Origin: Streptomyces acidicola
Lineage (GTDB): Bacteria; Actinomycetota; Actinomycetes; Streptomycetales; Streptomycetaceae
Direction of reading: 5' to 3'
DNA length: 64,000 bases
Assembly: GCF_009377235.1 (NCBI RefSeq)
Contig: NZ_VMNX01000003.1
Coordinates: 1-64,000 of the forward strand
Below, piece by piece: positions 1 through 64,000 of the stretch (positions within the stretch are counted from its first letter, which is position 1; each line of letters begins with the position of its first letter). The translations under genes and the position numbers were made by a program. The notes beneath the pieces were generated by a model that had not been told where the DNA came from, ran no database searches, and saw only the letters and a program-made list of their open reading frames with translations.

Positions 1-39
1 CACCCGCCCCCCCACTGCGGTGGCCGCCTTTCCGATCCC

Positions 40-174
40 TCAACGGGCATACGTCAGCTCGATGCTGTCGAGGTATCCGCCGATGCGGGACACCTGCTGG
101 TCGTAGGCACGGATCCTGAGCATGGAGGGGGATGCCCCCGGCGTGACGGCGATGTCCGTCCTGGCCTGCCGAGT
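40..174 (-). pseudogene. C-terminal remnant of an unrecognised protein
   Basis: Read on the minus strand, an open stretch of 44 codons ends with the residues LDSIELTYAR and a TGA at 40-42, and is preceded in frame by a TAG at 175-177. The composition (SMLRIRAYD...RIGGYLDSIELTYAR) looks like a real protein C-terminus with beta-strand character, but I cannot name the family. No start codon or upstream domain is present, so it is best read as a truncated remnant. It abuts another broken gene on the plus strand. Confidence 0.3.
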
Positions 175-199
175 CTACGCAGGCGTAAACGCAGGCGCC

Positions 200-566
200 G
201 CCGTCTTGTTCGACCTCGTGGGGCGCGGTTGTCGCAAGCACCTGCCGCCGAACAGTCCCCTGGTCCTGGATTGCACCTATCACGCGGGACACGCATACGC
301 CGAGACTGGCAAACCCGGCCAAGCCCTCCCGCAGCTGCGGTTCTACGTCCAGAACACCGACGCCGCTCTGAACAGCGAAACTGCGGACCAAGTCCGCGAC
401 TCCCGGTACCTCATCGCACACATGCTGGCGGCATCAGGCTACCCATGATGATGCCCTCGCCGAACTCGAAGCCGTCAGCCCTCTAGTGGCCAACGCCTTT
501 GGGGCCCAATCGACTCAAGTCCGCAACCTCGACAAACAGATGACCCGCCTGCGCGGCTCCAGCTGA
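200..566 (+). pseudogene. Frameshifted tetratricopeptide (TPR) protein fragment
   Basis: A TPR-like reading frame (CRKHLPPNSPLVLDC, HAGHAYAETGKPGQALPQL) runs to GYP and meets TGA at 446-448. Shifting by one base at 447 restores the continuation DDALAELEAV...TRLRGSS with a stop at 564-566. The two halves read naturally as one alternation of TPR helices, like the C-terminal TPR block of Streptomyces regulators or Ser/Thr kinases. With no N-terminal domain and a one-base frameshift it is a remnant. Confidence 0.5.
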
Positions 567-671
567 CTGTGCAGGTGCCGATACATCATCCGGCCAGGTC
601 AGCGGTGTGATGGGTGGTTGGCTGCAGGTGGGGCGGCTGGGCGGTAGAGAAGCACCTGTCATGGCCGCGAT

Positions 672-709
672 GGGCCCGCCGCCCCCGCGGTGCGGGGGCA
701 CGCCGGGCC
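672..709 (-). terminator. Strong hairpin after the desaturase gene
   Basis: GCCCCCGC (681-688) pairs perfectly with GCGGGGGC (692-699) across a 3-base loop. The outer arms (GGCCCG and CGGGCC) extend the stem. It sits directly downstream of the desaturase stop at 714 and has no U-tract, as is usual for Streptomyces terminators. Confidence 0.6.
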
Positions 710-713
710 GCTG

Positions 714-1796
714 TCACGACGCGCTGCGCTGCTGCCTGATCGGTTCCCCTACCCGGTGCAGGTGGGCCAGGGCCTCGCGATAGGACTGGATCAGCCCGGT
801 CTCGTGGTACGGCACTCCGATCTCGGCGCAGTAGTCGCGCACGATGACCTGGGCCCGCCGCAGATGGGGAGTGGGCATGCTCGGGAACAGGTGGTGCTCG
901 ATCTGGTAGTTGAGCCCACCGAGCATCACGTCGGTGAGCCTGCCGCCGCGCACGTTGCGGGAGGTCAGTACTTGGCGCCGCAGGAAGTCGGGGCGCTCGT
1001 CGCCGGTGAGCGTCGGCATGCCCTTGTGGTTCGGGGCGAAGGTGCAGCCGAGGTAGACGCCGAACAGGCACTGGTTCACGGCGAGGAACGCCACCGCCTT
1101 GCCAGGGGAGAGCACGAGGAACAGGGCGGACAGGAAGCCCGCGATGTGCAGGAAGAGCAGGGTGCCCTCCAGCAGTCGGTTCTTCATGGAGGGTGAGCGC
1201 AGCGCCCGCACGCTCGCGACGTGCAGGTTGAAGCCTTCCAGCGTCAGCAGCGGGAAGAACAGGAACGCCTGGTGACCGCCGAGGAAGCGGGACAGGCCGC
1301 GGCTGGAGCGGGCCTGTGCGGTGGACCACACCAGGATGTCCGGGGCGACGTCGGGGTCCAGTTCCTCGTGGTTGGGGTTGGCGTGGTGGCGGGTGTGCTT
1401 GTTCATCCACCAGCCGTAGCTCATGCCGATACCGAGGTTGCCGAACAGCCGGCCCCAGATCTCACTCGGCCGGCGGCGGCGGAAAACCTGACGGTGCGCC
1501 AGGTCGTGTGCCGCCAGGGCGATCTGGCCGAAGATCAGCGCCAGACAGGCGGCGACCGCCAGTTGCCACCAGGTGTCGCCGAGCGCGAAGAAGGCCACCC
1601 AGCCCGCCGCCAGCAGGGCAGTCACCAGACCGAGACGGAAGGTGTAGTAACCCGGGCGTCGCTCCAGCAGGCCTGCAGCGGAGATGCGTTGGGAGAGCCT
1701 GGCGAAGTCGCTGCCGGTGCCGGTGCCGGTGCCGGACGTACGGGGACGGGTGGCGGGTGTCTGGGCCGGGGCGGATGGGTTGGTGGAAAACGTCAT
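714..1796 (-). CDS. Membrane fatty acid desaturase
   Basis: This 360-residue protein carries the three histidine boxes of the membrane di-iron acyl desaturases: HDLAH at residues 97-101, HTRHH at 134-138 and QIEHH near 298-302. Hydrophobic spans lie before box 1 and between boxes 2 and 3. The family inserts cis double bonds into acyl chains of lipids or acyl-CoA, using electrons from a ferredoxin or cytochrome b5. No b5 domain is fused here, so an external donor is needed. The QxxHH third box is typical of front-end or linoleoyl-CoA-type desaturases. The N-terminal 30 residues are low complexity (TGTGTGTG from a 6-bp repeat near 1709-1733). The ATG at 1796 has no clear Shine-Dalgarno sequence. 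It is a single gene with its own terminator. Confidence 0.85.
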   Translation of the reverse strand: MTFSTNPSAPAQTPATRPRTSGTGTGTGSDFARLSQRISAAGLLERRPGYYTFRLGLVTALLAAGWVAFFALGDTWWQLAVAACLALIFGQIALAAHDLAHRQVFRRRRPSEIWGRLFGNLGIGMSYGWWMNKHTRHHANPNHEELDPDVAPDILVWSTAQARSSRGLSRFLGGHQAFLFFPLLTLEGFNLHVASVRALRSPSMKNRLLEGTLLFLHIAGFLSALFLVLSPGKAVAFLAVNQCLFGVYLGCTFAPNHKGMPTLTGDERPDFLRRQVLTSRNVRGGRLTDVMLGGLNYQIEHHLFPSMPTPHLRRAQVIVRDYCAEIGVPYHETGLIQSYREALAHLHRVGEPIRQQRSAS

Positions 1797-2086
1797 GAAG
1801 CCGAGTCTGCGGATGGTCGTCCGGCCGGGGCAGCCTGCCAGTCACCGTATGCGCAGGGGTGCTGCCCCCAGAACACCCTAGGGGGTTGTCGCCACCCATA
1901 TGCCGTGACCTGCTCCTTTCCGTAACGCGCGCGTCCGCGGCGAGGAGTGACGGACCGGGCCGGGGCGTTCGGGTTGTACGGTTCGCCGGCGGGACGGTGA
2001 GCAGATCCGGGGCGACTGGTACGGGCGGTCAGGGTTCGCCCCCACCACGGCCTGGTCAGGTCGTTTCGGTACCCCAGGTGAGATGA

Positions 2087-2812
2087 GTCTCCTGTGCGTC
2101 CCTGGCGGTCGTCGGCGGCGACCCCGGCCGGGCACTGCGTCTCGCCGAGGCGGCCGTTGACCGGTCGTTGGCGGTCGACAGGGGCTGGGCGTCTGCCTCC
2201 TCCATGATTTCCGCAGTCCAGGCGTTGGCGTGGGCGGGCGCGGCCGATCGCGTCGCGGACATCCTTCAGGCACCGTCGCGCGAGGGCGGACTGCGGAGGG
2301 GATACGAGAAGGATCGTGCCCGTATGGAGGCTGCGGCAGGCCTGTGGCCGTACGACCCGGAATTGGCAGGACGACTGGTGGACGACGTGCTCGACGGCGT
2401 GCACTCCGATCCGTGTCGCACCTCGTACCACTGCTCGTTGCTGTGAGGCTCCACGACGGCGAACGCAGTGCGCGCGTCCGGGAGGTCCTGCACGCCCCGT
2501 ACGTCCTGGAATCTCGTACGAGGACTACGACGGGTCCCACCCTCACCTCGCCGCGTACGTGGCTTCGCTGCCCGGCGACCGTGTACCGGTTCCGCTCTAC
2601 GCCCAGTTCGACATCATGCCCCTCGCCCGCCGCCTGGCCACGCTCCTCGTCCCCCCTCCGGCCCCGACCTCCCGCGCGCACGGGCCCTCCTCGCGGAGGC
2701 CCTCACCCCGGAGGGCCGGCATCATGCGATACCGGTGCTCGCCGCGATCGATCCCGATGCGGTCCTGCGAGTACGGGATGTCATCTTCGCCCACCTGGGG
2801 TTCAGCGACTGA
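2087..2812 (+). pseudogene. Multiply frameshifted helical-repeat protein
   Basis: Three reading frames in succession carry what looks like one protein. The first (to 2446) reads LRLAEAAVDRSLA...ALAWAGAADRVADILQAP...LAGRLVDDVLDGV. The second (around 2518-2690) reads ISYEDYDGSHPHLAAYVASLPGDR...LARRLATLL. The third (to 2812) reads LPRARALLAEALTPEG...DAVLRVRDVIFAHLGF. The pattern of short amphipathic helices suggests a HEAT- or TPR-like repeat protein. At least two frameshifts and no clear start mean it is inactive. The exact family is not recognised. Confidence 0.5.
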
Positions 2813-3051
2813 GAATCCCGGCCTTCACGGCATCCAGCAGACCGGCCGGGGCGTGGCCGTGGTGATCTCGCCCCCCGGGGTCGCTGGATGCTCCGGACCG
2901 TACGACAGCCCATCCGACCCATCAACACCGTGACCACCCAGGGGAAGGCTCGGGCGATCCACTGGTCCAGGGGTCGGCACACGACGCACCCGTTCGCGCA
3001 GGACGTAGGGGCGTGCGTCGCCGACGCACTGGGCGGAGACGGTATGTCCCC

Positions 3052-3864
3052 TTACTTGATGGCTCCGCCGGTGACTCCAGGGGCGACGTGGCGCTGGGCG
3101 AGGCCGAGCAGTACGGCTGCCGGGACGGAGGCCAGAACGGCGGTTGCCATGGTGGCGTTCCACTGGTTCGTGTGGGCGCCGATGTACTCGTAGATGCCCA
3201 GAGTGATCGGCCGCACGGTCGGTGTCGTGGTCAGCGTGAGAGCGAAGAGGAAGTCGCTCCAGGTGAAGAGGAAGGTGAAGAGGGCTGCTGTGATCAGGGA
3301 GTTTGCGCTCACCGGGAGTACGACGGAGCGGAAGGCGCGCAGCCTCCCGGCACCGTCCACGCGCGCTGCCTCGATGATCTCCTGGGGTATGCCCTGCATG
3401 AACGAACGCAGAACGATGATCGCGAAGGGGACGCCTGTGGTGGAGTCGGCGAGGACCAGTCCGAGGTAGGAGTTCAGGAGTCCCAGGTCGTTGTAGGCGC
3501 TGTACAGCGCGTTGGCCACGACGATGCTCGGCACCATCTGTGTGACCAGGACGCCGAAAAGGACGAGGTCGGCTCCTCGGACGCGCAACTGGGCGAGCGC
3601 GTAGGCCGCCGGCGCGGCGAGCGCGAGGCTGAGGAGGACGCTGCCGAGAGCCACGACGAGACTGGTGACGAGGTTGCGCCCTTGATCGCGGATTGCCGTG
3701 GCGTAACCGCTGACGTCAGGGTGGAAGGGGAACCAGCTTCCCCGCAGTGCGCTGCCCGCCGGCTGGAGGGACACATTCACCATCCAGTAGACGGGGAACA
3801 GCATCAGCCCGAGCAGGACGATCCCGATGATCGTGGACGGCCGGCCCCGCTTCGGAGCGCGCAT
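3052..3864 (-). CDS. Carbohydrate ABC transporter permease (MalG type)
   Basis: A 270-residue inner-membrane permease with about six transmembrane helices. The cytoplasmic loop motif EAARVDGAG...LP at roughly residues 165-185 is the EAA docking site for the ATPase. Opening hydrophobic residues (IIGIVLLGLMLFPVYWMVNVSLQP) are characteristic of the CUT1 MalG/UgpE family. It lies 13 bp downstream of the second permease and completes a binding protein-permease-permease operon. No ATPase gene is present in the window; Streptomyces CUT1 importers commonly share the MsiK ATPase encoded elsewhere. The start is the ATG at 3862-3864; a longer upstream frame overlaps the partner permease and was not used. 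Confidence 0.9.
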   Translation of the reverse strand: MRAPKRGRPSTIIGIVLLGLMLFPVYWMVNVSLQPAGSALRGSWFPFHPDVSGYATAIRDQGRNLVTSLVVALGSVLLSLALAAPAAYALAQLRVRGADLVLFGVLVTQMVPSIVVANALYSAYNDLGLLNSYLGLVLADSTTGVPFAIIVLRSFMQGIPQEIIEAARVDGAGRLRAFRSVVLPVSANSLITAALFTFLFTWSDFLFALTLTTTPTVRPITLGIYEYIGAHTNQWNATMATAVLASVPAAVLLGLAQRHVAPGVTGGAIK

Positions 3865-3877
3865 CACGGTGTCCCCC

Positions 3878-4846
3878 TCAGACGTTCCGGGCGCGTCGGT
3901 TGGCGCGCAGGTAGACGATGGCGAAGGCGAGTGAGATGACGATGAGTACGTTGCCCATCGCGGCGCCGGGGCCGAACTCGAACTGCTGGAAGGACAGTTC
4001 GTAGGACCGGGTGGCGATGGTCTCCGTGGCGTCGGCAGGTCCTCCACCCGTCACCACGAGGATGAGGTCCAGCACCTTGAGCGTGTAGACCGCGCCCAGC
4101 ACCAGTACAACGCTGACCGTGGGCCGCAGCAGTGGCCAGGTGATGTGGCGGAACGACGTCACCGGACCGGCGCCGTCCAGCTCCGCCGCCTCGTACAGAT
4201 GAGTCGGGATGTCCTGCAGACCGCCGTACAGGATGGTGGTGTTGAAGGGGATTCCCACCCAGATGTTGATGAGGATCACCGACACGAGTGCCTGTGAGGT
4301 GCCGGTGAGCCAGGGGACACCGGACGAAAGGATGTGGAGGTTGCGCAGCGTGTCATTGACGACTCCGGTGTCGGTGTCGAGCATCCACCTCCATGTCGTC
4401 CCGGAGACCACCAGCGGCAGCAGCCATGGCAGCAACAACAGCGACCGCAGCACGCCGCCCAGCGGGAAGCTGCGCTGGAAGAACAGGGCGAAGGCGAGGC
4501 CGAGCACGAACTGCCCGAGCAGCGAACCGGCGGTGAACAGGACCGTGGTGAGCAGCGCCTTGGAGAGCAGGTCCGACGACAGGATGGTGGAGTAGTTCCG
4601 CAGTCCGACGAACGGTGCGGTACTGGTGTAGAACGTCGTCGGCGTGTACTGCTGGAAGCTCATCACGATGTTCTTGACGATGGGGTAGCCGAAGAACAGC
4701 AGCAGGTATGCCATGGCGGGCACGAGGAACATCCACTGGGCGAGCCGTTCTCCAAGGCGAACCCGGGCCACGGTCTTGTCCCTGCGGTCCTTGTCCCTGC
4801 GGTCCTTGTCCCTGCGGTCCTTGTCCCTTCCCAGCGGACAGGTCAC
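3878..4846 (-). CDS. Carbohydrate ABC transporter permease (MalF type)
   Basis: A 322-residue permease with six predicted membrane spans and an EAAELDGAG loop for ATPase contact. I place the start at GTG 4846, which overlaps the stop of the binding-protein gene as GTGA (4843-4846), so translation is probably coupled. The cytoplasmic N-terminus before the first helix (AQWMFLVPAMAYLLLFF) contains a highly charged repeat RDKDR made by a 15-bp tandem repeat, unusual for this family. Together with the downstream permease it forms the membrane channel of a CUT1 sugar importer. Confidence 0.88.
   Translation of the reverse strand: MTCPLGRDKDRRDKDRRDKDRRDKTVARVRLGERLAQWMFLVPAMAYLLLFFGYPIVKNIVMSFQQYTPTTFYTSTAPFVGLRNYSTILSSDLLSKALLTTVLFTAGSLLGQFVLGLAFALFFQRSFPLGGVLRSLLLLPWLLPLVVSGTTWRWMLDTDTGVVNDTLRNLHILSSGVPWLTGTSQALVSVILINIWVGIPFNTTILYGGLQDIPTHLYEAAELDGAGPVTSFRHITWPLLRPTVSVVLVLGAVYTLKVLDLILVVTGGGPADATETIATRSYELSFQQFEFGPGAAMGNVLIVISLAFAIVYLRANRRARNV
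4775..4828 (-). repeat. 15-bp tandem repeat inside permease gene
   Basis: The unit CTTGTCCCTGCGGTC (plus strand) repeats at 4775-4789, 4790-4804 and 4805-4819, with a partial fourth copy to 4828. Since 15 is a multiple of three, copies add or remove five residues (RDKDR) in the permease N-terminus without a frameshift. Confidence 0.9.
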
Positions 4847-6093
4847 GAGCCGGTCGCGATCTGCTGCCCACGCTCGAGTGCCTTTTCCGGTGTCTGCTCG
4901 CCAGTCAGCGCGGACTGAATCGCGGTGTATATCCCGGTCGCCGCTTTCGGCCATTTCACACCGAGTTCGCTGGTACGGGACCGGGCCCCTTCGACGCTGT
5001 GGACGAAGGCGGCCATGGACGGGACCTGCTCGGCGTACTGGGAGGCCACCGTGGTGCGGGAGGGCACGGTGAAGTGTTCCTTGGCCACGGTGAGCATGCT
5101 CGAGGAGTCGTTCAGGCAGGCGAGTACCCGGGCGGCCTTCTCCTGCCGGGACTTGGAAGCGCTCTGCGGGACTGTCCACACCTCACCGCCGAGCGGTGTG
5201 ACGGGGGTCTGCCCCGCGCGGGGGACGGGAACGGGCGCCACCCCCCAATGCAGGTTCTCGGCTTGGTTCAGGGCGGGGATCCGCCACGGGCCGTTGATCA
5301 TCATGGCTGTCCTGCCGGCGAGGAACTGATCGTGGAGGTCGGACTGGTTCCAGTTCACCACCGATTTCGACATGGATCCGCTTTTCACCAGGTCGACCCA
5401 CAGCTGGAGTGCCTGCGCGGCCTGAGGGGTGTCCAACTGCTTCTCGTGCCCGCCGTTGGACCACAGGAAGGGCAGGAACTGCCAGCTGCCTTCGAAAGTG
5501 GCGTTCGCGTCGACGGCCATGCCGTAGCGCCCCGGACGGGTCAACTTGGCCGCTGCCGTCTTCAGTTCGCCCCAGGTCTCCGGCACGGCAACACCGGCAT
5601 TGGAGAGCATGTCCTTGTTGTAGAAGAGGGCGACCGTGTTGACGGCGGGCGCCAGTCCGTACACCTTCCCCTGGTAGGTGCCAGCGGAGAGGATGCCCTT
5701 GGCGAAGCCGTTGAAGTCGATGCCGTACTGGTCCAGCGGGGTCAGCGCGCCGGTCCCTGCGATCTGCTGGAGGTCGGCGTTGTCCAGCATCAACAGGTCC
5801 GGAAGGGTCCGCGACGACGCCTGCCGCAGCACTTGGGGGACCAGCGACGCCCCGGGAACGCTGGTGTGCTCGACCGTGACGCCGGCCTTCTTGCCGCAGG
5901 CGGTGAGCAGGTTGCCCCACTGGGTGTGTTCCGGCTCATCGGTGTAGTAGTCGAGGGCAGTGATCGCGGTGACCTCACCGGTGGCGGATCCGGCGCCGGC
6001 TCCGCCACCGCACCCCGTGGCGGCCAGGAGCAGGGCGAGAGCTCCGAAGAGGGCGCTGGTCTGCCGAACCGACGGTCTGACCGGTGAGATCAT
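4843..6093 (-). CDS. Extracellular sugar-binding lipoprotein of ABC importer
   Basis: A 416-residue family 1 solute-binding protein. A signal peptide ends in the lipobox LAATGC, with Cys28 as the lipidation site followed by a GGG linker. The body has the expected features: YNKDML, PETWGEL, GMAVDAN and INGPWRI. Such proteins capture oligosaccharides outside the cell and deliver them to the permease pair encoded downstream. ATG at 6091-6093 was chosen because the signal peptide starts there; an upstream in-frame extension lacks a signal sequence. It is first in a three-gene operon. The sugar cannot be told from the sequence, and no glycosidase or dedicated regulator adjoins the operon. Confidence 0.9.
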   Translation of the reverse strand: MISPVRPSVRQTSALFGALALLLAATGCGGGAGAGSATGEVTAITALDYYTDEPEHTQWGNLLTACGKKAGVTVEHTSVPGASLVPQVLRQASSRTLPDLLMLDNADLQQIAGTGALTPLDQYGIDFNGFAKGILSAGTYQGKVYGLAPAVNTVALFYNKDMLSNAGVAVPETWGELKTAAAKLTRPGRYGMAVDANATFEGSWQFLPFLWSNGGHEKQLDTPQAAQALQLWVDLVKSGSMSKSVVNWNQSDLHDQFLAGRTAMMINGPWRIPALNQAENLHWGVAPVPVPRAGQTPVTPLGGEVWTVPQSASKSRQEKAARVLACLNDSSSMLTVAKEHFTVPSRTTVASQYAEQVPSMAAFVHSVEGARSRTSELGVKWPKAATGIYTAIQSALTGEQTPEKALERGQQIATGS

Positions 6094-6404
6094 GGTGGTG
6101 CCTGTTTCCCGAGTGGTGTCTGTTGCCGCAATACCCGTCTCGGGAAGTCGGACGGAGTCCAGGACGTCCCGTGGCGACCGGCGCAGTGCAGAACCTGCGC
6201 GCGACGGCAAGGAGTCCGGATCGCCGGCGGGATGGTCCGTACGAGACTCTCCCGCCTCAACGAGCATATCGAACACCGGTGGCGTCGAGCCCGCGGAAGA
6301 TCGGCTTCGAGGGCAGGTCAGCGGCTGTCCAGCCGTTTCTCGGGTGGGTGTCTCCCCGATGCGGCTCGGGGAGGAGAGAGTGACCGAAAGGGTAAATAAT
6401 TACC
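6094..6404. promoter_or_regulatory. Upstream region of ABC operon with AT-rich palindrome
   Basis: This 311-bp gene-free stretch precedes the binding-protein gene. Its only notable signal is GGTAAATAATTACC at 6391-6404, a GGTAA/TTACC inverted repeat inside a locally AT-rich patch that contrasts with the GC-rich surroundings. It touches the end of the neighbouring hydrolase gene. It could be an operator or part of a terminator; function is inferred only. Confidence 0.3.
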
Positions 6405-7202
6405 TTATTTGCCCAGTTGGGAATTTTGTTCAATTTTGCCGCCGTTGCTGTCGCTGTTGCCGTCGCCACAGTCGGTGGCGTGCTCGACAGCTTCCTGGAT
6501 CATCGCCGCTACGGCGCCGGGCTGGGACAGCACAACGGCGTGCGAAGCCTTCAGCAGGTGTTCGGTGGCCGCCATGCGCTGTGCCATGAAGCGCTGAGCG
6601 ATGGGGTTGAGCATCTGGTCGGCGGCCGCGATGGCGAACCAGGACGGCTTGGAGGCCCATGCCGGCGGGCCCGAGGTATCGCTGAGCGCGCTTTGAGCGA
6701 TCGGGCGTTGCGTCACGGCCAGCACATCGGTGACGCGGGCTGACAGGTCGGCGGCGTACACCTGCCTGAACCGTTCTTGGCGGATGTACAGCTCGCTCTC
6801 CAGGCCGGCGGGAAAGCGGGCAGGGCGGGCGTCGGTGAGGTTCGCCTCGGTCACGGGCATGGGGGCAAACCGCTTCGTGATGTCCCCAACGCACTCTCCG
6901 GCATCGAGGCCGAACGCCGCTACGTAGCACAACGCCACGGTGTTGTCCGCGTCGGTGGCGGCATGGGTGATGACCGCGCCACCGTAGCCGTGGCCGGCCA
7001 GCACGACCGGGGCGGCGATCTGGCGCAGCACGCTCCTGATGTAGGAGGCGTCCTGCGTCAGGCCGCGCAGCGGGTTCGCCGGGGCGAGCACCGTGAGGCC
7101 GTCGGTGCGAAGGAGCCTGATGACCGGCGCCCAGGACGAGGCGTCGGTGAACGCCCCATGCACGAGGACGACGGTCGGCGGTGGTGGGGTGGGTCCGTGC
7201 AC
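6405..7202 (-). CDS. Alpha/beta hydrolase lacking the nucleophile serine
   Basis: A 265-residue alpha/beta hydrolase of the same family as the gene at 16424-17143: VVLVHGAFTDASSW oxyanion region, AAADQML acid region and KASHAVV histidine region. The nucleophile elbow, normally GHSYGG, is GHGYGG (Gly at residue 72, codon GGC), so the usual Ser is missing and classical esterase activity is unlikely. GTG 7202 has GGAGG (7211-7215) 8 bases upstream; a TTG at 7280 is further out and less likely. The last 20 or so residues (GNSDSNGGKIEQNSQLGK) are codon-atypical and AT-richer, as if a stop was lost and the frame runs into intergenic DNA. It follows a LAL regulator gene on the same strand. Confidence 0.75.
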   Translation of the reverse strand: MHGPTPPPPTVVLVHGAFTDASSWAPVIRLLRTDGLTVLAPANPLRGLTQDASYIRSVLRQIAAPVVLAGHGYGGAVITHAATDADNTVALCYVAAFGLDAGECVGDITKRFAPMPVTEANLTDARPARFPAGLESELYIRQERFRQVYAADLSARVTDVLAVTQRPIAQSALSDTSGPPAWASKPSWFAIAAADQMLNPIAQRFMAQRMAATEHLLKASHAVVLSQPGAVAAMIQEAVEHATDCGDGNSDSNGGKIEQNSQLGK

Positions 7203-7287
7203 GTCGCTGGCCTCCGAAGGATGTGGTTGCCCAGCGAAGCGCGTGCGGATACGGCGCGCATCGCGCGAACGTACCAACAAGATCCGC

Positions 7288-10035
7288 TCAGTGGTCGCGC
7301 AAGGCCACGACCACGTTGGCGAGCTGGACCCGGGAGTTGACCGACAGCTTGCGGAAGACGGACGTCAGGTGCGTGTTGACCGTGTGCGGGGAGACGACGA
7401 GGAAGTCGGCGGCCGACCGGTTGGTGTGGCCCTCGGCGATCAGGCGCGCGACTTTCTTCTCCGAGGCCGTCAGGGCTTCCCATCCCTGGACCGGCCTCTG
7501 TTTCGTCGCTGCCCTGTGGCCGCCCGCCTGTGCGCCATCGAGAACCTGCTGTACGCGTGCGGCGGCGGCGTGGGCGCCTGACTCCGCCAACGTGGCATGG
7601 GCGCGAGTCAGGGCCGCTACTGCCTGAGGTTTGCGGCCTGCCGCCAGAAGCGCCTGGCCGAGGTCGGCGTGGGCTGCGGCCCGGACCAGTGGGCGAGGGC
7701 TTGTGCCGAGCAGTGCTGTGGCGCGTTCCAGCATGGCGAGATCGTTCTTCACGAGCCCGAGGGCTTGCGCGGCGATGCCCGTGGCGGTGGGAACGGCCGG
7801 ATTGCGTTCGGCGTGGGCTTCGGCCTGTGCTGCCAAGTCCTCGGCGAGTTGGCGGTCCGCGCCCGACAGGGCTGTGCGTATCGCGGAATCGACCCACGTG
7901 CGCAACAGCCGCCAGCGCATGAAGGGACCTTCCTCCTGCACCTGCCGGATCTTGTCGACGGCAAGCCCGATGTCCCCGTCGTCCTCGGCGATGACCGCTT
8001 CCAGGAAGCGCACCGCGGCTGTGTTGCCCGGGTTCGGTTTGGCCGCCAGCCTTTTCTGCGCCGCGGCCAGATGCTGTCGCGCCGCGTCCCGGTCGCCCCG
8101 CAGAAGAGCGATCCGGGAGCGGATCACGCGTGCGTTCACCTGCTGGACAGGTATCTGCACGTCGTCCTCCAGGCGCTCCATCGTCACGAAGTCGGCCTCT
8201 GCGTCGTCGAGCCTGCCCAGCCCCAGATGCTGCTGAGCCTGCGCCCACAGCAGCATCGCCTGACGGAACGACCCGGCATTGTCCGCTGCCTGAAGGAGCA
8301 GCCGTTCGCCGGTGTTGAAGTCGTCCATGTGCTGGTACGCGACGATCTCTTCGGGGGAGTAGGCGGGATCGACGGCACTGAGCGCGGTGAAGCGCTCCAG
8401 CGCGATCGCGTTCTCACCCGCGTTGAGCGCGATCTCGCCGAGTCCGAACAGGGCCAGGACGTGCGCGTTTCTGTCACCGACGGTGATGGCGGCACGCAGC
8501 GCGGTCTCGCCGGCCTCACGCGCCGCGTCAAGATCATGGCCCCGGGACAGGGCCAGGGCACGAAGGGCGGCGAGCCTCGCCCCGACCTCTGGGGCGGCGC
8601 CCCCGACCGCGAGTGCTGTTTCAGTCCGGCGGCGCAGTTCGTCGGCGAGATCCATGTTCCACAGCGTTCCGCCGAGAGCAGCCTGCAGTCGGCTGAACAC
8701 CTCCATCGGCGGCCGGCGGGCCAGTAGCCGGTCGCCGGTCGACAGCGCCTCTCGGTTCCTGCCGGCCCGGGTCAGGCAGACGATCGCCTGCTCACCCACG
8801 ACGAACCCTTGCGGCCGCGCGGGCGGCACCAACTCCAGGGCGCGCGTCATGAGGTCGGCCGCGAGGCCCGGTGTGACGGGCAGCACGTCGTCAGCGGCTC
8901 GCCGCAGCAGCGTCACCGCTTCCTCGTCTCCGGGCTGGGCGCCCCTGAGGATGTGCGACACCGCGTCGATCGGCCGGTGGCCCGCGGAGACCAGATGGTC
9001 GGCAGCCTCGCGGTGCAGGACCTTCCGGGCCGACGGCGGGATGTCGACGTAGACCGCCTGACGCAGCAGATCGTGCCGGAAGACCAGCTGGTCCCCGTCG
9101 TCGTCCAGGATCCCCGCGCGCACCGCCTCCTCGAGCGCGGGGATCAAGGTGGTGGACGGTTGGCCGCAGAGCAGGGCAGCGTCGTGGAAGCCGAACCTGC
9201 GTCCCAGCACTGCTCCCAGTCGAAGGAAGCGCAGGGTTTCGGGCCCCAGAGACCTGAGTCTGGCGCGCACACCCAGCACGAGCCCTGAGGGCACGGGCTC
9301 GGCCGAGGCGCCGTCGTTCCGCAGTCCTGTGAGCATCTCGACCGCCAGAAACGGGTTTCCGCCGGCTCCGTCGAGCAAGTCCCGTACCCGTTCGTCGGCG
9401 GCTGCCCCCAGGGTGTCGCCGGCCAGTTGGCCGATGGCCGCACCGGACAGCGGGCCCAGCGGCACAGTCACCGTGGGGAGTTCTTCCGTCGCCGCTGCGA
9501 CGATCTCCTCCGCCGGGCCGGCGGGCTCCTGTCGCGCGGTGAGGATCCACAGAACCGGCGAGGTGCGCAGGCGTGCCGGAAGTTGCTTCAGGGCGAACCG
9601 GCTCAGCTGGTCGGCCCAGTGCACGTCGTCCAGCGCGATCAGCACCGGCACGCTGTCGGCTCTGGCTTCGATCGCCTCCGCCAGACGCTCCACCAGCCAG
9701 ATCCGCTGATCGTGATGACGGGCGAGATCGGCAAAGGCATCGCCGGACAGCAGCGGCTGATCGCCGTGCAGGACGCAAGCCGCCAACGACGAGAGCGGCA
9801 CGATGTGATGCAGCTCATCGGCCTTGCCGAGGCCGACCGAGAACCCCGCTTCGCAAGCCCTGGCGACGGCCTCGGCGAGCAGCGTGGTTTTGCCGATGCC
9901 CGCTTCGCCCTGGACCAGGGCCAGGGCACCGCTTCCGGTGTGGGGCACCGAGGCGATCAGAGTCCGTAGTTCGTCGAGCTCGACCTCTCGGCCGCGCAGA
10001 CCGCTCCGGGACAGCGATCCGCCTGACCCCGCCAC
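7288..10035 (-). CDS. LAL-type LuxR transcriptional regulator
   Basis: A 915-residue large ATP-binding LuxR regulator. The N-terminal AAA-like ATPase has Walker A GEAGIGKTT near residues 43-51 and Walker B LIALDDVHWAD near 130. The middle is helical repeats. The C-terminal 60 residues are a LuxR helix-turn-helix (LTASEKKVARLIAEGHTNRSA...VSPHTVNTHLTSVFRKL). GTG 10035 has GAGGAG 8 bases upstream; a GTG at 10056 is possible but lacks a ribosome site. LAL regulators are usually activators that sense metabolites through the ATPase and repeat domains. The downstream alpha/beta hydrolase, 85 bp away on the same strand, is a candidate target. Confidence 0.9.
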   Translation of the reverse strand: MAGSGGSLSRSGLRGREVELDELRTLIASVPHTGSGALALVQGEAGIGKTTLLAEAVARACEAGFSVGLGKADELHHIVPLSSLAACVLHGDQPLLSGDAFADLARHHDQRIWLVERLAEAIEARADSVPVLIALDDVHWADQLSRFALKQLPARLRTSPVLWILTARQEPAGPAEEIVAAATEELPTVTVPLGPLSGAAIGQLAGDTLGAAADERVRDLLDGAGGNPFLAVEMLTGLRNDGASAEPVPSGLVLGVRARLRSLGPETLRFLRLGAVLGRRFGFHDAALLCGQPSTTLIPALEEAVRAGILDDDGDQLVFRHDLLRQAVYVDIPPSARKVLHREAADHLVSAGHRPIDAVSHILRGAQPGDEEAVTLLRRAADDVLPVTPGLAADLMTRALELVPPARPQGFVVGEQAIVCLTRAGRNREALSTGDRLLARRPPMEVFSRLQAALGGTLWNMDLADELRRRTETALAVGGAAPEVGARLAALRALALSRGHDLDAAREAGETALRAAITVGDRNAHVLALFGLGEIALNAGENAIALERFTALSAVDPAYSPEEIVAYQHMDDFNTGERLLLQAADNAGSFRQAMLLWAQAQQHLGLGRLDDAEADFVTMERLEDDVQIPVQQVNARVIRSRIALLRGDRDAARQHLAAAQKRLAAKPNPGNTAAVRFLEAVIAEDDGDIGLAVDKIRQVQEEGPFMRWRLLRTWVDSAIRTALSGADRQLAEDLAAQAEAHAERNPAVPTATGIAAQALGLVKNDLAMLERATALLGTSPRPLVRAAAHADLGQALLAAGRKPQAVAALTRAHATLAESGAHAAAARVQQVLDGAQAGGHRAATKQRPVQGWEALTASEKKVARLIAEGHTNRSAADFLVVSPHTVNTHLTSVFRKLSVNSRVQLANVVVALRDH

Positions 10036-10212
10036 GCACACTCTCCTCGTCCGCACCGGCCGACCCGAGCCGGGCTCCGCACGCGCCGACTGGTGACTCC
10101 GCTCTTCAGCGTCGCCTGACAGTGCCGGAGGACGCAGACGACGCGCCGCGGGTCCACTATCGCAAGAACGACAGCTCCATGCAGACGTGGTATGGGGGGC
10201 GAGTGACTCCGC

Positions 10213-11361
10213 TCACGCCGCGGACCGGGAACTTCCCCCGCCGTGGCCCGCCGTGTCGTCCGTTTCGTCGGCGGGACGCCGGACAGGGGAGGGCTGGAAC
10301 GAGGGCACCGCAGCGCCCTCACCGGTTTCGGCATCTGAGACGCGCCATGTGGCAACGGGGGCGACACGAGATTCTCGGGCCGTGTGGTCCCGCCACTCGG
10401 CGGGGGACATCCCGTAAGCGGTCCGGAACACCCGGCTGAAGTGGGAGGCGCTCGTGAAACCCCACCTGTGGGCCACTGCGGCGATGGTCACGTTCGCCGC
10501 CTCCCGGCGGGTCAGCTCACGCCGGCACTCCTCCAGCCGACGGCGCTGAATCCACCGGCCTACTGTGATGTCCTCGGCCTGGAACAGCTTGTGCAGATAG
10601 CGCACGGAGATGTGGTGGGCGCGGGCCACGGCGTCCGGCGTCAGGTCCGGGTCGGCGAGGTGCCGGTCGATGTAGGCCCTGATCCGCAGCAGCAACACCC
10701 GAGCGGCGCTCGGCGTGCCCACGGTGTCCCTGCTCAGTCGCTCGTCGGCCAGCACCGTCAGCAGGTTCACGACGTTACTGGCGATCAGTTCGCCGGTGCG
10801 CTGCGGATACGACCCCGCGGTGTCCACGAGCCGGGACAGGAAGGGCGACAGCAGCCCGCCGAGTGCCGTCTCGGTATCGAGGGGCGATGCCGTGATCTGC
10901 CGCAGGTCCGACTCGCTCAGGCCCAGCACCTGGCGCGGCAGGACGAGAGACTTCGTCTGGAAGCGCTCGGGGAGGGTCAACTGGATCGGACGCGCCATGT
11001 CGTAGATGAAGAGCTGCCCCGGCCGCACGAATACGTCACGGGTGTCCTGCTCGATGCGGGCGGCCCCTCTGCTCACCAGCTTCACGACCACGTAGTCGTC
11101 GTTGTCGCTTCCCGCGATGAGCCGTCGGGTGCGCACGGCTCGCAGGGGATCACCGTCCACCGTGACTGCCAGCATCTGGCCCAGTGGCGACGTACGAATC
11201 GTGCCGCGGTCCACCTCGTCGGGGACGGTCATGTCCACGGCGCCGAACGTCCGGGACAGGGCCTCGCACCAGTACGTGCGCCTTCGGTGCGTCGGCACCG
11301 AATCCGTGGTGTAAAGCGTGGCCGAGGGGTCGGCTTCGAGTAGCGGTGAATCCGGCGACAT
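10213..11361 (-). CDS. AraC-family transcriptional regulator
   Basis: A 382-residue protein with an N-terminal AraC-binding-like domain (roughly residues 30-210) and a C-terminal double helix-turn-helix around 215-320 (DAVARAHHISVRYLHKLFQAE; AAVAHRWGFTSASHFSRVFRTAYGMSPAEWR). The last 60 residues are a disordered Pro/Ser-rich tail. GGAGA lies just upstream of the ATG. The fold matches regulators of catabolic and oxidative genes that bind the regulatory ligand in the cupin-like N-domain. It is on the same strand as, and upstream of, the LAL gene but separated by 180 bp, so probably transcribed alone. Its target may be the NmrA or flavin monooxygenase genes. Confidence 0.9.
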   Translation of the reverse strand: MSPDSPLLEADPSATLYTTDSVPTHRRRTYWCEALSRTFGAVDMTVPDEVDRGTIRTSPLGQMLAVTVDGDPLRAVRTRRLIAGSDNDDYVVVKLVSRGAARIEQDTRDVFVRPGQLFIYDMARPIQLTLPERFQTKSLVLPRQVLGLSESDLRQITASPLDTETALGGLLSPFLSRLVDTAGSYPQRTGELIASNVVNLLTVLADERLSRDTVGTPSAARVLLLRIRAYIDRHLADPDLTPDAVARAHHISVRYLHKLFQAEDITVGRWIQRRRLEECRRELTRREAANVTIAAVAHRWGFTSASHFSRVFRTAYGMSPAEWRDHTARESRVAPVATWRVSDAETGEGAAVPSFQPSPVRRPADETDDTAGHGGGSSRSAA

Positions 11362-11520
11362 GATCTCCGTACTTCCGGCGGGTGTCCTTTCCGGACACGG
11401 TGCCAGCCGGGCCTTGGCCGGCGCATCGCGTGGATGCGTGAGATCAGAGGTGCGGGACCGGGACGGGGAAGTGCGCGGCGGGACGCAGGGGCCCTGCGAG
11501 CCGGATCATGTGCCGGTCTT

Positions 11521-11560
11521 CTCGGGACGTCGGCAGCATGCTCGGGACGTCGGCGGCATG
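11521..11560. repeat. 20-bp tandem duplication
   Basis: CTCGGGACGTCGGCAGCATG at 11521-11540 is followed immediately by CTCGGGACGTCGGCGGCATG at 11541-11560, a single mismatch between copies. It lies in the upstream region of the AraC gene. Confidence 0.9.
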
Positions 11561-11640
11561 AGGGCACAGGCGAGTGAGGCGAGGGCGTCGCGCAGAGCCA
11601 TCCGCAGTGGCCGGCGCACAGCACGCGAACACAGCCATGC

Positions 11641-11688
11641 CCATGCCGGTACCGCCACGTCATGTGTGCCGAGGCGGTACCGGCATGG
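11641..11688 (-). terminator. Perfect 16-bp inverted repeat after the NmrA gene
   Basis: CCATGCCGGTACCGCC (11641-11656) is the exact reverse complement of 11673-11688, with a 16-base loop. It begins 6 bp beyond the NmrA stop codon and is a good candidate terminator for that gene. Confidence 0.75.
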
Positions 11689-11693
11689 CTGCC

Positions 11694-12545
11694 TCAACGG
11701 GCCCCCGCGAAGGTGACGCGCACCCAGTCGGCGAAGCTGGTCCAGCGGACCTCCGGGTGAGCGGCGTGCAGTGAGGGGACGTCGACGCGATAGCCGGGGC
11801 CGTTCAGAAACGTCCACATCGCGTGCATGTCAGGGTTGCCGATCGCTGACAGCGGCACTCGCTCATGGCGGACTTCGCGTCCCAGCGTCGCGCTGAGCGC
11901 GGCCGCCATCTGCTGGGGAGTGGGCGCGTCACCGGCCAGCTCGACACGCTGCCCGAGGTAGGGAGCGGGGTTCAACAGGACCTCCGCCGCGAACGCACCC
12001 AGGTCGCGGCGGGCAAGCTGCTGCAACGGCCGGTCGGGCGGCAGCGGCAGATCGAGAACGCCGCCGAGGATGCGCTCCGCTCCGCCGAGCGCGTTGTCGA
12101 AGAAGTACGTCGGCCCCAGAATCGTGTAAGGCACATCGCCGGAAGTCAGCTCGGCCTCGATGCGTGCCTTGCTGTCGAAATGCGGTACCCCGCTCTTCTG
12201 GTCGGCTCCGGCGACCGAGCTGAACACGAGATGCGGCACGCCCGCCTCCCGCGCGGCAGCCAGGATCGCTCGTCCCTGGACCACCTCCGCCTCCACGCCG
12301 GCCTCGAAGGGAGTGGTGAGCGCGAAGACGCCCGCCACGCCGGTCATCGCAGCGGCGAGCGACCTGCGATCGGTCAAGGAGCCCGCCACCAGTTCGGCAC
12401 CCTGGCCGGAGAGTTCCCGCGCCGCCGGCCGCTCGGGGTCGCGCACCAGCGCGCGTACCCGTGCCCGGCGACCCAGCAGCGCCTCGGTCACAGCTCTGCC
12501 CTGTCCTCCGGTTGCCGCAAGCACCAAGATCGTCTCATCGACCAT
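11694..12545 (-). CDS. NmrA-like NAD(P)-binding protein
   Basis: A 283-residue atypical short-chain dehydrogenase. The N-terminal nucleotide motif is LAATGGQGRAV (GxxGxxG) near residues 8-18. Later come VFSSVAGADQKSG and a C-terminal FADWVR tail. NmrA-type proteins bind NAD(P) and act as redox sensors or reductases; most lack the catalytic Tyr-x-x-x-Lys, and none is obvious here. ATG 12545 was chosen because the Rossmann fold begins directly after it. The gene is divergent from the LLM monooxygenase/FMN reductase pair across a 241-bp region, so the two units may share control. Its own role is not determinable. Confidence 0.8.
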   Translation of the reverse strand: MVDETILVLAATGGQGRAVTEALLGRRARVRALVRDPERPAARELSGQGAELVAGSLTDRRSLAAAMTGVAGVFALTTPFEAGVEAEVVQGRAILAAAREAGVPHLVFSSVAGADQKSGVPHFDSKARIEAELTSGDVPYTILGPTYFFDNALGGAERILGGVLDLPLPPDRPLQQLARRDLGAFAAEVLLNPAPYLGQRVELAGDAPTPQQMAAALSATLGREVRHERVPLSAIGNPDMHAMWTFLNGPGYRVDVPSLHAAHPEVRWTSFADWVRVTFAGAR

Positions 12546-12786
12546 CGAAGAGTTCCCTTCGTCGTGGGCCGGACATGGCCGGTTCCGCTGGTCCCCACCG
12601 TAGGCACGTGACGGCCGGGCGAATCGCCTCGTGGCGCACAGCTCCGTGTCTGAGAGTGCCGAGTTCCGCATCCGCACGAGGAGGGCGCTGGAGGGCTCGT
12701 TCCGGTGCACGCACAGTCATGGCGACCGCTCGTCCGGCGCCTACCGTTCCCTACCTCTCGTACGAATGCAGGAAGAAGAGGGACCC

Positions 12787-13893
12787 ATGCAGTTCGGCAT
12801 CTTCACGGTCGGTGATGTGACGACCGATCCGACCACCGGACGTACTCCGTCGGAGCACGAACGCATCAATGCGATGGTCACCATCGCGCTCAAGGCGGAG
12901 GAGGTCGGGCTGGACGTCTTCGCGACCGGGGAGCACCACAACCCACCGTTCGTACCGTCGTCCCCGACCACGATGCTCGGCTACATCGCAGCCCGTACCA
13001 AGAGGCTGATCCTGTCCACCGCCACGACGTTGATCACCACCAACGACCCGGTGAAGATAGCCGAGGATTATGCGATGCTCCAGCACCTGGCCGACGGCCG
13101 GGTCGACCTGATGCTGGGCCGTGGCAACACCGGACCGGTCTACCCGTGGTTCGGGCAGGACATCCGGCAGGGACTCGACCTGGCCAAGGAGAACTACGGG
13201 CTGCTGCGCCGTCTGTGGCGCGAGGACGTCGTCAACTGGGAGGGGAAGTTCCGGACATCCCTTCAGGGGTTCACGTCAACGCCTCGTCCCTTGCACGGAG
13301 TACCGCCGTTCGTCTGGCACGGCTCCATCCGGTCTCCGGAGATCGCCGACCAGGCGGCCTTCTACGGCGACGGCTTCTTCCACAACAACATCTTCTGGCC
13401 GGCCGAGCACACGAGGCGGATGGTCCAGCTGTACCGGCGGCGGTACGCCCACTACGGTCACGGCCGGCCGGAGGAGGCCGTCGTCGGCCTCGGCGGGCAG
13501 GTCTTCATGCGGAAGAACTCACAGGACGCCGTGCGGGAGTTCCGCCCCTACTTCGACAACGCGCCCGTCTACGGGCACGGGCCGTCACTGGAGGACTTCA
13601 CCGAGCAGACCCCTTTGACGGTGGGTTCTCCCCAGCAGGTCATCGAGCGGACGCTGTCCTTCCGTGAGACCGTCGGCGACTACCAGAGGCAGCTGTTCCT
13701 GATGGACCACGCGGGCCTGCCCCTGAAGACCGTTCTGGAGCAGATCGACATGCTCGGCGAAGACGTCGTACCCGTACTGCGCGAGGAGTTCGCGAACGGT
13801 CGCCCGGCCGACGTGCCGGACGCGCCGACACACGCGGCGCTGGTCGCCGCCGCGGAGTCCGCGGACTCCGCGAAGGGAGTGACCACCGCATGA
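12787..13893 (+). CDS. LLM-class FMN-dependent monooxygenase (CE1758-like)
   Basis: A 368-residue luciferase-like TIM-barrel flavoprotein: QFGIFTVGDV start, FATGEHHNPPF near residue 40, TATTLITTNDPVKIAEDYAMLQHLADGRV and LMLGRGNTGPVYPWFG. These enzymes use FMNH2 and O2 to oxygenate small substrates. The next gene overlaps by ATGA and encodes an FMN reductase, so the pair forms a two-component system. This same pairing is annotated in corynebacteria as CE1758 and CE1759. AGAGGGA precedes the ATG at 12787; an ATG at 12766 is also in frame but has a worse ribosome site. The substrate is unknown. Confidence 0.88.
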   Translation: MQFGIFTVGDVTTDPTTGRTPSEHERINAMVTIALKAEEVGLDVFATGEHHNPPFVPSSPTTMLGYIAARTKRLILSTATTLITTNDPVKIAEDYAMLQHLADGRVDLMLGRGNTGPVYPWFGQDIRQGLDLAKENYGLLRRLWREDVVNWEGKFRTSLQGFTSTPRPLHGVPPFVWHGSIRSPEIADQAAFYGDGFFHNNIFWPAEHTRRMVQLYRRRYAHYGHGRPEEAVVGLGGQVFMRKNSQDAVREFRPYFDNAPVYGHGPSLEDFTEQTPLTVGSPQQVIERTLSFRETVGDYQRQLFLMDHAGLPLKTVLEQIDMLGEDVVPVLREEFANGRPADVPDAPTHAALVAAAESADSAKGVTTA

Positions 13894-14504
13894 AGCTGGT
13901 TGCCGTGTCCGCAGGGCTGAGCACGCCGTCCTCCACACGTCTGCTCGCGGACCGTCTCGCCTCGTCGGTCCATGGTGCACTCGTCGCACACGGGCACGAG
14001 GTGGAGATCCACGTCATCGAGTTGCGGGAACTGGCCGTCGCCATCGCCAACAATCTCGTGACCGGATTCCCGCCGCCGCAACTGGCCGCGGCGATCGACA
14101 CGGTGACGGCTTCGAGCGGTCTGATCACCGTGACACCGGTGTTCACCGCCTCGTACAGCGGGCTGTTCAAGTCCTTCTTCGACCTGATCGATCCCGAAGC
14201 CCTCTCCGGCAAACCGGTCCTGATCGCGGCGACGGGAGGCACGGCCCGCCACTCCCTGGTCCTGGAGCATGCCCTGCGCCCGCTCTTCGCCTACCTGCGC
14301 GCCACCGTCGTTCCCACCGCGGTGTACGCGGCGTCCGAGGACTGGGGATCCGGCGGCGACGCCTACACCGAGGGCTTGCCCGGGCGCATGGAACGGGCGG
14401 GGGCCGAGCTGGCCGCCCTCATGGCCGCCCGCCCGGCCGACGCGGTGCCCGAGGACGACGTCACCGCGCTCGAACGGCAGCTCTCCGACCTGCGCTTCGA
14501 CTGA
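13890..14504 (+). CDS. FMN reductase partner of the LLM monooxygenase (CE1759-like)
   Basis: A 204-residue NADPH-dependent FMN reductase of the flavodoxin-like fold. The N-terminus has the phosphate loop SAGLSTPSSTRLLADRL, the middle TPVFTASYSGLFKSFFDLID, and then IAATGGTARHSLVLEHALRPLF. It supplies reduced FMN to the monooxygenase encoded just upstream. Its ATG overlaps the upstream stop (ATGA, 13890-13893), which implies coupled translation at near-equal amounts. No membrane or secretion signal is present. Confidence 0.9.
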   Translation: MKLVAVSAGLSTPSSTRLLADRLASSVHGALVAHGHEVEIHVIELRELAVAIANNLVTGFPPPQLAAAIDTVTASSGLITVTPVFTASYSGLFKSFFDLIDPEALSGKPVLIAATGGTARHSLVLEHALRPLFAYLRATVVPTAVYAASEDWGSGGDAYTEGLPGRMERAGAELAALMAARPADAVPEDDVTALERQLSDLRFD

Positions 14505-14537
14505 GGCCGGTCTCCGACCTGCGCTGAGACCGAGGCC
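14505..14537 (+). terminator. Hairpin after the FMN reductase gene
   Basis: GGCCGGTCTC (14505-14514) pairs with GAGACCGAGGCC (14526-14537) with a 2-base bulge. It starts at the stop codon of the FMN reductase. Part of it arose by duplication: TCTCCGACCTGCGCT occurs at 14482-14496, inside the gene, and again at 14511-14525. Confidence 0.5.
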
Positions 14538-14764
14538 GGCCCCGAGGGGCCACACGTGCCTGCGCAAGAGCACCGCAGACGCCGCGGGACGCCGCACGGG
14601 GTCCTGCCGGGCCGGACAGGTGACCCGTGCCGCGGCCGACGCCCGCGGCACGGAGGCCCGGCGGGACCTCCCCTCGAGCACTGCCGAGGCGACCGACACC
14701 AACAGGCAGCGTCCGGCTGTCGCTTCGGTGCCTGACCGTTCACGGCACCGGCTGCTCCCTCGCG

Positions 14765-15072
14765 TCAGGCGCGCACCAGGGAAGTGTCGACCAGGTGCTC
14801 TGCCACGAACCACGCCTGGAGCTCCCCGGTGCGGATCACCGGCGAGACCAGCGGTCGTTGGTACCGTCATCGCCCAGCTCGGCAGTCCGGCGGCCGCGTC
14901 GTGAGCCTGCGTCAGAATGGTCTCGTGGGCCTCCAGCAGCCGCGAGAGCATGGCTGGGACTTCCTCGACGCCGTCCGGCGGCCGCGGTCTTGACGGTTCC
15001 GAACTCCTGGATCAGCGCGCCCTTTTGATGCAGCAACTGACTGTGGTGCACGGGCTTGGAACTGGTGGTCAT
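14765..15072 (-). pseudogene. dps: Degraded Dps (ferritin-like DNA-protection) gene
   Basis: The frame starts at ATG 15072 with MTTSSKPVHHSQLLHQKGALIQEFGTVKTA, preceded by GGAGG. It then jumps, with an internal deletion of roughly half the protein, to a second frame reading DGVEEVPAMLSRLLEAHETILTQAHDAAA. Two further shifts give TAELGDDGTND and LVSPVIRTGELQAWFVAEHLVD, ending at 14765-14767. These segments match the start and the last third of actinobacterial Dps. The ferroxidase helices are missing, so the gene is inactive. Upstream lies a short GCTGT repeat. Confidence 0.75.
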
Positions 15073-15090
15073 CGCGCGCCTCCAGTGGGT

Positions 15091-15115
15091 GCTGTGCTGT
15101 GCTGTGCTGAGCTGT
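15091..15115. repeat. Pentanucleotide tandem repeat
   Basis: GCTGT occurs five times in a row (the fourth copy is GCTGA). It lies about 20 bp upstream of the broken dps gene, in its former promoter region. Confidence 0.85.
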
Positions 15116-15179
15116 GCGTATGTGAGCGAGGCCAGGCGCGGAACCTGCGGACGCGTTGCCCGGGAACGCATGCGGTGGC

Positions 15180-15312
15180 GCCCGTGAGCGCACCGCTCTC
15201 AGTGCACTGGGGTCTCCGACTCATCGAGCCACTGGGCAGGACGTCGAGAGACAACGGGACTGAGCGGACGATTTTGGTGCACTGCGAGGACGCCAGTGGT
15301 GCGCTCACGGGC
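15180..15312. repeat. 133-bp segment bounded by perfect 15-bp inverted repeats
   Basis: GCCCGTGAGCGCACC at 15180-15194 is the exact reverse complement of 15298-15312. Just inside each arm there is a second matched stretch (CAGTGCAC on the left, GTGCACTG on the right), offset by several bases. Size and termini resemble a small non-autonomous element, but no target duplication was identified. Confidence 0.5.
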
Positions 15313-15430
15313 AATGGACGCTCGTGCTGCGCTCTTACCGTGAAGAGCAGCGGTACCGGTGTGCTCAGCGCAACGGTCCCTGTCGTTCGCCGGAAGGACC
15401 GGCGTCCCCCATGAATTCCAGGAGATTCGC

Positions 15431-16402
15431 ATGTCTGATGCCACTGGGCCTGTGCAGCCGGTGCTGGAGCCCGCGGCAGCCGCGTTCGCGGAGGCGACCG
15501 CCAACCCGCCGTATCTCTTCGACCTGCCCCCGGCGGAGGGGCGTAAGGCCGTCGACGAGGTGCAGTCCGGGGAGATCGAGAAGCCGGCGGTCGACGAGGA
15601 GTGGATCACGGTTCCGGGCGGTCCGACGGGCAGCGTCCGGGCGCGTATCGTCAAGCCCCTCGGAGCCGAGGCTCCCTTGCCGGTGATCGTCTACATTCAC
15701 GGCGCGGGCTGGGTGTTCGGCAACGCGCACACCCACGACCGCCTGGTGCGGGAACTCGCCGTCGGCGCGAACGCCGCGGTCGTGTTCCCCGAGTACGACC
15801 TGTCGCCCGAGGCCCGCTACCCGGTCGCCATCGAGCAGAACTACACGGTCGCGCGGTGGGCCGTGGAGCAGGGTGCGGCCAAGGGGCTCGACGGATCGCG
15901 GCTGGCCGTGGCCGGGGACTCCGTCGGTGGCAACATGACCGCCGCGCTGACCCTGATGGCCAAGGAACGCGGAGACGTTCCCCTGGTCCAGCAGGTGCTG
16001 TTCTACCCGGTCACCGACGCGAACTTCGACACCGGCTCCTACCACCAGTTCGCCACCGGCTACTTCCTGCGCCGGGACGGCATGCAGTGGTTCTGGGACC
16101 AGTACACGACCGACGAGGCAGAGCGCGCCCAGATCACCGCGTCGCCGCTGCGCGCCACCACCGAGCAGCTCAGGGACCTGCCCCCGGCCCTGGTCATCAC
16201 GGGTGAGGCGGACGTGCTGCGGGACGAGGGCGAGGCGTACGCCAACAAGCTCCGCGAGGCGGGTGTACCGGTCACCGCCGTGCGCTTCCAGGGCATCATC
16301 CACGACTTCGTGATGCTCAACGCCCTGCGCGAGACCCACGCTGCCGAAGCCGCCATCACCATGGCCGTCAACACCCTGCACGCGGCCCTGCACACCGCCT
16401 GA
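15431..16402 (+). CDS. HSL-family alpha/beta hydrolase (esterase)
   Basis: A 323-residue esterase of the hormone-sensitive-lipase family. The oxyanion motif is HGAGW (family consensus HGGGW), the nucleophile elbow GDSVGG, the acid in GEADVLRDEGEAYANKL and the histidine in IIHDFVMLN. It should hydrolyse short-chain esters in the cytoplasm. AGGAGA lies 7 bases before the ATG. A second hydrolase follows 21 bp downstream, so the two are likely an operon. No signal peptide is visible. Confidence 0.9.
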   Translation: MSDATGPVQPVLEPAAAAFAEATANPPYLFDLPPAEGRKAVDEVQSGEIEKPAVDEEWITVPGGPTGSVRARIVKPLGAEAPLPVIVYIHGAGWVFGNAHTHDRLVRELAVGANAAVVFPEYDLSPEARYPVAIEQNYTVARWAVEQGAAKGLDGSRLAVAGDSVGGNMTAALTLMAKERGDVPLVQQVLFYPVTDANFDTGSYHQFATGYFLRRDGMQWFWDQYTTDEAERAQITASPLRATTEQLRDLPPALVITGEADVLRDEGEAYANKLREAGVPVTAVRFQGIIHDFVMLNALRETHAAEAAITMAVNTLHAALHTA

Positions 16403-16423
16403 ACCCGAGGAGACACCGCAGAC

Positions 16424-17143
16424 ATGACCACCTCCACGCCCACGGTCGTTCTCGTCCACGGCGCGTTCGCCGACGCGGCCAGCTGGTCCGGGGTCGTCGC
16501 GGAACTGCAGAGCCACGGCATTCCCGTGATCGCGCCGCCGAACCCGCTCCGTGGCCTGGCGTCCGACGCCGCGTACATCGCCTCCGTGGCCTCCCAGATC
16601 GACGGTCCCGTCGTACTGGTCGGCCACTCGTACGGCGGTGCGCTCATCACCGTGGCCGGTACCACTGAGAACGTCGTCGGGCTCGTCTATGTGGCCGCCT
16701 ACGTCCTCGAAGAGGGAGAGAGCCTCGGCGAGTTGCAGGGACGCTTCCCCGCTTCGCCGCTGGTGAGCAACCTCAAGCAGTGGACGTACCCGGTCGCGGA
16801 CGGCGACCGGGCGGTCGAGGTCACCATCGCCGAGGGTGCGTTCCCGTCGGTCTTCGCCGCCGACGTGCCCGCGGAGGTCACGAAGGTCCTCGCGGCGGCG
16901 CAGCGGCCGCTCGCCGTCGCGGCCTTCGAGGAGACGGCCACCGCCGCCGCCTGGAAGACCAAGCCGTCCTGGGCCCTGGTGGCCGACGCCGACCAGGCCA
17001 TCAACCCGGAGGTGGAGCGCTTCGCCGCCAAGCGGGCCGGGGCGACCGTCGTCGAGGTCGAGGGCGCGTCCCACGCCGTAGCCGTCTCCCGCCCCAAGGA
17101 GGTTGCCGACCTGATCCGCGAAGCGGTACGCGCGACGAGCTGA
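16424..17143 (+). CDS. Alpha/beta hydrolase with intact catalytic triad
   Basis: A 239-residue alpha/beta hydrolase: VVLVHGAFADAASW near residue 10, nucleophile elbow GHSYGG near residue 69, acid region VADADQAINP and histidine region GASHAVAVS. It is a paralogue of the gene at 6405-7202, which lacks the serine. The likely activity is on small esters or lactones; the substrate is unknown. It sits 21 bp after the HSL esterase, with a ribosome site (GAGGAGA) in the gap, consistent with cotranscription. Confidence 0.88.
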   Translation: MTTSTPTVVLVHGAFADAASWSGVVAELQSHGIPVIAPPNPLRGLASDAAYIASVASQIDGPVVLVGHSYGGALITVAGTTENVVGLVYVAAYVLEEGESLGELQGRFPASPLVSNLKQWTYPVADGDRAVEVTIAEGAFPSVFAADVPAEVTKVLAAAQRPLAVAAFEETATAAAWKTKPSWALVADADQAINPEVERFAAKRAGATVVEVEGASHAVAVSRPKEVADLIREAVRATS

Positions 17144-17383
17144 CCCGGCGGCACGGAAGGCCGCGCGGACCACTTCCCCACCGCGTCCGCGCGGCCAGGC
17201 CACCGTGCCATCCCGAGCACCACGAGCCGCGGGCCGCCCCGCGAGCAGACCGGCGAAGCGCACTGGGTCGGCGAAGCAACGGGCGTCGAAATCCATCAAC
17301 GGGACGGATCGCTTCAGCATGCACAAGGAGCCGAGGAGGCCCTGCGGCAAGGTGGAGTTCGGTGGTTGCCACCGCCATTGCCC

Positions 17384-19858
17384 CTACGTGGGCAGCGCCT
17401 GCTCGCACCAGATGGTCTTGCCGGCCGTGCTGTGCCGGGTGCCCCATCGCTGGGTGAGCTGGGCGACCAGGAGCAGGCCACGCCCTCCCTCGTCGAAGCC
17501 ACGGGCCCGCCGCATGTGGGGTGCCGTGTTGCTGCCGTCGGAGACCTCGCAGATCAGGGAGGTGTCGCGGATGAGGCGCAGCTGGATCGGGGGCCTGCCA
17601 TAGCGGATGGCGTTGGTCACCAGCTCGCTGACGACCAGCTCCGTGACGAAGGAGGATTCCTCCAGCCGCCATACCTCCAGCTGCTCGGTGGTCAGGATCC
17701 GGGCGCGTGCGACGCACTCCGGGTCCGCGGGGATGTCCCAGGCGACGACCTGCTCGGACGACAGCGCACGCGTCCGGGCGAGCAGCAGGGTGACGTCGTC
17801 GGACGGAGGCGTCGTGAGCAGGGCGTCCATGACGGCACCGCAGGCGGCGTCCAGCGAGTCTGCCGACTGTGCGGTCGACGCGAGCATGTGGCGGAGCCGG
17901 TCCAGTCCGTGGTCGAGGTCGAGCTCCCGGGAGTGCACCAGGCCGTCGCTGTACAGGGCCAGGGTGCTGCCCGGTGCCAGTTCCAGTTCGGTGGTCTCGA
18001 AGGGCAGGCCGCCCACACCGAGCGGAGGGCCGGCATGTCCGGTCACAGCCGTCACCCCGCCGTCCGGAGCGAGGACGAACGGCTGCGGGTGGCCGGCGCT
18101 GGCGAGGGAACAGCGCCGGGAGACCGGATCGTAGACCGCGTAGAGGCAGGTCGCGCCCAGCTCCCCGGTCGCCGCTTCGTCGGCCCCCGGGAGGTGCATG
18201 ACCAGGTCGTCCAGCTGGGTGAGGAGCTCGTCGGGGGGCAGGTCGACATCGGCCAGGGTGCGCACCGCCGTGCGCAGTCGTCCCATGGCGGCGGAGGCAT
18301 GGACCCCGTGCCCCACGATGTCTCCGACCACCAGGGCGACCCGCGTTCCGGACAGCGGGATCACATCGAGCCAGTCTCCTCCCACCCCGGCCCGCGTGGT
18401 CGTGGGCAGATAGCGGTAGGCGATCTCCACGGCCGGCTGTTCGGGCAGGTGCTGCGGCAGCAGACTGCGCTGCAGGGTCAGCGCGGTCTCGCGCTCACGG
18501 GTGTAGCGACGGGCGTTGTCGATGGCGACGGCGGCCTTGAGAGCCAGCTCCTCGGCATCGGCGACGTCTTCCTTCTCGAACGGCTTGCTCTCGCGGAAAC
18601 GCCAGAAGGCGACCGTTCCCATGACCATGCCCTGCTCGGTCAGCGGAACGATGATCAGCGAGTTCATGCCGTAGTCGAGAAGTCCCGCCGCATCCTCCGG
18701 GTGAGCGGCCTGCCATGCGGTGGAAGCACGCAGGTCGGCCACGAACAGTGCGGTCGCCCCGGAGCGGCGGGCCGGCGGGAGCGGCAGTGCCGACGGGATC
18801 AGTGCGCCGACGGGATCCAGTGGGTCGTCGTCGCGGACGCCCTCCCTGGCCACGCGCTGCAGAGGCGTGCTGCCGGCAGGAGTCGGTTCCTCACCCTGTA
18901 GGACGGACACGGCGAGGTCGACGGTGGCGAAGTCGGCGAACCTCGGCACGGACACTCCCACCAGTTCCCGTGCCGTCTGCGCCATGTTGAGGGTGGTGCC
19001 CACGGCCATGCCGGCGTCGTAGAGGAGCCTGAGCCTTCGGTGAGCCTCCCGTGCCTGCTCAAGACTGTTTTCGAGGGAGCCGGCCATGGTGTTGAAGGCC
19101 GTTTCCAGCTGCCCGATCTCCCGCGCGCCGGTGCGCGGCATACGCGCGGTCAGGTCGCCCTCGGCGAGTCTGCTCGCCAGGTGGGCCGCCCTGCGGACCG
19201 GCCAGACGATCACTCGCGTCACATACCCGGAGTACGCGGCGATGAGCAGCACCGACGCCCCGATGCCGACCGCGGCCGCGATGCCTGCGCGCTGGGCGTC
19301 CGAGTCGGTGGTGGCTTCGCGGGCCTCGACGGTGGCGCCCTCGGCGGTGGTGTAGCGGTCGAACAGGCCCCGCAGCGCGTCGATGCGGCGCTTGCCGTCC
19401 AGGGTCACCGCCACACTGCTCGCCCGCGGATCACCTCGCTGTGCCATGGTGACCACGGGAATCGAGTAATCACGGATGTAGGACACGCCGCCCCGGGCGA
19501 TCTCCTGGGCCAGCGTGCGCTGGGCGGGGGAGGTGCTGATGCGCACGAGTTCCTGCGCCTGGGGAGGGAAGTGGCCTTGGGCGACCTTCCACGGCCGGAG
19601 GAACTGAGCCTGCCGGGTGATGACGAAGCCGCGCTGGTACGTCTCGACATCGAGGATGAGGTTGTCGACCAGCCTTGCCTGATTCTCCGCCGCCACGGAA
19701 TGCCGTTCCGCCAGATTGGCCTGCCGCATGTTGCCGACCGACCAGAACAGCACACCAAAGGCCACCCCGACCACCACGGTGAGCAGGACACCCGCCAGAG
19801 CCGTCAGGGCGACAAGACTCCGCCGCCCTGCCCTGCCGCGCCGGCCTCCAGCCGTCAT
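17384..19858 (-). CDS. Membrane-bound SpoIIE-type phosphatase with CHASE3, HAMP, GAF and ATPase domains
   Basis: An 824-residue multidomain signalling protein. In order: transmembrane segment (15-37), CHASE3-like sensor (ETYQRGFVITRQAQFLRPW), second transmembrane segment (about 190-212), HAMP (RRAAHLASRLAEGDL), GAF (280-450), PP2C/SpoIIE phosphatase (GDWLDVIPL, VGDIVGHGV, LYSDGLVHSREL) and a C-terminal HATPase_c_2 anti-sigma-like kinase domain (VSELVTNAIRYG, DEGGRGLLLVAQL). Such proteins sense signals outside the membrane and switch anti-sigma/anti-anti-sigma partners by phosphorylation. ATG 19858 precedes the first membrane helix. It stands alone; the partners are encoded elsewhere. Confidence 0.9.
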   Translation of the reverse strand: MTAGGRRGRAGRRSLVALTALAGVLLTVVVGVAFGVLFWSVGNMRQANLAERHSVAAENQARLVDNLILDVETYQRGFVITRQAQFLRPWKVAQGHFPPQAQELVRISTSPAQRTLAQEIARGGVSYIRDYSIPVVTMAQRGDPRASSVAVTLDGKRRIDALRGLFDRYTTAEGATVEAREATTDSDAQRAGIAAAVGIGASVLLIAAYSGYVTRVIVWPVRRAAHLASRLAEGDLTARMPRTGAREIGQLETAFNTMAGSLENSLEQAREAHRRLRLLYDAGMAVGTTLNMAQTARELVGVSVPRFADFATVDLAVSVLQGEEPTPAGSTPLQRVAREGVRDDDPLDPVGALIPSALPLPPARRSGATALFVADLRASTAWQAAHPEDAAGLLDYGMNSLIIVPLTEQGMVMGTVAFWRFRESKPFEKEDVADAEELALKAAVAIDNARRYTRERETALTLQRSLLPQHLPEQPAVEIAYRYLPTTTRAGVGGDWLDVIPLSGTRVALVVGDIVGHGVHASAAMGRLRTAVRTLADVDLPPDELLTQLDDLVMHLPGADEAATGELGATCLYAVYDPVSRRCSLASAGHPQPFVLAPDGGVTAVTGHAGPPLGVGGLPFETTELELAPGSTLALYSDGLVHSRELDLDHGLDRLRHMLASTAQSADSLDAACGAVMDALLTTPPSDDVTLLLARTRALSSEQVVAWDIPADPECVARARILTTEQLEVWRLEESSFVTELVVSELVTNAIRYGRPPIQLRLIRDTSLICEVSDGSNTAPHMRRARGFDEGGRGLLLVAQLTQRWGTRHSTAGKTIWCEQALPT

Positions 19859-20080
19859 ACGTGCCCCGCGCTCCGCCGCCGTCCGGCAGCAGCCATACGA
19901 ACACGGACTCACTGCAATGGTACGTGGCCTCTGGTCATCTTCGGCGGTATCGCCGGGCGACGCAGAAGCTCAGGTGGTTACGGCTTGGCGATCAAGGCGC
20001 CGTCCGTCCTGACCTACCTGTACGTGGTCGTCGCGGACCAAAGCCGGAGCCGGAGCCGGACGTGGAGTCGACCTGCCGGG

Positions 20081-21082
20081 TCAGCCCCGGGCCACCGCGA
20101 TGGCCCCCGCGAGCCTCTCTCCCGCCTCGTAGATCATGTACGGGACGCCGCCGTCGGTGCCGAAGGAAGGCGCCGCGGCGCGTCCGTTCTCCGGAGCCGC
20201 GCTGCGTGAGTTGTAGAAGACGCCGAGGTGGTTGCGCTTGCTGAAGTCGTTGCCGACTTCGGTGATCATGATGTCGCCGCCGCTTCCCTTGTCCTTGTTG
20301 TAGACGACGTAGGTGCTGTTGTTGCGGTGGAGAAGGTGCGGACCGCCGACGTTGACGGCGCCGACGTCGCCGTGCCGGATCAGCGGCTGCTGGTCATAGG
20401 TCCACGAGCGGCCGTCGGCGGACCAACCCCAGTGGATGTCACGGTGGTTGGTGGTGTTGTTGAGCATGAAGACCATCACGTAATGGGCGCCGCGTGAGGG
20501 CAGGTCGTGGCGGAAGACCCGGGCGTACGACGTCTCCTTGGTGCCTGCCGGGAGCATGGATGTCGACAGCACGACCTTGTCGTACGTGAAGTGGACCCCG
20601 TCGGCCGAGCGGGCGAGGCGAGTCGTGGTGTTCTCTCCGTGGAAATACAGCCAGAACTCCCTGGCCTCCTGGTTCCACAGCACGTGAGGCGACGAGACAT
20701 GGGTGACGGAGTAGTGCGGTGACCACTTGTTGGAGACGATCGGGTTCGACGGGTACTCCGTGAACGGACCCGCCAGTGAGTTGCCGTATGCCAGGCAGAT
20801 TCCACCGGGCGCGTCGTGCGGCGCGTAATACAGGTAGTAGCGGCCGAGGGGGGAGCCCAGCTTGTCGTAGACGCCCCGGACGCAGGGGAAGATGATCTCG
20901 CCGGTGGGGTTGTACTTCAGCTGGGACGCCGTCAGCAGGGTGCGGACGTACGTGTAGTCGGGGAATCCGCCGGGCGCCGCGGCCGCGGGCTGCGCACCCA
21001 CGGCCGTCCCGACGGTGAGAGCGGCTCCGGTGGCGGCGCCGGCACGCAGGAAGAGACGCCGGTCGAGGTGGTGCTCGTGCAT
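20081..21082 (-). CDS. Tat-exported glycosidase-like five-bladed propeller protein
   Basis: A 333-residue secreted protein. The N-terminus has a twin-arginine signal (DRRLFLRAGAATG) with cleavage likely after AQPAAAA. The mature part reads YYLYYAPHDAPGG...LAYGNSLAGPFTEYPSNPIV and has repeated aromatic-rich blades like the GH43/GH32/GH117 propellers. The sugar-acting role is inferred from fold resemblance only; catalytic acids cannot be assigned with confidence. It is last in a six-gene cluster under a LacI gene, downstream of a permease, which suggests it works on the external substrate of that cluster. Confidence 0.7.
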   Translation of the reverse strand: MHEHHLDRRLFLRAGAATGAALTVGTAVGAQPAAAAPGGFPDYTYVRTLLTASQLKYNPTGEIIFPCVRGVYDKLGSPLGRYYLYYAPHDAPGGICLAYGNSLAGPFTEYPSNPIVSNKWSPHYSVTHVSSPHVLWNQEAREFWLYFHGENTTTRLARSADGVHFTYDKVVLSTSMLPAGTKETSYARVFRHDLPSRGAHYVMVFMLNNTTNHRDIHWGWSADGRSWTYDQQPLIRHGDVGAVNVGGPHLLHRNNSTYVVYNKDKGSGGDIMITEVGNDFSKRNHLGVFYNSRSAAPENGRAAAPSFGTDGGVPYMIYEAGERLAGAIAVARG

Positions 21083-21139
21083 GGGGGCTCCAATGACAGA
21101 AGGTTTGCGGCTCACGCAGGTCCGGACGGGGCTGTCGGC

Positions 21140-22429
21140 TCAGAGGTAGGTGGCGGCGGTGACGCACAGGCCGCCGAGGGCGACCGCCCAGACGTACGGC
21201 AGGGTGCGCACCATGACGTGTTGGGGAGTGACGCCCGCGTACTGGGCGCTCCACACGGTCTGTGTGCTGGTGGGGTCGGCGACGCCGAAGACCTGGTTGT
21301 ACGAGGTGGCCATGCCGAGGACGACGGCCGCGGGGTAGATGCCGGTGGCGATGAGGACGCCGGCGATGCCCGCGCCCAGCCCGAACACGTTGAGGGGGCC
21401 GCGGTAGAGGCACAGCGGGACGAGGAGTGTGAAGACGAGGACGAACAGCACGGCGTTCTGCGGGCTGACGGCCTTGACGAGCGGTTCGAGTGCGTCCACC
21501 GCGCCGGGCAGTTTCACGGCCGCGAGCAGGATGCCGATGGCGACGAACAGGGCGATCGGCGGGGCGGCCACCTCGAAGCCGCCGTACAGGGTGCGCAGCA
21601 GCCGCTTGTTCATCTCGCCGGGCCGGGTCGTGGTGGCCAGCGCGTACAGGACGCCCGCCAACAGCGAGGGGATGATGGCGAGTTCGAAGCCCAGGGCGAG
21701 GACGAGCGGGACGGCGGGGGCGAGCAGTGCGTACCAGGGCGCGTCGCCCAGCTCCGCGCGGCGTGAACGCGGCTTCGCGGCAGGGGAGTTGAGGGACTTG
21801 AGCGACCAGGCGTGCTCCGTGCCGCGCCGTCGTGTCTCGACGAGGACGAACGCGAGGGCGGCGACCAGGGCGAACGGGAAGAGCTTCACCATGAAGCCGC
21901 GCACGGTCGGGATCGGCAGATCCAGCGCGGTGGAGAAGAACTGCCACACCGGCAGCTCGAAGGGGATGCCCACGGCGATGCCCATCAGCACCGTGCCCGC
22001 GGCGGTCACCTTGGGCACGCCGACGGCGATCATGGCGGGGATGCCGATGATGCCGGCGAGCATGGCGGCGGGCGCTGAGCCGGTCACCGTTCCGACGAGT
22101 GCGGACACGGCGAGGACGCCGAGGGCCACCACGGTCGGGCGGTCACCGCCGAACTCGACGATCTTGCGGACGAGCGTGCCCGCGATGCCGGTCTCGTCGA
22201 GGAGCTTGCCCAGCCAGGAGCCCAGAATGATGGCGATCATGGTGGCGGCCAGGGCCGGCGCGCCCTCCTGGAGAACGGTGTCCAGCACGCTGTTCTCGCC
22301 GGTGAGCGGTGCTCCGGCGAGGAAGGCGATGACGACGGCGAGCAGCACCAGTGCGAAGGCGGTGGGGAGTCTGCGGGTGAGCATCAGGCCGACGCCGACG
22401 GCCATGACGAGGAGGATGACGACGCCCAT
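21140..22429 (-). CDS. GntP/CitM-like membrane permease
   Basis: A 429-residue integral membrane protein with about 11-12 helices. Features include GTVTGSAPAAMLAGIIGIPAM and PLCLYRGPLNVFGLGAG re-entrant-like stretches. It resembles the ion transporter superfamily of gluconate, citrate or dicarboxylate permeases, so a small organic acid is the likely cargo. It starts 3 bp after the HExxH gene on the same strand and is followed by the exported glycosidase-like gene. Within a hydantoinase/FAD oxidoreductase cluster it is presumably the uptake system for that cluster's substrate, which is unknown. Confidence 0.8.
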   Translation of the reverse strand: MGVVILLVMAVGVGLMLTRRLPTAFALVLLAVVIAFLAGAPLTGENSVLDTVLQEGAPALAATMIAIILGSWLGKLLDETGIAGTLVRKIVEFGGDRPTVVALGVLAVSALVGTVTGSAPAAMLAGIIGIPAMIAVGVPKVTAAGTVLMGIAVGIPFELPVWQFFSTALDLPIPTVRGFMVKLFPFALVAALAFVLVETRRRGTEHAWSLKSLNSPAAKPRSRRAELGDAPWYALLAPAVPLVLALGFELAIIPSLLAGVLYALATTTRPGEMNKRLLRTLYGGFEVAAPPIALFVAIGILLAAVKLPGAVDALEPLVKAVSPQNAVLFVLVFTLLVPLCLYRGPLNVFGLGAGIAGVLIATGIYPAAVVLGMATSYNQVFGVADPTSTQTVWSAQYAGVTPQHVMVRTLPYVWAVALGGLCVTAATYL

Positions 22430-22432
22430 GGG

Positions 22433-23038
22433 TCAGTTCTCTCTTCCGGGCCGGGTCACCGCCGCGCGCAGCGCGGCGGTGAGGAGCAGGGGGCTGCGGC
22501 CGAGCCCGCAGACGGTTCGTGCGTAGGCGTGGGCGGCGACCTCTTCGGCACCCGCGACATGGCCGGGCACGCGGTGGCGTCCGAGGCGCAGCACGGTGTG
22601 GTCGAGGGCCTGTTTGAGCGCGGCCTTGCCCGGGCCGTGGTGCAGGTGGGCGTGCACGGCCTCGTGGGCGAGCGCGGCCGCGCGCACCGAGCCCGGCGGG
22701 TACCAGACACGCCAGCCGCGGGCGTCGACCAACTCCTCGGCGAGGTCCAGCGTGTCGGTGTAGAGCTCGACCGTCGGGGGCCGTGACGTGTAGCGGGCGA
22801 GCAGCATCCGCTCCAGCCCGCCGTCCCGCTCGACCACGCGCGCCGTGGACGGGACGGGGGCGAGCCGGGATCCGAACTCATCGGCCCTTCGGGCCCATTG
22901 GCGCAGCAACCGCGGATCACGGCCCTCGTGGGTGGGTGTGGCCGCCAGGAGCCGGACGGCCCATTCGATGTCGTCGACGGACGCCGGATCCCACAACTCG
23001 CTGTCGTGATCGGCGAGTTCATCCTCCGCGGCCGTCAC
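22433..23038 (-). CDS. Small protein with an HExxH motif (putative metallopeptidase-like)
   Basis: A 201-residue soluble protein I do not recognise by family name. Residues 125-129 are HEAVH, inside ALAHEAVHAHLHHG, followed about 35 residues later by GAEEVAAHAYART. This HExxH plus downstream Glu in ExxAxxYA is the zinc-ligand layout of ImmA/IrrE-like gluzincins. The N-terminal half is acidic and helical. GTG 23038 overlaps the upstream hydantoinase stop as GTGA, so it is translationally coupled. Why a peptidase-like protein belongs in this cluster is unclear; maturation or regulation of the hydantoinase or the LacI protein are possibilities. Confidence 0.6.
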   Translation of the reverse strand: MTAAEDELADHDSELWDPASVDDIEWAVRLLAATPTHEGRDPRLLRQWARRADEFGSRLAPVPSTARVVERDGGLERMLLARYTSRPPTVELYTDTLDLAEELVDARGWRVWYPPGSVRAAALAHEAVHAHLHHGPGKAALKQALDHTVLRLGRHRVPGHVAGAEEVAAHAYARTVCGLGRSPLLLTAALRAAVTRPGREN

Positions 23039-25164
23039 GACCGCACCTCCAGGACCGCGACCACCGGTTCGTCGCCCGCGCGGGTCCGCAACTCGCTGCG
23101 GGCCAGCGCGAGCAGGGGCCCCGGATCGAGGACGCCGGACAGGTCGGCGATGCGGGAGCCGAGCAGCAGCCGCAGGGCGGGAGCGCGTACCCCGCCGTCG
23201 CCGTACGAGGTGGACTCGCCCACCAGCCGGGCGAGCACCTCCGGGGCGCCGGCCACGGTGGTGGTCTCCACGCGGGCGTCGGCGGCGTGGTGGCGTACGA
23301 CGCCGTCCATGTCCACGATCCGTACGGGTCGGCGGGCCGGCCGCAGGCGGCGGCGCGTCCGCGTGCCGTAGACGGTGTGGGCAGCGGTGCCCGCCAGGAC
23401 ATGGACCGTCGCGGGGTCGGTCCTGAGACTGGCCGCCGCGGCACGGAGTCGCTCGGTGTCGTCGCCGCGGTGGGACCGGTCCTGGGTGCGCAGTTCGGTG
23501 GCGCCGGTCGCGACCGCGCGCACGGTGTTGGTCTGCGGGTCGACCGTGACTTCGACCTCGACGCCTTCGGCGGCCGCGCCCTGGGCGACGACCGCCCGCT
23601 CCGCCTCGGCGCGGACGGCGAGGATCTGCTCCTGCGTGGCGCCGGGCACGATCCGCTCGACCTGTTCCCGTACGAGCGCGAGGGCGACGCCGATGGGGCT
23701 GATGACCTCGTTGTGGCGGGCGATCCGGCCCTCCATGCCGCTGGTGTGAGCGAGGTGCGGGGTGACGGTTGCGGCGCCGCCGCCTCCGCCGACGAGGACG
23801 GCCGTGTCCTTGTCGAGGCGGTAGTCGCGGATCATGGCGTCCACCACCGTCTTCACTTGGGCGATGCCCGCGTCGAGGATCCGCGTGGCCGCGGTCGCCA
23901 CGTCGGTGCCGAACACGGCGGCCAGCGGCGCGATCGCGGCGCGGGCGGTCTCCGGGGCGCAACGGGCGAAGTCGCCCTCGGGGACGCGGCCGAGAGCATT
24001 GGCGGCGCAGGTCATGGTGACGGCGAACCGCCCGCCCGCCGCGTCGATCACGGCGTAGTCGGCGGGGTCACCGTCCATGGGCCGGACGGTGTCCACCGTG
24101 GCGTCGCGCAACTGCTCGGGTGAGGCGAAGCAGGCGTACGGCAGACCCGCGATGTGGGCGCTGCGCGGTCCCACGCCCGTCACCCGGCCTTCGCCGATCC
24201 GCACCATGGAGCCGCCGCCGACGCCGACCGTGCGCACGTCGAGCGCGCTCAGATACGAGGTCCTGCCGAGGACGGTGGCATGCCGGACGGCGACCTTGCC
24301 ACGGCGTACGACGCTGATGTCGGTCGAAGTGCCACCGGTCTCCAGGAACGCGCCCTCGCTCACACGCTCCTGCATCAGCGCGCCCGCGACTCCGGCAGCC
24401 GGTCCCGACAGGACTGTCAGGAGCGGCCGGTGGCGCATCTCGTCGAGCGCCATCACACCGCCGTCGCAGCGCATCACCATCAGCGGCGCGGTCACGCCCG
24501 CCTTGGTGATGGAGGCGTCGACGAGGTCGGCGGTGGCCAGCATGCGGGGCAGGATCGCCGCGTTGACCACGGCGGTGCGGGTGCGCTTGTGCAGCCCGTA
24601 CAGCGAGGTGATCTCGTGCGCGGCGGTCATCGGCAGTCCGTACGGCCGTGCCGCGTCCAGGACGGCCTGCTCGCCCTCGGGGCGGTCGACGCTGAACGGC
24701 TGGCTGGCGACGAGGACCGACGCGCCTTCGTCCTTCAGCTGCTCGACGGCGCGGCGGACGGCTGACGTGTCCTGAGGGTCGGAGACATGCGCGTAGGCCA
24801 GCGGGAGCCTTTTGCCGGGGGCGAGTTCGAGCTTGCCGAACGAGGCGAGGCGGCGGGTGAACACCGCTGAGGGGCCGGACCCGATGCCGATCAGTCCGAC
24901 GGTCGCCACGTCGCCCTCCAGGAGGGCGTTGGTGGCCTGGGTCGTGCCGTGCGCCAGGAAGGCGACGTCGGCCGGGGCACAGCCGGTCTGCTCCATGAGC
25001 CGGTCGAGCGCCTCGACGATGCCGTGTGCGACGCCGTCCTCGTGATGGTGGCTGGTGGGGACCTTGACCTGCCCCAGGAGTTCGAGGGTCGTGGCGTCCA
25101 CGGCCACGGCGTCGGTGAAGGTTCCGCCCACATCGATGCCGACGCGGATGCGGGGTGTGTTCAT
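23035..25164 (-). CDS. Hydantoinase/oxoprolinase family protein, HyuA type
   Basis: A 709-residue ATP-dependent hydantoinase/oxoprolinase subunit A. The N-terminal ASKHA-type phosphate motif is VGIDVGGTFTD, then AHGTTQATNALLEG, GLHKRTRTAVVNAAI, TGGTSTDIS and VGGGSMVRIG. These enzymes open cyclic imides or lactams with ATP and usually pair with a HyuB subunit; no HyuB is present in the cluster. GGAGGTG sits upstream of the ATG. It is preceded by a FAD oxidoreductase gene and followed, with overlap, by the HExxH gene. The substrate is not deducible. Confidence 0.87.
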   Translation of the reverse strand: MNTPRIRVGIDVGGTFTDAVAVDATTLELLGQVKVPTSHHHEDGVAHGIVEALDRLMEQTGCAPADVAFLAHGTTQATNALLEGDVATVGLIGIGSGPSAVFTRRLASFGKLELAPGKRLPLAYAHVSDPQDTSAVRRAVEQLKDEGASVLVASQPFSVDRPEGEQAVLDAARPYGLPMTAAHEITSLYGLHKRTRTAVVNAAILPRMLATADLVDASITKAGVTAPLMVMRCDGGVMALDEMRHRPLLTVLSGPAAGVAGALMQERVSEGAFLETGGTSTDISVVRRGKVAVRHATVLGRTSYLSALDVRTVGVGGGSMVRIGEGRVTGVGPRSAHIAGLPYACFASPEQLRDATVDTVRPMDGDPADYAVIDAAGGRFAVTMTCAANALGRVPEGDFARCAPETARAAIAPLAAVFGTDVATAATRILDAGIAQVKTVVDAMIRDYRLDKDTAVLVGGGGGAATVTPHLAHTSGMEGRIARHNEVISPIGVALALVREQVERIVPGATQEQILAVRAEAERAVVAQGAAAEGVEVEVTVDPQTNTVRAVATGATELRTQDRSHRGDDTERLRAAAASLRTDPATVHVLAGTAAHTVYGTRTRRRLRPARRPVRIVDMDGVVRHHAADARVETTTVAGAPEVLARLVGESTSYGDGGVRAPALRLLLGSRIADLSGVLDPGPLLALARSELRTRAGDEPVVAVLEVRS

Positions 25165-25264
25165 GTCCGGGCACCTCCTTGTGCTGGATCGGTTCGCGCG
25201 GGCTGTCGCCGGGCGGGGCGAGTGAAGCCGCCCCGTACGCGACTCCCGTTCGTGCGAGGGTCGT

Positions 25265-26863
25265 TCAGTAGCCGCGTACGTCCGGCCAGTGACGTTGCAC
25301 GCCGTCGCGGTCGAGTAGCCGCGCGAACTCCTCGAACCGCTTGTCCTCGGCCTGGACCTGGTGCGGCTCGACGTCCTCGGCCAGACAGTGGGCAGCCAGT
25401 GCGCCGGCGACCTCGCCGACGTTCCACTCCACCGGGTGGAGCCGATAGCAGCCGTTGGTGATGTGGGTCGTGCCGATGTTCTTGCCCGCGGGCAGCAGGT
25501 TGCGGACCCGCCGCGGCACCAGCGCCCCGAGGGGGATCTCGAAGGGCACCGAGCCGATGTCGATGTAGTTGTCGCCGCTGGTCGAGGGATGCAGATCGAT
25601 GCGGTACGCGCCCACTCCGACGGAGTCCCGGTGCCGGGTTCCGCCGTACGGGCCGACCAGGTCGATCGCCACGTCGTGCTCGGTGACCGTGGTGACGGCC
25701 TTGATACGGCGGGACTCGCGGACGTACGCCGCCTTGGCCAGGCCGTCCGTCGTGCCGGTCACGTCCGGGCGGATCCGCAGGCCGGGGAAGCCGGTGCCGC
25801 CGTCCGGGCGCGGTGCCTCGGTCTGCAGCCAGTACAGCAGTGACAGAGACAACTGCCGTGCCTCGCACAGCGCTTCGGCCTCCTGGCCGATGTACGGGTT
25901 GAGCCAGTAGTCGTTGAGCGGCCAGTTGACGAGTGTGATGTCGGAGTCGAAGGCGCCCGGTTTGTGCAGCTTGCGTGCGAGGACGCGGCGGAAGCCCCAC
26001 AGTTCCTTGTCGCCGGCGTCGGCGCTCTGGTCGGCGGAGACACCGATCGGGTCGAGATCGGGATTCGGTACAAAGGTCCGCGGCACCGGCTGCAGCGTGC
26101 GTGGGTCGGGCGCCTCGAAGCCGAGCAGCGGGCCGGGCCAGAACGAGGGCCGGTAGGCGCGCCAGAAGTCGTAGTCCTGCGGGCGGTCGATCGTATGGTC
26201 CTCGCCCTCGTGGTGGGAGAGTGCGAAGCAGACCGTGATGCCCTGCTGGTTGTGGGGTTGCGCCTCGTCCGGGGCGTGCGGCTCGTCGAACTCGGCGCGT
26301 GCCTCGGCCCCGTTCGCGTGCTCGACGCCCGCGAGGTGGAGGAGTTCGCCCGTCTCGGTGGCGTCCAGGACGTAGCGCCCCGTGAGGGTGCGACGCGTTC
26401 CGTCGCGCATGTCCTTCAGGGTCACCGACCGTACGACATCGTTGTCGGACTCGGCGGAGACCGGCCGGTGCTCAGTGAGTAACGTCAGCCGACCCGCCGC
26501 CCGGTGGGGCGCGAGCATGCCCTCCAGGACGGTGAGGGCGACCCTCGGCTCGTGGCAGAGCTTGCTGACGCGGCCCGCTCCGGGGTTGAGCTCGGTGAGC
26601 GCCATGGCCTCGGCCCGCAGCGGGTACCAGAGCCGGTAGTACCGCCGGATCTCCTCGCGCAGCCGCCGGTACGAGCCGGTCGTGCCGAACTGCTCCACCC
26701 ACGGGTGCTCGTCGGGCGGCACGGCCTGGCTGGTGAGCTGGCCGCCGATCCAGTCCGTCTCCTCGGTGAGCACGACGCTGCGTCCTGCCCGGCAGGCGGC
26801 GAGTGCGGCGGCCACGCCACCGAGGCCGCCGCCCACGACGAGGATGTCTGCTTCGGGTATCAC
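25265..26863 (-). CDS. FAD-dependent oxidoreductase
   Basis: A 532-residue flavoprotein of the FAD_oxidored group. The dinucleotide motif is VVGGGLGGVAAALAACRAG at residues 9-27, followed by TEETDWIGGQLTSQAVP. A later stretch (RNLLPAGKNIGTTHI) is the C-terminal FAD contact. Members oxidise sugar- or polyol-like and other small substrates. AAGGAG precedes the ATG. It is the first structural gene after the LacI regulator and is transcribed towards the hydantoinase gene, 100 bp away. No signal peptide, so the reaction is intracellular. Confidence 0.85.
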   Translation of the reverse strand: MIPEADILVVGGGLGGVAAALAACRAGRSVVLTEETDWIGGQLTSQAVPPDEHPWVEQFGTTGSYRRLREEIRRYYRLWYPLRAEAMALTELNPGAGRVSKLCHEPRVALTVLEGMLAPHRAAGRLTLLTEHRPVSAESDNDVVRSVTLKDMRDGTRRTLTGRYVLDATETGELLHLAGVEHANGAEARAEFDEPHAPDEAQPHNQQGITVCFALSHHEGEDHTIDRPQDYDFWRAYRPSFWPGPLLGFEAPDPRTLQPVPRTFVPNPDLDPIGVSADQSADAGDKELWGFRRVLARKLHKPGAFDSDITLVNWPLNDYWLNPYIGQEAEALCEARQLSLSLLYWLQTEAPRPDGGTGFPGLRIRPDVTGTTDGLAKAAYVRESRRIKAVTTVTEHDVAIDLVGPYGGTRHRDSVGVGAYRIDLHPSTSGDNYIDIGSVPFEIPLGALVPRRVRNLLPAGKNIGTTHITNGCYRLHPVEWNVGEVAGALAAHCLAEDVEPHQVQAEDKRFEEFARLLDRDGVQRHWPDVRGY

Positions 26864-26956
26864 GCTTCTCCTTGCTGCTGGATCGGGGCTGGCTGGATCG
26901 GGGGTCAGCTGGTCAGGTTCATCGGGGGTGGGGTCCCTGTGGACCGTGGAGCGTGC

Positions 26957-28054
26957 TCAGGGGCGGGCACGCGGCGGCCCGGTCGTCGGGCCCGGGCGGA
27001 AGACACAGCCGACGAGCGGCTCGCTTGCTTCCTCGCCCGCGACGAGCGCGGCCAGCAGCCGCACGGCCGCGGCGCCCAACTGCGGCCGGGGGATGTCGAA
27101 TCCGGTCGGTACGGGCTCGCTCGCCAGATCGGCGGGCGGGCTGCCGAGCAGGGCGAGAGACACGTCCTCAGGACAGTCGAGGCCCGCCGCACGCACGGCG
27201 GAGAGCAGGCCTCGCCAGGCCGCCCCGGTGTCGGTCTCCTCCGCGACGAAGGCCGTAACCCCTTCGTCGGCCCAGGCACGCAGCCGTTCGGGCGTGAGCT
27301 CCCGCTGCGGATCAGCGGACCGGAAGACGGTCGTGGGCCCGGAGGGCAGTCCTGCCTCTTCCAGCCCTTCCAGGAAGCCGCGCTGACGGTCCGTCGAGGC
27401 GGGCGCGTCGTCGTCCTCACGGACAAGAACGATCCGTCGATGCCCCAACTCGGCGAGACGGACCACGACGTCACGTGTGGCTTCGACATAGTCCGCGCCC
27501 ACCCATGCCACGCCCTCCAACTCCTCGCGGCGGCCGAGGTGCACGACCGGGAAGCCGTCCTCGACCAGCCGCTTGAGCTCCGGCCGGGGCGTGTGCCGGC
27601 CGATGAAGAGACAGCCGTCGGCGAGCCGGACCCGGCTCAGGGCGTCGGGCCCCGCGGCCCCCGCGCCGCCGGTGCTCGACCCGGTGAACAGCACCAGGTC
27701 GTAGCCGAGCGCCGCCGCCTCGCGCTCCACGCCGACCAGGAAGGGGTAGTACGAGTGCTGCACATCGGTGGGGAACGTGGCGGTGAAGCTGAAGACGCCG
27801 AGGAGGTTGTTGCGGGCGGCGGCCAGCCGTCGGGCGGCCGGGTCGGGCACGTAGCCGAGGCTGCGGGCCGCCTCCAGGACCCGCCGGCGGGTCTCCTCGG
27901 AGATGACGGGTCCCTTGCCGTCGGGCTTCGGGGAGAGCACCAGGGACACGGTCGCCTGTGACACCCCCGCGAGCCGGGCCACCTCGGCCTGTCGGGGCCG
28001 CGATGTACGTCCGGCCGGAGCGGGCGTACGTCCGGGCCGCTTCCTGGGTTCCAC
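26957..28054 (-). CDS. LacI-family repressor
   Basis: A 365-residue LacI/GalR regulator. Its DNA-binding helix-turn-helix is QAEVARLAGVSQATVSLVLS around residues 22-41, with the hinge RRRVLEAARSLGYVPDPAARRLA. The C-terminal periplasmic-binding-like domain should bind a small metabolite. GTG 28054 is preceded by GAGGAG. Two palindromes at 28108-28134 lie just upstream and are probable autoregulatory operators. The genes downstream on the same strand are the FAD oxidoreductase, hydantoinase, permease and exported protein, so it likely represses the cluster until its substrate is present. Confidence 0.9.
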   Translation of the reverse strand: MEPRKRPGRTPAPAGRTSRPRQAEVARLAGVSQATVSLVLSPKPDGKGPVISEETRRRVLEAARSLGYVPDPAARRLAAARNNLLGVFSFTATFPTDVQHSYYPFLVGVEREAAALGYDLVLFTGSSTGGAGAAGPDALSRVRLADGCLFIGRHTPRPELKRLVEDGFPVVHLGRREELEGVAWVGADYVEATRDVVVRLAELGHRRIVLVREDDDAPASTDRQRGFLEGLEEAGLPSGPTTVFRSADPQRELTPERLRAWADEGVTAFVAEETDTGAAWRGLLSAVRAAGLDCPEDVSLALLGSPPADLASEPVPTGFDIPRPQLGAAAVRLLAALVAGEEASEPLVGCVFRPGPTTGPPRARP

Positions 28055-28107
28055 AGTGGCTTCTCTCCTCCGCGCAGGGCCCGGCGCTGTCGACGGTGCC
28101 GGCGTTG

Positions 28108-28134
28108 TTAATGCGTATTAACTAATGCGCATTA
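28108..28134. promoter_or_regulatory. Twin palindromic operators, probably for the LacI regulator
   Basis: TTAATGCGTATTAA (28108-28121) and the perfect palindrome TAATGCGCATTA (28123-28134) are nearly identical and one base apart. Both have the central CG with symmetric arms typical of LacI-family sites. They lie about 55-80 bp upstream of the LacI start. Confidence 0.65.
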
Positions 28135-28199
28135 TCGAGAGAGTGCACCTACCCGCCCAGCGGGTCAAGACTTGGGACAGAAGCGCCGCGGAACAGAGC

Positions 28200-28567
28200 G
28201 GCGACGGCGCTCGACCATCGTCGGGTTCGTGCTGACCGGCGAGGGCCTGCCCACCGTCTACGTCGGCGGCGACAACGCCTCGCTCGACGCGGTCCGGGAG
28301 ATCGCCGACAGCCTCGTCCCCATCGACACCGCCCTCCTCTTCGCCGGCGCTCCCCGCATCCCCGTCCTCTTCGACAACCAGCCGCTCGTCCTGAACAGCG
28401 CCCAGGCCGCCGAGGCCACCCGGATCCTCGGCGCCGGCCGCGTGGTCCCCGTCCACTACGACAGCCGGGCCCACTTCGCCGAAGGCCGCGACGAGTTGGA
28501 GGCCGCCTTCACCGCTGCCGGTCTGGCCGACCGCCTGGACTGGGGCCGGCAAAGCCTCGTCCCGTAG
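28200..28567 (+). pseudogene. C-terminal half of a metallo-beta-lactamase-fold hydrolase
   Basis: The frame reads STIVGFVLTGEGLPTVYVGGDNASLDAVREIADSL, ALLFAGAPRIPVLF, LNSAQAAEATRILGAGRVVPVHYDS, AHFAEGRDELEAAFTAAGLADRL. This is the second half of UlaG-like MBL-fold proteins (the GDN, SAQA and VPVH elements). The zinc-binding HxHxDH half is absent and no good start codon precedes it, so it is a truncation. Confidence 0.6.
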
Positions 28568-28589
28568 AAGAATTCCAGCCGCTCGAACC

Positions 28590-28717
28590 CGTCGTCGGCG
28601 ACGTTGGGCAGCAGGCCCATCATCACGAACTCGGCGGTACCGATTCCGAAGGCCGAGATCGCGAGTGCGAGAAGAGCCGGGGCCGGGATGGGCGTCGTTT
28701 CTGCCGGGATCGATGTA
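28590..28717 (-). pseudogene. N-terminal fragment of an MFS transporter
   Basis: On the minus strand the frame reads TPIPAPALLALAISAFGIGTAEFVMMGLLPNVADD and then loses similarity near 28590. This is the first transmembrane helix and conserved GTAEFVMMGLLP segment of MFS drug or arabinose efflux proteins. The remaining 11 helices are missing. It faces the MBL-fold fragment tail to tail, marking an old rearrangement junction. Confidence 0.55.
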
Positions 28718-28726
28718 TCCCAGTGG

Positions 28727-29344
28727 TCAGAGGCTGGAGAGCAGACCGTCGAGTGGGGCTGGAACGCGGTCGGGGTCAAGAGCCTCGACCAGAACACGCC
28801 CATAGTGGATCTTGCGCCCCTTCTTCGTTCCGAAGAAGCGCCTGAACTGCTGCTGTGGGGCGCGGCCCTGCTGTGCGGGCTGGCGCAGGAAGGTCTGCAG
28901 GGCACGCAGGTCGCCTTCCTCCCGGACGAGCTCCTCAACCCGTGTCACGCCCAACGCGCGGATGAGCTCGTCTTCCAGATCCGCCGCGCAGACGAAGAAG
29001 CCCTGCTGTGCCGCACTGGCCCGTTCGAAGCCGCGGGCGTAGTAGGGACGCTCCGCCTCGTCGCACAGTCCGGTGAGGCGGAGGCCCAGGCCGGGTGAAC
29101 CGAGGAGCTGGGCATAACGCCCGACGCTCATCGCACCGCCGATCGACAGGACGCAGACCCCTTCGGCCGCCAGATTCCGGTCGCGGCCCTCTGCCAGCGC
29201 GTTGACCGCCGCAACGTCGCTCGGTCCTTCGAGCAGGACAGCCGCCCGGACGGACAGCCGCGCGGCCAGTTCGTGGGCGGGGTCGCCGAGACCACCCGCC
29301 GCCCACGCGGTGACCGCGTTCCGGAACACCCCCATGTCATCCAT
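28727..29344 (-). CDS. TOPRIM-domain protein (OLD-like nuclease family)
   Basis: A 205-residue protein with a TOPRIM fold: LLEGPSDVAAVNALAEG at residues 37-53 (the conserved Glu), VLSIGGAMSVGRYAQLLG, and FVCAADLEDELIRALG with the acidic D-x-x-D. It resembles the TOPRIM half of OLD-family ATP-dependent endonucleases, but no ATPase domain is fused. It may act with a partner or as a stand-alone phosphotransferase or nuclease. ATG 29344 is followed by a second in-frame ATG at 29335; neither has a strong ribosome site. Neighbours are gene debris and a bicupin, which give no functional hint. Confidence 0.7.
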   Translation of the reverse strand: MDDMGVFRNAVTAWAAGGLGDPAHELAARLSVRAAVLLEGPSDVAAVNALAEGRDRNLAAEGVCVLSIGGAMSVGRYAQLLGSPGLGLRLTGLCDEAERPYYARGFERASAAQQGFFVCAADLEDELIRALGVTRVEELVREEGDLRALQTFLRQPAQQGRAPQQQFRRFFGTKKGRKIHYGRVLVEALDPDRVPAPLDGLLSSL

Positions 29345-29740
29345 GAGGCGAGTCTCAGCCAGGTTCGGCCACGGTGCGAGGGAATTTCCGCCTGTGCGTC
29401 GATCGCCGACGAACAGCCGACGAGCAGTCGGGCCGGCCCCCAGTGGAGGGTCGGTGGGCAGCTGGACCCGGACCGGTACAGCTACAGGTTCGGCATCAGC
29501 GTCGGAAGGCGGTGTCACCGCACTACCGGGGGCAGTGAGCCGGTCCCACCCGCGCGTCCTGGCGGGCAGCGTCTCGCCCGACCGGCTCGGACACCATCTG
29601 GCTTGTCGGCGCTCGGGGCAAGCACGGATCCGTTTCGTGTCACCCGGATGCCATCCACGGCTTTCTGCTGTCCCTGGCCTGTGCGAAGTTCGGTTCGGGC
29701 CTCGGGGAGTGTTCCTTCCGGCAGACGAGCGAGGAGAGCA
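29345..29740. other. Gene-free interval between TOPRIM and bicupin genes
   Basis: About 400 bp between divergent genes. I see no reading frame with protein-like composition on either strand and no strong hairpin. It must hold the two promoters. The ribosome site GAGGAGAG of the cupin gene is at 29731-29738. Confidence 0.5.
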
Positions 29741-30781
29741 ATGTCGACAGGCTCGCCATATTGGGTGTCCCTTACCGAGGCCGAAGCGGCATTTCAGAGC
29801 GACCTTGGCAGTATCCAGATCGTTGATGGGCAGAACCTGCCCATCCTCAGCCGACTGTCCATCAAGCGTGTGGTCCTCGCGCCCGGGGCGATTCGTGAAC
29901 CGCAGTGGAACGTCAACGCGAACCAGTTGGCTTACGTCGTCAGCGGCGAGGTACTGGTCTCCTTGCTGGCCAGTGGGGGAGAGTTCGCCTCCTTCGTCGT
30001 CGGCGAAGGACAGATGTATCACGTGGAATCCGGTGCGGTTTACCACATCGAGAACCTGGGCTCCGCGGATGCCGTAATCATCATCGCTCTGCGGAACGAG
30101 CGCCCCCAGCACTTCTCGCTGCGCGACAGTCTGTCGGCCATGACCAACCCGGTGCTCGGCAACACCTACGACCTGCCAAGTACGGCATTCGCCGCTTTCC
30201 AGCGGGCCCCTGCGGAGCAGATCTTCGCCCGTCGGGGCAGCATCACGATCGATCCCACCCAGAAACTGCCGAACGCCCGTCTCTTCGACGTCCAAGGTCA
30301 GCACGCCCCTCTGTCGTACGCGTACGGTTCAGCGAACCTGGCGCGCAAGCAGTTCTGGGCAGCTCTCGACGACATCTCGATGTATTCCCTGCAGATCAAG
30401 GAAGACGGGATGCGGGAGCCTCACTGGCACCCGGTCACCGCCGAGATGGGCTACGTGGCCAAGGGACGAGCACGCATGCGCGTACTGGCACCCGACGTCA
30501 CCCTCGGCGAGTACGAACTCGGCCCGGGCGATGTGTACTTCGTGCCGCGCGCCTACCCGCACCATATCGAGGTCCTGGACGAGGAGGGCTTCCACTTCCT
30601 CATCTTCTTCGATCAGCCCACGCCTGGCGATGTCGGCTACCGGGCGACCGCGACGGCGTTCTCCCGTGAGGTGCTGGCCGGTACCTTCGGCATCTCGGAG
30701 CGGGAACTGCCTCAGTTCCCCTTCACACCGCAGGACCCCCTCATCGTCGCCCGACACAACCCCGTCGGCGCCACCGAATGA
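29741..30781 (+). CDS. Bicupin protein (oxalate decarboxylase-like)
   Basis: A 346-residue protein with two cupin domains. In the first, the metal motif is changed to REPQWN...NQLAYVVSG, losing the usual His-x-His and Glu. In the second, REPHWHPVTAEMGYVAKG (His, His, Glu) and the later PHHIEVL histidine are intact. So one metal site should remain, where bacterial oxalate decarboxylases have two. It could act on oxalate or another small acid, or be a one-site dioxygenase. GAGGAG lies before the ATG. It is transcribed alone. Confidence 0.8.
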   Translation: MSTGSPYWVSLTEAEAAFQSDLGSIQIVDGQNLPILSRLSIKRVVLAPGAIREPQWNVNANQLAYVVSGEVLVSLLASGGEFASFVVGEGQMYHVESGAVYHIENLGSADAVIIIALRNERPQHFSLRDSLSAMTNPVLGNTYDLPSTAFAAFQRAPAEQIFARRGSITIDPTQKLPNARLFDVQGQHAPLSYAYGSANLARKQFWAALDDISMYSLQIKEDGMREPHWHPVTAEMGYVAKGRARMRVLAPDVTLGEYELGPGDVYFVPRAYPHHIEVLDEEGFHFLIFFDQPTPGDVGYRATATAFSREVLAGTFGISERELPQFPFTPQDPLIVARHNPVGATE

Positions 30782-31069
30782 CACCGATGACCGTCCGGCT
30801 CGCCTTGTCCTGGCCCGGGCGTAGGACCCGATGCGAGCACAAGGGCCGACAGGATCGGGTGTGCGCAGGCGACCGCCGAGCGTCAGGCGCGCGAACCGGT
30901 CGGCGTGGGGGAGCCGCTTCGCTTCCTGGGGGTCCTGGCGTTGTTGTAGATCTTGGCGGCCCCGTCGCTGCTGTGGCGGCTGTTGTCGGTGAGGCGGACA
31001 GCGTGACGCGGGTTCTTCGGTTGGCCGCGAAGCGGAGGGCGGCCGTGCTCCAGCACTAGACTCCCACGC

Positions 31070-31690
31070 ATGTCGGCAGAGCCAGGGAGGCGGGGACGGG
31101 GGCGTCCTCGTGCAAGTACGCGCGAGGAGGTCGAGTTGGCGGCCGTCGCGCTGATGCAGCGTGACGGCTATGAGAACGTCACCGTCGCCTCGATCGTCTC
31201 CGCCGCCGGTATCAGCCGGACCACCTTCTTTCGCTACTTCGGCTCGAAGCCCGGGGTCATCTGGTACGCCTTCGACAGCACGATTGAACGGTTGGCCGCA
31301 GCGATTGCCGCAGCGCCTGTGGACGCCGACGTGCTTGACACGGTCCGAGCCGCCGTCGTGGAGTCCACCCGGGCAGCGGTCTACGACAGCCCGGTCTGGC
31401 TGGAGCGGTTCCAGCTCCTCGACACGGTCGCCGAGCTGCAAGCGGAATCCCACCAGCACTGGGAGCAGTGGAAGCGAGTCATCGCCGAGCACATCGCGGG
31501 CCGTCTGGGCGGCGCTCCTGACTCGGTGATCCCTCTGGCGCTCGCAGGCGCGTTCCACGGTGGCTTCGTCGCCCAGCTTCGTGCCTGGCCGGACGATCAA
31601 GATCGTGGCACCTTCATCGCTCACCTTGACCGGAATATGGCGCGCGTCGCCGCCCTGCTCCGCCCGTTGCCCTCCGCGGATCTGGGCTGA
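31070..31690 (+). CDS. TetR-family regulator
   Basis: A 206-residue TetR regulator with an N-terminal helix-turn-helix (VTVASIVSAAGISRTTFFRYFGSKPGVIWYAF, residues about 37-68) and an all-helical ligand/dimer domain. The downstream SDR and alcohol dehydrogenase genes are on the same strand, separated by 176 bp with repeated operator-like motifs, so they are candidate targets. The basic N-terminus (RRGRGRPRAS) is usual for the family. Confidence 0.88.
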   Translation: MSAEPGRRGRGRPRASTREEVELAAVALMQRDGYENVTVASIVSAAGISRTTFFRYFGSKPGVIWYAFDSTIERLAAAIAAAPVDADVLDTVRAAVVESTRAAVYDSPVWLERFQLLDTVAELQAESHQHWEQWKRVIAEHIAGRLGGAPDSVIPLALAGAFHGGFVAQLRAWPDDQDRGTFIAHLDRNMARVAALLRPLPSADLG

Positions 31691-31775
31691 GCTCCCCGAT
31701 CCGACGCACATGTTCTGCCCGCCCTCGGCCGTCCCTTCTCGCCGGGGGCTCCAGCCTGCCCTGCCACCCCACCTC

Positions 31776-31818
31776 TTGTGGAACCCTGCACCGGACATAT
31801 TTGTGGAACGGAGTACCA
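31776..31818. promoter_or_regulatory. Repeated operator-like motif before SDR gene
   Basis: TTGTGGAAC occurs at 31776-31784 and again at 31801-31809, 25 bp apart. The second copy forms TGGAACGGAGTACCA (31804-31818), an imperfect palindrome with TGGAAC/GTACCA arms. It lies about 50-90 bp upstream of the SDR start and is a plausible regulator site. Confidence 0.45.
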
Positions 31819-31866
31819 TAAATGTTCGGGTGCCGGTACGGCCCCAGAAATGCAGAGGAGGGCGTC

Positions 31867-32649
31867 GTGGCGGAGCAGCTCGACGGCAAACGGATCATCG
31901 TCACTGGCGGCGCTCAAGGTATCGGCGAGGCGGCGGTGCGAGCCTTCACCCGTGAAGGGGCGCAGGTCTACTCGTTCGACATCGCTGAGGACGCCGGCGC
32001 GCGCGTCGCCAAGGAGGCGACAGCGGCAGGCCCTGGCGCCGCGTCGTTCCGTCGCACCGACATCACCGACAAGGCCGACACCGGTGCGGCGTTCGACGAT
32101 GCCGTTACCGCACTGGGAGGACTGGACGTCCTGGTGAACGTCGCCGGCCTGCAGCGCAGTTCCGCCGCCGCGGACATCACGGACGAGCTGTGGGACACGG
32201 TGTATCGGGTCAACGTGCTCGGCACCATCCACACCAACCAGGCTGCCTATCGCGCGATGAAGCCCTCCGGGGCCGGGGCGATCATCAACTTCGGCTCCAT
32301 GTCCGGATTCACCGGCGAACTCACCAATGCCGCCTACGGCTCCTCCAAAGCCGCCGTCCACACCTGGACCCGCACCGTCGCCCGCGAATGGGGACCCGAC
32401 GGCATTCGCGTCAATGCCGTGCTCCCCTACGTGAACACGCCGATGTTCGACAAGTACCGCAACTCCCTCACCCCCGAGGAGCTCGCCGCCTACGACGCGG
32501 AGATCGCCAAGTCCATCCCCCTGGGCGGTCGCTTCGGCAACGCCGACGAGGACCTCGCCCCGGTCCTGGTCTTCCTCGCCGGCGATGCCTCCCACTTCAT
32601 CACCGGCCAGCTGCTGCCCGTCGACGGCGGCCTCACCTCGGTGCGCTGA
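31867..32649 (+). CDS. Short-chain dehydrogenase/reductase
   Basis: A 260-residue classical SDR: nucleotide motif TGGAQGIG near residues 13-20, NVAG (residues about 88-91), catalytic Ser in NFGSMSG, YGSSK as the Tyr-x-x-x-Lys, and the C-terminal [12 protein letters not shown]. It oxidises an alcohol or reduces a ketone with NAD(P). GTG 31867 was chosen because AGAGGAGG lies 6 bases upstream; a longer frame from 31822 would overlap the promoter. The next gene, an alcohol dehydrogenase, follows by 57 bp and the two may act on the same substrate. Confidence 0.88.
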
Positions 32650-32706
32650 CCCTCTCCCGGGAACACCAGCGGCACCACCCGACAAAGGAACGAAAGGCTC
32701 CACCCC

Positions 32707-33645
32707 ATGAAGGCATGGCAGTTCACTGGCATCGACGAACCACTACGTCTGGTCGACTTGGCGGACCCCCTGCCCGGCCCGGACGAGATCGTGGTGGACG
32801 TCAAGGCAGCAGGCCTGTGCCACAGTGACGTCAGCTTCGTGGACGGCACCATCACCGCACTACTCGGATCCGTCCCCATCGTGCTCGGCCACGAGACCGC
32901 TGGCATCGTCTCGGCCATCGGCAGCGACGTACACGCCTTCGCCATCGGTGACCGCGTCGGCATCCCCGCCACGACGGAAGGCCCCGGGACGGCTGTCGAC
33001 GGCGGGTTCGCCGAGAAGGTACGTGTCAAAGAGCGGCTCGTCGTCCGCCTCCCCGACGCGGTCAGCTTCGAGCAGGCCGCACCGGCCACGGACGCGGCGC
33101 GCACCGCCTACCGGGCCGTGCGCACCTTCGGCCGTGTCGAGGAGGGGACGAGGGTCGGCATCATCGGCTTCGGCGGACTGGGCTCCCTCGGAGCGCAAAT
33201 CGCCCGGGCCTTCGGCGCACAGGTCTACGTGGCTGAGATCAACGAAGCCGTCTGGCCGAACATCCGGGCCTTCGAGCCCGCAGGCATGTCTGCCGACATC
33301 CGTGACTTCGAGGATGCCCAGCTCGACGTGATCATTGACTTTGCCGGTTTCGGCACCACCACGGCCTCCGCCATCGATGCCGTTCGGCACGGCGGCCGGG
33401 TCGTGCAGATCGGCATGGCCCGCGAGTCCGCAACCCTGTCGATGCAGAAGATCATCCTCAAGGAGATCACCCTGGTCGGCGCCTCCAACGGCGAGAAGGC
33501 CGAATGCGAGGCTGTGCTTGACCTGATTGCCCGGGGCAAGATCAGCTCCAGGACCGTGCCGATCACCTTCGACCAGATCCCCCAGTACCTCGACAAGCTC
33601 CGCAACGGCCAGGTCGACGGACGCGCCGTCGCGGTGATCTCCTGA
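32707..33645 (+). CDS. Zinc alcohol dehydrogenase without the structural-zinc lobe
   Basis: A 312-residue medium-chain dehydrogenase. Catalytic zinc ligands are in GLCHSD (Cys36), GHETAG (His/Glu) and PATDAARTAY. The cofactor motif is GFGGLGSLGAQ near residues 158-168. The four-cysteine lobe that binds structural zinc in classical ADHs is replaced by the short IPATTEGPGTAVDGG, making the protein shorter than the usual 340-350 residues. ATG is preceded by AAAGGAACGAAAGG. It is paired with the SDR gene upstream and may carry out a second oxidation step. Confidence 0.85.
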   Translation: MKAWQFTGIDEPLRLVDLADPLPGPDEIVVDVKAAGLCHSDVSFVDGTITALLGSVPIVLGHETAGIVSAIGSDVHAFAIGDRVGIPATTEGPGTAVDGGFAEKVRVKERLVVRLPDAVSFEQAAPATDAARTAYRAVRTFGRVEEGTRVGIIGFGGLGSLGAQIARAFGAQVYVAEINEAVWPNIRAFEPAGMSADIRDFEDAQLDVIIDFAGFGTTTASAIDAVRHGGRVVQIGMARESATLSMQKIILKEITLVGASNGEKAECEAVLDLIARGKISSRTVPITFDQIPQYLDKLRNGQVDGRAVAVIS

Positions 33646-33920
33646 GCCCGCGCCGGCGTGCCCGACGTCGTGCTCGTCGAGCGTGACGAGCCGCCCGCCG
33701 GTTCGACGGCGCGAGCTGCGGGCGGTGATCGCGGCGGTGATCCTTGCGGTGAGTGGTGGATCCGTCAAGGCTCGGTGCCTCGCGCAGAGCAGGATCGGCT
33801 GCGACCAGAACGGCGGCCGTGAGCTGGTTGATCACCTGCGAAGGACCTGATCGCCGAGGTCGGAGGCACGGTGGGGTTGCGTGGGCGACGGCGGGCAACG
33901 GTCGTCTGCCGCTGTGGGCG

Positions 33921-34538
33921 TCAGGACTGCCGCTGGAGTCCGATCAGTGCGCTGTCGGCCAGCTCCTGGCCGACTTGCTCCGCGGAGAGTTCTCCTTCGG
34001 GTGAGAACCATTCCGTGGCGGAATTGAGCATGCCGATGATGGCAAGCACCGAGACCCGGGGGTTCTTGACTCTCCGGATTTCCTTTTTCCTGATGCCGGT
34101 CCTGAGGATGCGGGTGAAGATTTCCTCGTACTGGCCGCGCAGTTCGATGACCCGTTCCTGTTGCGGAGCGCTCAGATAGGTCCACTGATGGAATGCCACG
34201 CGGGTCTGCGGCAGCGTCTCGGCGAGTACCCGCATGTGCGCGACGATCGCCCTGCGCAGCCGGTCCGGTGCGGTGGTGGCCGACTGGATCTCGGCCTGGA
34301 TGACGTCGAGATAGTTCTGAATGCCGTGTTCCACGATCCGCATGAGGATGTCCTCTTTCTTGCGGATGTGAACGTACAGGCTTCCGGGCAGGATCCCGAC
34401 CGCGTCGCTGATGTCCCGCATGCCGACAACCGGGTAGGTCTTCTCGCTGAACAGGGCCACCGCGGCCGCTTCGATGCGTTCGACGGACACCGGGCCCGCC
34501 TTCTGCTCCGGACCCTGGGTCCTTGATCGCACCGCCAA
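33921..34538 (-). CDS. TetR-family regulator of the catabolic island
   Basis: A TetR regulator of about 205 residues. Its helix-turn-helix is MRDISDAVGILPGSLYVHIRKKEDILMRIV, followed by a helical ligand-binding domain. I favour TTG 34538, 8 bases after GGGGAGG; GTG 34532 and GTG 34559 are alternatives, and none is certain. A copy of the island's 16-bp palindrome is at 34563-34578, immediately upstream, so it probably autoregulates. Eight other copies of that motif precede transcription units across the next 19 kb. It is the last gene of the crotonase/thiolase block. I infer that it represses the whole island and is released by an intermediate, perhaps a CoA ester. Confidence 0.85.
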   Translation of the reverse strand: MAVRSRTQGPEQKAGPVSVERIEAAAVALFSEKTYPVVGMRDISDAVGILPGSLYVHIRKKEDILMRIVEHGIQNYLDVIQAEIQSATTAPDRLRRAIVAHMRVLAETLPQTRVAFHQWTYLSAPQQERVIELRGQYEEIFTRILRTGIRKKEIRRVKNPRVSVLAIIGMLNSATEWFSPEGELSAEQVGQELADSALIGLQRQS

Positions 34539-34562
34539 GAGAAGCACCTCCCCGACCACCTA

Positions 34563-34578
34563 CCTAACAAGTGATTGT
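34563..34578 (-). promoter_or_regulatory. TetR operator, site 1 (autoregulatory)
   Basis: CCTAACAAGTGATTGT on the plus strand, or ACAATCACTTGTTAGG read towards the gene. It fits ACAAWC-N4-GTTWGT, about 25 bp before the TetR start. Confidence 0.75.
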
Positions 34579-34590
34579 ACAGGAGAGTGA

Positions 34591-35475
34591 TCAGTGATCC
34601 TCTGAGCGCCCCCGTGCCGCGTCCGTACCGGCCGTGCCGTTCGGACGGGCCCGGCGGTTGAAGTGCGGGGGCCGGTGATCGAGGAAGGCGTCGATGCCCT
34701 CGGACAGGTCATCGGAGTGGTGCAGCGCGGCGACAGCCCAGAAACCGGCGTTCATCGCTGTCGTGAGATCGACCTGCCAGGCAGCACGGAGTGCCTGCTT
34801 CGTCGCCTCGATGGCACGCCATGACTTGGCGGCTATACGGCAGGCCAGTTCCACCGCGGACGGAATCAGCTCGTCCGGCCCGACCACGCGGTTGACGAGG
34901 CCGATCTCCAGGGCGCGGGAGGCGTCGATCACCTCGCCGGTGAGGGCCAGTTCCGCGGCGACACCGGAGCCCACGAGCCGGGGCAGGAACCAGGACCCGC
35001 CGTTGCCGGGCGGCAGCCCGAGGTTGATGTAGGTCTCGCCCAGCTTCGCTCTCGTGGAGCAGATACGCAGATCGCAGGCGAGGGCCAGATCGAGGCCACC
35101 GGCCGTGGCCCCGCCGTTGACGGCCGCCACGATCGGCAGCCGCGAGGCGACGAGGCGCTGGGTGACCGGGAAGAGAATGCGCGCGTTGTACGGCTCCTGC
35201 TCGACGGCGAACCGCTCGTCAAGGTACCGGCGCATGGCTCTCAGGTCCGCGCCCGCCGAGAACTGCCGTCCCGCGCCGGTGAGGACGAGGCAGCGGACCG
35301 ATCGGTCGTCCTCCAGTTCGGTGAGGGCCGCGAGCAGGTCACGCGCCAGCTCGGGGACCACGCCATTGCCGTGGTCCGGCCTGTTCAAGGTGATCAGGGC
35401 CACGCCGTCCGCCACGCGTTCATGGAACACGGTCCCGCGTTCCACCGCGCCGGCGCTGCCGGGGGAGATGCCCAT
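34591..35475 (-). CDS. Enoyl-CoA hydratase/isomerase (crotonase)
   Basis: A 294-residue crotonase-fold protein. Oxyanion-hole motifs are SAGADLRAM and NGGATAGGLDLALACDLRI. The catalytic Glu region is GETYINLGLPPGNGG. It should hydrate or isomerise an enoyl-CoA, or cleave a second cyclic diketone CoA-like intermediate. The tail (RRARPNGTAGTDAARG) is disordered. It starts 3 bp after the thiolase stop and is part of the operon running from 39657 towards TetR, so it belongs to the same pathway. Confidence 0.85.
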   Translation of the reverse strand: MGISPGSAGAVERGTVFHERVADGVALITLNRPDHGNGVVPELARDLLAALTELEDDRSVRCLVLTGAGRQFSAGADLRAMRRYLDERFAVEQEPYNARILFPVTQRLVASRLPIVAAVNGGATAGGLDLALACDLRICSTRAKLGETYINLGLPPGNGGSWFLPRLVGSGVAAELALTGEVIDASRALEIGLVNRVVGPDELIPSAVELACRIAAKSWRAIEATKQALRAAWQVDLTTAMNAGFWAVAALHHSDDLSEGIDAFLDHRPPHFNRRARPNGTAGTDAARGRSEDH

Positions 35476-35478
35476 CCG

Positions 35479-36654
35479 CTACCCCACCCCGACCAGAACG
35501 GTGGCCACGGCGGCCGCGTAGGCGCCCGCGAGCCATCCGCCCGCGTTGACAGCCATGGCGACCTGTGCCCCGTCGACCTGCCGTCCGCCCGCCCTGCCCA
35601 GCAACTGGTCGTAGAGCTCCACGAGTTGCGCGCAGCCCGTGGCGCCGATGGGATGGCCTCGGCTCATCAGCCCGCCGCTGACGTTCACCGGCAGCCGCCC
35701 GCCCAGGGCGGTGGCTCCGGAGCGGGCCAGCACATGCCCCTCCCCGGCCGTGCACAGGCCGACCTCGGCGTACTGGAGGATCTCCGCCGGGGCCGCGGCA
35801 TCGTGCAGTTCCAGCAGGTGCAGATCCTCGGGGCCGATACCGGCGTCCTCGTACGCGGCCAGTGCGGCGACGGCCACGGGCGCCGACCCCTCGCCCTGTC
35901 CGGCGGTCAGGCGGGTCGCGCGGATCTCACACCTGCCCCTGCCGTGCCGGCGCGCGTACGACTCCGAGCAGAGCACCACTGCGGCGGCGCCGTCCGTGGT
36001 GGGCGAACACATGGGCAGCGTGAGCGGATCGACCACCATGCGTCCGGCCAGTACCTCCTCCAGAGTCTGCGTCTGCTGGTACTGCGCGCGCGGATTGAGC
36101 GACGCGTGCGTACGGTTCTTCACCGCCACGGCCGCGAAGTCCTCGATGGCGGCCTCGTAGTCGTCCAGGTAGCGCTTGGCCTCGTGCGCGTAGACCTCGA
36201 TGAACACCGAGTTCCGCGCGGGGGTGCCGTCGTCACCGCGGGGGGAGACGGCGACGTCCGTGGCGCCCTGCAACGCGCCGAAGGTCCGGGCCTTGTTCTC
36301 GTGGGACATCTTCTCCACACCGACGACGAGCGCGACCTCGCACCGGCCCGCGAGGATCGCCTCGAAGGCCAGTTGCACCGCGGAACTGCCCGACGCGCAG
36401 GCGTTCTCCACGTTCACCAGCGGCACCCCCGCCAACCGTGTCCCCTGCAGCGCGACTTGACCGCGGATCATCTCCTGACCGGACACCAGGCCGGCCGCCG
36501 CGTTGGCCATGAAGACCCGTTGGACGGCGTCGTCGGGCACACCGGAGTCCGCCAGCGCCTCCCGTACGACCGTCTGCACCATGGCCTGTTCGCCGCGCCG
36601 GAGATTCCGGCCGAAGCGGGTCATGCCGACGCCGGCGATGAACACCTTGCTCAC
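35479..36654 (-). CDS. Thiolase / SCPx-like acetyl-CoA acyltransferase
   Basis: A 391-residue thiolase. The nucleophile Cys lies in NACASGSSA near residue 87, and GHPIGATGCAQ carries the catalytic His of the C-terminal half. It likely performs thiolytic cleavage of a 3-oxoacyl-CoA. GTG 36654 is chosen because GGAAGGAGG lies 6 bases before it; a GTG at 36660 abuts that site and is less likely. It is followed directly by the crotonase gene. Unlike the neighbouring thiolase-like protein at 37173-38369, it retains its cysteine. Confidence 0.88.
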   Translation of the reverse strand: MSKVFIAGVGMTRFGRNLRRGEQAMVQTVVREALADSGVPDDAVQRVFMANAAAGLVSGQEMIRGQVALQGTRLAGVPLVNVENACASGSSAVQLAFEAILAGRCEVALVVGVEKMSHENKARTFGALQGATDVAVSPRGDDGTPARNSVFIEVYAHEAKRYLDDYEAAIEDFAAVAVKNRTHASLNPRAQYQQTQTLEEVLAGRMVVDPLTLPMCSPTTDGAAAVVLCSESYARRHGRGRCEIRATRLTAGQGEGSAPVAVAALAAYEDAGIGPEDLHLLELHDAAAPAEILQYAEVGLCTAGEGHVLARSGATALGGRLPVNVSGGLMSRGHPIGATGCAQLVELYDQLLGRAGGRQVDGAQVAMAVNAGGWLAGAYAAAVATVLVGVG

Positions 36655-36674
36655 AAACACCCTCCTTCCTGTGA

Positions 36675-36737
36675 CGGACTGCCTGTACGCCGGACTGCCT
36701 GTACGCCGTATTGCCCTGCGTCGGACTGCCCGTGCGT
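36675..36737. repeat. 16-bp tandem repeats between thiolase and DUF35 genes
   Basis: CGGACTGCCTGTACGC at 36675-36690 and 36691-36706 is followed by diverged copies at 36707-36721 and 36722-36737. They fill most of the only sizeable gap (about 100 bp) in an otherwise overlapping gene block. Confidence 0.85.
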
Positions 36738-36762
36738 CGGAATTCCCGGGTGGCGGACCGCT

Positions 36763-37176
36763 TCACCGCGGGTTGAGCCGGAACCAGGCCACCGGACGCC
36801 GGAGGACCTCCTCCGGGGCAGCGGGATGAAACTCCACAGGCGCGTCACACGCGTACGCGTTCCATTCGCCGTCGGCGTCGGGCCACAGCCGGCCGAGCAG
36901 CTGGACGTCCTCGGCCAGTCGCACCACGCCGAGCGCGTACGGTGTGTCCGCGTCGAATCCACTGGGCGCGCCGAACCGCTGGACGGCGAAGCTGAGCAGA
37001 ACCCCCCTGCCCGAAGCGGAGATCCAGCCCAGATCCCGTTCGTGGCAGACGGGGCAGCGGTGGCGCGGATACATGACGGCCTGATCGCACGCCTTGCAGT
37101 GCTGGAGGACGAGCCGTCCCCGGCCCAGTGCCTCGTAGTACGGCTCGGTGATCGCGGCCATGCCGGGCTCCGTCAT
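36763..37176 (-). CDS. OB-fold zinc-ribbon protein (DUF35), thiolase partner
   Basis: A 137-residue DUF35 protein. The zinc ribbon has CKAC (Cys27, Cys30) and CPVC (Cys41, Cys44), followed by an OB-fold domain. Such proteins form complexes with thiolase-like enzymes and are required for their activity, notably the steroid side-chain aldolases. Its ATG overlaps the stop of the Cys-less thiolase gene (ATGA, 37173-37176), which supports a stable complex with that protein. Confidence 0.88.
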   Translation of the reverse strand: MTEPGMAAITEPYYEALGRGRLVLQHCKACDQAVMYPRHRCPVCHERDLGWISASGRGVLLSFAVQRFGAPSGFDADTPYALGVVRLAEDVQLLGRLWPDADGEWNAYACDAPVEFHPAAPEEVLRRPVAWFRLNPR

Positions 37177-38369
37177 CGAGACACCCTTTCCAGCAGGAGT
37201 ACCTGGCTGTCCATGTAGGTACCGCCGGATCCCCCGCAGACGGCACGTGCGGCACCCTCGATCTGCCGTGCGCTGCCCGCACGGCCGAGGAGCTGGCGCA
37301 CGGCTTCGGCCAGCAGCGCGGTACCTCCGCCGACCCCCGTGTGCCCGGCGGAGAGCAGCCCGCCGTTGGTGTTGACGGGCAGCCGCCCGCCGGGGGAGAA
37401 GTCACCGGCGGCGAACATCCGGGCGGCGTCGCCGACCGGGGCGAGACCGAGGCCCTCCAGGGCGATCGCCAGCACGGCCGCGTAGGAGTCGTACACCTCG
37501 GCGATGTCGGCGTCGCCCGGACCCCAGCCGGCCTGTTCGTAGGCCTGTGCGCTTGCCGTGGGCCAGCCCAGCACGGCGAGGTCGGGTTCCTGGCCGATGC
37601 TGTAGTGGGACACGCACCCGCCGGAGCCGGCGATGCGTACCCAGGTTTCGTGGGACGCGCGGGCCCGCTCCGCGCCGGTCAGCACCAGTGCCACCGCGCC
37701 GTCGGCCATCATCGGGCATTCGAAGGCGCGCAGCGGGTCGGAGACCAGGCGCGAATCGAGCACCTGCGCCACGGTGAGCGCCCTGTCGCGGTACATGGCG
37801 TTCGGATTGAGCCGCGCCCACTCGCGCAGGGCGACGCATACCGATGCCATCTCCTCGGCCGTCGCGCCGCTGACCGCCATGTAGCGCCGGGCGATCAGTG
37901 CGCCGACCGCGTTGAAGGACAGGCCCGACGCCTTCTCCCACTCGCGCGGGATCCCGTTGGCGGTCAGCATGTCGATCATTTCGCCGACCGGCGCCGATCC
38001 CCATTTCTCGGCCTGGAGGATCAGCACGTTGCGCGCATGCCCGGCGGCGATCAGACTCGCCGCGGTGCGTACGGTGTTGTCGCTGGTCGACCCGCCGGAG
38101 TGAAGCATCACGCTGCTCTTGGCCCGCCCGGCCAGGCCGAGCTCCTCGACGACGCGGGAGAAGACGAGGTCGGCCTGGTCGGCCGCGGAGTGCAGACAGG
38201 GGATGAGCAGGAGGGTGTCGATGTCGGTCATGGACAGGCCGGCGTCGCGAACGGCCTCGACGGCCACGTCGACCAGGCTGCCCATGAATGAGCGATCGGG
38301 GTAACGTCCCGACGGCAGCTCGGCGATACCGACGAAGGCGGCCTCGGCCATGGGTGCGGGGGCGGTCAC
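37173..38369 (-). CDS. Cys-less thiolase-like protein (candidate retro-aldolase)
   Basis: A 398-residue thiolase-fold protein of the lipid-transfer/Ltp group. Where true thiolases have NxCASG, this one reads LHSGGSTSDN, so the Cys position is Gly and thiolysis is not possible. It keeps NTNGGLLSAGHTG and a tyrosine-bearing EVYDSYAAVL segment. Family members of this type with a DUF35 partner catalyse retro-aldol cleavage of beta-hydroxyacyl-CoAs in steroid side-chain removal. The DUF35 partner gene follows with a 4-base overlap. GTG 38369 overlaps the MaoC stop (GTGA) and is preceded by AAGGAG. The order MaoC, aldolase-like, DUF35 suggests hydration followed by carbon-carbon cleavage. Confidence 0.8.
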   Translation of the reverse strand: MTAPAPMAEAAFVGIAELPSGRYPDRSFMGSLVDVAVEAVRDAGLSMTDIDTLLLIPCLHSAADQADLVFSRVVEELGLAGRAKSSVMLHSGGSTSDNTVRTAASLIAAGHARNVLILQAEKWGSAPVGEMIDMLTANGIPREWEKASGLSFNAVGALIARRYMAVSGATAEEMASVCVALREWARLNPNAMYRDRALTVAQVLDSRLVSDPLRAFECPMMADGAVALVLTGAERARASHETWVRIAGSGGCVSHYSIGQEPDLAVLGWPTASAQAYEQAGWGPGDADIAEVYDSYAAVLAIALEGLGLAPVGDAARMFAAGDFSPGGRLPVNTNGGLLSAGHTGVGGGTALLAEAVRQLLGRAGSARQIEGAARAVCGGSGGTYMDSQVLLLERVSR

Positions 38370-38905
38370 CGCGCTCCTTCCGTGGATGCTCGGTGGGATC
38401 CGGGAGCTCCGGGGCCCCCGGGGGCGTCCTGCGGACGCCGGCGTGCGAGGAGTACGGTGCGGAACCGCATGACCTCCTGGTCCCTCTGGTTGGTCACGGT
38501 GTAGTCGAGGCGCAGGGTCCCGTACGCCGGTTTGCTGCCGGGCTCGGCCGCAGCCACCTCGGCCCGTACCCGGATGGTGTCGCCGGGACGGACCGGGGCC
38601 AGCGCCCGCAGGTTCTGGCATTCGAGGAGGGCGACGATCGCGTCACCGAGGAAGCCGGAGAGCGCGATCCGGCCGACGGCGAGTGCGAAGGTGAGGGGGC
38701 CGTGGGCGATCCGGCCGCCGAACCGGGTGGCCCGGCCGTACTCCTCGTCGACATGCAGCGGGTAGTGGTCACCGGTGAGTCCGGCGAACGAGGTGATGTC
38801 GCCGATGTCGACCGTGCGGCCGGAGGAGAGCACGGCGTCGCCCACCGCGAAGTCCTCGAAGTAGTGGCGCGACCGGTTGAAGGCGCCCTTCGTTCCCGCG
38901 GTCAC
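38366..38905 (-). CDS. MaoC-like hydratase
   Basis: A 179-residue hot-dog fold protein. The hydratase-2 motif is [26 protein letters not shown], with Asp and His in the expected places. It should add water to an enoyl-CoA to give a beta-hydroxyacyl-CoA, which could be the substrate of the adjacent aldolase-like protein. The last 20 residues ([18 protein letters not shown]) look disordered. GTG 38905 overlaps the upstream oxocamphor-hydrolase-like gene as GTGA. Confidence 0.88.
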
Positions 38906-39657
38906 CGGTCGAGAGCGGCGAGCGCCTCGTGGGCCAGGCCGAGTCCGAGCTGCTCGTGCAGCAGGCGCTTGATCTCATGGGTGAGGACCACACGTGAGAA
39001 CCGCCGGGCGAGGGCCGGCTTGGCGGCGATCTCCGCGGCCAGTTCCCGTGCGCGGGGCAGCACTTGGGCAGCGGGGAGGACCTCGTTCACCACACCGTGG
39101 GCCAGTGCCTGGCGGGCGTCGATCTCCTGCCCGGTGAGCAGGAAGTAGCGGCCCCTGGTGGGGCCGAGAACATGCGTCCAGACCACGTGCGCACCGTCCC
39201 CCGGCACGATGCCGGACGGGAAATGCGGCCCGTCCTTGAACACGGTCGTGTCCGCCGCCACGACGATGTCGGACAGTACGGGGATCTCCGGGTGGATCAG
39301 GGCCGGTCCGTTGATCGCCGCGACCACGGGAACCTCGATGTTCATCAGGTTGGTGAGCAGTCGCCGGCCCTCGAACATGATGTGCGACCAGTCGGCCGCC
39401 GTCCCCAGCCGGAAACTTCCGAAGTCGATCTCCGCGCAGAAGGCCGCACCGGCCCCGGTCAGCAGGACCGCCCTGTTGGCGGGATCGCAGGCTATGTCGG
39501 TGAAGCAGTAGGCGAGTTCGTCGTGTGCCTGAGCCGTCCAGACGAGGCTGTCGTCGCCGGTGTGCAGAGTGACTTCGAGAACCCCGCTGTCGTGTCGGTC
39601 GAGACGGATGTTCTCGTACCGTTTGGCGTACTCGTCCAGGGAGGGGGCGATGGACAT
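38902..39657 (-). CDS. camK-like: 6-oxocamphor hydrolase-like beta-diketone hydrolase
   Basis: A 251-residue crotonase-superfamily protein. It resembles the Rhodococcus 6-oxocamphor hydrolase as I recall that sequence: [63 protein letters not shown] and LAHEALAA. All five active-site residues of that enzyme occur here at the same numbers: His45, His122, His145, Asp154, Glu244. The family performs retro-Claisen hydrolysis of a bicyclic beta-diketone (6-oxocamphor to campholinic acid), not enoyl-CoA hydration. ATG 39657 has GAGGT upstream and an island operator 14 bp further. It heads the run to TetR. Identity of the natural substrate is inferred. Confidence 0.88.
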
Positions 39658-39667
39658 GTGTCTCACC

Positions 39668-40132
39668 TCAACGAACGGTTGTTTGTGTGGTGTCGAGCTG
39701 TTCCGTCCCGGACACCGGGACGTCCGGGCTGAACGGGCTGAACCGGCGGCTGCGGAACCGCCAGCCCTGCGTGGTGCGGGCGAAGTCGTCCTCGTAGCGG
39801 CCGACAGCCAGGACGCGCAGCCCCTCCGGTGTGATCCGGAGTGCGGCCACATAGGCGGTACCGGCGGCGCCCTCGGCGGTCCGCCGGAGCAGGATGTTGG
39901 TGACCAGGTGGCGTATGCCGGGGGAGTGGTGGGCGGCGGAACGCACCATGTCCGCCAGGGCCACGGTTCCCCGCACCGGCCGTGCGCCCTCCCGTAGGAA
40001 CGCGCCGTCGGCGGTGAACAGCCCGGCCAGTTGGTCCGGGCGCGCCTCGTCGTAGGCATACGAATAGCGTGCGTACAACTCGGTGATCTCGTGGCGCGCC
40101 ATGTCGTCGAGAGGGGGCGCGGATCCGGTCAC
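39668..40132 (-). CDS. SnoaL-like (NTF2-fold) protein
   Basis: A 154-residue NTF2-like protein: [26 protein letters not shown], then [10 protein letters not shown] and [17 protein letters not shown]. Members act as hydratases, isomerases, cyclases or small-molecule binders; for ring hydroxylases they also serve as small beta subunits. The actual role is unknown. GTG 40132 overlaps the ferredoxin reductase stop (GTGA). Its last codons overlap the operator at 39671-39686. Confidence 0.75.
39671..39686 (-). promoter_or_regulatory. TetR operator, site 2 (inside the 3' end of the SnoaL gene)
   Basis: ACGAACGGTTGTTTGT on the plus strand, ACAAACAACCGTTCGT in the direction of transcription. It overlaps the last codons of the SnoaL-like gene and lies 14 bp before the oxocamphor hydrolase-like start, so this block has its own regulated promoter. 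Confidence 0.8.
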
Positions 40133-41337
40133 AGCGTGCTCCTTTCCGTTGTGCGGATGGCCCCGGCGGAGCGCAGGGCCGCACGGCCCCGCAGGAACGC
40201 GCGGGGACTGTTGGCGGCGAACACGCCGGCCAGACGGCCGCGGCTCTTGTAGTGCACGACGACGGCGTCGCCGCCCCGGCCGTCCCCGACGACCGTGATC
40301 TCCACGTCCGCGCCGATGTGTCCGGCGAACTGCAGACGAAGACTCCCCTGGTCGGACCAGAAGAACCCGTCGTCCTCGGCGGCCTCCACGCCACCGCCGA
40401 CGTCGCCGAGGACGACTGCCTCGGCGACGCGCGCCGCGCTGTCGGCCGCCGCCGTCCAGTGCCCCAGGAGTCGGCACCCGGCGTCGTCGTGGAGGCACAT
40501 CACGTCCCCGGTGCCGAAGACGTCACGCGTTCCGGTACGTCCGGTGCGGTCGCAGACGAGTCCGTGGTGCACCTCAAGTCCGGCCGCGGACAGCCACTCG
40601 GTGTCGCGTACCACCCCGACCCCGACGACCACGACGTCGGCGACGACCTCCGATCCGTCGTCGAGCCGCAGCACCTGGGCGCCTGCCGTCTCGTACGCGC
40701 CCGTGACCGTGACGCCGGTACGGAAAGTCATGCCCCGGGCCAGGTGCCAGTCGCACACCCACCGTGCAGCCGTGGCACCGACGACACCGGCCAGCGGCAG
40801 CGCGGCCACCTCCAGCACGGTCACGGAACCGCCCAGTGAGAGCGCCGCGCACGCCACTTCCAGCCCGATGAAGCCGCCTCCTACCACCGTCACCCGACGC
40901 CCCGGCCCCAGCGCCGCGCCGAGCCGCCGGGCGTCCGCCGCGGTGCGCAGATAGTGCACCGCGGTAGAAGCGGGGAGCACCGGCAGTTCCCGGGGGCGTG
41001 CGCCCGTCGCCACCACGAGCCGGCCGTATCCCGTCTCGGTCCCGTCGGCGAAGCCCAGCGTGCGGGATCGCGGATCGAGGGCGGTGGCGTGTGCTCCGAG
41101 GACCAGCTCGATGCGCTGGTCGACGTAGTCCCCGGGCGCCTGGAAGCGGATCGCCTCGTCACCCCGGCTGCCGGTCAGGAAGCCCTTGGACAGCGGCGGA
41201 CGGTCGTACGGAGGTTCCGTCTCCTCGGAGTAGAGGCGGATGCGGCCGGTGTGCCCGAGATCGCGCAGGGTCTGGGCGGTGCGCACCCCCGCGAGCCCGG
41301 CTCCGACGATGATGATGTCGTCATGCCCGGCGCTCAT
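40129..41337 (-). CDS. Ferredoxin reductase (FAD, NADH)
   Basis: A 402-residue putidaredoxin-reductase-type flavoprotein. FAD motif IIIVGAGLAGVRTAQTL near residues 8-24, NAD motif VVGGGFIGLEVA near 150, and the FGTGDVMCLHD FAD loop. It passes electrons from NAD(P)H to ferredoxins. Two 3Fe-4S ferredoxin genes lie in the island (46213-46413 and 52045-52242) but this is the only reductase, so it probably feeds both the P450 and the Rieske oxygenase. ATG overlaps the acyl-CoA ligase stop (ATGA). Confidence 0.88.
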   Translation of the reverse strand: MSAGHDDIIIVGAGLAGVRTAQTLRDLGHTGRIRLYSEETEPPYDRPPLSKGFLTGSRGDEAIRFQAPGDYVDQRIELVLGAHATALDPRSRTLGFADGTETGYGRLVVATGARPRELPVLPASTAVHYLRTAADARRLGAALGPGRRVTVVGGGFIGLEVACAALSLGGSVTVLEVAALPLAGVVGATAARWVCDWHLARGMTFRTGVTVTGAYETAGAQVLRLDDGSEVVADVVVVGVGVVRDTEWLSAAGLEVHHGLVCDRTGRTGTRDVFGTGDVMCLHDDAGCRLLGHWTAAADSAARVAEAVVLGDVGGGVEAAEDDGFFWSDQGSLRLQFAGHIGADVEITVVGDGRGGDAVVVHYKSRGRLAGVFAANSPRAFLRGRAALRSAGAIRTTERSTL

Positions 41338-43070
41338 GCCGGTGTCCCGACGGGAGCCAGACCGAGCTCGGCGGTCGCCCGCTCGGCGAGCCGGAACTTC
41401 TGCACGCGTCCGGTCACGGTGACCGGGACGTCGGACGCCTGTGTGAACAGGACGACGGCGGGCACCTTGAACTTGGCGAGCCGCTCGGCGCAGTACGCGA
41501 CGAGTTCCTCGGGGGAGGGCCAACCGGACTCCTCCGCCACGATCCACGCGCACCCGGCCTCGCCCATCCGTTCGTGCGGGATGCCGACGACATACGCGGC
41601 CCGCACCCCCGGATGCTCCTCCAGCACCGCCTCGACCTCGCCGGGGACGACGAGTTCGCCTCCGCACCGATAGGTGTCCTTGCGCCGTCCGGTCAGGGTC
41701 AGGTACCCGTGCTCGTCGAAGCGGCCCAGGTCCCCCGTGCGCAGCCAGCCGTCGGCGTCGAACGCCGCCGCGGTCTCGTCCGGCTTGTCGTAGTAGCCGG
41801 AGGTCACCGCCGGTCCCCTGACGAGCAGCTCGCCGACCTCGCCGGCCGGCACCTCGGTGCCGGTCGCCGGGTCCACGGCCCGGTAGACGGCGAGCAGGCC
41901 GCCCAGCCCGGGATCGCCCGCCACTCCCGCCGGCTTCGGGCAGCCGTTCGTCGAGACGAGCCGCTCGATCGGGTCACCGGGGCGTGTGCAGAGCGTGGAC
42001 GCGGTGGTCTCCGTCTGCCCGTACGCGGTGAACAGTTCCTCGACGCCCAGCACTTCGAGCATCTCGCTCCATATCCCGGGGGCATGCGCGGCGCCGGAGG
42101 AGAACATCGTGGTGAGCGACGACAGGTCGTGCTGCCCGGCCCTGGCGGTGGCGAGTACCACGCTGGTCATCGCCGGTACGCAGATGAGCTCGTCGATGTG
42201 GTGGCGGCCGATGTCGTGCAGCATCCGGTCTGCGTCGAACACCGGTTGGGGGCAGATCGCACCGCCCACGAACAGCACGGGAACCATTGCCTCGACGTAG
42301 CCGAAGACGTGGTAGATCGGCAGCGCGAAGAGGATCCGTCTGCCGTCCTGGAAGGCGCGGGTGTAGGCACTGGCATAGGCGGTGCGCAGCACGGCGTCGT
42401 GCTGGAGCAGTGCGCCCTTGGCCACACCCGTGGTGCCGGACGTGTAGAGCAGGTCGGACGGGGCGAAGGGGTCGGCCGCCGCCGTGCGTTCGAACACCTC
42501 CTCGTCGCTGACGGACTGTCCCAGCCCGACGAGTTCCTCCAGTGTCCGTCCCCGGGACGGCGGTCCCCCGGTCCCCCTGACGAAGACGTGCCGGAGGCAC
42601 GGCAGTTCGGTGCCTCCCGCGTGCCGTTCCCAGTCCGGCGCGATCCGGTCCAGTGCGTCGAGATAGTCGATGCCCCGGAAGGCGTCCATGGTGATCAGTA
42701 CGACGGTGTCGGACTGGTTCAGTACATAGCGCAGTTCCTCGTGCCGCAGCAGGAAGTTGACCGACACGGAAACCGCGCCGATCCTGGCGACGGCGTACTT
42801 GAGCGCCACCGCCTCGGGGAAGTTGGCCATGTCGACGGCGACGTGGTCGCCCGCCCTCACCCCCAGCGCGAGCAGTCCGGCGGCCAGGCGTAGGGTCCAC
42901 TCGCGCACCTCAGCGTAGCTGTGGCTCCGGTCGTCGGCGAGGAGCAGTGGGCGATCGCCGAACTCCTCTGTTGCGGCGTCGAGTTGCTGGGCCGTGGTGC
43001 GCGGGATCCAGCGCGGGTGCCGTGCCTCCAGGGCGGCACGCCGATCGTGCGGCGGGGAGATGGTGGTCAT
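41334..43070 (-). CDS. Acyl-CoA synthetase / AMP-dependent ligase
   Basis: A 578-residue adenylate-forming enzyme. The P-loop is LLYTSGTTGVAKGALL, with AYGQTETT (A5 motif), LRTGDLGRFDEHGYL (A7/A8) and the C-terminal lysine in TVTGRVQKFRL. It activates a carboxylic acid with ATP and CoA. ATG 43070 overlaps the CaiB stop (ATGA). In this island the natural candidate substrate is the acid released by the beta-diketone hydrolase; this is inferred. Confidence 0.88.
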   Translation of the reverse strand: MTTISPPHDRRAALEARHPRWIPRTTAQQLDAATEEFGDRPLLLADDRSHSYAEVREWTLRLAAGLLALGVRAGDHVAVDMANFPEAVALKYAVARIGAVSVSVNFLLRHEELRYVLNQSDTVVLITMDAFRGIDYLDALDRIAPDWERHAGGTELPCLRHVFVRGTGGPPSRGRTLEELVGLGQSVSDEEVFERTAAADPFAPSDLLYTSGTTGVAKGALLQHDAVLRTAYASAYTRAFQDGRRILFALPIYHVFGYVEAMVPVLFVGGAICPQPVFDADRMLHDIGRHHIDELICVPAMTSVVLATARAGQHDLSSLTTMFSSGAAHAPGIWSEMLEVLGVEELFTAYGQTETTASTLCTRPGDPIERLVSTNGCPKPAGVAGDPGLGGLLAVYRAVDPATGTEVPAGEVGELLVRGPAVTSGYYDKPDETAAAFDADGWLRTGDLGRFDEHGYLTLTGRRKDTYRCGGELVVPGEVEAVLEEHPGVRAAYVVGIPHERMGEAGCAWIVAEESGWPSPEELVAYCAERLAKFKVPAVVLFTQASDVPVTVTGRVQKFRLAERATAELGLAPVGTPA

Positions 43071-44272
43071 CGAGGTGGTGCCGTCCCTTCCATCGCCGTT
43101 GACGGGGGCAGGTCGTCGATCTCTTCGCGGGTGAGCCCGGCTTCGGTGAGGACCTCCTCGGTGTGCGCGCCGAGTGCGGGCGGGTGCTTCATCGCGCAGT
43201 CGGCGTCGCTGTCGATGGGCAGCCGGATCTGTCGCAGTCCGGGTACTGTCCCCGGGTCCGCGGTGCGCAGAAGGCCCCGTTCCGCGGTCAGGGGGTGCGC
43301 CAGCGCCTCGGCCAGTGTGTGGACCGGACCGACCGGAACCCCGGCTTTCGCGATGCGGTCGAGCCAGTGGCGGGAAGGTGCCTGGCACAGTCGGTCCTCG
43401 ATCAGCGCGGCCAGTTCCATGCGGGCGGTGACTCGGTCGGCGACGCGGCGGAAGCGCGGATCCTCGCTCAGCCGAGGCAGGTCCAGGGCGTCGCAGAGCC
43501 GGCGGAACAGACGGTCGGTAGCGGCGGCGATCATGATGGTCCCGTCCTGGGTGCGGAACGCCTCGTACGGCGCCGTGCTGGGCCCGCCGGAGCCGAGACG
43601 CGGCGGGAACGCTCCGGTTCCCAGATAGCCCGTGATCTGGTGACAGAGCAGGAAGAAGCCGCTGTCGACGAGGCTGGCCGTCACCCGCTCGGCGCCGGAA
43701 CGTTCCTGACGCCGTGCGAGAGCGGCCATGATCGCGGTCGTCGCCCACAGGCCGGTCGAGATGTCCACGGCCGAGGGCGCGGTCCGGGCCGGTGGGCCGT
43801 CCGGGTCGCCGGTCATTTCCATGATGCCGGTGAACGCCTGGATCAGGGCGTCGTACCCCGGCAGACCGCGGCCGAGCGGTCCCTCGCCGAACGCGCTGAC
43901 CGAGCAGTACACGACCCGGGGAGCGACGCGGGCGAGGTCGTCGAAGCCGAGGCCCAGCCGTTCCGCCACCCCGGGCCGGAAGGACTCGACGACGACGTCG
44001 GCACCCCGCGCGATCCGCAGGACGGCGTCCCGCCCGGACGGGGTCCGGGCGTCGACGGCCACACTTCGCTTGTTGCGGTTGAGCGTGAGGAACACGGCGC
44101 TCTCCGCACCCCAGCGCGGCGACAGCCGGCGAGTCGCCTCACCGGTTCCGGGCGGTTCGATCTTGACCACGTCCGCACCGAGGTCACCGAGGACCATGCA
44201 GGCCAGCGGGCCGGCGATGTTCTCGCTCAGGTCCACCACGCGCAGGCCGGGGTAGGTCCTTCCCAGGCTCAC
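43067..44272 (-). CDS. CaiB/BaiF-family CoA-transferase
   Basis: A 401-residue class III CoA-transferase or acyl-CoA racemase. Typical motifs: VVDLSENIAGPLACMVLGDLGADVVKIEPP at the start, NRNKRSVAVD and the catalytic Asp in TAPSAVDISTGLWA. It may move CoA between intermediates or epimerise an alpha-methylacyl-CoA. GTG 44272 is the start. A divergent promoter region with an operator separates it from the acyl-CoA dehydrogenase gene. It heads the four-gene run through ligase, reductase and SnoaL genes. Confidence 0.87.
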   Translation of the reverse strand: MSLGRTYPGLRVVDLSENIAGPLACMVLGDLGADVVKIEPPGTGEATRRLSPRWGAESAVFLTLNRNKRSVAVDARTPSGRDAVLRIARGADVVVESFRPGVAERLGLGFDDLARVAPRVVYCSVSAFGEGPLGRGLPGYDALIQAFTGIMEMTGDPDGPPARTAPSAVDISTGLWATTAIMAALARRQERSGAERVTASLVDSGFFLLCHQITGYLGTGAFPPRLGSGGPSTAPYEAFRTQDGTIMIAAATDRLFRRLCDALDLPRLSEDPRFRRVADRVTARMELAALIEDRLCQAPSRHWLDRIAKAGVPVGPVHTLAEALAHPLTAERGLLRTADPGTVPGLRQIRLPIDSDADCAMKHPPALGAHTEEVLTEAGLTREEIDDLPPSTAMEGTAPPR

Positions 44273-44341
44273 GACACCACTCCACTGCTCACCGGGCGCC
44301 TCCCGTGTCTTGTCCTCGGGCTGAACCCGACAGCCCCCAAA

Positions 44342-44357
44342 ACAAACACTTGTTAGT
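44342..44357. promoter_or_regulatory. TetR operator, site 3 (divergent CaiB/acyl-CoA dehydrogenase promoters)
   Basis: ACAAACACTTGTTAGT in the 168-bp region between the divergent CaiB (44272) and acyl-CoA dehydrogenase (44441) genes. One site could control both directions. Confidence 0.8.
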
Positions 44358-44440
44358 ATTAGCAGTGCCTACTAACGTGGTCAACGCCTTGTGCGAACAC
44401 GGGGCGGCAGTACCGACCATCGGACGGCGAAGGGGCTGGG

Positions 44441-45577
44441 ATGGACTTCCGGTTCACCGACGAACAGCAGCTGTGGCGGGACACGCTCGACGCGTTCATG
44501 GAGCGTGAGGTGGGACGCGACTACACGCGCAAGCACGACGAGTCGCGCGAGTTCCCGGAGGAGGCCTACCGGAAGATCGCCGACCACGGCTGGCTCGGAC
44601 TGCTGATCCCCGAGGAACACGGAGGCCTGGCCGCCGACCCGGTGATGTACGCGATCTTCTGCGAGGCGATGGCCAGGTTCAGTCTCGACTTCGCCGCCGC
44701 CGTCATGACGTCGATGTTCACGGCGACCAACATCGCCCACCACGGCACGGACGAGCAGCGCGAGCGCCACCTCCCCGGATTCCTGCGCGGCGACGTCAAG
44801 TTCAGCGTGTCCATCACGGAACCCGGTGCCGGATCCGATGCCGCCGGCCTGCAGACCAAGGCGGTGGCCGACGGCGACCACTTCGTGCTCAACGGCAACA
44901 AGGTGTTCTGCTCGGGCGCGCATCTGCCCGGCACGGTGATCACCGTACTGGCCCGGACCAGCCCCGACCGGCACAAGGGGCTGAGCCTGATCCTGGTGCC
45001 CAACACGGAGCCCGGGGTGGACATCCGGAAGCTCAACACGATCGTCCGCAGAAGCCTCGGCACCACGGAGATCTTCCTCACCGACGTGCGTGTACCGAAG
45101 GAGAACCTCATCGGTGAGATCGGCGGTGGCTGGGCCTACATCGGCGAACACCTGGAGTACGAGCGGCTGGGTCTGGCCGCGAGCTACGTCGGCAACGCCC
45201 GCACGGCCCTGGACGACACCGTCTCCTACACCAAGGGGCGGACCCAGTTCGGCCGGCCGCTCTCGTCCTTCCAGGTGCTCAAGCACCGCATGGCGCAGGA
45301 CGAGTGCGAGATCCGGGCCGCCCGGCTGCTGGTCTACGACGCCGCCACGAGGATGGCGCGCGGCGAACGGGCGCTCAAAGAGGTCTCCATGGCCAAGGTG
45401 TTCGCCTCGGAGGTGGCGTTCCGTACCGCGTTCAACGGGATGCAGGCCCTCGGCGGCTACGCGCAGCTCCCGGAGTACGACATGGAGCGCTACTTCCGTG
45501 AGGCCAAGCACGCGATGGTCGGCGGCGGCACCAGTGAGATCCAGCGGAGCATCATCGCCAAGGAGATGGGGCTGTGA
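44441..45577 (+). CDS. Acyl-CoA dehydrogenase
   Basis: A 378-residue FAD-dependent acyl-CoA dehydrogenase. SVSITEPGAGSDAAG (FAD and substrate contact), FGRPLSSFQVLKH, and the C-terminal GGGTSEIQRSIIAKEMGL with the base region. It forms the alpha-beta double bond that the hydratases would act on. GAAGGGG precedes the ATG. The next gene overlaps by GTGA, making a two-gene operon with a VOC protein. Confidence 0.9.
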   Translation: MDFRFTDEQQLWRDTLDAFMEREVGRDYTRKHDESREFPEEAYRKIADHGWLGLLIPEEHGGLAADPVMYAIFCEAMARFSLDFAAAVMTSMFTATNIAHHGTDEQRERHLPGFLRGDVKFSVSITEPGAGSDAAGLQTKAVADGDHFVLNGNKVFCSGAHLPGTVITVLARTSPDRHKGLSLILVPNTEPGVDIRKLNTIVRRSLGTTEIFLTDVRVPKENLIGEIGGGWAYIGEHLEYERLGLAASYVGNARTALDDTVSYTKGRTQFGRPLSSFQVLKHRMAQDECEIRAARLLVYDAATRMARGERALKEVSMAKVFASEVAFRTAFNGMQALGGYAQLPEYDMERYFREAKHAMVGGGTSEIQRSIIAKEMGL

Positions 45578-46134
45578 CCCCACAGCACGGCGTCGGCGCG
45601 GCGGGCTCCGGGGGCCGCCGCGCCACCTCGGTGGCCGACAGGGTGCGGACGGTCGACCACATCGGCATCGCCGTGCCTTCCGTCGCCGACGCCGCGGAGC
45701 TCTTCGCCGACGTGCTGGGCGGCCGCTTTCTCTCCGGCGGGGACAACGACGCGACCGGCATCCGGTTGCTGCACCTGGCGCTCGGCCGGTTCAAGATCGA
45801 GCTTCTGCAGCCGCTGCGGGACGACTCGATCGTCTCGCCGTTCCTTGCCGGCCAGGGTCCGGGATTCCATCATTTGACCCTGTTCGTGGACGACCTGCCC
45901 AGGACGGTCGACGCGCTGGAGGCGAACGGATACGTGCCGACCGGCACCAACACCGCCTCACCCCGGTGGAGCGAGACGTTCCTGCCGCCTCGGTCGACCT
46001 TCGGGGCCCTGTTGCAGTTCACGTCGACCACCGCCCGGTGGGACGTCCCGGCCCTCGACTACGGGTTGCGGGACGTCCTGGCGGGCCGGGTCGTGTGGCG
46101 CGACCACATAGCCTGCCTGCGGTCGGCGGACTGA
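45574..46134 (+). CDS. VOC-family protein, methylmalonyl-CoA epimerase-like
   Basis: A 186-residue glyoxalase/VOC protein. The two beta-alpha-beta modules contain VDHIGIAVPSV, FKIELLQPL, GFHHLTLFVDDLP and LLQFTST, the pattern of methylmalonyl-CoA epimerase and related acyl-CoA-handling VOC enzymes. GTG 45574 overlaps the acyl-CoA dehydrogenase stop (GTGA). It may epimerise an alpha-methyl acyl-CoA. The N-terminal 20 residues are extra relative to most family members. Confidence 0.78.
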   Translation: MTPQHGVGAAGSGGRRATSVADRVRTVDHIGIAVPSVADAAELFADVLGGRFLSGGDNDATGIRLLHLALGRFKIELLQPLRDDSIVSPFLAGQGPGFHHLTLFVDDLPRTVDALEANGYVPTGTNTASPRWSETFLPPRSTFGALLQFTSTTARWDVPALDYGLRDVLAGRVVWRDHIACLRSAD

Positions 46135-46189
46135 CTGAAGACGTAGGGGCCCAGGGCCCAGGGCCTTCGCGGGGAAACCCGTTCAGGAG

Positions 46190-46204
46190 TTCCCGGCTCG
46201 GGAA
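46190..46204. terminator. Small hairpin between convergent VOC and ferredoxin genes
   Basis: TTCCCG and CGGGAA pair around a GCT loop. It lies in the 78-bp gap between the converging genes and is flanked by an 11-base direct repeat, GTTCAGGAGTT (46181 and 46211). A weak bidirectional terminator is likely. Confidence 0.4.
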
Positions 46205-46212
46205 TCTCAGGT

Positions 46213-46413
46213 TCAGGAGTTGCGGGCGAAGGCGATGGCCTCGGCAGGACAGTCGTAGGCGGCCCGGCGCAGCGCCCCCGCTTCGTCCTCTCCCACCAGA
46301 TCGCGCTTCAGTGCGACGAGCCCGTCCTCACCGACATCGAACGCGGCGGCAAAGGCGATGGCGCAGTTGCCGTAGCCCTGGCACCTCTCGCGGTCCACCT
46401 TGATCGTGATCAT
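46213..46413 (-). CDS. 3Fe-4S ferredoxin next to the Rieske oxygenase
   Basis: A 66-residue ferredoxin with CQGYGNC (Cys11, Cys17) and Cys55 followed by Pro. Three cysteines in a C-x5-C...C-P pattern give a 3Fe-4S cluster, as in ferredoxins serving actinobacterial oxygenases. ATG overlaps the Rieske stop (ATGA), so it is the likely electron donor to that enzyme, itself reduced by the island's only reductase. Confidence 0.88.
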   Translation of the reverse strand: MITIKVDRERCQGYGNCAIAFAAAFDVGEDGLVALKRDLVGEDEAGALRRAAYDCPAEAIAFARNS

Positions 46414-47537
46414 GCCGGCTCCTCTTCGCCGATCCGCTCGGCCACCTCGCGATGGAAAGCGGTCAGCCTGCTCTCGGCCGTGTTCAGCATGCTGTGGCGG
46501 AAACCCAGGGACCCGGCCACGGTGGCGATGTTGTTGATCACCTCGGAGTCCTCGCCCAGCACATCGAGGAACTGCCGCCAGTCCCGCTCGTTGTGCCGCT
46601 GCCACTCCTCCTCGGTCCTGCCCGCAGGCGGCGGTCCCACGACCTCGTAGGCACACAGCAGCGTCTCGTCCACCGAGACCGGCCACGCGCTCCACATCTG
46701 CAGGTGCGTCGGGAAACAGCTGAAGATGGTGTTCGGGAAGACCAGGTAGTGGCAGAGGTGGGACTCGCGGTGGTCGGCCGAGGGCGCGGCCCGCTGCGTG
46801 AAGCCCCGGATCGGCAGGGTCATCCAGGAGTGCGGCGAAGCCAACCGGATCACGGCATCCCGCCACATCACCATCCCGGCCAGTGTGTCCCGGTGGGTGA
46901 ACGGTACGTGCCAGGTCTCGTTGAACGCGTCCATGACGATCTTCCAGTTCACCTTCAGGCGCACCGACGTACGGAACCGGGTGCTGAAGCCCTCCAGGCC
47001 GTAGCCGGCGAGCTGCCTGCCGATCTCGCCGAGGTAGTCCTCCAGCGGCGGCGCCGCACCGGACAGCGTCAGCCAGATCCAGCCGCCCCATTCCCGTACG
47101 CGCACAGCGGGGGAGCGCAGGCCGCGCAGGGCGTCCTCGTCGAAGCTCTCGCGCAGGGGAACGCTGCTGACGGCGCCTTCCAGGTCGTACACGAACCCGT
47201 GCCACGGGCAGGTGAACCTGGCGCGGCCGCAGTGGCCCGATCCGTCGACCAGGCGGGCGCCCCGGTGCTGGCAGACGTTGTGCCATGCGGCGACCGAACC
47301 GTCGTCCAACCGGGTGATCACTACTGACTGGCCGAGCTGGTCCCAGGTGAGGAAGTCCCGTGCCGTCGGCAGGTCCGACGAGGGATGCACCGGGAACCAC
47401 GATCGGTGGAAGATCGCCTCGATCTCGGCGCGGTAGCGGTCCGGGTCACGGTAGACGGACACGTCCAGTCGGCTCGGCGGCAGTGGATACTGCCGCTCCG
47501 CCGCCGTGAGGCCGGTCTTCTGCGGCGTCTGCGTCAC
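46410..47537 (-). CDS. Rieske non-haem iron oxygenase, large subunit
   Basis: A 375-residue ring-hydroxylating oxygenase. The Rieske centre is CQHRGARLV...FTCPWHGF near residues 88-115, and the mononuclear iron site includes NETWHVPFTHRD. GTG 47537 has GGAGA upstream; a TTG at 47597 lies inside the operator and was rejected. No beta-subunit gene follows, so it is either an alpha-only oxygenase or uses the NTF2-fold SnoaL-like protein at 39668-40132. It may hydroxylate or demethylate a later intermediate. Confidence 0.87.
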   Translation of the reverse strand: MTQTPQKTGLTAAERQYPLPPSRLDVSVYRDPDRYRAEIEAIFHRSWFPVHPSSDLPTARDFLTWDQLGQSVVITRLDDGSVAAWHNVCQHRGARLVDGSGHCGRARFTCPWHGFVYDLEGAVSSVPLRESFDEDALRGLRSPAVRVREWGGWIWLTLSGAAPPLEDYLGEIGRQLAGYGLEGFSTRFRTSVRLKVNWKIVMDAFNETWHVPFTHRDTLAGMVMWRDAVIRLASPHSWMTLPIRGFTQRAAPSADHRESHLCHYLVFPNTIFSCFPTHLQMWSAWPVSVDETLLCAYEVVGPPPAGRTEEEWQRHNERDWRQFLDVLGEDSEVINNIATVAGSLGFRHSMLNTAESRLTAFHREVAERIGEEEPA

Positions 47538-47593
47538 TGGTCTCCATACCCTCCGTCGTGGGGTGGTCCGACAGTCTTCTGCACTCCTTACAA

Positions 47594-47609
47594 ACAAACA
47601 CTCGTTTGT
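47594..47609 (-). promoter_or_regulatory. TetR operator, site 4 (Rieske operon)
   Basis: ACAAACACTCGTTTGT, a near-perfect palindrome 57 bp upstream of the Rieske start. Confidence 0.82.
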
Positions 47610-47649
47610 ACGCTAGCTGCGTACTCCAATGCCTGTCAACGCTGCATGA

Positions 47650-49224
47650 TCACTGCGGGGCGGTGCCCGACGTGACGGACAGGCGCTCCCGCAGCCGCCG
47701 TTTGAGGACCTTTCCGTAGGCGTTGCGGGGCAACTCGTCCATCCACACGACACGTTTGGGCACGCGGTAGCCTGCGAGTGCGCTCCGGCATCCCCGCAGG
47801 ATCTCCTCGTCCGGGGGCGGTGGACCGTCGGGCACGAGAACGGCGGTCACCGCTTCGCCCCAGATCCGGTGGGGCAGCCCGATCACCGCCGCGTCCCGCA
47901 CCCCGGGCAGGCCGAGCAGCACCTGCTCCACCTCGCGTGCGTACACGTTCGATCCGCCGGTCACGATCATGTCCTTCTTGCGGTCGACGAGGAACAGATA
48001 GCCGTCCTCGTCGAGACGGCCGACGTCCCCGGTGCGCAGCCAGCCGTCCGTGAGCGCCTCCGCCGTCTCCTGCGGGCGGTTCCAGTAACCCGCCATTGTC
48101 TGGGGCGCCTTGGCGAGGATTTCCCCCGGCTGTCCGCACGGGACGGGCACGCCGGCCGCATCCACCACCGCCAGTCCCACCTCGGGCAGTACGCGCCCCG
48201 CGGAGCGCGCCAGGTGCGCGCGTGGGCCGCGCGCGGCACGGACGTGGTCCTCCTGGTCGAGAACGGTGAAGAACATCGGCGACTCCATCTGTGCGAAGGA
48301 CTGCACGAGGCGGCCGTCGAAGACCTCGGTGGCCTCGCGCAGGGTCGCCGGCTCGATCGGCGATCCGGCGTAGTAGATACGCCGAAGGGTTGCCGGGGCG
48401 ACATAGCCGGGGGGCAGCGCATCCAACAGCATCCTGATCATGGACGGGACCATGAACATGCCGGTCACACCCCGGCTCGTGAGCAGGCTCGCGGTGCGAG
48501 CGGCGTCGTAGGAGCGGGCGAGCAGATTGTGCCCTCCCTTCATGAGGGTGGGCGGCAGCAGGAATCCGGCGCCATGTGTGAGCGGTGCGACATGCAGCGT
48601 CACCTCGTCGGTGCCGAAGCCCAGTACACGGATCGCGGTGTCGGCCACGCTGCGCCAGGAGTCGTGGGTGAGCATGACGGCCTTGGGCAGGCCGGTGGTC
48701 CCGGACGTGTACATCAGGCTCGCCACGTCGTCGCCGTTCCGGGGGACGGGCCGGTCGAGTGGTGTCCCGGCGGACCGTGCCGCCACCAGGGAGCCGGGCC
48801 CGGTGCCGTCGGCGCGCACGACCCGCAGATCCGGGAGCCGCCCGAGCTCAGGGAAACGTTCGAGGAACGCCCCCTCGGTCACCAGGATCCTGCTTCCCGA
48901 GTCGGACAGCATGTGCAGATAGTCGTCGCGCAGCAGCCGCACGTTCAGCGGAACCACGACCGAGCCGCAGGCCATGGCGCCGAGCCAGGTCGCGACGTAC
49001 TCGATGGAGTTGGGCAGCAGCACGGCCACCCGGTCGCCCGGTTCGACACCGAGACCGCGCAGCGCCCCCGCCGTCGCGGCCGTGCGGCGGCGCATGCCGT
49101 CGTAGCTGAGGGCGCCGTCGGCGCGGTCCAGTTCCGTCACGCACATCCGGTCGGGATGGCTGTCGGCGGCGGCCCAGAGGACATCGGCCGTCGTGGACGC
49201 GGCACCCGTGTATGACTCACTCAT
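47650..49224 (-). CDS. Second acyl-CoA synthetase / AMP-dependent ligase
   Basis: A 524-residue adenylate-forming ligase: LMYTSGTTGLPKAVMLTH P-loop, SFAQMESPMFF, LRTGDVGRLDEDGYLFLVDRKKDMI and the lysine region NAYGKVLKRRL. ATG 49224 has GGAGG upstream. It is a monocistronic unit with its own operator 30 bp away. Having two ligases suggests at least two carboxylic-acid intermediates must be activated. Confidence 0.88.
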   Translation of the reverse strand: MSESYTGAASTTADVLWAAADSHPDRMCVTELDRADGALSYDGMRRRTAATAGALRGLGVEPGDRVAVLLPNSIEYVATWLGAMACGSVVVPLNVRLLRDDYLHMLSDSGSRILVTEGAFLERFPELGRLPDLRVVRADGTGPGSLVAARSAGTPLDRPVPRNGDDVASLMYTSGTTGLPKAVMLTHDSWRSVADTAIRVLGFGTDEVTLHVAPLTHGAGFLLPPTLMKGGHNLLARSYDAARTASLLTSRGVTGMFMVPSMIRMLLDALPPGYVAPATLRRIYYAGSPIEPATLREATEVFDGRLVQSFAQMESPMFFTVLDQEDHVRAARGPRAHLARSAGRVLPEVGLAVVDAAGVPVPCGQPGEILAKAPQTMAGYWNRPQETAEALTDGWLRTGDVGRLDEDGYLFLVDRKKDMIVTGGSNVYAREVEQVLLGLPGVRDAAVIGLPHRIWGEAVTAVLVPDGPPPPDEEILRGCRSALAGYRVPKRVVWMDELPRNAYGKVLKRRLRERLSVTSGTAPQ

Positions 49225-49253
49225 CCGTGTCGCCCTCCTGCGCCATCGGCAAA

Positions 49254-49269
49254 ACAAACAGTCGTTTGT
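49254..49269 (-). promoter_or_regulatory. TetR operator, site 5 (second ligase)
   Basis: ACAAACAGTCGTTTGT, 30 bp upstream of the ligase start. Confidence 0.82.
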
Positions 49270-49300
49270 ATAGTCTCCCTTGCTGGAGCATCGTGCACGC

Positions 49301-49316
49301 ACAAACGCTCGTTTGC
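49301..49316 (+). promoter_or_regulatory. TetR operator, site 6 (amidohydrolase operon)
   Basis: ACAAACGCTCGTTTGC, 21 bp upstream of the amidohydrolase ATG. Together with site 5 it forms a divergent pair 47 bp apart. Confidence 0.8.
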
Positions 49317-49336
49317 TTTGATTCGTGGAGGTGCAC

Positions 49337-50422
49337 ATGATCGGTGACACCGTCGTGATGGACGCGGTGGTCCACCCGTACAACCTTTCCGCGGCGAACC
49401 GGAACCCGGATGCGGGGGAGCAGTTGGAGGCCGTCTACGCCGCACATCTCCTGGCCACGGGGGAGAAACACGTCGACTACCGGCTCGACCGGGAGGAGTT
49501 CTTTTCCGACTTCCCCTTCGAGGCGATCGCGAGCTCGCTCTTCGTCGAGAGCCCGGTGGATCTGGCGGTCATCCATGCACTGCCCAACCTCGGTTTCGCC
49601 CGCGACTACGTCACCGACCCGCGCCGCGCGGCCGCGTTCCGGTCGCGAAACCCGGACCGGTTCCTCCTCTACGCCACGGTCGACACGCCGGTCACCGACG
49701 CGGCCATCGGGCAACTCGAGTGGCAGGTGAGGGAGTTCGGGGTGGACGGCCTGAAGCTGTACCCCGCGTTCTTCTACGACGGCAAGGGCGACGGATGGCG
49801 GCTCGACGATCCCGACTTCGCCACACCGCTGCTGGAGGCGGCCAGCGATCTCGGCATCCGGAACGTGGCGGTGCACAAGGCCCTCTGGCTGCCGCCGGCC
49901 CCACGCGGAGCCTTCGCCGTCGACGACCTGGACCGTCCGCTGGAGCGCTTCCCCGAGCTGAACTTCCACATCGTGCACGCGGGCGCGGCCTTCCTCGAAC
50001 CGACCGCCGCCCTGCTCGCCCGGCATCGCAACCTGTACGCGACGCTGGAGTCGGTCTTCGCCTACATCGTGGTCCGCCCGCACGTGTTCGCCAAGGTGCT
50101 CGGCACGCTGCTGCGGGCCTGCGGGGCCGACCGGCTCATGTACGGCAGCGGAACGAACCTCAGCCATCCCGCTCCGCTGCTGGCGGCGTTCGCGACGTAC
50201 GAGTTCCCCGCCGACATCCTGGACCAGTACGGCTTCCCCCAGATCACCGCGCAGGACAGACGCCGGATCCTGGGGGAGAACGCGCTGCGTGTGCACGGAC
50301 TCGACGGCGCCACCGCTCTCGGACGCGTCGCCGACGACGAGTTCAGCCGTGCTCGCGCGCGTGGTGGGGTGAGGCCCTGGTCGGAGATCCGCGCCGGCCG
50401 CGCGACGTCCGGGAGCGTGTGA
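49337..50422 (+). CDS. Amidohydrolase-2 (TIM-barrel) family protein
   Basis: A 361-residue amidohydrolase-2 protein related to gamma-resorcylate/ACMS decarboxylases. GLKLYPAFF, VAVHKALWLPP, FHIVHAGAAF and LMYGSGTN mark the barrel strands that carry metal ligands. It could decarboxylate, hydrolyse or open a ring. GGAGG lies before ATG 49337. A small DUF59 gene follows 2 bp later, so the two probably work together. Confidence 0.8.
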   Translation: MIGDTVVMDAVVHPYNLSAANRNPDAGEQLEAVYAAHLLATGEKHVDYRLDREEFFSDFPFEAIASSLFVESPVDLAVIHALPNLGFARDYVTDPRRAAAFRSRNPDRFLLYATVDTPVTDAAIGQLEWQVREFGVDGLKLYPAFFYDGKGDGWRLDDPDFATPLLEAASDLGIRNVAVHKALWLPPAPRGAFAVDDLDRPLERFPELNFHIVHAGAAFLEPTAALLARHRNLYATLESVFAYIVVRPHVFAKVLGTLLRACGADRLMYGSGTNLSHPAPLLAAFATYEFPADILDQYGFPQITAQDRRRILGENALRVHGLDGATALGRVADDEFSRARARGGVRPWSEIRAGRATSGSV

Positions 50423-50424
50423 GC

Positions 50425-50739
50425 ATGGACGGTCGACGGACGCCCGTACGCATGGTCGAAGCGATCCGTGAAGAGCTGCGGAAGGTGCCGGAGCCGTGCG
50501 GGCTGCTGATGCGCACCCCGATGGACATCTGCCGGATGGGCCTGGTCGAGGACGTCCGCTACGAGGCGGGCCGGGCTCGGATCACCCTGGTCCTCACCGA
50601 CATGTCATGCGTCCACTTCGGTGGCATGCGTCGCTACATCACGGACGTGCTGCTCGAACTCCCCGAGGTCGAGGCCGTCGACGTGGTCCTCTCACGGACG
50701 GCTCTCTGGACTCCGGACCGCATGGCGCAGCGCCATTGA
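50425..50739 (+). CDS. Small MIP18/PaaD-like (DUF59) protein
   Basis: A 104-residue protein with an alpha-beta fold: MDICRMGLVEDVRYEAGRARITL, VLTDMSCVHFGGMRRYI, ELPEVEAVDVVLSR. DUF59 proteins help assemble or transfer Fe-S clusters; PaaD is an example next to an oxygenase. Start is ATG 50425 or GTG 50419, which overlaps the amidohydrolase stop. It might supply clusters to the Rieske, ferredoxin or amidohydrolase proteins; this is inference. Confidence 0.7.
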   Translation: MDGRRTPVRMVEAIREELRKVPEPCGLLMRTPMDICRMGLVEDVRYEAGRARITLVLTDMSCVHFGGMRRYITDVLLELPEVEAVDVVLSRTALWTPDRMAQRH

Positions 50740-50765
50740 CAGCTTCCGAGGCTCAATCCTAGCTT

Positions 50766-50781
50766 ACAAACAACCGTTTGT
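50766..50781 (+). promoter_or_regulatory. TetR operator, site 7 (P450 operon)
   Basis: ACAAACAACCGTTTGT, 53 bp before the P450 start. Confidence 0.82.
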
Positions 50782-50833
50782 TCGCCAGAGCCGCCGAGGC
50801 GTGCTCACCACCGATCTCACTGGAGGTTCCCGC

Positions 50834-52048
50834 GTGGAGACCGATCGGTTCGGACGGGACATCGAGACGGACTTCGACATCGACGACCCCGCCTTCAACG
50901 AGCACTTCTACGACGTACTGGACACGATGGTGGCAAGGTGCCCCGTCGCCCACAGCAAGGTCGGTAAGGGATACTCGCTGCTCAACCGTTACGAGGACGT
51001 CCGCCGAGCCGGACAGGACTGGCGGACCTTCAGCAGTGCCAAGGGTTTCCAGCCCAACCGCCCGGAGGGCATGCCCTATCTCTATCCCGAGGAGTCCGAC
51101 CCTCCGCGTCACACCGATTGGCGCCGCGCGCTCAATCCGTTCTTCGCCCCGAACGCCGTCAAGGAGTTCGAAGGGCAGATCCGGGCCGACGCCAACGACC
51201 TCATCGACGCCTTCGCCGACCGCGGCACCTGCGAGTTCATCCACGATTTCGCCGCGCAACTCCCGGGCCGAGCGTTCTTCAAGAACCTCATCGGCGTGCC
51301 CGTGGACGACCTCGCCATGCTGGTGGAGGCGATGGACGCCGGCACCTATGGTCCCGTCGAGGAGCGGGCGGCGTCCTTCGGGCGGGCCATCGACTACCTC
51401 GGTGACTTTCTGGCCAGGCGGCGGGACGAACCGCCGCGCGGTGATCTCGTCGACCTGATCGCCGGGGGCGTCGAGCACGACGGTGAACCCTGCTCCTGGG
51501 AGGAGCGGGTCAGCGTCATCACCGACCTGACCTTCGGCGGCATCGCGACCACGACCTTCGTCATGGCGGGCGCGCTGCTGCATCTGGCGACCCATCCGAA
51601 GGACCGCGAGACCCTGGTCCGCGAGCCGAGCCGCATCCCGAACGCGGTCGAGGAGTTCGTCCGCTACTACCCGCCGGTGGTCGCCCTCGGACGGACGGTG
51701 ACCAAGGACGTCGAGATCGCCGGGCACCGGTTCGAGGAAGGGGACTTCGTCCTGCTGAACTACGCGGCGGCCTCCCGTGATCCCGATGCCCTCGACCGGC
51801 CCGCCGAGCTGGACATCAACCGCGAGAGCATTCTGCACACGGCCTTCGGCGTGGGCCCGCACCGATGCATCGGCTCGAACCTGGCCCGGCTCGAACTCCG
51901 GGTCGTGCTGGAGGAGTTCCTCCGCCGGATCCCCGACTTCGCCCTCAAGGAGGACACCACGCCGGAGTACGAGACCGGAGTGCTGCGCACGATGACATCG
52001 CTGCACCTGGTGTTCCCCGGCGGACGGACGGAAGGCGACGCCCGATGA
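50834..52048 (+). CDS. Cytochrome P450 (class I)
   Basis: A 404-residue P450. The I-helix reads FGGIATTTF, where the usual acidic residue of (A/G)GxD/E-T-T is Ala. The ExxR motif is EEFVRY and the haem loop FGVGPHRCIGSNLARLEL. GTG 50834 has TGGAGG 7 bases upstream. The ferredoxin gene overlaps its stop (ATGA), a bacterial three-component system with the reductase at 40129-41337. In this island it is the best candidate for the first hydroxylation of a bicyclic ketone, as in camphor degradation. Confidence 0.9.
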   Translation: METDRFGRDIETDFDIDDPAFNEHFYDVLDTMVARCPVAHSKVGKGYSLLNRYEDVRRAGQDWRTFSSAKGFQPNRPEGMPYLYPEESDPPRHTDWRRALNPFFAPNAVKEFEGQIRADANDLIDAFADRGTCEFIHDFAAQLPGRAFFKNLIGVPVDDLAMLVEAMDAGTYGPVEERAASFGRAIDYLGDFLARRRDEPPRGDLVDLIAGGVEHDGEPCSWEERVSVITDLTFGGIATTTFVMAGALLHLATHPKDRETLVREPSRIPNAVEEFVRYYPPVVALGRTVTKDVEIAGHRFEEGDFVLLNYAAASRDPDALDRPAELDINRESILHTAFGVGPHRCIGSNLARLELRVVLEEFLRRIPDFALKEDTTPEYETGVLRTMTSLHLVFPGGRTEGDAR

Positions 52049-52242
52049 AATACACCGTCGACGGTTCCCTGTGCACGGGACACGGCCGTTGCTACACCGT
52101 GGCGCCGACCGTCTATGCCCCGGACGACGAGGGGTACAACCTGCGCCGCGGTGACAGCGTCGAGGTGTCGCCCGGCCAGGACGGAGATGCCAGGCGCGGT
52201 GCGCGAGTCTGTCCCGAGCGCGCCATCGAACTGGCCGAGTGA
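52045..52242 (+). CDS. 3Fe-4S ferredoxin paired with the P450
   Basis: A 65-residue ferredoxin with CTGHGRC (Cys10, Cys16) and Cys56 followed by Pro, giving a 3Fe-4S cluster. ATG overlaps the P450 stop. It is the probable direct electron donor to the P450 and is distinct from the ferredoxin at 46213-46413. Confidence 0.9.
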   Translation: MKYTVDGSLCTGHGRCYTVAPTVYAPDDEGYNLRRGDSVEVSPGQDGDARRGARVCPERAIELAE

Positions 52243-52270
52243 CGTCAGAACCGGCCGAGTGACGTCCGCG

Positions 52271-52319
52271 GGACGCAGAGCGGCGGCCGCGTGCACACGC
52301 AGGATGCCGCTCTGCGTCC
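52271..52319. terminator. Perfect 14-bp hairpin between convergent ferredoxin and SDR genes
   Basis: GGACGCAGAGCGGC (52271-52284) is fully complementary to 52306-52319 with a 21-base loop. It separates the P450 operon from the converging SDR gene and should stop both. Confidence 0.8.
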
Positions 52320-52337
52320 GGGGCTGGGAAGCGGGCT

Positions 52338-53102
52338 CTACTGCGCGGTCCAGCCCCCGTCCACGGTGAACACCTGCCCTGTGACGAAGTCGCTGCCGGG
52401 TCCGAGCAGGTAGACGATCATGTTCCCGATGTCCTCGGGCTCGCCGATGCGGCCCGCCGGTGTCGCCGCCTTGACCGCGGTCATCAGCTCAGGAGTGACA
52501 TCGCCGTGCATCGGAGTGCGGATGACGCCCGGGGCGACCACGTTCACCTGGACGCTCTCGGCCGCGTACGACACGGCGACCTGGCGTGACATCGCGATCA
52601 CACCGCCCTTCGCGGCCGAATAGGCCAGCACGTCGGGCATGCCGATGAGGCCTGCCGTGGACGCCACGTTCACGACCTTGCCGGCACCGGCATCGAGAAA
52701 GTGACGGATGACCGCCCTCATACCGAGCCACGGCCCCTTGAGGTCCACCGCGATGAGACGGTCCCATCCTTCCTCGGTCTGACTGAGCAGGGTGTCCGTG
52801 TTGGAGACGATGCCGGCGATGTTGGCCAGTCCGTCGAGCCGCCCGCGTGCGGACAGGACGTTGCCCACGGCGCTCTCCCACGCTCCGGCGTCGGTGATGT
52901 CGAGGTTCAGTGCTTCCGCCTCGCCGCCGGACTCGCCGATGGCGGCCACGGTCTCGTCCTGCCCCTTGATGTCGGCGGCGAAGACGAACGCCCCTCCGGC
53001 GGACGCGAGCAGTGCCGTTGCGCGCCCGATTCCGGAGCCGGCCCCGGTGATGAGAACCGTCCGTCCGTCAAGGAGACCTGTCTGTTGTGCGCTCGCAGTC
53101 AC
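52338..53102 (-). CDS. Short-chain dehydrogenase (candidate hydroxyketone dehydrogenase)
   Basis: A 254-residue classical SDR: TGAGSGIG (residues 20-27), NIAG, catalytic Ser in NVASTAG and YSAAK, C-terminal FVTGQVFTVDGG. GTG 53102 is the start. It is the only SDR in the regulon. It sits beside the P450 operon, so it is the best candidate to oxidise the P450's alcohol product to the diketone needed by the beta-diketone hydrolase. Substrate is inferred from context. Confidence 0.85.
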   Translation of the reverse strand: MTASAQQTGLLDGRTVLITGAGSGIGRATALLASAGGAFVFAADIKGQDETVAAIGESGGEAEALNLDITDAGAWESAVGNVLSARGRLDGLANIAGIVSNTDTLLSQTEEGWDRLIAVDLKGPWLGMRAVIRHFLDAGAGKVVNVASTAGLIGMPDVLAYSAAKGGVIAMSRQVAVSYAAESVQVNVVAPGVIRTPMHGDVTPELMTAVKAATPAGRIGEPEDIGNMIVYLLGPGSDFVTGQVFTVDGGWTAQ

Positions 53103-53192
53103 GACCTGCTCCCTCTGCTAGGCCAAACCTGTCACGGCGGTGAGCGGAACCTGCCGGTCGCGGTCGGTTCCCCGCCACGTGCGCACGCTAGA

Positions 53193-53208
53193 ACAAACAG
53201 TTGTTTGC
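53193..53208 (-). promoter_or_regulatory. TetR operator, site 8 (SDR)
   Basis: ACAAACAGTTGTTTGC, 91 bp upstream of the SDR start, in the divergent region shared with the membrane-protein operon. Confidence 0.8.
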
Positions 53209-53270
53209 TGCAAGCTGGCGTGTGTCGTGCGAGCTTATTGACGTCTCTGACGGGCGAGGTTACCTTCCGA

Positions 53271-53286
53271 ACAATCACTTGTTTGT
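53271..53286 (+). promoter_or_regulatory. TetR operator, site 9 (membrane-protein operon)
   Basis: ACAATCACTTGTTTGT, 41 bp before the start at 53327. Together with site 8 it occupies the divergent intergenic region. Confidence 0.8.
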
Positions 53287-53326
53287 TATTCCGCATGCAC
53301 ATCGATCGAGTGGAAGGGAGAACCGC

Positions 53327-54127
53327 GTGGCCACCTCTGAAGTTGGCACACCCCCCGCAGGAGGGGTTCCGGGTGTTTCCGACCCGGCCAGGACCGAGCG
53401 TCAGCACATGAACCGCACCGCACAACTCCTGATCGCGTGGTGCGGGCCGGCCATGGTGATCCTGTTCGTGATCGGAAGCGTCTGGCTGGCCCGGTACTTC
53501 CCGCCGGCGATTCACCCGAGTGACTCCGCCGAGCAGGTCGCGCGCTACTACCAGGACCACTCCACCGCCATCCGTTGGGGGCTCGTCTTCTCCACCGTGG
53601 CGTATGCGCTCATGGGCGTCTGGGGGGTCTGTGTGGCCGTTCAGACCAGGCGCAAGGAAGGCGTCTTCCCGGTTCTGACGTACGTCCAGCTCACCTGCAT
53701 GGCGGCGGGTACGGCACAGATCGTCGTGAACTGCGGCCTGTGGGCGACGGCTGCCTTCCGCGCCGGCGAGGTGTCGCCCGAGATCACGCAGGCGTTCAAC
53801 GACGCGGCGTACATCATCCTGCTCGGCACATGGCCGCCGTTCACCATCTGGGCCATCGCCGTCGGTCTCAACGTCCTCCTGGACAAGTCCGGTCACCCCG
53901 TGTTCCCGCGCTGGACGGGCTACTTCAGCATCTGGGCAGGGGTTGGCTTCATCCCCGGTGGTACCGTCTGGTTCTTCAAGAGCGGCCCCTTCGGCTGGAC
54001 GGGCGTGGTGTGCCTCTGGGTGCCGTTCGTCGTCTTCGGTGCCTGGGTGCTCTACTTCAGCTACCTGGCGATGCGGAACGTACGGTCGGGCTTCGTCCAC
54101 GAACAGCAACTCGCCGCCGGCTCATGA
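53327..54127 (+). CDS. Six-helix membrane protein of unknown function
   Basis: A 266-residue protein with a 35-residue cytoplasmic N-terminus and six hydrophobic helices (starting LLIAWCGPAMVILFVIGSVW). I do not recognise the family. GTG 53327 has AAGGGAG upstream. Its gene overlaps a cytochrome oxidase III-like gene (ATGA), followed by a subunit IV-like gene. It is controlled by an island operator, so it should matter for the pathway: substrate entry, a membrane redox complex, or protection from reactive oxygen are possible. Confidence 0.7.
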   Translation: MATSEVGTPPAGGVPGVSDPARTERQHMNRTAQLLIAWCGPAMVILFVIGSVWLARYFPPAIHPSDSAEQVARYYQDHSTAIRWGLVFSTVAYALMGVWGVCVAVQTRRKEGVFPVLTYVQLTCMAAGTAQIVVNCGLWATAAFRAGEVSPEITQAFNDAAYIILLGTWPPFTIWAIAVGLNVLLDKSGHPVFPRWTGYFSIWAGVGFIPGGTVWFFKSGPFGWTGVVCLWVPFVVFGAWVLYFSYLAMRNVRSGFVHEQQLAAGS

Positions 54128-54768
54128 CAGATGACGTACGACGGTCCGCGGACCTCTTCGTGGACCCGTTCTCCGCATTACCCCGGGAGGCGCCCGTCGA
54201 GCGCCCCCCGGGGCGCTTCAAGGTGCCCGGTGAGGCGGGCATCTGGGTCTTCATCTTCGGAGACCTGCTCCTCTTCTCCCTGTTCTTCGGTGTGCTGGTA
54301 CACGAGCGATCCCGAGATCCGGAGCTCTACGAACTGGGCAGGAGCGGTCTGAACCTGTCGTTCGGAGCGATGAACACCCTCCTGCTGCTGACGGGTTCGC
54401 TGTTCGTCGTGCGCGGACTCGAAGCGCTGCGCCGGGGGGATTCGAAGCGCGGTGCACGGATGATTCTGGCGACCATGGCGTGCGGCCTGTGCTTCGTCAT
54501 CGACAAGTGCGTTGAGTACGCGACCGAGGTGGGTGCCGGGCATACGCCGTCCTCCAACTCGTTCTACATGTACTACTTCGTCTTCACCGGAATCCATCTG
54601 CTGCATCTGCTTCTCGGAATGGCCGCACTGGCGATCATGTACCGGCTGGCCCGCGCACCGCGTACCACTGCTGGGAACCTGCGCCTTCTGGAGGCTGGAG
54701 CCTGCTACTGGCATCTGGTCGACGTGCTGTGGATCGTTCTCTTCGCTCTTCTGTACCTCATGAGGTGA
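54124..54768 (+). CDS. Cytochrome c oxidase subunit III/NorE-like protein
   Basis: A 214-residue membrane protein with five helices. WVFIFGDLLLFSLFFGVL, NTLLLLTGSLFVVRGLEALRRG, FTGIHLLHLLLGMAAL and the C-terminal YWHLVDVLWIVLFALLYL are hallmark COX3/NorE segments. No catalytic subunit I or II is in the window. Start ATG overlaps the upstream gene. It may belong to a NorE-type accessory set. Confidence 0.85.
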   Translation: MTDDVRRSADLFVDPFSALPREAPVERPPGRFKVPGEAGIWVFIFGDLLLFSLFFGVLVHERSRDPELYELGRSGLNLSFGAMNTLLLLTGSLFVVRGLEALRRGDSKRGARMILATMACGLCFVIDKCVEYATEVGAGHTPSSNSFYMYYFVFTGIHLLHLLLGMAALAIMYRLARAPRTTAGNLRLLEAGACYWHLVDVLWIVLFALLYLMR

Positions 54769-54772
54769 TCAC

Positions 54773-55057
54773 TTGCCGACACTCGCCGAGCAGCCCGTCC
54801 GCACAGCACCCACCGGCCTCGTCTGGGCAGTCCTGGTGACGGCAACCGCCATCTCCTGGTACTTGGGGGACGGCCACGGAGCCAGGAACGCCGCCACCGT
54901 ACTGGTTCTGGTCGTGGCGTTCGGAAAGGTGTACCTGGTCGGCCGTTACTTCATGGAACTACGGGAAGCGCCGCGCGCACTGCTTCTGCTGTTCACCGGC
55001 TGGACCGTAGCGGTGTGTGCCGTACTTGTGGGCATGTACCTCACATCCGAGACGTGA
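54773..55057 (+). CDS. Cytochrome oxidase subunit IV-like small membrane protein
   Basis: A 94-residue protein with three hydrophobic helices: VWAVLVTATAISWYLG, VLVLVVAFGKVYLVGRYFMELREAP and LLFTGWTVAVCAVLVGMYL. This matches the COX4/prokaryotic subunit IV family. TTG 54773 is preceded by GAGGTG. It is last in the operon with the COX3-like gene. No catalytic subunit accompanies it. Confidence 0.75.
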   Translation: MPTLAEQPVRTAPTGLVWAVLVTATAISWYLGDGHGARNAATVLVLVVAFGKVYLVGRYFMELREAPRALLLLFTGWTVAVCAVLVGMYLTSET

Positions 55058-55534
55058 GGAGCACGTTCAAGCCCCGCCCGGCTCGCCGCCGCGCGGGGTC
55101 TCGATTCGCCGTTATGTGGCAGGTCGGCGATCAGCCCGGGTAGGGCTCCCCGCTCCCCCCGGTGCGATGAGCCACACGGCCAGCAGTGAGTACCCGGCTG
55201 TTCGGGCCTCATGTCGTACCCACTCGGCCACCAGCACTCTCGTGCAGGAGACGGTCGCCGGAATGCCCAGCCCCCATTCCGGCACCGGCCATGACGACGA
55301 AGCCCGGCCAGTCCACCGCAGGCGCGGCGGTCACCAGCAGGACACCGCAGGCTGCGCAGGCCGTGCCTGCGGCCGCGTCGCCCGGTTCTTCCTTATGTGG
55401 AGCTGCTGACTAGGCTTCTGTCGCCTGGCATGTACTCACTCGTCAGTGATGCGTTCGTCCCCCCTCCTTGATTCCTCTGCTGCAGGCGGATGTCTGGGAC
55501 CACGAAGCGGTGGCTGGGGCAGCGCGGGCGCGGA
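55058..55534. other. Gene-poor interval with a possible MFS remnant
   Basis: This stretch lies between the island and the IS element. On the minus strand around 55262-55400 the frame reads GTACAACGVLLVTAAPA and WPGFVVMAGAGMGAG, reminiscent of helices of an MFS permease, but without start, stop or flanking homology. Nothing else is supported. Confidence 0.35.
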
Positions 55535-55607
55535 GGGCCCTCACCCCTGATCTTGGACACTCGAGATAGTGGATCTTGAGGATCTGAGAGATGGACGTGT
55601 CGTGGTC

Positions 55608-55916
55608 ATGAAGCACTACTCCGCCGAGTTCAAGGCGGATGCGGTCGCGTTGTACGAGTCGCGGCCGGAAGCGACGATCAAGCAGGTCGCCACTGACCTG
55701 GGGGTCAACGCGGAGACGCTGCGGAACTGGGTCCGGGCGGCCGGCTCCAGCCGCCCGCGGGGCCGCCGTTCGGCCGCCCCGTCTTCAGCCTCGGTGGTGC
55801 CCTCGGCTCTGGAAGCCGAGGTCGCTGCCCTGCGGCGGGAGAACGCCGAGCTGAAGAAGGAACGCGAGATCCTGCGCAAGGCGGCCCGCTATTTCGCGGC
55901 GGAGACGGGCTGGTGA
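55608..55916 (+). CDS. IS3 orfA (transposase DNA-binding subunit)
   Basis: A 102-residue protein: helix-turn-helix in KQVATDLGVNAETLRNWVRAAG and a C-terminal leucine-zipper-like coil (LEAEVAALRRENAELKKE). It binds the terminal repeats. ATG 55608 is the likely start; a GTG at 55569 is also in frame. It overlaps orfB by GTGA. Confidence 0.85.
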   Translation: MKHYSAEFKADAVALYESRPEATIKQVATDLGVNAETLRNWVRAAGSSRPRGRRSAAPSSASVVPSALEAEVAALRRENAELKKEREILRKAARYFAAETGW

Positions 55917-56812
55917 ACCGCTGCCAGTTCGTTGAGGACCACCAGCGCCGATACGGCGTGAAGCGGTTGTGCCGTGTCCTGGGCCTGGCCCGGTCGACCT
56001 TCTACTACTGGCGCCGGACGGCGTCGCTGCGGGCGGCCCGGCAAGCGGCCGACGCAAGGCTCGCCGCCCGGATACGCACTGTCCACCGAGCCTCGGACGG
56101 CACCTACGGTGTCCCGAGGATCACCGCCGAACTCCGCGACGGAGGTGAGGTGGTGAACCACAAACGCGTCGCCCGGGTCATGAACGCCATCGGGCTGGCC
56201 GGGCTCCGTCTGCGCCGCCGGCACCGCACCACCATCCCCGACCTCACGTCCACGAAGGTTCCCGACCTGATCAGCCGCGACTTCACGGCCACCGAGGTCA
56301 ACACCAAGTACGTCGGCGACATCACCTATCTGCCGCTGAGCGGCGGAACGTTCCGCTACCTGGCGACCGTGATCGACCTCGCCTCGCGGCGCCTGGCGGG
56401 GCGGGCGATCGCCGACCACATGCGGGCCGGCCTCGTCATCGACGCCCTGCATGCGGCCGAGCGGACCCGCGGCAGTCTCGTCGGCGCCATTTTCCACAGC
56501 GATCACGGGGCCCAGTACTGCAGCCGGGCCTTCGCCGACGCCTGCCGCGAGGCGGGCGTCACCCAGTCCATGAGCGCTGTCGGCTCCAGCGCGGACAACG
56601 CACTCGCCGAGTCGTTCAACGCCACCTGCAAACGGGAGACCCTCCAAGGCCGCCGGGCCTGGGACACCGAGCGTGAGGCCCACCTGGACCTCTTCCGCTG
56701 GCTGCACCGCTACAACACCGTCCGACGCCACTCTCGCCTCGGACATTGCAGCCCGATCGCCTACGAGCAAGCACTCCGAACAACATCAACTACCCTGGCC
56801 GAAGCCGCATAA
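55913..56812 (+). CDS. IS3 orfB (DDE integrase subunit)
   Basis: A 299-residue rve-type integrase. HTH_21 lies in the N-terminus (YGVPRITAEL), then the DDE triad: Asp in YVGDITYLPL, Asp in FHSDHGAQY and Glu in NALAESFNATCKRE, with the expected D-D-35-E spacing. The full-length frame suggests the element could still be active. GTG start overlaps orfA. Confidence 0.9.
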   Translation: MNRCQFVEDHQRRYGVKRLCRVLGLARSTFYYWRRTASLRAARQAADARLAARIRTVHRASDGTYGVPRITAELRDGGEVVNHKRVARVMNAIGLAGLRLRRRHRTTIPDLTSTKVPDLISRDFTATEVNTKYVGDITYLPLSGGTFRYLATVIDLASRRLAGRAIADHMRAGLVIDALHAAERTRGSLVGAIFHSDHGAQYCSRAFADACREAGVTQSMSAVGSSADNALAESFNATCKRETLQGRRAWDTEREAHLDLFRWLHRYNTVRRHSRLGHCSPIAYEQALRTTSTTLAEAA

Positions 56813-57009
56813 CCCGTGTTCAGGATCAGGGGTGAAGGCCCGACCAGTTGCTGGGGGAAGCCTTGGTCGGTTCAACACGGTTGCACGTCAGCTCCCACCT
56901 GTGTCCTGGGAAGCGACCGGACGCAGAAGGAGCGCAAAGGAGCACAGTGGAAGGTGGGGGGTGAACCGTCGTCCGCTGCGCCATGCGCAGGCAGGAAGGA
57001 GCCGCGACG

Positions 57010-57723
57010 ATGACTACCCAGCACAGCACGGTCAGCGAGGTGATGACGCGCGATGTCGTCACCGTCCGCCCGGACACCCCGTTCAAGGATATCACCTCGG
57101 TCCTGTCCAGCCACGGCATCAGCGCCGTGCCCGTGGCCGACGCGCATGGTGCGCCGATGGGGCTCGTGTCCGAAGCCGACTTGCTCCGTAAGCAGGCCGA
57201 ACAGCCCGCCGGTGGGCAGGCGGCTCCGCCCGGATGGCCCCGCGAGAAGGCCAAGGCACGCGCGGAGAACGCCGCCGGGCTGATGACCACCCCCGTCGTC
57301 ACCGCTCACGCCGACTGGACGGTCGCGCAGGCGGCCCGCGAGATGGACCGCCACCGGGTCAAGCGGCTGCTGGTCGTGGACGAGGCCGACCACATCACCG
57401 GCATCGTCAGCCGCTCGGACCTGCTCCACGTCTACCTGCGCCCCGACGAGGAGATCCGCGAGGAGATACGTGCCGACGTGCTGAAAGGGATGTTGCGGCT
57501 GGGTGGAGACGAAGTACAGGTCCAGGTCCACGACGGTGTCGTCACGCTGCGCGGCGAGGTCGAGAACCACAGCACCGCCCAGATCGCCGAACGGCTCGCC
57601 AGGGGAGTGGAGGGCGTGGTCACGATCAGGCCGCTGATCGACTACGCCATCGACGACAGGGCCGCAGAGGACCAACGACAGCCGGGCATCGAGGCCACCG
57701 ATCCGCGACGCCGTTCCGTGTAG
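57010..57723 (+). CDS. CBS-domain protein with C-terminal BON domain
   Basis: A 237-residue protein. CBS 1 is near residues 8-65 (SEVMTRDVVTVRPDTPFKDI) and CBS 2 near 90-150 (MTTPVVTAHADWTVAQAAREM, RLLVVDEADHITGIVSRSDLL). The C-terminal third is BON-like (VQVHDGVVTLRGEVENHS). CBS pairs bind adenosine nucleotides and BON domains often contact membranes or phospholipid. AAGGAG lies 8 bases before ATG 57010. No linked enzyme is present. Confidence 0.88.
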   Translation: MTTQHSTVSEVMTRDVVTVRPDTPFKDITSVLSSHGISAVPVADAHGAPMGLVSEADLLRKQAEQPAGGQAAPPGWPREKAKARAENAAGLMTTPVVTAHADWTVAQAAREMDRHRVKRLLVVDEADHITGIVSRSDLLHVYLRPDEEIREEIRADVLKGMLRLGGDEVQVQVHDGVVTLRGEVENHSTAQIAERLARGVEGVVTIRPLIDYAIDDRAAEDQRQPGIEATDPRRRSV

Positions 57724-57748
57724 ACCCCGTTCCATGTAGGGGGTCCTA
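57721..57748 (+). terminator. Hairpin after the CBS-BON gene
   Basis: TAGACCCC pairs with GGGGTCCTA around the stop codon, one bulge. A second small CCCC/GGGG hairpin follows at 57756-57768. Together they make a likely terminator. Confidence 0.5.
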
Positions 57749-57908
57749 CGTGCGATCCCCGCAGGGGACCGGGCGTGCGCGCAGGCGTCCGGCCCACGTC
57801 GTCGAGTGGTCGCGCCCGGCGCCGGCGCTGTCGTTGTCGCTGTCGTTTCACGGCCGTGTCGGCGGGTACTCGAATCGCCCTCCAGCGCCGGAAGGGCAGG
57901 CGAGATCC

Positions 57909-58970
57909 ATGGCAACTCCTGGCATGCGGGTGGTGGTTGTCGGGGCCACCGGAAATGTCGGCACCAGCGTTGTCCAGACGCTGGGCGTGGATCAGCGGAT
58001 CGACTCGATCCTGGGGCTGGCCCGCCGCCTTCCGCAGTGGTCACCGGCGAAGACCGAGTGGGCGAGTGTCGACATCGCAGACGACAGCACCGACCTGGCC
58101 GGTCACTTCGCCGGCGCCGCCGCCGTCGTCCATCTGGCGTGGCTGTTCCAGCCCACGCACCACCCGACGACGACCTGGCGCACGAACGTGCAGGGCAGCT
58201 CCCGGGTCTTCGACGCCGCGGCTGCAGCGGGTGTCCCCGCGCTGATCCACGCGTCCTTCGTCGGGGCCTACTCACCCGGGCCCAAGGACCGGGCCGTGGA
58301 CGAATCGTGGCCCACCGACGGCTGGCCGGATGCGACGCTCTGCCGGGAGAAGGCCTACGTCGAGCGCGTCCTGGACGCCTTCGAACCCCAGCACCCCGAG
58401 ATCCGGGTGGTGCGGATGCGGCCCGGCTTCATGGTCAAGCGGGAAGCCGCATGCGAGCAGCACCGTTTGTTCCGCGGCCCGCTGGTGCCCAAGCGCCTCA
58501 CCCGTCCGGAGCGCATGCCTGCGATCCCGGCCATCCCCGGCATGCGGTACCAGGTTCTGCACACCGACGACGCGGCCGAGGCCTTCCGGGAGGCCACCGT
58601 GCGCACGGTGCGCGGAGCGTTCAACCTGGCTGCTGAACCCGTGGTGGACGCGGCCATGCTGGCCGAGATGTTCGGTGCCCGGACCTTCCCGATGCCGGGC
58701 TGGCCCGTCCGGGCAGCGGTTTCCGCCGCCTGGCGGACGCGTCTGCTGCGTACGCCCCCGTCCCTTTTCGACGCCGTCCTGCACTTCCCGATCATGGACA
58801 CGTCGAGGGCGCAGCGGGAACTGGAGTGGACGCCCCGGTACACCGTCCAGGAGGCGATGCAGGAGTGGCTGTCCGGTCTCCGCGAAGACGCGGGCATGCC
58901 CACCCCACCCCTGGCCTCTCCCGCAGGGCGCGCCGGTGAGGCCAGGACGGAGGCCGGCGCTCGATCATGA
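57909..58970 (+). CDS. NAD-dependent epimerase/dehydratase-like protein
   Basis: A 353-residue extended SDR: VVVVGATGNVGTSVVQTL near residues 7-24, VVHLAW (the GxxHLA-like segment) and CREKAYVERVL, where YxxxK is replaced by CxxxK, so classical catalysis is uncertain. The C-terminal part includes FNLAAEPVVDAAMLAEMFG. It may act on a nucleotide sugar or steroid-like substrate. No operon partner is evident, though the PCMT gene follows at 59061. Confidence 0.78.
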   Translation: MATPGMRVVVVGATGNVGTSVVQTLGVDQRIDSILGLARRLPQWSPAKTEWASVDIADDSTDLAGHFAGAAAVVHLAWLFQPTHHPTTTWRTNVQGSSRVFDAAAAAGVPALIHASFVGAYSPGPKDRAVDESWPTDGWPDATLCREKAYVERVLDAFEPQHPEIRVVRMRPGFMVKREAACEQHRLFRGPLVPKRLTRPERMPAIPAIPGMRYQVLHTDDAAEAFREATVRTVRGAFNLAAEPVVDAAMLAEMFGARTFPMPGWPVRAAVSAAWRTRLLRTPPSLFDAVLHFPIMDTSRAQRELEWTPRYTVQEAMQEWLSGLREDAGMPTPPLASPAGRAGEARTEAGARS

Positions 58971-59060
58971 AGCTGCCCCGGCTGACGGGCAGCGGTGGGT
59001 CGGTGGCCAGGGCGTGGGCGGCGCGCCGTCGCTCCGGGCATCGCACGGAAAGCAGCGGAC

Positions 59061-59708
59061 ATGACCGAAGCCGTCCATCAGCCCGAGGATCTCCTGCGAG
59101 CCGTTCGAGCGGTCGGCGTCAGCGACGAGCGCTTGCTCCAGGCCGTACGAGCGACGCCCCGAGCGGCATTCGTCCCCGCCGGCCATGAAGCGCACGCCTA
59201 CCAGGACGTGCCCATTCCGATCGGGCACGCGCAGGTGACCACGCAGCCCTCGCTCTCAGCCACGATGATCGAGGGGCTTGACCTGAGCGGGGACGAGCAC
59301 GTCCTTGAGATCGGTACCGGCCTCGGCTTCCAGACCGCGCTGCTCGCCCGGTTGGCCGCCGATGTCGTGACCATCGAGATGTGGCCGGAAATCGCCCGGC
59401 AGGCAGGGCGCAACCTTGCCCGGCAGGGCATCCGGAACGTCGAGTTGCGCATCGGGGACGGCAGCGGCGGCGTGCCGGACCGTGCTCCGTACGACGCCGT
59501 CATCGTGTCCGCCGCGTTCCCGGAGGTTCCCGCGCCGCTGGCCGGGCAACTGCGACGCGGCGGCCGTCTCGTACAGCCCATCGGGCCGGGCGGCCGGGAA
59601 AAGGTCGTGTCCTTCCTGCGCACCGCGACGGGGCTGGAGCGCGCGCGGGTACTCACGCCCGCGCGTTTCGTTCGCCTGCATGGACAGTACGGCTTCCCTG
59701 AGGCCTGA
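59061..59708 (+). CDS. pcm: Protein-L-isoaspartate O-methyltransferase
   Basis: A 215-residue SAM methyltransferase: VPIPIGHAQVTTQPSLSATMIEGLDLSGDEHVLEIGTGLGFQTALLA covers the substrate loop and SAM motif I (EIGTGLGF). QPIGPGGRE is the C-terminal motif. It methylates isoaspartyl residues in damaged proteins for repair. ATG 59061 chosen since the family start MTEAV fits; it lies 91 bp after the epimerase gene. Confidence 0.85.
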   Translation: MTEAVHQPEDLLRAVRAVGVSDERLLQAVRATPRAAFVPAGHEAHAYQDVPIPIGHAQVTTQPSLSATMIEGLDLSGDEHVLEIGTGLGFQTALLARLAADVVTIEMWPEIARQAGRNLARQGIRNVELRIGDGSGGVPDRAPYDAVIVSAAFPEVPAPLAGQLRRGGRLVQPIGPGGREKVVSFLRTATGLERARVLTPARFVRLHGQYGFPEA

Positions 59709-59710
59709 GG

Positions 59711-59724
59711 CCTGAGGCCTCAGG
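59711..59724 (+). terminator. Palindrome after pcm
   Basis: CCTGAGGCCTCAGG is a perfect 14-bp palindrome just past the pcm stop, inside a short GAGGCCT repeat. It could end transcription of both this gene and the converging PP2C gene. Confidence 0.4.
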
Positions 59725-59751
59725 AAACGGGCCCTGAGCCGTGAGGAGCGG

Positions 59752-60501
59752 TCATTGGTCCGCGACGCGTGCCAGGGCGAGCGTGATGTTGTCGGGTCCG
59801 CCGGCCGCGATGGCGGCCTTCCACAGTTCGAAGGCGGCCCGGCCGTCGTCGTACTCCCGCAGCAGTTCGTCGATGACGTCGTTCGGCAGCGGGTCGGTCA
59901 GGCCGTCGGTGCAGATCAGGTATCGGTCGCCGGGAGCCAGGGGAGCGGCCGTCACATGCGGGGTGACAGCGCGGTACTTCGAGGTGCCGCCGAGGCACTG
60001 GGTCACGATGGAGGTGGTGCGCTGACCTGGTTCGAGCGGAGGGTTGTCGTCCACGCTGACCTGGAGCAGGCCGTCCCGGGGTGCGGCGAAGACCCGGCTG
60101 TCGCCCACGTTGAACGCCAGCAGCGACTCGGGCAGTATGACGGCGCCCGCGACGGTCGTGCCCATGGTGGCCAGCCCGTCGACGTCGCCGTCGTCGGCGG
60201 CCGCGTAGACCTCGCGGTTGCAGGCGTGCAGTGCTTCGCGGACGTCCTCCTCATTGGTCAGGACAGGCCCGGTCGACGCGAGCCGGCGGACGACCAGGGC
60301 ACTGGCCACCTCGCCGCCGGGCTGACCGCCGAGCCCGTCGGCCACGGCGACGACGAGCGGCGTACCGAGGGGGAACACCAGCGTCTGCGGGTTCTCGGTC
60401 GCGGTGGCGCACAGGGTCCACGGCCCGACGACGAGGCTGTCCTCGTTCCGGTCGCGGATCAGTCCAGGATGGCTGAGCGCACTCACAGCGACGTACGTCA
60501 T
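59752..60501 (-). CDS. PP2C-family Ser/Thr protein phosphatase
   Basis: A 249-residue metal-dependent phosphatase: RNEDSLVV (motif 1), VAVADGLGGQPGGEVAS, GTTVAGAV, FNVGDSRVF, and GGPDNITLALARV at the C-terminus with the metal-binding Asp. It dephosphorylates Ser/Thr, usually opposing a Hanks-type kinase; none is next to it. No transmembrane region. The promoter side carries an octamer repeat. Confidence 0.9.
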   Translation of the reverse strand: MTYVAVSALSHPGLIRDRNEDSLVVGPWTLCATATENPQTLVFPLGTPLVVAVADGLGGQPGGEVASALVVRRLASTGPVLTNEEDVREALHACNREVYAAADDGDVDGLATMGTTVAGAVILPESLLAFNVGDSRVFAAPRDGLLQVSVDDNPPLEPGQRTTSIVTQCLGGTSKYRAVTPHVTAAPLAPGDRYLICTDGLTDPLPNDVIDELLREYDDGRAAFELWKAAIAAGGPDNITLALARVADQ

Positions 60502-60524
60502 CGGGCGCCACCGCCTTCCCTACC

Positions 60525-60580
60525 GGGTCGATGGGTCGATGGGTCGATGGGTCGACGAGTCGATGGGTGGATGGGTCGAT
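60525..60580. repeat. Octamer tandem repeat upstream of the PP2C gene
   Basis: GGGTCGAT is repeated seven times (60525-60580), with one-to-two-base variants GGGTCGAC, GAGTCGAT and GGGTGGAT. It begins 24 bp before the PP2C start and so covers its promoter. Copy number probably varies. Confidence 0.9.
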
Positions 60581-60686
60581 CGTGTGACTCGTGGCTGCCC
60601 GCGATGCTCAACAAGACCATTCTCAAGCGGCCACCCTCGGCAGTGCATCTTGGCCGCAGTGAGCGAGGAAGTGAGGAGGCGGGGCC

Positions 60687-61304
60687 TCAGCCGGCCAGGC
60701 GTTCCACCAGCAGGAAACCGCCGATGACGATCATCATGGCACCGGAGGCGCGGGTGACCGCCCTGGCCGCCGAGGGCCGGGTCTTCAGTACGGTGCGGGC
60801 GAGCATGCCGACGGCGAGGTAGACGAGGGCGCAGGCCGTCATGTGGAGCGTGCCGAGCAGCAGGGTCTGCGCGGCCGTGGGCCAGCCCGCCGAGGGGTCG
60901 ATGAACTGCGGGAACAGTGAGAAGTACAGCAGCAGCGCCTTGGGGTTCAGGCCACTGATCCCGGCTCCTTTGAGCATGATCTGCCCCGGTGCGGAAGCCA
61001 TGGGCTCCGCTGATTCGCCCGGGACCGCCGGCCGCGACAGCACGTGCAGCCCGAGCCACATCAGGTAGGCGGCCCCGGCAACGGTCAGCAAAGTGAGCAG
61101 GGTCGTCGAACTCGCCACGATCACCACCAGGCCGGCCACGGCGAGCAGCGTGTAGCCCGCGTATCCGGCTATCAGCCCGACGACCGCCGGGACGACCGAC
61201 CGCTCCCGCAGCCCCGCCGAGATCGCGTAGGCCCAGTCGGCGCCCGGCGTGAACACCAACAGGAGATCCACTGCCAGGAAGGCCGCCACCGTCGTCGTGT
61301 CCAT
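60687..61304 (-). CDS. LysE-family amino acid exporter
   Basis: A 205-residue membrane protein with about six helices. FTPGADWAYAISAGLRERS near the start and GISGLNPKALLLYF are family motifs of LysE/RhtB exporters. GAGGG precedes ATG 61304. It is divergent from an Lrp/AsnC gene 112 bp away, the classic arrangement in which the regulator senses an amino acid and induces its export. Confidence 0.88.
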   Translation of the reverse strand: MDTTTVAAFLAVDLLLVFTPGADWAYAISAGLRERSVVPAVVGLIAGYAGYTLLAVAGLVVIVASSTTLLTLLTVAGAAYLMWLGLHVLSRPAVPGESAEPMASAPGQIMLKGAGISGLNPKALLLYFSLFPQFIDPSAGWPTAAQTLLLGTLHMTACALVYLAVGMLARTVLKTRPSAARAVTRASGAMMIVIGGFLLVERLAG

Positions 61305-61416
61305 GGATCGTTCCCTCTCACGTTCCCTGCTCCGAGAGGGAAGACTAGGCAGGATCAGCCCAAAAGTGTTTCTGTCTTTTCTTCGCCGTGCCGCCTTGTG
61401 GGGGAGAATCTTTCCC

Positions 61417-61869
61417 ATGGATGCCATCGACCGGAAGATTCTTACCGAGCTGCAGCTGGACGGCCGCCTGACGGTCACCGAGCTCGCCGGCCGGGTGCAA
61501 CTGAGCGTCTCGCCCTGCCATCGACGCCTGCGCGACCTCGAACGGGACGGGGCGATCCGTGGCTACCGCGCCGTCGTCGACCCCGCAGCTGTCGGCCTCC
61601 ATTTCGAAGCCCTGGTCTTCGCCACCCTGCGCTGGGAGGACCGCGCCACCGTCGCCGCGTTCGAGGAGTCCGTGGCCGCCGTCCCGCACGTCATCCAGGC
61701 CCAGCGACTGTTCGGCGACCCCGACTACCTCCTGCGTGTCGCCACCACCGACCTGGCCGCCTACCAGCAGCTGTACGACCAGCAACTGGCCACCCTGCCG
61801 GGCGTTCAGCGACTGACCTCCACCCTCGTCATGAAGCACGTCGTCGACGACCGTCCCCTGCCCGAGTAG
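61417..61869 (+). CDS. Lrp/AsnC-family regulator
   Basis: A 150-residue regulator. The winged-helix DNA-binding part is DAIDRKILTELQLDGRLTVTELAGRVQLSVSPCHRRLRDLE and the C-terminal RAM domain senses an amino acid. ATG 61417 follows GGGGAGA at a 10-base spacing. It likely controls the divergent LysE exporter. Confidence 0.9.
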   Translation: MDAIDRKILTELQLDGRLTVTELAGRVQLSVSPCHRRLRDLERDGAIRGYRAVVDPAAVGLHFEALVFATLRWEDRATVAAFEESVAAVPHVIQAQRLFGDPDYLLRVATTDLAAYQQLYDQQLATLPGVQRLTSTLVMKHVVDDRPLPE

Positions 61870-62212
61870 CGACTGCGCGTCTCGGGGTGGCTCAATCTGC
61901 CGTCCGCCGCTCCGCCTGCCGTCTTTCGCCTCCTCCTTCCCTTCTATTACTCGATAACGGATATGCGGCAGTTACGTCATAATTGAGCACGTCAGCCACG
62001 TCTCCTTGACGGGGTGAGGCGCATGGTCAAGGCACGGCCCCATGTCGATGAGCGGTTGTCGACGGGCGGCGACATGGAGGTGCCCGCCCCCTGAGACCAG
62101 GGCCGCACAGGGCGGCCGACGAACCCAAGACCGAACCCAAGACCGAACCCACGAGCGGCGGACGGAGGAAACCGCAGGGAAGACAACCCACTCACCCACG
62201 TGCGGCCATCCA
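61870..62212. other. Gene-free interval before the histidine kinase
   Basis: No coding region is supported here. It contains an AT-richer patch (about 61944-61985) that may be a promoter, and a 12-bp tandem repeat CGAACCCAAGAC in three copies at 62120-62155 (third copy CGAACCCACGAG). Confidence 0.6.
62120..62155. repeat. 12-bp tandem repeat
   Basis: CGAACCCAAGAC at 62120-62131 and 62132-62143, then CGAACCCACGAG at 62144-62155. It lies 60-90 bp upstream of the histidine kinase start. Confidence 0.9.
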
Positions 62213-64000
62213 ATGACGCCACCAGCGGAAACGGGGTCCGAGATGCACGGACCCGACGACGGGTACGAACGCTACGACGGGTACCGGGAACACGACGAGG
62301 CGACCCGGGCCTTCGCCCAGGGCGGGTCGTCCGGGGCAGTGCTGGCCGGAACGGACTGGGCCCAGACCGCTCTCGGACCCACACGGACGTGGCCGCACCG
62401 GCTCGTGGAGACCCTTCGTGTCGTACTGACCTCCGAGCAGCCGATGGCACTGTTCTGGGGACCCCGGTACGTCCTGCTCTACAACGACGGCTACGCCGGG
62501 ATCATCGGCTCCAAACACCCGAAGGCACTCGGGGCACCGGCCGGGCAGCTGTTCCCCGAGAACTGGGACGACTACACCGGCCCCATGTTCCATTCCGTCG
62601 TCGACCGGCAGCGGGCCATGGTCGTCCGCGACCGGTCGTTCTGTCTCATCCGCCGCGGTTTCCTGGAGCAGACCTACTTCGACATCTCCTTCCAGCCTGT
62701 GTTCCTGGACGACGGCTCCGTCGGCGGGGTGCTGTGCTCCGTGTCGGAGACCACCGGTCGGGTGCTCAGCGAGCGGCGGCTGCGGTTGCTGGCCGAGGTC
62801 GGGGTGCACACCGGCGACCTGTCCGGTCCGGCGGAGGTCGTGCGCGAGATCGCCGAGGTGCTGGCCGCTCACCCCGACGACCTGCCGTTCGCGTACCTCT
62901 ACCTGCCCTCCGAGAAGGACGAACCCGCTCTCGCCGCGTCCACCTGCAGCCCCCCGCCCGCCGGGGCCGTACTGCCGGCGGACGTCACCGCGGAACTCGC
63001 CCGGGGCGTAGCGGTCGTCGTGCCGGCCGAGCCGTTCCTGTGCGGGCCGGCCCCGGCCCGTGACACCGGCCCCGGCACGCCCTCCGACGTGGTACCCACC
63101 GAGGCGCTCGCCCTCCCGCTGAACAACGCGGGCCGGCTGAACGGCGTGCTCGTCGCCGGGATCAACCCCCTGCTCCCGCTGGCCGGCGGCTACCGCGACT
63201 TCCTCGACATCCTCGGGCGGACCGTCACCGCCGCGCTGGCGGCCACACTCGCGCACGAGGAGCAGCGCCAACGCGCCGAGGCCCTGATGGAGCTGGACCA
63301 GGTCAAGACCGCGTTCTTCTCAAGCGTCAGCCATGAACTACGCACACCGCTCACCCTCTTCCTCGGCCCCGTCCAGGACACACTGGCGCAGGAGGACCGG
63401 CCGGAGACGCGCAGACGTCTGGAGATGGCCGAACGCAACGCACTGCGGCTGCTGAAGCTGGTCAACACGCTGCTCGATGTCACGCGCGCCGAGGCCGGGG
63501 CCCTGGAGGGCGACTTCGAACCGGTCGACCTGTCGGCCGTCACCGCCGAGATGGCCGGCATGTTCCGTTCTGTTTTCGAGGCCGCGGGCCTGGGGCTGGA
63601 CGTCGACTGCCCGCCACTGCCACAACCGGTCCACGTGGACCGGGAGATGTACGAGAAGATCATCTTCAACCTGCTCAGCAACGCGCTGAAATTCACCCCG
63701 TCCGGCGGAGTCCGCGTCGCCACGGCGGCCGCCGGAGACCGGGTACGGCTGACGGTGGCGGACACGGGCATCGGCGTCTCGGAGGAGGAACTGCCACGGC
63801 TCTTCGAGCGCTTCCACCAGGTGCACGGGACGCAGGCCCGCTCCCACGAGGGCAGCGGTATCGGCCTGGCACTCGTCAAGGATCTGGTGCAGCAGCACAG
63901 TGGCACCATCGGCGTCAACAGCCGCCCGGGCCAGGGCACCACGTTCACGGTGGAGATTCCCTTCGGCACAGCGCACCTGCCCCGGCCGTCGGCGGCGGAC
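62213..64000 (+). CDS. PAS-GAF sensor histidine kinase (C-terminus cut by window end)
   Basis: The visible 596 residues start with a PAS-like domain (ALGPTRTWPHRLVETLRVVL, FWGPRYVLLYNDGYAGIIG), then a GAF-like region (about 180-340), the HisKA motif SVSHELRTPLTL (phospho-acceptor His374) and HATPase_c (NLLSNALKF, DTGIGV, GSGIGLALVKDLV). The frame is open to 64000, so receiver or phosphatase domains may follow. ATG 62213 is used; ATG 62243 is an in-frame alternative. No membrane helix is seen, so sensing is probably cytoplasmic. Confidence 0.85.
   Translation, partial: MTPPAETGSEMHGPDDGYERYDGYREHDEATRAFAQGGSSGAVLAGTDWAQTALGPTRTWPHRLVETLRVVLTSEQPMALFWGPRYVLLYNDGYAGIIGSKHPKALGAPAGQLFPENWDDYTGPMFHSVVDRQRAMVVRDRSFCLIRRGFLEQTYFDISFQPVFLDDGSVGGVLCSVSETTGRVLSERRLRLLAEVGVHTGDLSGPAEVVREIAEVLAAHPDDLPFAYLYLPSEKDEPALAASTCSPPPAGAVLPADVTAELARGVAVVVPAEPFLCGPAPARDTGPGTPSDVVPTEALALPLNNAGRLNGVLVAGINPLLPLAGGYRDFLDILGRTVTAALAATLAHEEQRQRAEALMELDQVKTAFFSSVSHELRTPLTLFLGPVQDTLAQEDRPETRRRLEMAERNALRLLKLVNTLLDVTRAEAGALEGDFEPVDLSAVTAEMAGMFRSVFEAAGLGLDVDCPPLPQPVHVDREMYEKIIFNLLSNALKFTPSGGVRVATAAAGDRVRLTVADTGIGVSEEELPRLFERFHQVHGTQARSHEGSGIGLALVKDLVQQHSGTIGVNSRPGQGTTFTVEIPFGTAHLPRPSAAD

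Follow-up and report, generated by a model that had tools for sequence, protein, structure and literature searches.

The stretch of DNA analysed here, called the window, comprises 64,000 nucleotides from Streptomyces acidicola and holds an island of about 33.9-53.1 kb, perhaps reaching 55.1 kb. On its reverse strand lies the gene of a 251-residue orthologue of 6-oxocamphor hydrolase (OCH; 38902-39657, ATG start), assigned by PDB search, alignment and tree. The genes at lower positions, on the same strand, encode a TetR regulator (33921-34490; PF17932 and PF00440; Rhodococcus orthologue at 51%), a crotonase in which Asp and Tyr occupy both hydratase-Glu positions, a candidate second C-C hydrolase (34591-35475; domain search and alignment), an SCP2-type thiolase with its Cys in the motif NACASGSS (35479-36654; domain search and motif alignment), a DUF35/ChsH2-type zinc-ribbon OB protein (36763-37176; PF12172 and PF01796), a thiolase-fold protein devoid of the nucleophilic Cys, hereafter Ltp (37173-38369), and a 179-residue MaoC-type protein with orthologues at OCH-clade loci, candidate hydratase of an unsaturated side chain (38366-38905; PF01575). 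Beyond the OCH gene, the reverse strand encodes a SnoaL-like protein (39668-40132; PF13577; also in genomes G1506 and G1536), an FAD ferredoxin reductase (40129-41337; PF07992 and PF14759), the AMP-forming acyl-CoA ligase A (41334-43070; PF00501; 62% to Rhodococcus) and a class III CoA-transferase (43067-44272; PF02515; 58% to Rhodococcus). An acyl-CoA dehydrogenase (ACAD; 44441-45577; PF00441; 76% to Rhodococcus) and a VOC protein resembling methylmalonyl-CoA epimerase (45574-46134; domain search and Rhodococcus comparison) follow on the forward strand, and then, on the reverse strand, a ferredoxin (46213-46413; PF13459) adjoining the gene of a Rieske oxygenase alpha subunit (46410-47537; PF00355 and PF00848; 67% in G1536), and the AMP-forming acyl-CoA ligase B (47650-49224; domain search; 55% to Rhodococcus). 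The forward strand further encodes an amidohydrolase-2 family hydrolase (49337-50422; PF04909; 75-76% in G1506 and G1536), a MIP18/PaaD-like Fe-S assembly protein (50452-50739; PF01883), a cytochrome P450 (50834-52048) and its adjoining ferredoxin (52045-52242; 57% to Rhodococcus), and an SDR lies on the reverse strand (52338-53102; PF13561). Lastly, a three-gene membrane module on the forward strand (53408-55057; one protein with no family, one COX3-like and a small one COX4-like by eye), with palindromes upstream, likely belongs to the island. The neighbours named in an earlier, sequence-only reading (P450, SDR, ligases, Cys-less thiolase and Rieske oxygenase) were all found around the OCH gene.

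The OCH orthologue and its family

Pairwise alignment of the 38902-39657 protein with the Rhodococcus OCH gives 67% identity (165 of 247 aligned residues), and chance likeness is excluded (E 1e-109). A phmmer search of the PDB ranks OCH first (1o8u, 369 bits; 1szo, 365 bits), followed by the Anabaena β-diketone hydrolase ABDH (2j5g, 238 bits) and by proteins labelled enoyl-CoA hydratases, at 88 bits or less. His45, His122, His145, Asp154 and Glu244, which we take to be the catalytic residues of OCH, are preserved in letter and in OCH numbering. The sequence-only reading, which had proposed a homologue with the full catalytic set at the OCH numbers and long stretches alike, is borne out in both respects. 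The AlphaFold model is weak (pLDDT 63), with 1szo and 1o8u as its best Foldseek matches. The protein differs from the Rhodococcus enzyme in coming from another genus and in carrying Ile for Asn121, at a position that varies even inside the OCH clade, and its reaction is read from sequence. As an enzyme type, it is by its sequence a true OCH relative.

Among the aligned OCH-family sequences, His122, His145, Asp154 and Glu244 are present in 37 out of 37; of the 36 with a letter at position 45, 35 have His45. The five residues are also carried by ABDH and by lone homologues whose surroundings are unrelated. This set therefore marks the β-diketone-hydrolase type and not camphor, and it had to be abandoned as an OCH-specific sign. 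As proof of camphor specificity it is likewise ruled out, lone homologues from Pantoea, Paraburkholderia, Deinococcus and others retaining it. L38, W40, F79 and F82, presumably pocket residues, form a complete set in 12 of the 13 OCH-clade members and in none of the 24 other family members. OCH is thus singled out by its clade, by this set and by its neighbourhood, not by the catalytic five. ABDH (2j5g and 2j5s) shares the family and the catalytic residues, as PMC3584854 gives them, but is 45-46% identical, falls outside the OCH clade, and has Phe at position 40 and Leu at 82.

The OCH clade comprises 13 rows, including the window protein and the characterised OCH, with a support of 90/99 that is below the tool's star level, as is that of the inner node joining OCH 1o8u (90/94). 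The 11-row clade without 1o8u and G1002 has a support of 96/91, and in a smaller tree the OCH clade reaches 99/94, starred. Phylogeny, on which the assignment had been staked beforehand, groups the protein with OCH: AU tests reject forcing it together with two standard hydratases (p 3e-38) or with the other crotonase of the island (p 7e-4), while joining its row to the whole outgroup gives a p of 0.26 that concerns only the root position.

Recurrence of the cluster and of a palindrome

Comparison of 26 OCH-family loci (4 in the OCH clade, 22 others) reveals a recurring block made of most of the following: ACAD, MaoC hydratase, Cys-less thiolase-fold protein, DUF35 partner, the odd crotonase, a ligase and TetR. 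It accompanies OCH-clade genes in Rhodococcus, Pseudonocardia and other actinobacteria and is absent beside all 22 more distant homologues. An Ltp orthologue lies beside the OCH-clade gene at the three loci with enough contig (the fourth contig stops after MaoC), against none of the 22 loci outside the clade. Used as an independent query on 393 genomes besides its own, Ltp returned matches in seven, each with an OCH (62-74%) no more than 2 kb away on its contig, and six of them with a P450 orthologue at 58-66%. With OCH as the query few clusters surface, G1002 being the only other genome at a level of at least 59%.

Much of the CoA module of the island recurs in other genomes, among them on a Rhodococcus megaplasmid. 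The cluster of Rhodococcus sp. 008 lies near 325-345 kb; strain KSM-B-3M is devoid of pR8L1, but the sequenced cured clone of PMC13304129 has lost no more than positions 1-127,890 and should retain the cluster. Of the genomes compared, the window, Rhodococcus 008 and the two Pseudonocardia alone show clear orthologues of both ligases; the second ligase is found at a mere 37-39% in four genomes, and in G1506, G1536, G1445 and G1002 only one of the two ligases is seen within the available stretch. The Cys-bearing thiolase motif is retained in all 10 clusters in which such a thiolase was found; none was detected in the stretch of KRD291, and ACAD was not found in those of KRD291 and G1506. The motif alignment leaves out the PseudoMAG crotonase and the PseudoKRD291 thiolase, both mis-hits on short contigs. 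Regarding the late oxygenase, the slot is occupied by the Rieske protein in the window, by a Baeyer-Villiger type in Rhodococcus, and by a luciferase-like protein in Pseudonocardia, which makes the late pathway steps guesswork. No Rieske gene was found at the Rhodococcus 008 cluster, and Baeyer-Villiger and luciferase-like queries returned no match at 28-54 kb of the window; a luciferase-like gene is present at 12.8 kb. The sequence-only reading had held the arrangement not to be known as described. No description was found in the open literature searched, and this part of the claim stands, but the arrangement is not unique to the island: it looks like a seemingly whole camphor-type route, shared with other soil actinobacteria and so far undescribed.

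The operator-like palindrome ACAAACANNNGTTTGT precedes island genes: the window contains it eight times, giving 16 matches over the two strands where 0.17 are expected. It also occurs at 6 of 10 other clusters scanned, with none at the remaining four and none in 13 control loci. It was spotted by eye in scan output and counted afterwards, which makes the count in the window post hoc; the other genomes provide an independent sample. A scripted scan for symmetric palindromes brought out nothing clear. The sites located by the scan lie 22 bp before the OCH gene, within the last SnoaL-like codons (39671-39686), between the CoA-transferase and ACAD genes (44342-44357), before the Rieske gene (47594-47609), between ligase B and the amidohydrolase (two, 49254-49316), before the P450 gene (50766-50781), and between the SDR and the membrane module (two, 53193-53286). 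A weaker site with three mismatches precedes the TetR gene (34563-34578), whose product is the likely reader of the palindrome. The Rhodococcus cluster has five sites, and the palindrome also lies between the P450 and SDR genes on separate contigs of G1536 and G1506. The cluster is seemingly co-regulated.

The P450 system and the aldolase-like pair

The island P450, a candidate bicyclic-ketone hydroxylase with orthologues at 55-66%, has 4dxy, presumably CYP101D2, as its best PDB match, CYP101D1 coming next and P450cam lower. At about 180 bits the CYP101 match is a modest one, and P450cam itself, at about 170 bits, is preceded by an ancestral CYP125 construct with 175 bits. The I-helix reads GGIAT as compared with GGLDT in the CYP101 family, with Ala at the Asp position of 4dxy, the acid-alcohol pair Asp-Thr being replaced by Ala-Thr in the five aligned orthologues; the P450 family is left unassigned. 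Among nine P450 orthologue loci (at least 55%), the ferredoxin lies beside the P450 in all nine and a Rhodococcus-type SDR in eight. The SDR, a candidate hydroxyketone dehydrogenase, matches at 62-63% a fragment next to the P450 in Pseudonocardia L053. Despite its OCH module, G1002 has no P450 above 36%, and none was found above 37% in G1445. A Rhodococcus P450, P450camr, reportedly performs the 6-endo-hydroxylation of camphor.

The closest solved chain to Ltp is CtSal (9myr), and the DUF35 protein finds its best match in 9myr_B. The motifs HSGGSTSD, YDSY and GHTG are identical in 11 out of 11 Ltp orthologues, all with Gly in place of the thiolase Cys and all retaining the Tyr base of the YDxx motif, which is Tyr293 in Ltp. 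The DUF35 gene adjoins and overlaps the Ltp gene, and its product, the predicted partner of Ltp, has a C-x2-C-x10-C-x2-C zinc motif present in the four aligned sequences. The pair thus resembles Ltp2-ChsH2 (6ok1) and Sal-Shy (9myr) in its Cys-less thiolase fold, its YDxx Tyr and the neighbouring zinc-ribbon DUF35 protein, as well as in having a MaoC hydratase and an ACAD in the cluster. However, Ltp combines YDSY with a His, as compared with YDHF and Tyr344 in Ltp2 and with YDCY and Gln352 in Sal: His343 of Ltp occupies the Tyr344 position of Ltp2, and its Ser295 the Cys304 position of Sal. Being devoid of Tyr344 and Cys304 equivalents, it is termed aldolase-like, a candidate retro-aldolase of the Sal/Ltp2 type that is classed neither as Ltp2 nor as Sal. 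Its AlphaFold model is poor (pLDDT 36, from an alignment of 2 sequences). As compared with the steroid aldolases, its substrate would be a monoterpenoid.

A proposed route and its alternatives

The island probably forms a regulated gene cluster for the catabolism of camphor or of a closely similar bicyclic ketone, camphor itself being the likely substrate, and we infer the catalysis of all its steps. The P450 and its ferredoxin would hydroxylate the ketone, and the SDR would oxidize the alcohol to a bicyclic β-diketone, bornane-2,6-dione in the case of camphor. The OCH orthologue, if it acts as its characterised counterpart, would then convert the diketone into a cyclopentanone acetic acid by retro-Claisen hydrolysis; the OCH product from bornane-2,6-dione is α-campholinate. 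A ligase would form the CoA ester, ACAD and the MaoC hydratase would give the ring carbon a tertiary β-hydroxyl, and Ltp, together with the DUF35 protein, would release acetyl-CoA by a retro-aldol cut, analogous to Ltp2/ChsH2 and Sal/Shy in steroids. From camphor, this cut would leave 4,4,5-trimethylcyclopentane-1,3-dione, a second β-diketone whose ring might be opened by OCH or by the second crotonase, and the oxo-acid would be finished, speculatively, by a ligase, the lineage-specific oxygenase and the Cys-bearing thiolase. Breakdown of a bicyclic ketone through a β-diketone, as put forward by the sequence-only reading, gains support from the conserved P450, ferredoxin and SDR genes predicted to act upstream and the CoA side-chain module predicted downstream. 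A more specific version is possible, although we would not call it probable: two hydrolytic retro-Claisen cuts would flank the thiolase-fold retro-aldol step, OCH cutting ring one and OCH or the Asp/Tyr crotonase ring two, with the YDSY/His aldolase as a new catalytic subclass and a swappable late oxygenase. The expected substrate class is that of the Pseudomonas putida cam pathway, in which hydroxylation takes place at C5 and the rings open after Baeyer-Villiger oxygenation, whereas the first ring would here open by hydrolysis. Isobutyryl-CoA and three acetyl units, which we suggest as the final products, are also those that PMC4097962 gives for P. putida.

The same chemistry could serve another bicyclic ketone or terpenoid (fenchone, a compound of the type of borneol or 2-methylisoborneol, or a sesquiterpenoid with two rings), OCH acting on the corresponding diketone. 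The skeleton is fixed by no step, the OCH family is broad with its 37 sequences, the P450 is only modestly akin to camphor P450s, and the late oxygenases vary by lineage. We nevertheless consider it unlikely: the window protein stands no further from the characterised OCH (67%) than from its cluster-bearing relatives (59-74%), the L38/W40/F79/F82 set is common to both proteins, and by our reasoning the ACAD-MaoC-aldolase module fits a ring-CH-CH2-COOH product, as from camphor.

It is also doubtful that Ltp opens the ring, either by a ketone-side retro-aldol reaction to a 3-oxoacyl-CoA followed by thiolysis by the Cys-bearing thiolase, or in another C-C lyase role. The predicted tertiary hydroxyl would be β to the thioester and to the ring ketone alike, and the Cys-bearing thiolase found in 10 clusters and the catalytic residues unlike those of Ltp2 and Sal speak for this role, but the DUF35-paired aldolases reported in PMC12329534 cleave the side chain adjacent to the thioester.

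A biosynthetic or detoxification cluster, in which OCH would tailor a diketone outside any growth pathway, is very unlikely. Genomes of the Streptomyces type are rich in such clusters, and P450s and SnoaL-like proteins occur in both kinds; however, besides ligases and a CoA-transferase the island has an aldolase-like pair, a thiolase, ACAD and a hydratase, a set conserved in large part in other genomes, and no modular polyketide, peptide or terpene synthase was found in the 30 window proteins scanned. Finally, that 38902-39657 encodes an enoyl-CoA hydratase of an ordinary β-oxidation or steroid-like operon is hardly credible and is excluded at the sequence level, for although the protein matches the generic crotonase family PF00378, has general crotonase models, all under cut-off, as the best 25 of its 64 NCBIfam matches, and keeps as Glu124 the first of the two catalytic glutamates that hydratases require (rat Glu144 and Glu164), the second is replaced by His145, as in all 37 family members, and the tree, AU tests and bit scores contradict it.

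To our knowledge, the OCH pathway is known only as far as α-campholinate. OCH is a model retro-Claisen enzyme, and the camphor-type cluster proposed here names candidates for the hydroxylase, the dehydrogenase and the later steps. If true, the range of thiolase-fold retro-aldolases would no longer end with steroids, and the island enzymes would be useful for biocatalysis on terpenoid rings.

The 6-oxocamphor hydrolase orthologue

The gene at 38902-39657 on the minus strand is an open frame of 251 residues, starting 10 bases past the stop of a SnoaL-like gene (39668-40132). Four-base overlaps join it to the MaoC gene, MaoC to the gene of the thiolase-fold protein Ltp (37173-38369, minus strand), and Ltp to that of a DUF35 protein (36763-37176). 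Its top PDB matches are the Rhodococcus 6-oxocamphor hydrolase, OCH (1o8u/1szo, E 1e-109 and 3e-108; 165 of 247 residues identical), followed by the Anabaena beta-diketone hydrolase (2j5g, 9e-70) and then by hydratases (9e-24 and weaker). The sequence-only reading reported a full catalytic set, and the alignment bears it out, with His45, His122, His145, Asp154 and Glu244 matching OCH in letter and number. Across 37 OCH-family proteins aligned with 12 other crotonases, the last four residues are conserved in all 37, and His45 in 35 of the 36 with a letter at that position, so the set is, judging from this alignment, a mark of the whole family. Leu38, Trp40, Phe79 and Phe82, residues of the type that presumably lines the OCH pocket, occur jointly in every OCH-clade member but one (12 of 13, the exception being genome G1002) and in none of the 24 family members outside the clade. 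The first of the two hydratase glutamates is kept as Glu124, and the second is His145.

That reading named phylogenetic grouping with enoyl-CoA hydratases as one result that would contradict it; the protein falls in the OCH clade instead. This 13-row clade of a 49-row tree, comprising the window protein, OCH, Rhodococcus sp. 008, two Pseudonocardia and eight further genomes, has a support of 90/99, below the tool's star level, and a 100/100 branch parts the clade from 12 other crotonases; an earlier 42-row tree gave 99/98 for the six rows known by then. Grouping with the hydratase 5xzd and a related hydratase of the same genome is rejected (p 3e-38), as is grouping with the other crotonase of the island and of Rhodococcus (p 7e-4). 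Joining the protein to the whole outgroup is not rejected (p 0.26), which bears on the root only.

A rare and patchy cluster with operator-like palindromes

The island genes were called from codon usage and named via Pfam. Read in its direction of transcription, the minus-strand block runs from CoA-transferase through ligase A, ferredoxin reductase, SnoaL-like, OCH, MaoC, Ltp, DUF35, Cys thiolase and crotonase (34591-35475) to TetR, and around it lie the acyl-CoA dehydrogenase ACAD (44441-45577), VOC, ferredoxin, Rieske, ligase B, amidohydrolase, MIP18-like, P450, ferredoxin and SDR genes. A three-gene membrane module follows at 53408-55057 (a 239-residue protein without a Pfam match, a COX3-like one and a small one, COX4-like by eye); operator-like sites stand ahead of it, and a copy at 48-55% lies near OCH in G1373 (L078 1737-3507). 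A transposase-type gene (rve integrase core, 55913-56812) sits directly past the right edge. On the other side, a TetR, an SDR and a zinc dehydrogenase gene (31136-33645) adjoin the island; the motif scan of the window found no operator-like site ahead of them, which leaves them as possible members.

Reciprocal best hits with plasmid pR8L1 of Rhodococcus sp. 008 (locus L027) pair ACAD (76%), Ltp (71%), crotonase (68%), OCH (66%), MaoC (64%), ligase A (62%), CoA-transferase and P450 (58% each), ferredoxin (57%), VOC (56%), ligase B (55%), TetR (51%), ferredoxin reductase and DUF35 (47% each) and thiolase (46%). Weaker or out-of-block pairs are the SDR (36%), the TetR at 31136 (53%, to another pR8L1 TetR) and two more (31% or less). 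This plasmid, of 694 kb, is typed mobilizable. It also carries, about 16 kb from OCH, a second P450-ferredoxin-reductase-thiolase block (L027 37019-40702), with relatives of island genes at 31-38% only.

Among 26 OCH-family loci compared, four belong to the OCH clade: L027, L024 and L033, each with Ltp and DUF35 orthologues, and L023, a 6.5-kb contig that stops after MaoC. The 22 others, some on short stretches (L041, 12.8 kb), have no match above 32% to Ltp, 33% to DUF35 or 28% to ACAD. With Ltp as an independent query, 394 genomes of the class (E 1e-110) returned its own genome and seven others. In all seven, an OCH gene (62-74%) lies no more than 2 kb away on the contig that bears Ltp, and six have a P450 at 58-66% (only 37% in G1445). 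With OCH as the query, at 59% or more, no other genome was found in the family (394) or phylum (396) samples, none among 150 genomes of one genus, and one among 397 of one order. The distribution of the cluster is rare and patchy. OCH-family genes at 46-53% occur in Deinococcus, Pseudonocardia, Paraburkholderia and Pantoea plasmids (L028, L029, L049, L050, L051), where the neighbours, xanthine-dehydrogenase-type genes, lactonases, cyclases or alkene reductases, point to other beta-diketone substrates.

The window has eight copies of the palindrome ACAAACANNNGTTTGT with two mismatches or fewer (16 two-strand matches against 0.17 expected; none of 100 shuffles attains 16), a post hoc count, since the motif was first spotted there. 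These sites lie 22-129 bp ahead of island genes; seven are intergenic, and the eighth, ahead of OCH, falls within the last codons of the SnoaL-like gene. A ninth, with three mismatches, precedes TetR. The Rhodococcus cluster has five, at distances of 28-94 bp from the cluster genes that they precede, and here too the TetR orthologue has one in front of it. Counts are three or four each in G1506, G1536, G1445 and G1002, one in KRD291, and zero in the cluster scans of G1312, G1373, G1346 and G1360 and in 13 control loci. In G1536 and G1506, another contig has the palindrome as well, in the gap that separates P450 from SDR.

Constant and variable enzymes

The top PDB matches of the island P450 are 4dxy, which we take to be CYP101D2, and CYP101D1 (about 180 bits), followed by an ancestral CYP125 (175) and P450cam (about 170). 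The I-helix Asp of 4dxy is Ala in all five aligned P450s. Ferredoxin adjoins P450 at nine of nine orthologue loci, and eight of these also have an orthologue of the Rhodococcus 008 SDR (61-85%). The window SDR beside P450 (52338-53102) differs from this type, and its 62-63% relative lies next to P450 in Pseudonocardia L053.

The solved chain closest to Ltp is CtSal (162 bits), followed by 4u4e (149); Ltp2 scores 111 bits. Catalysis uses Tyr294/Tyr344 in Ltp2 and Tyr302/Cys304 in Sal (PMC12329534). In all 11 Ltp orthologues, the thiolase Cys is Gly (HSGGSTSD), a YDSY motif is present, and NTNGGLLSAGHTG places a His at the Tyr344/Gln352 position. This residue set differs from those of both Ltp2 and Sal, and the parts of PMC12329534 consulted make no mention of it; 4u4e, an uncharacterised Cys-less thiolase-fold protein, has YDSF and His at the same places. 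Because the change of Cys304 to Ser abolishes Sal activity (PMC12329534), the Ser of Ltp would be no simple substitute, and His is the likelier acid. The DUF35 protein, the predicted partner of Ltp, has a canonical Cys4 zinc pattern in four of four aligned sequences. In the crotonase at 34591-35475, Asp and Tyr take the places of the two hydratase glutamates (GGLD, GETY), a pattern shared by 11 of 11 orthologues, which makes a plain hydratase unlikely. Other crotonases likewise vary at these positions, and a C-C hydrolase would be our guess.

Other parts vary. ACAD is absent from the compared stretches of KRD291 and G1506, and the KRD291 genome has a 72% fragment next to P450. Both ligases are clear in the window, Rhodococcus and two Pseudonocardia; G1312, G1373, G1346 and G1360 have ligase A and a second ligase at 37-39%, and a single one is seen in G1506, G1536 and G1002 (B-like) and G1445 (A-like). 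The oxygenases found with the core are of three kinds. Rieske and ferredoxin occur in the window and G1536, and amidohydrolase and the MIP18-like protein in these and in G1506 (short contig). Rhodococcus 008, G1312 and G1346 (82%) have a flavin monooxygenase, together with SMP-30 and SDR; FxGxxxHxxxWP, which we take to be the Baeyer-Villiger pattern, is visible by eye in this monooxygenase, and its best NCBIfam match, PtlE, is far under the cut-off. Luciferase-like proteins are found at the clusters of KRD291, G1445 and G1002, and none of the three kinds within the compared stretches of G1373 and G1360. A cupin protein shared at 73% by two luciferase-bearing OCH clusters (L024 14823-15386, L033 4462-5025) is without a match in the 28-54 kb part of the window. 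The window also holds a luciferase-like monooxygenase gene (12787-13893), 20 kb outside the island.

A proposed camphor-type route

In the titles and abstract beginnings of the open literature on OCH, its products and P450camr, no description of this gene cluster was found, and the main text of a 2026 pR8L1 paper has no words starting with camphor or terpen (PMC13304129). The island is probably a camphor-type catabolic cluster, although the inconstancy of the second ligase takes slightly from this confidence. From gene content, homology, association and motifs, we infer each reaction of the following route. P450 and SDR would produce a diketone, OCH would cleave it, a ligase would activate the acid, ACAD and MaoC would create a tertiary beta-hydroxyl, and Ltp/DUF35 would release acetyl-CoA. 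The two ligases, where present, would match two free-acid intermediates. With camphor as the substrate, the ring left would be 4,4,5-trimethylcyclopentane-1,3-dione, whose hydrolysis would give 2,2,3-trimethyl-4-oxopentanoate; Baeyer-Villiger oxidation, dehydrogenation and thiolysis of the latter would then yield isobutyryl-CoA and acetyl units, accounting for ten carbons in total.
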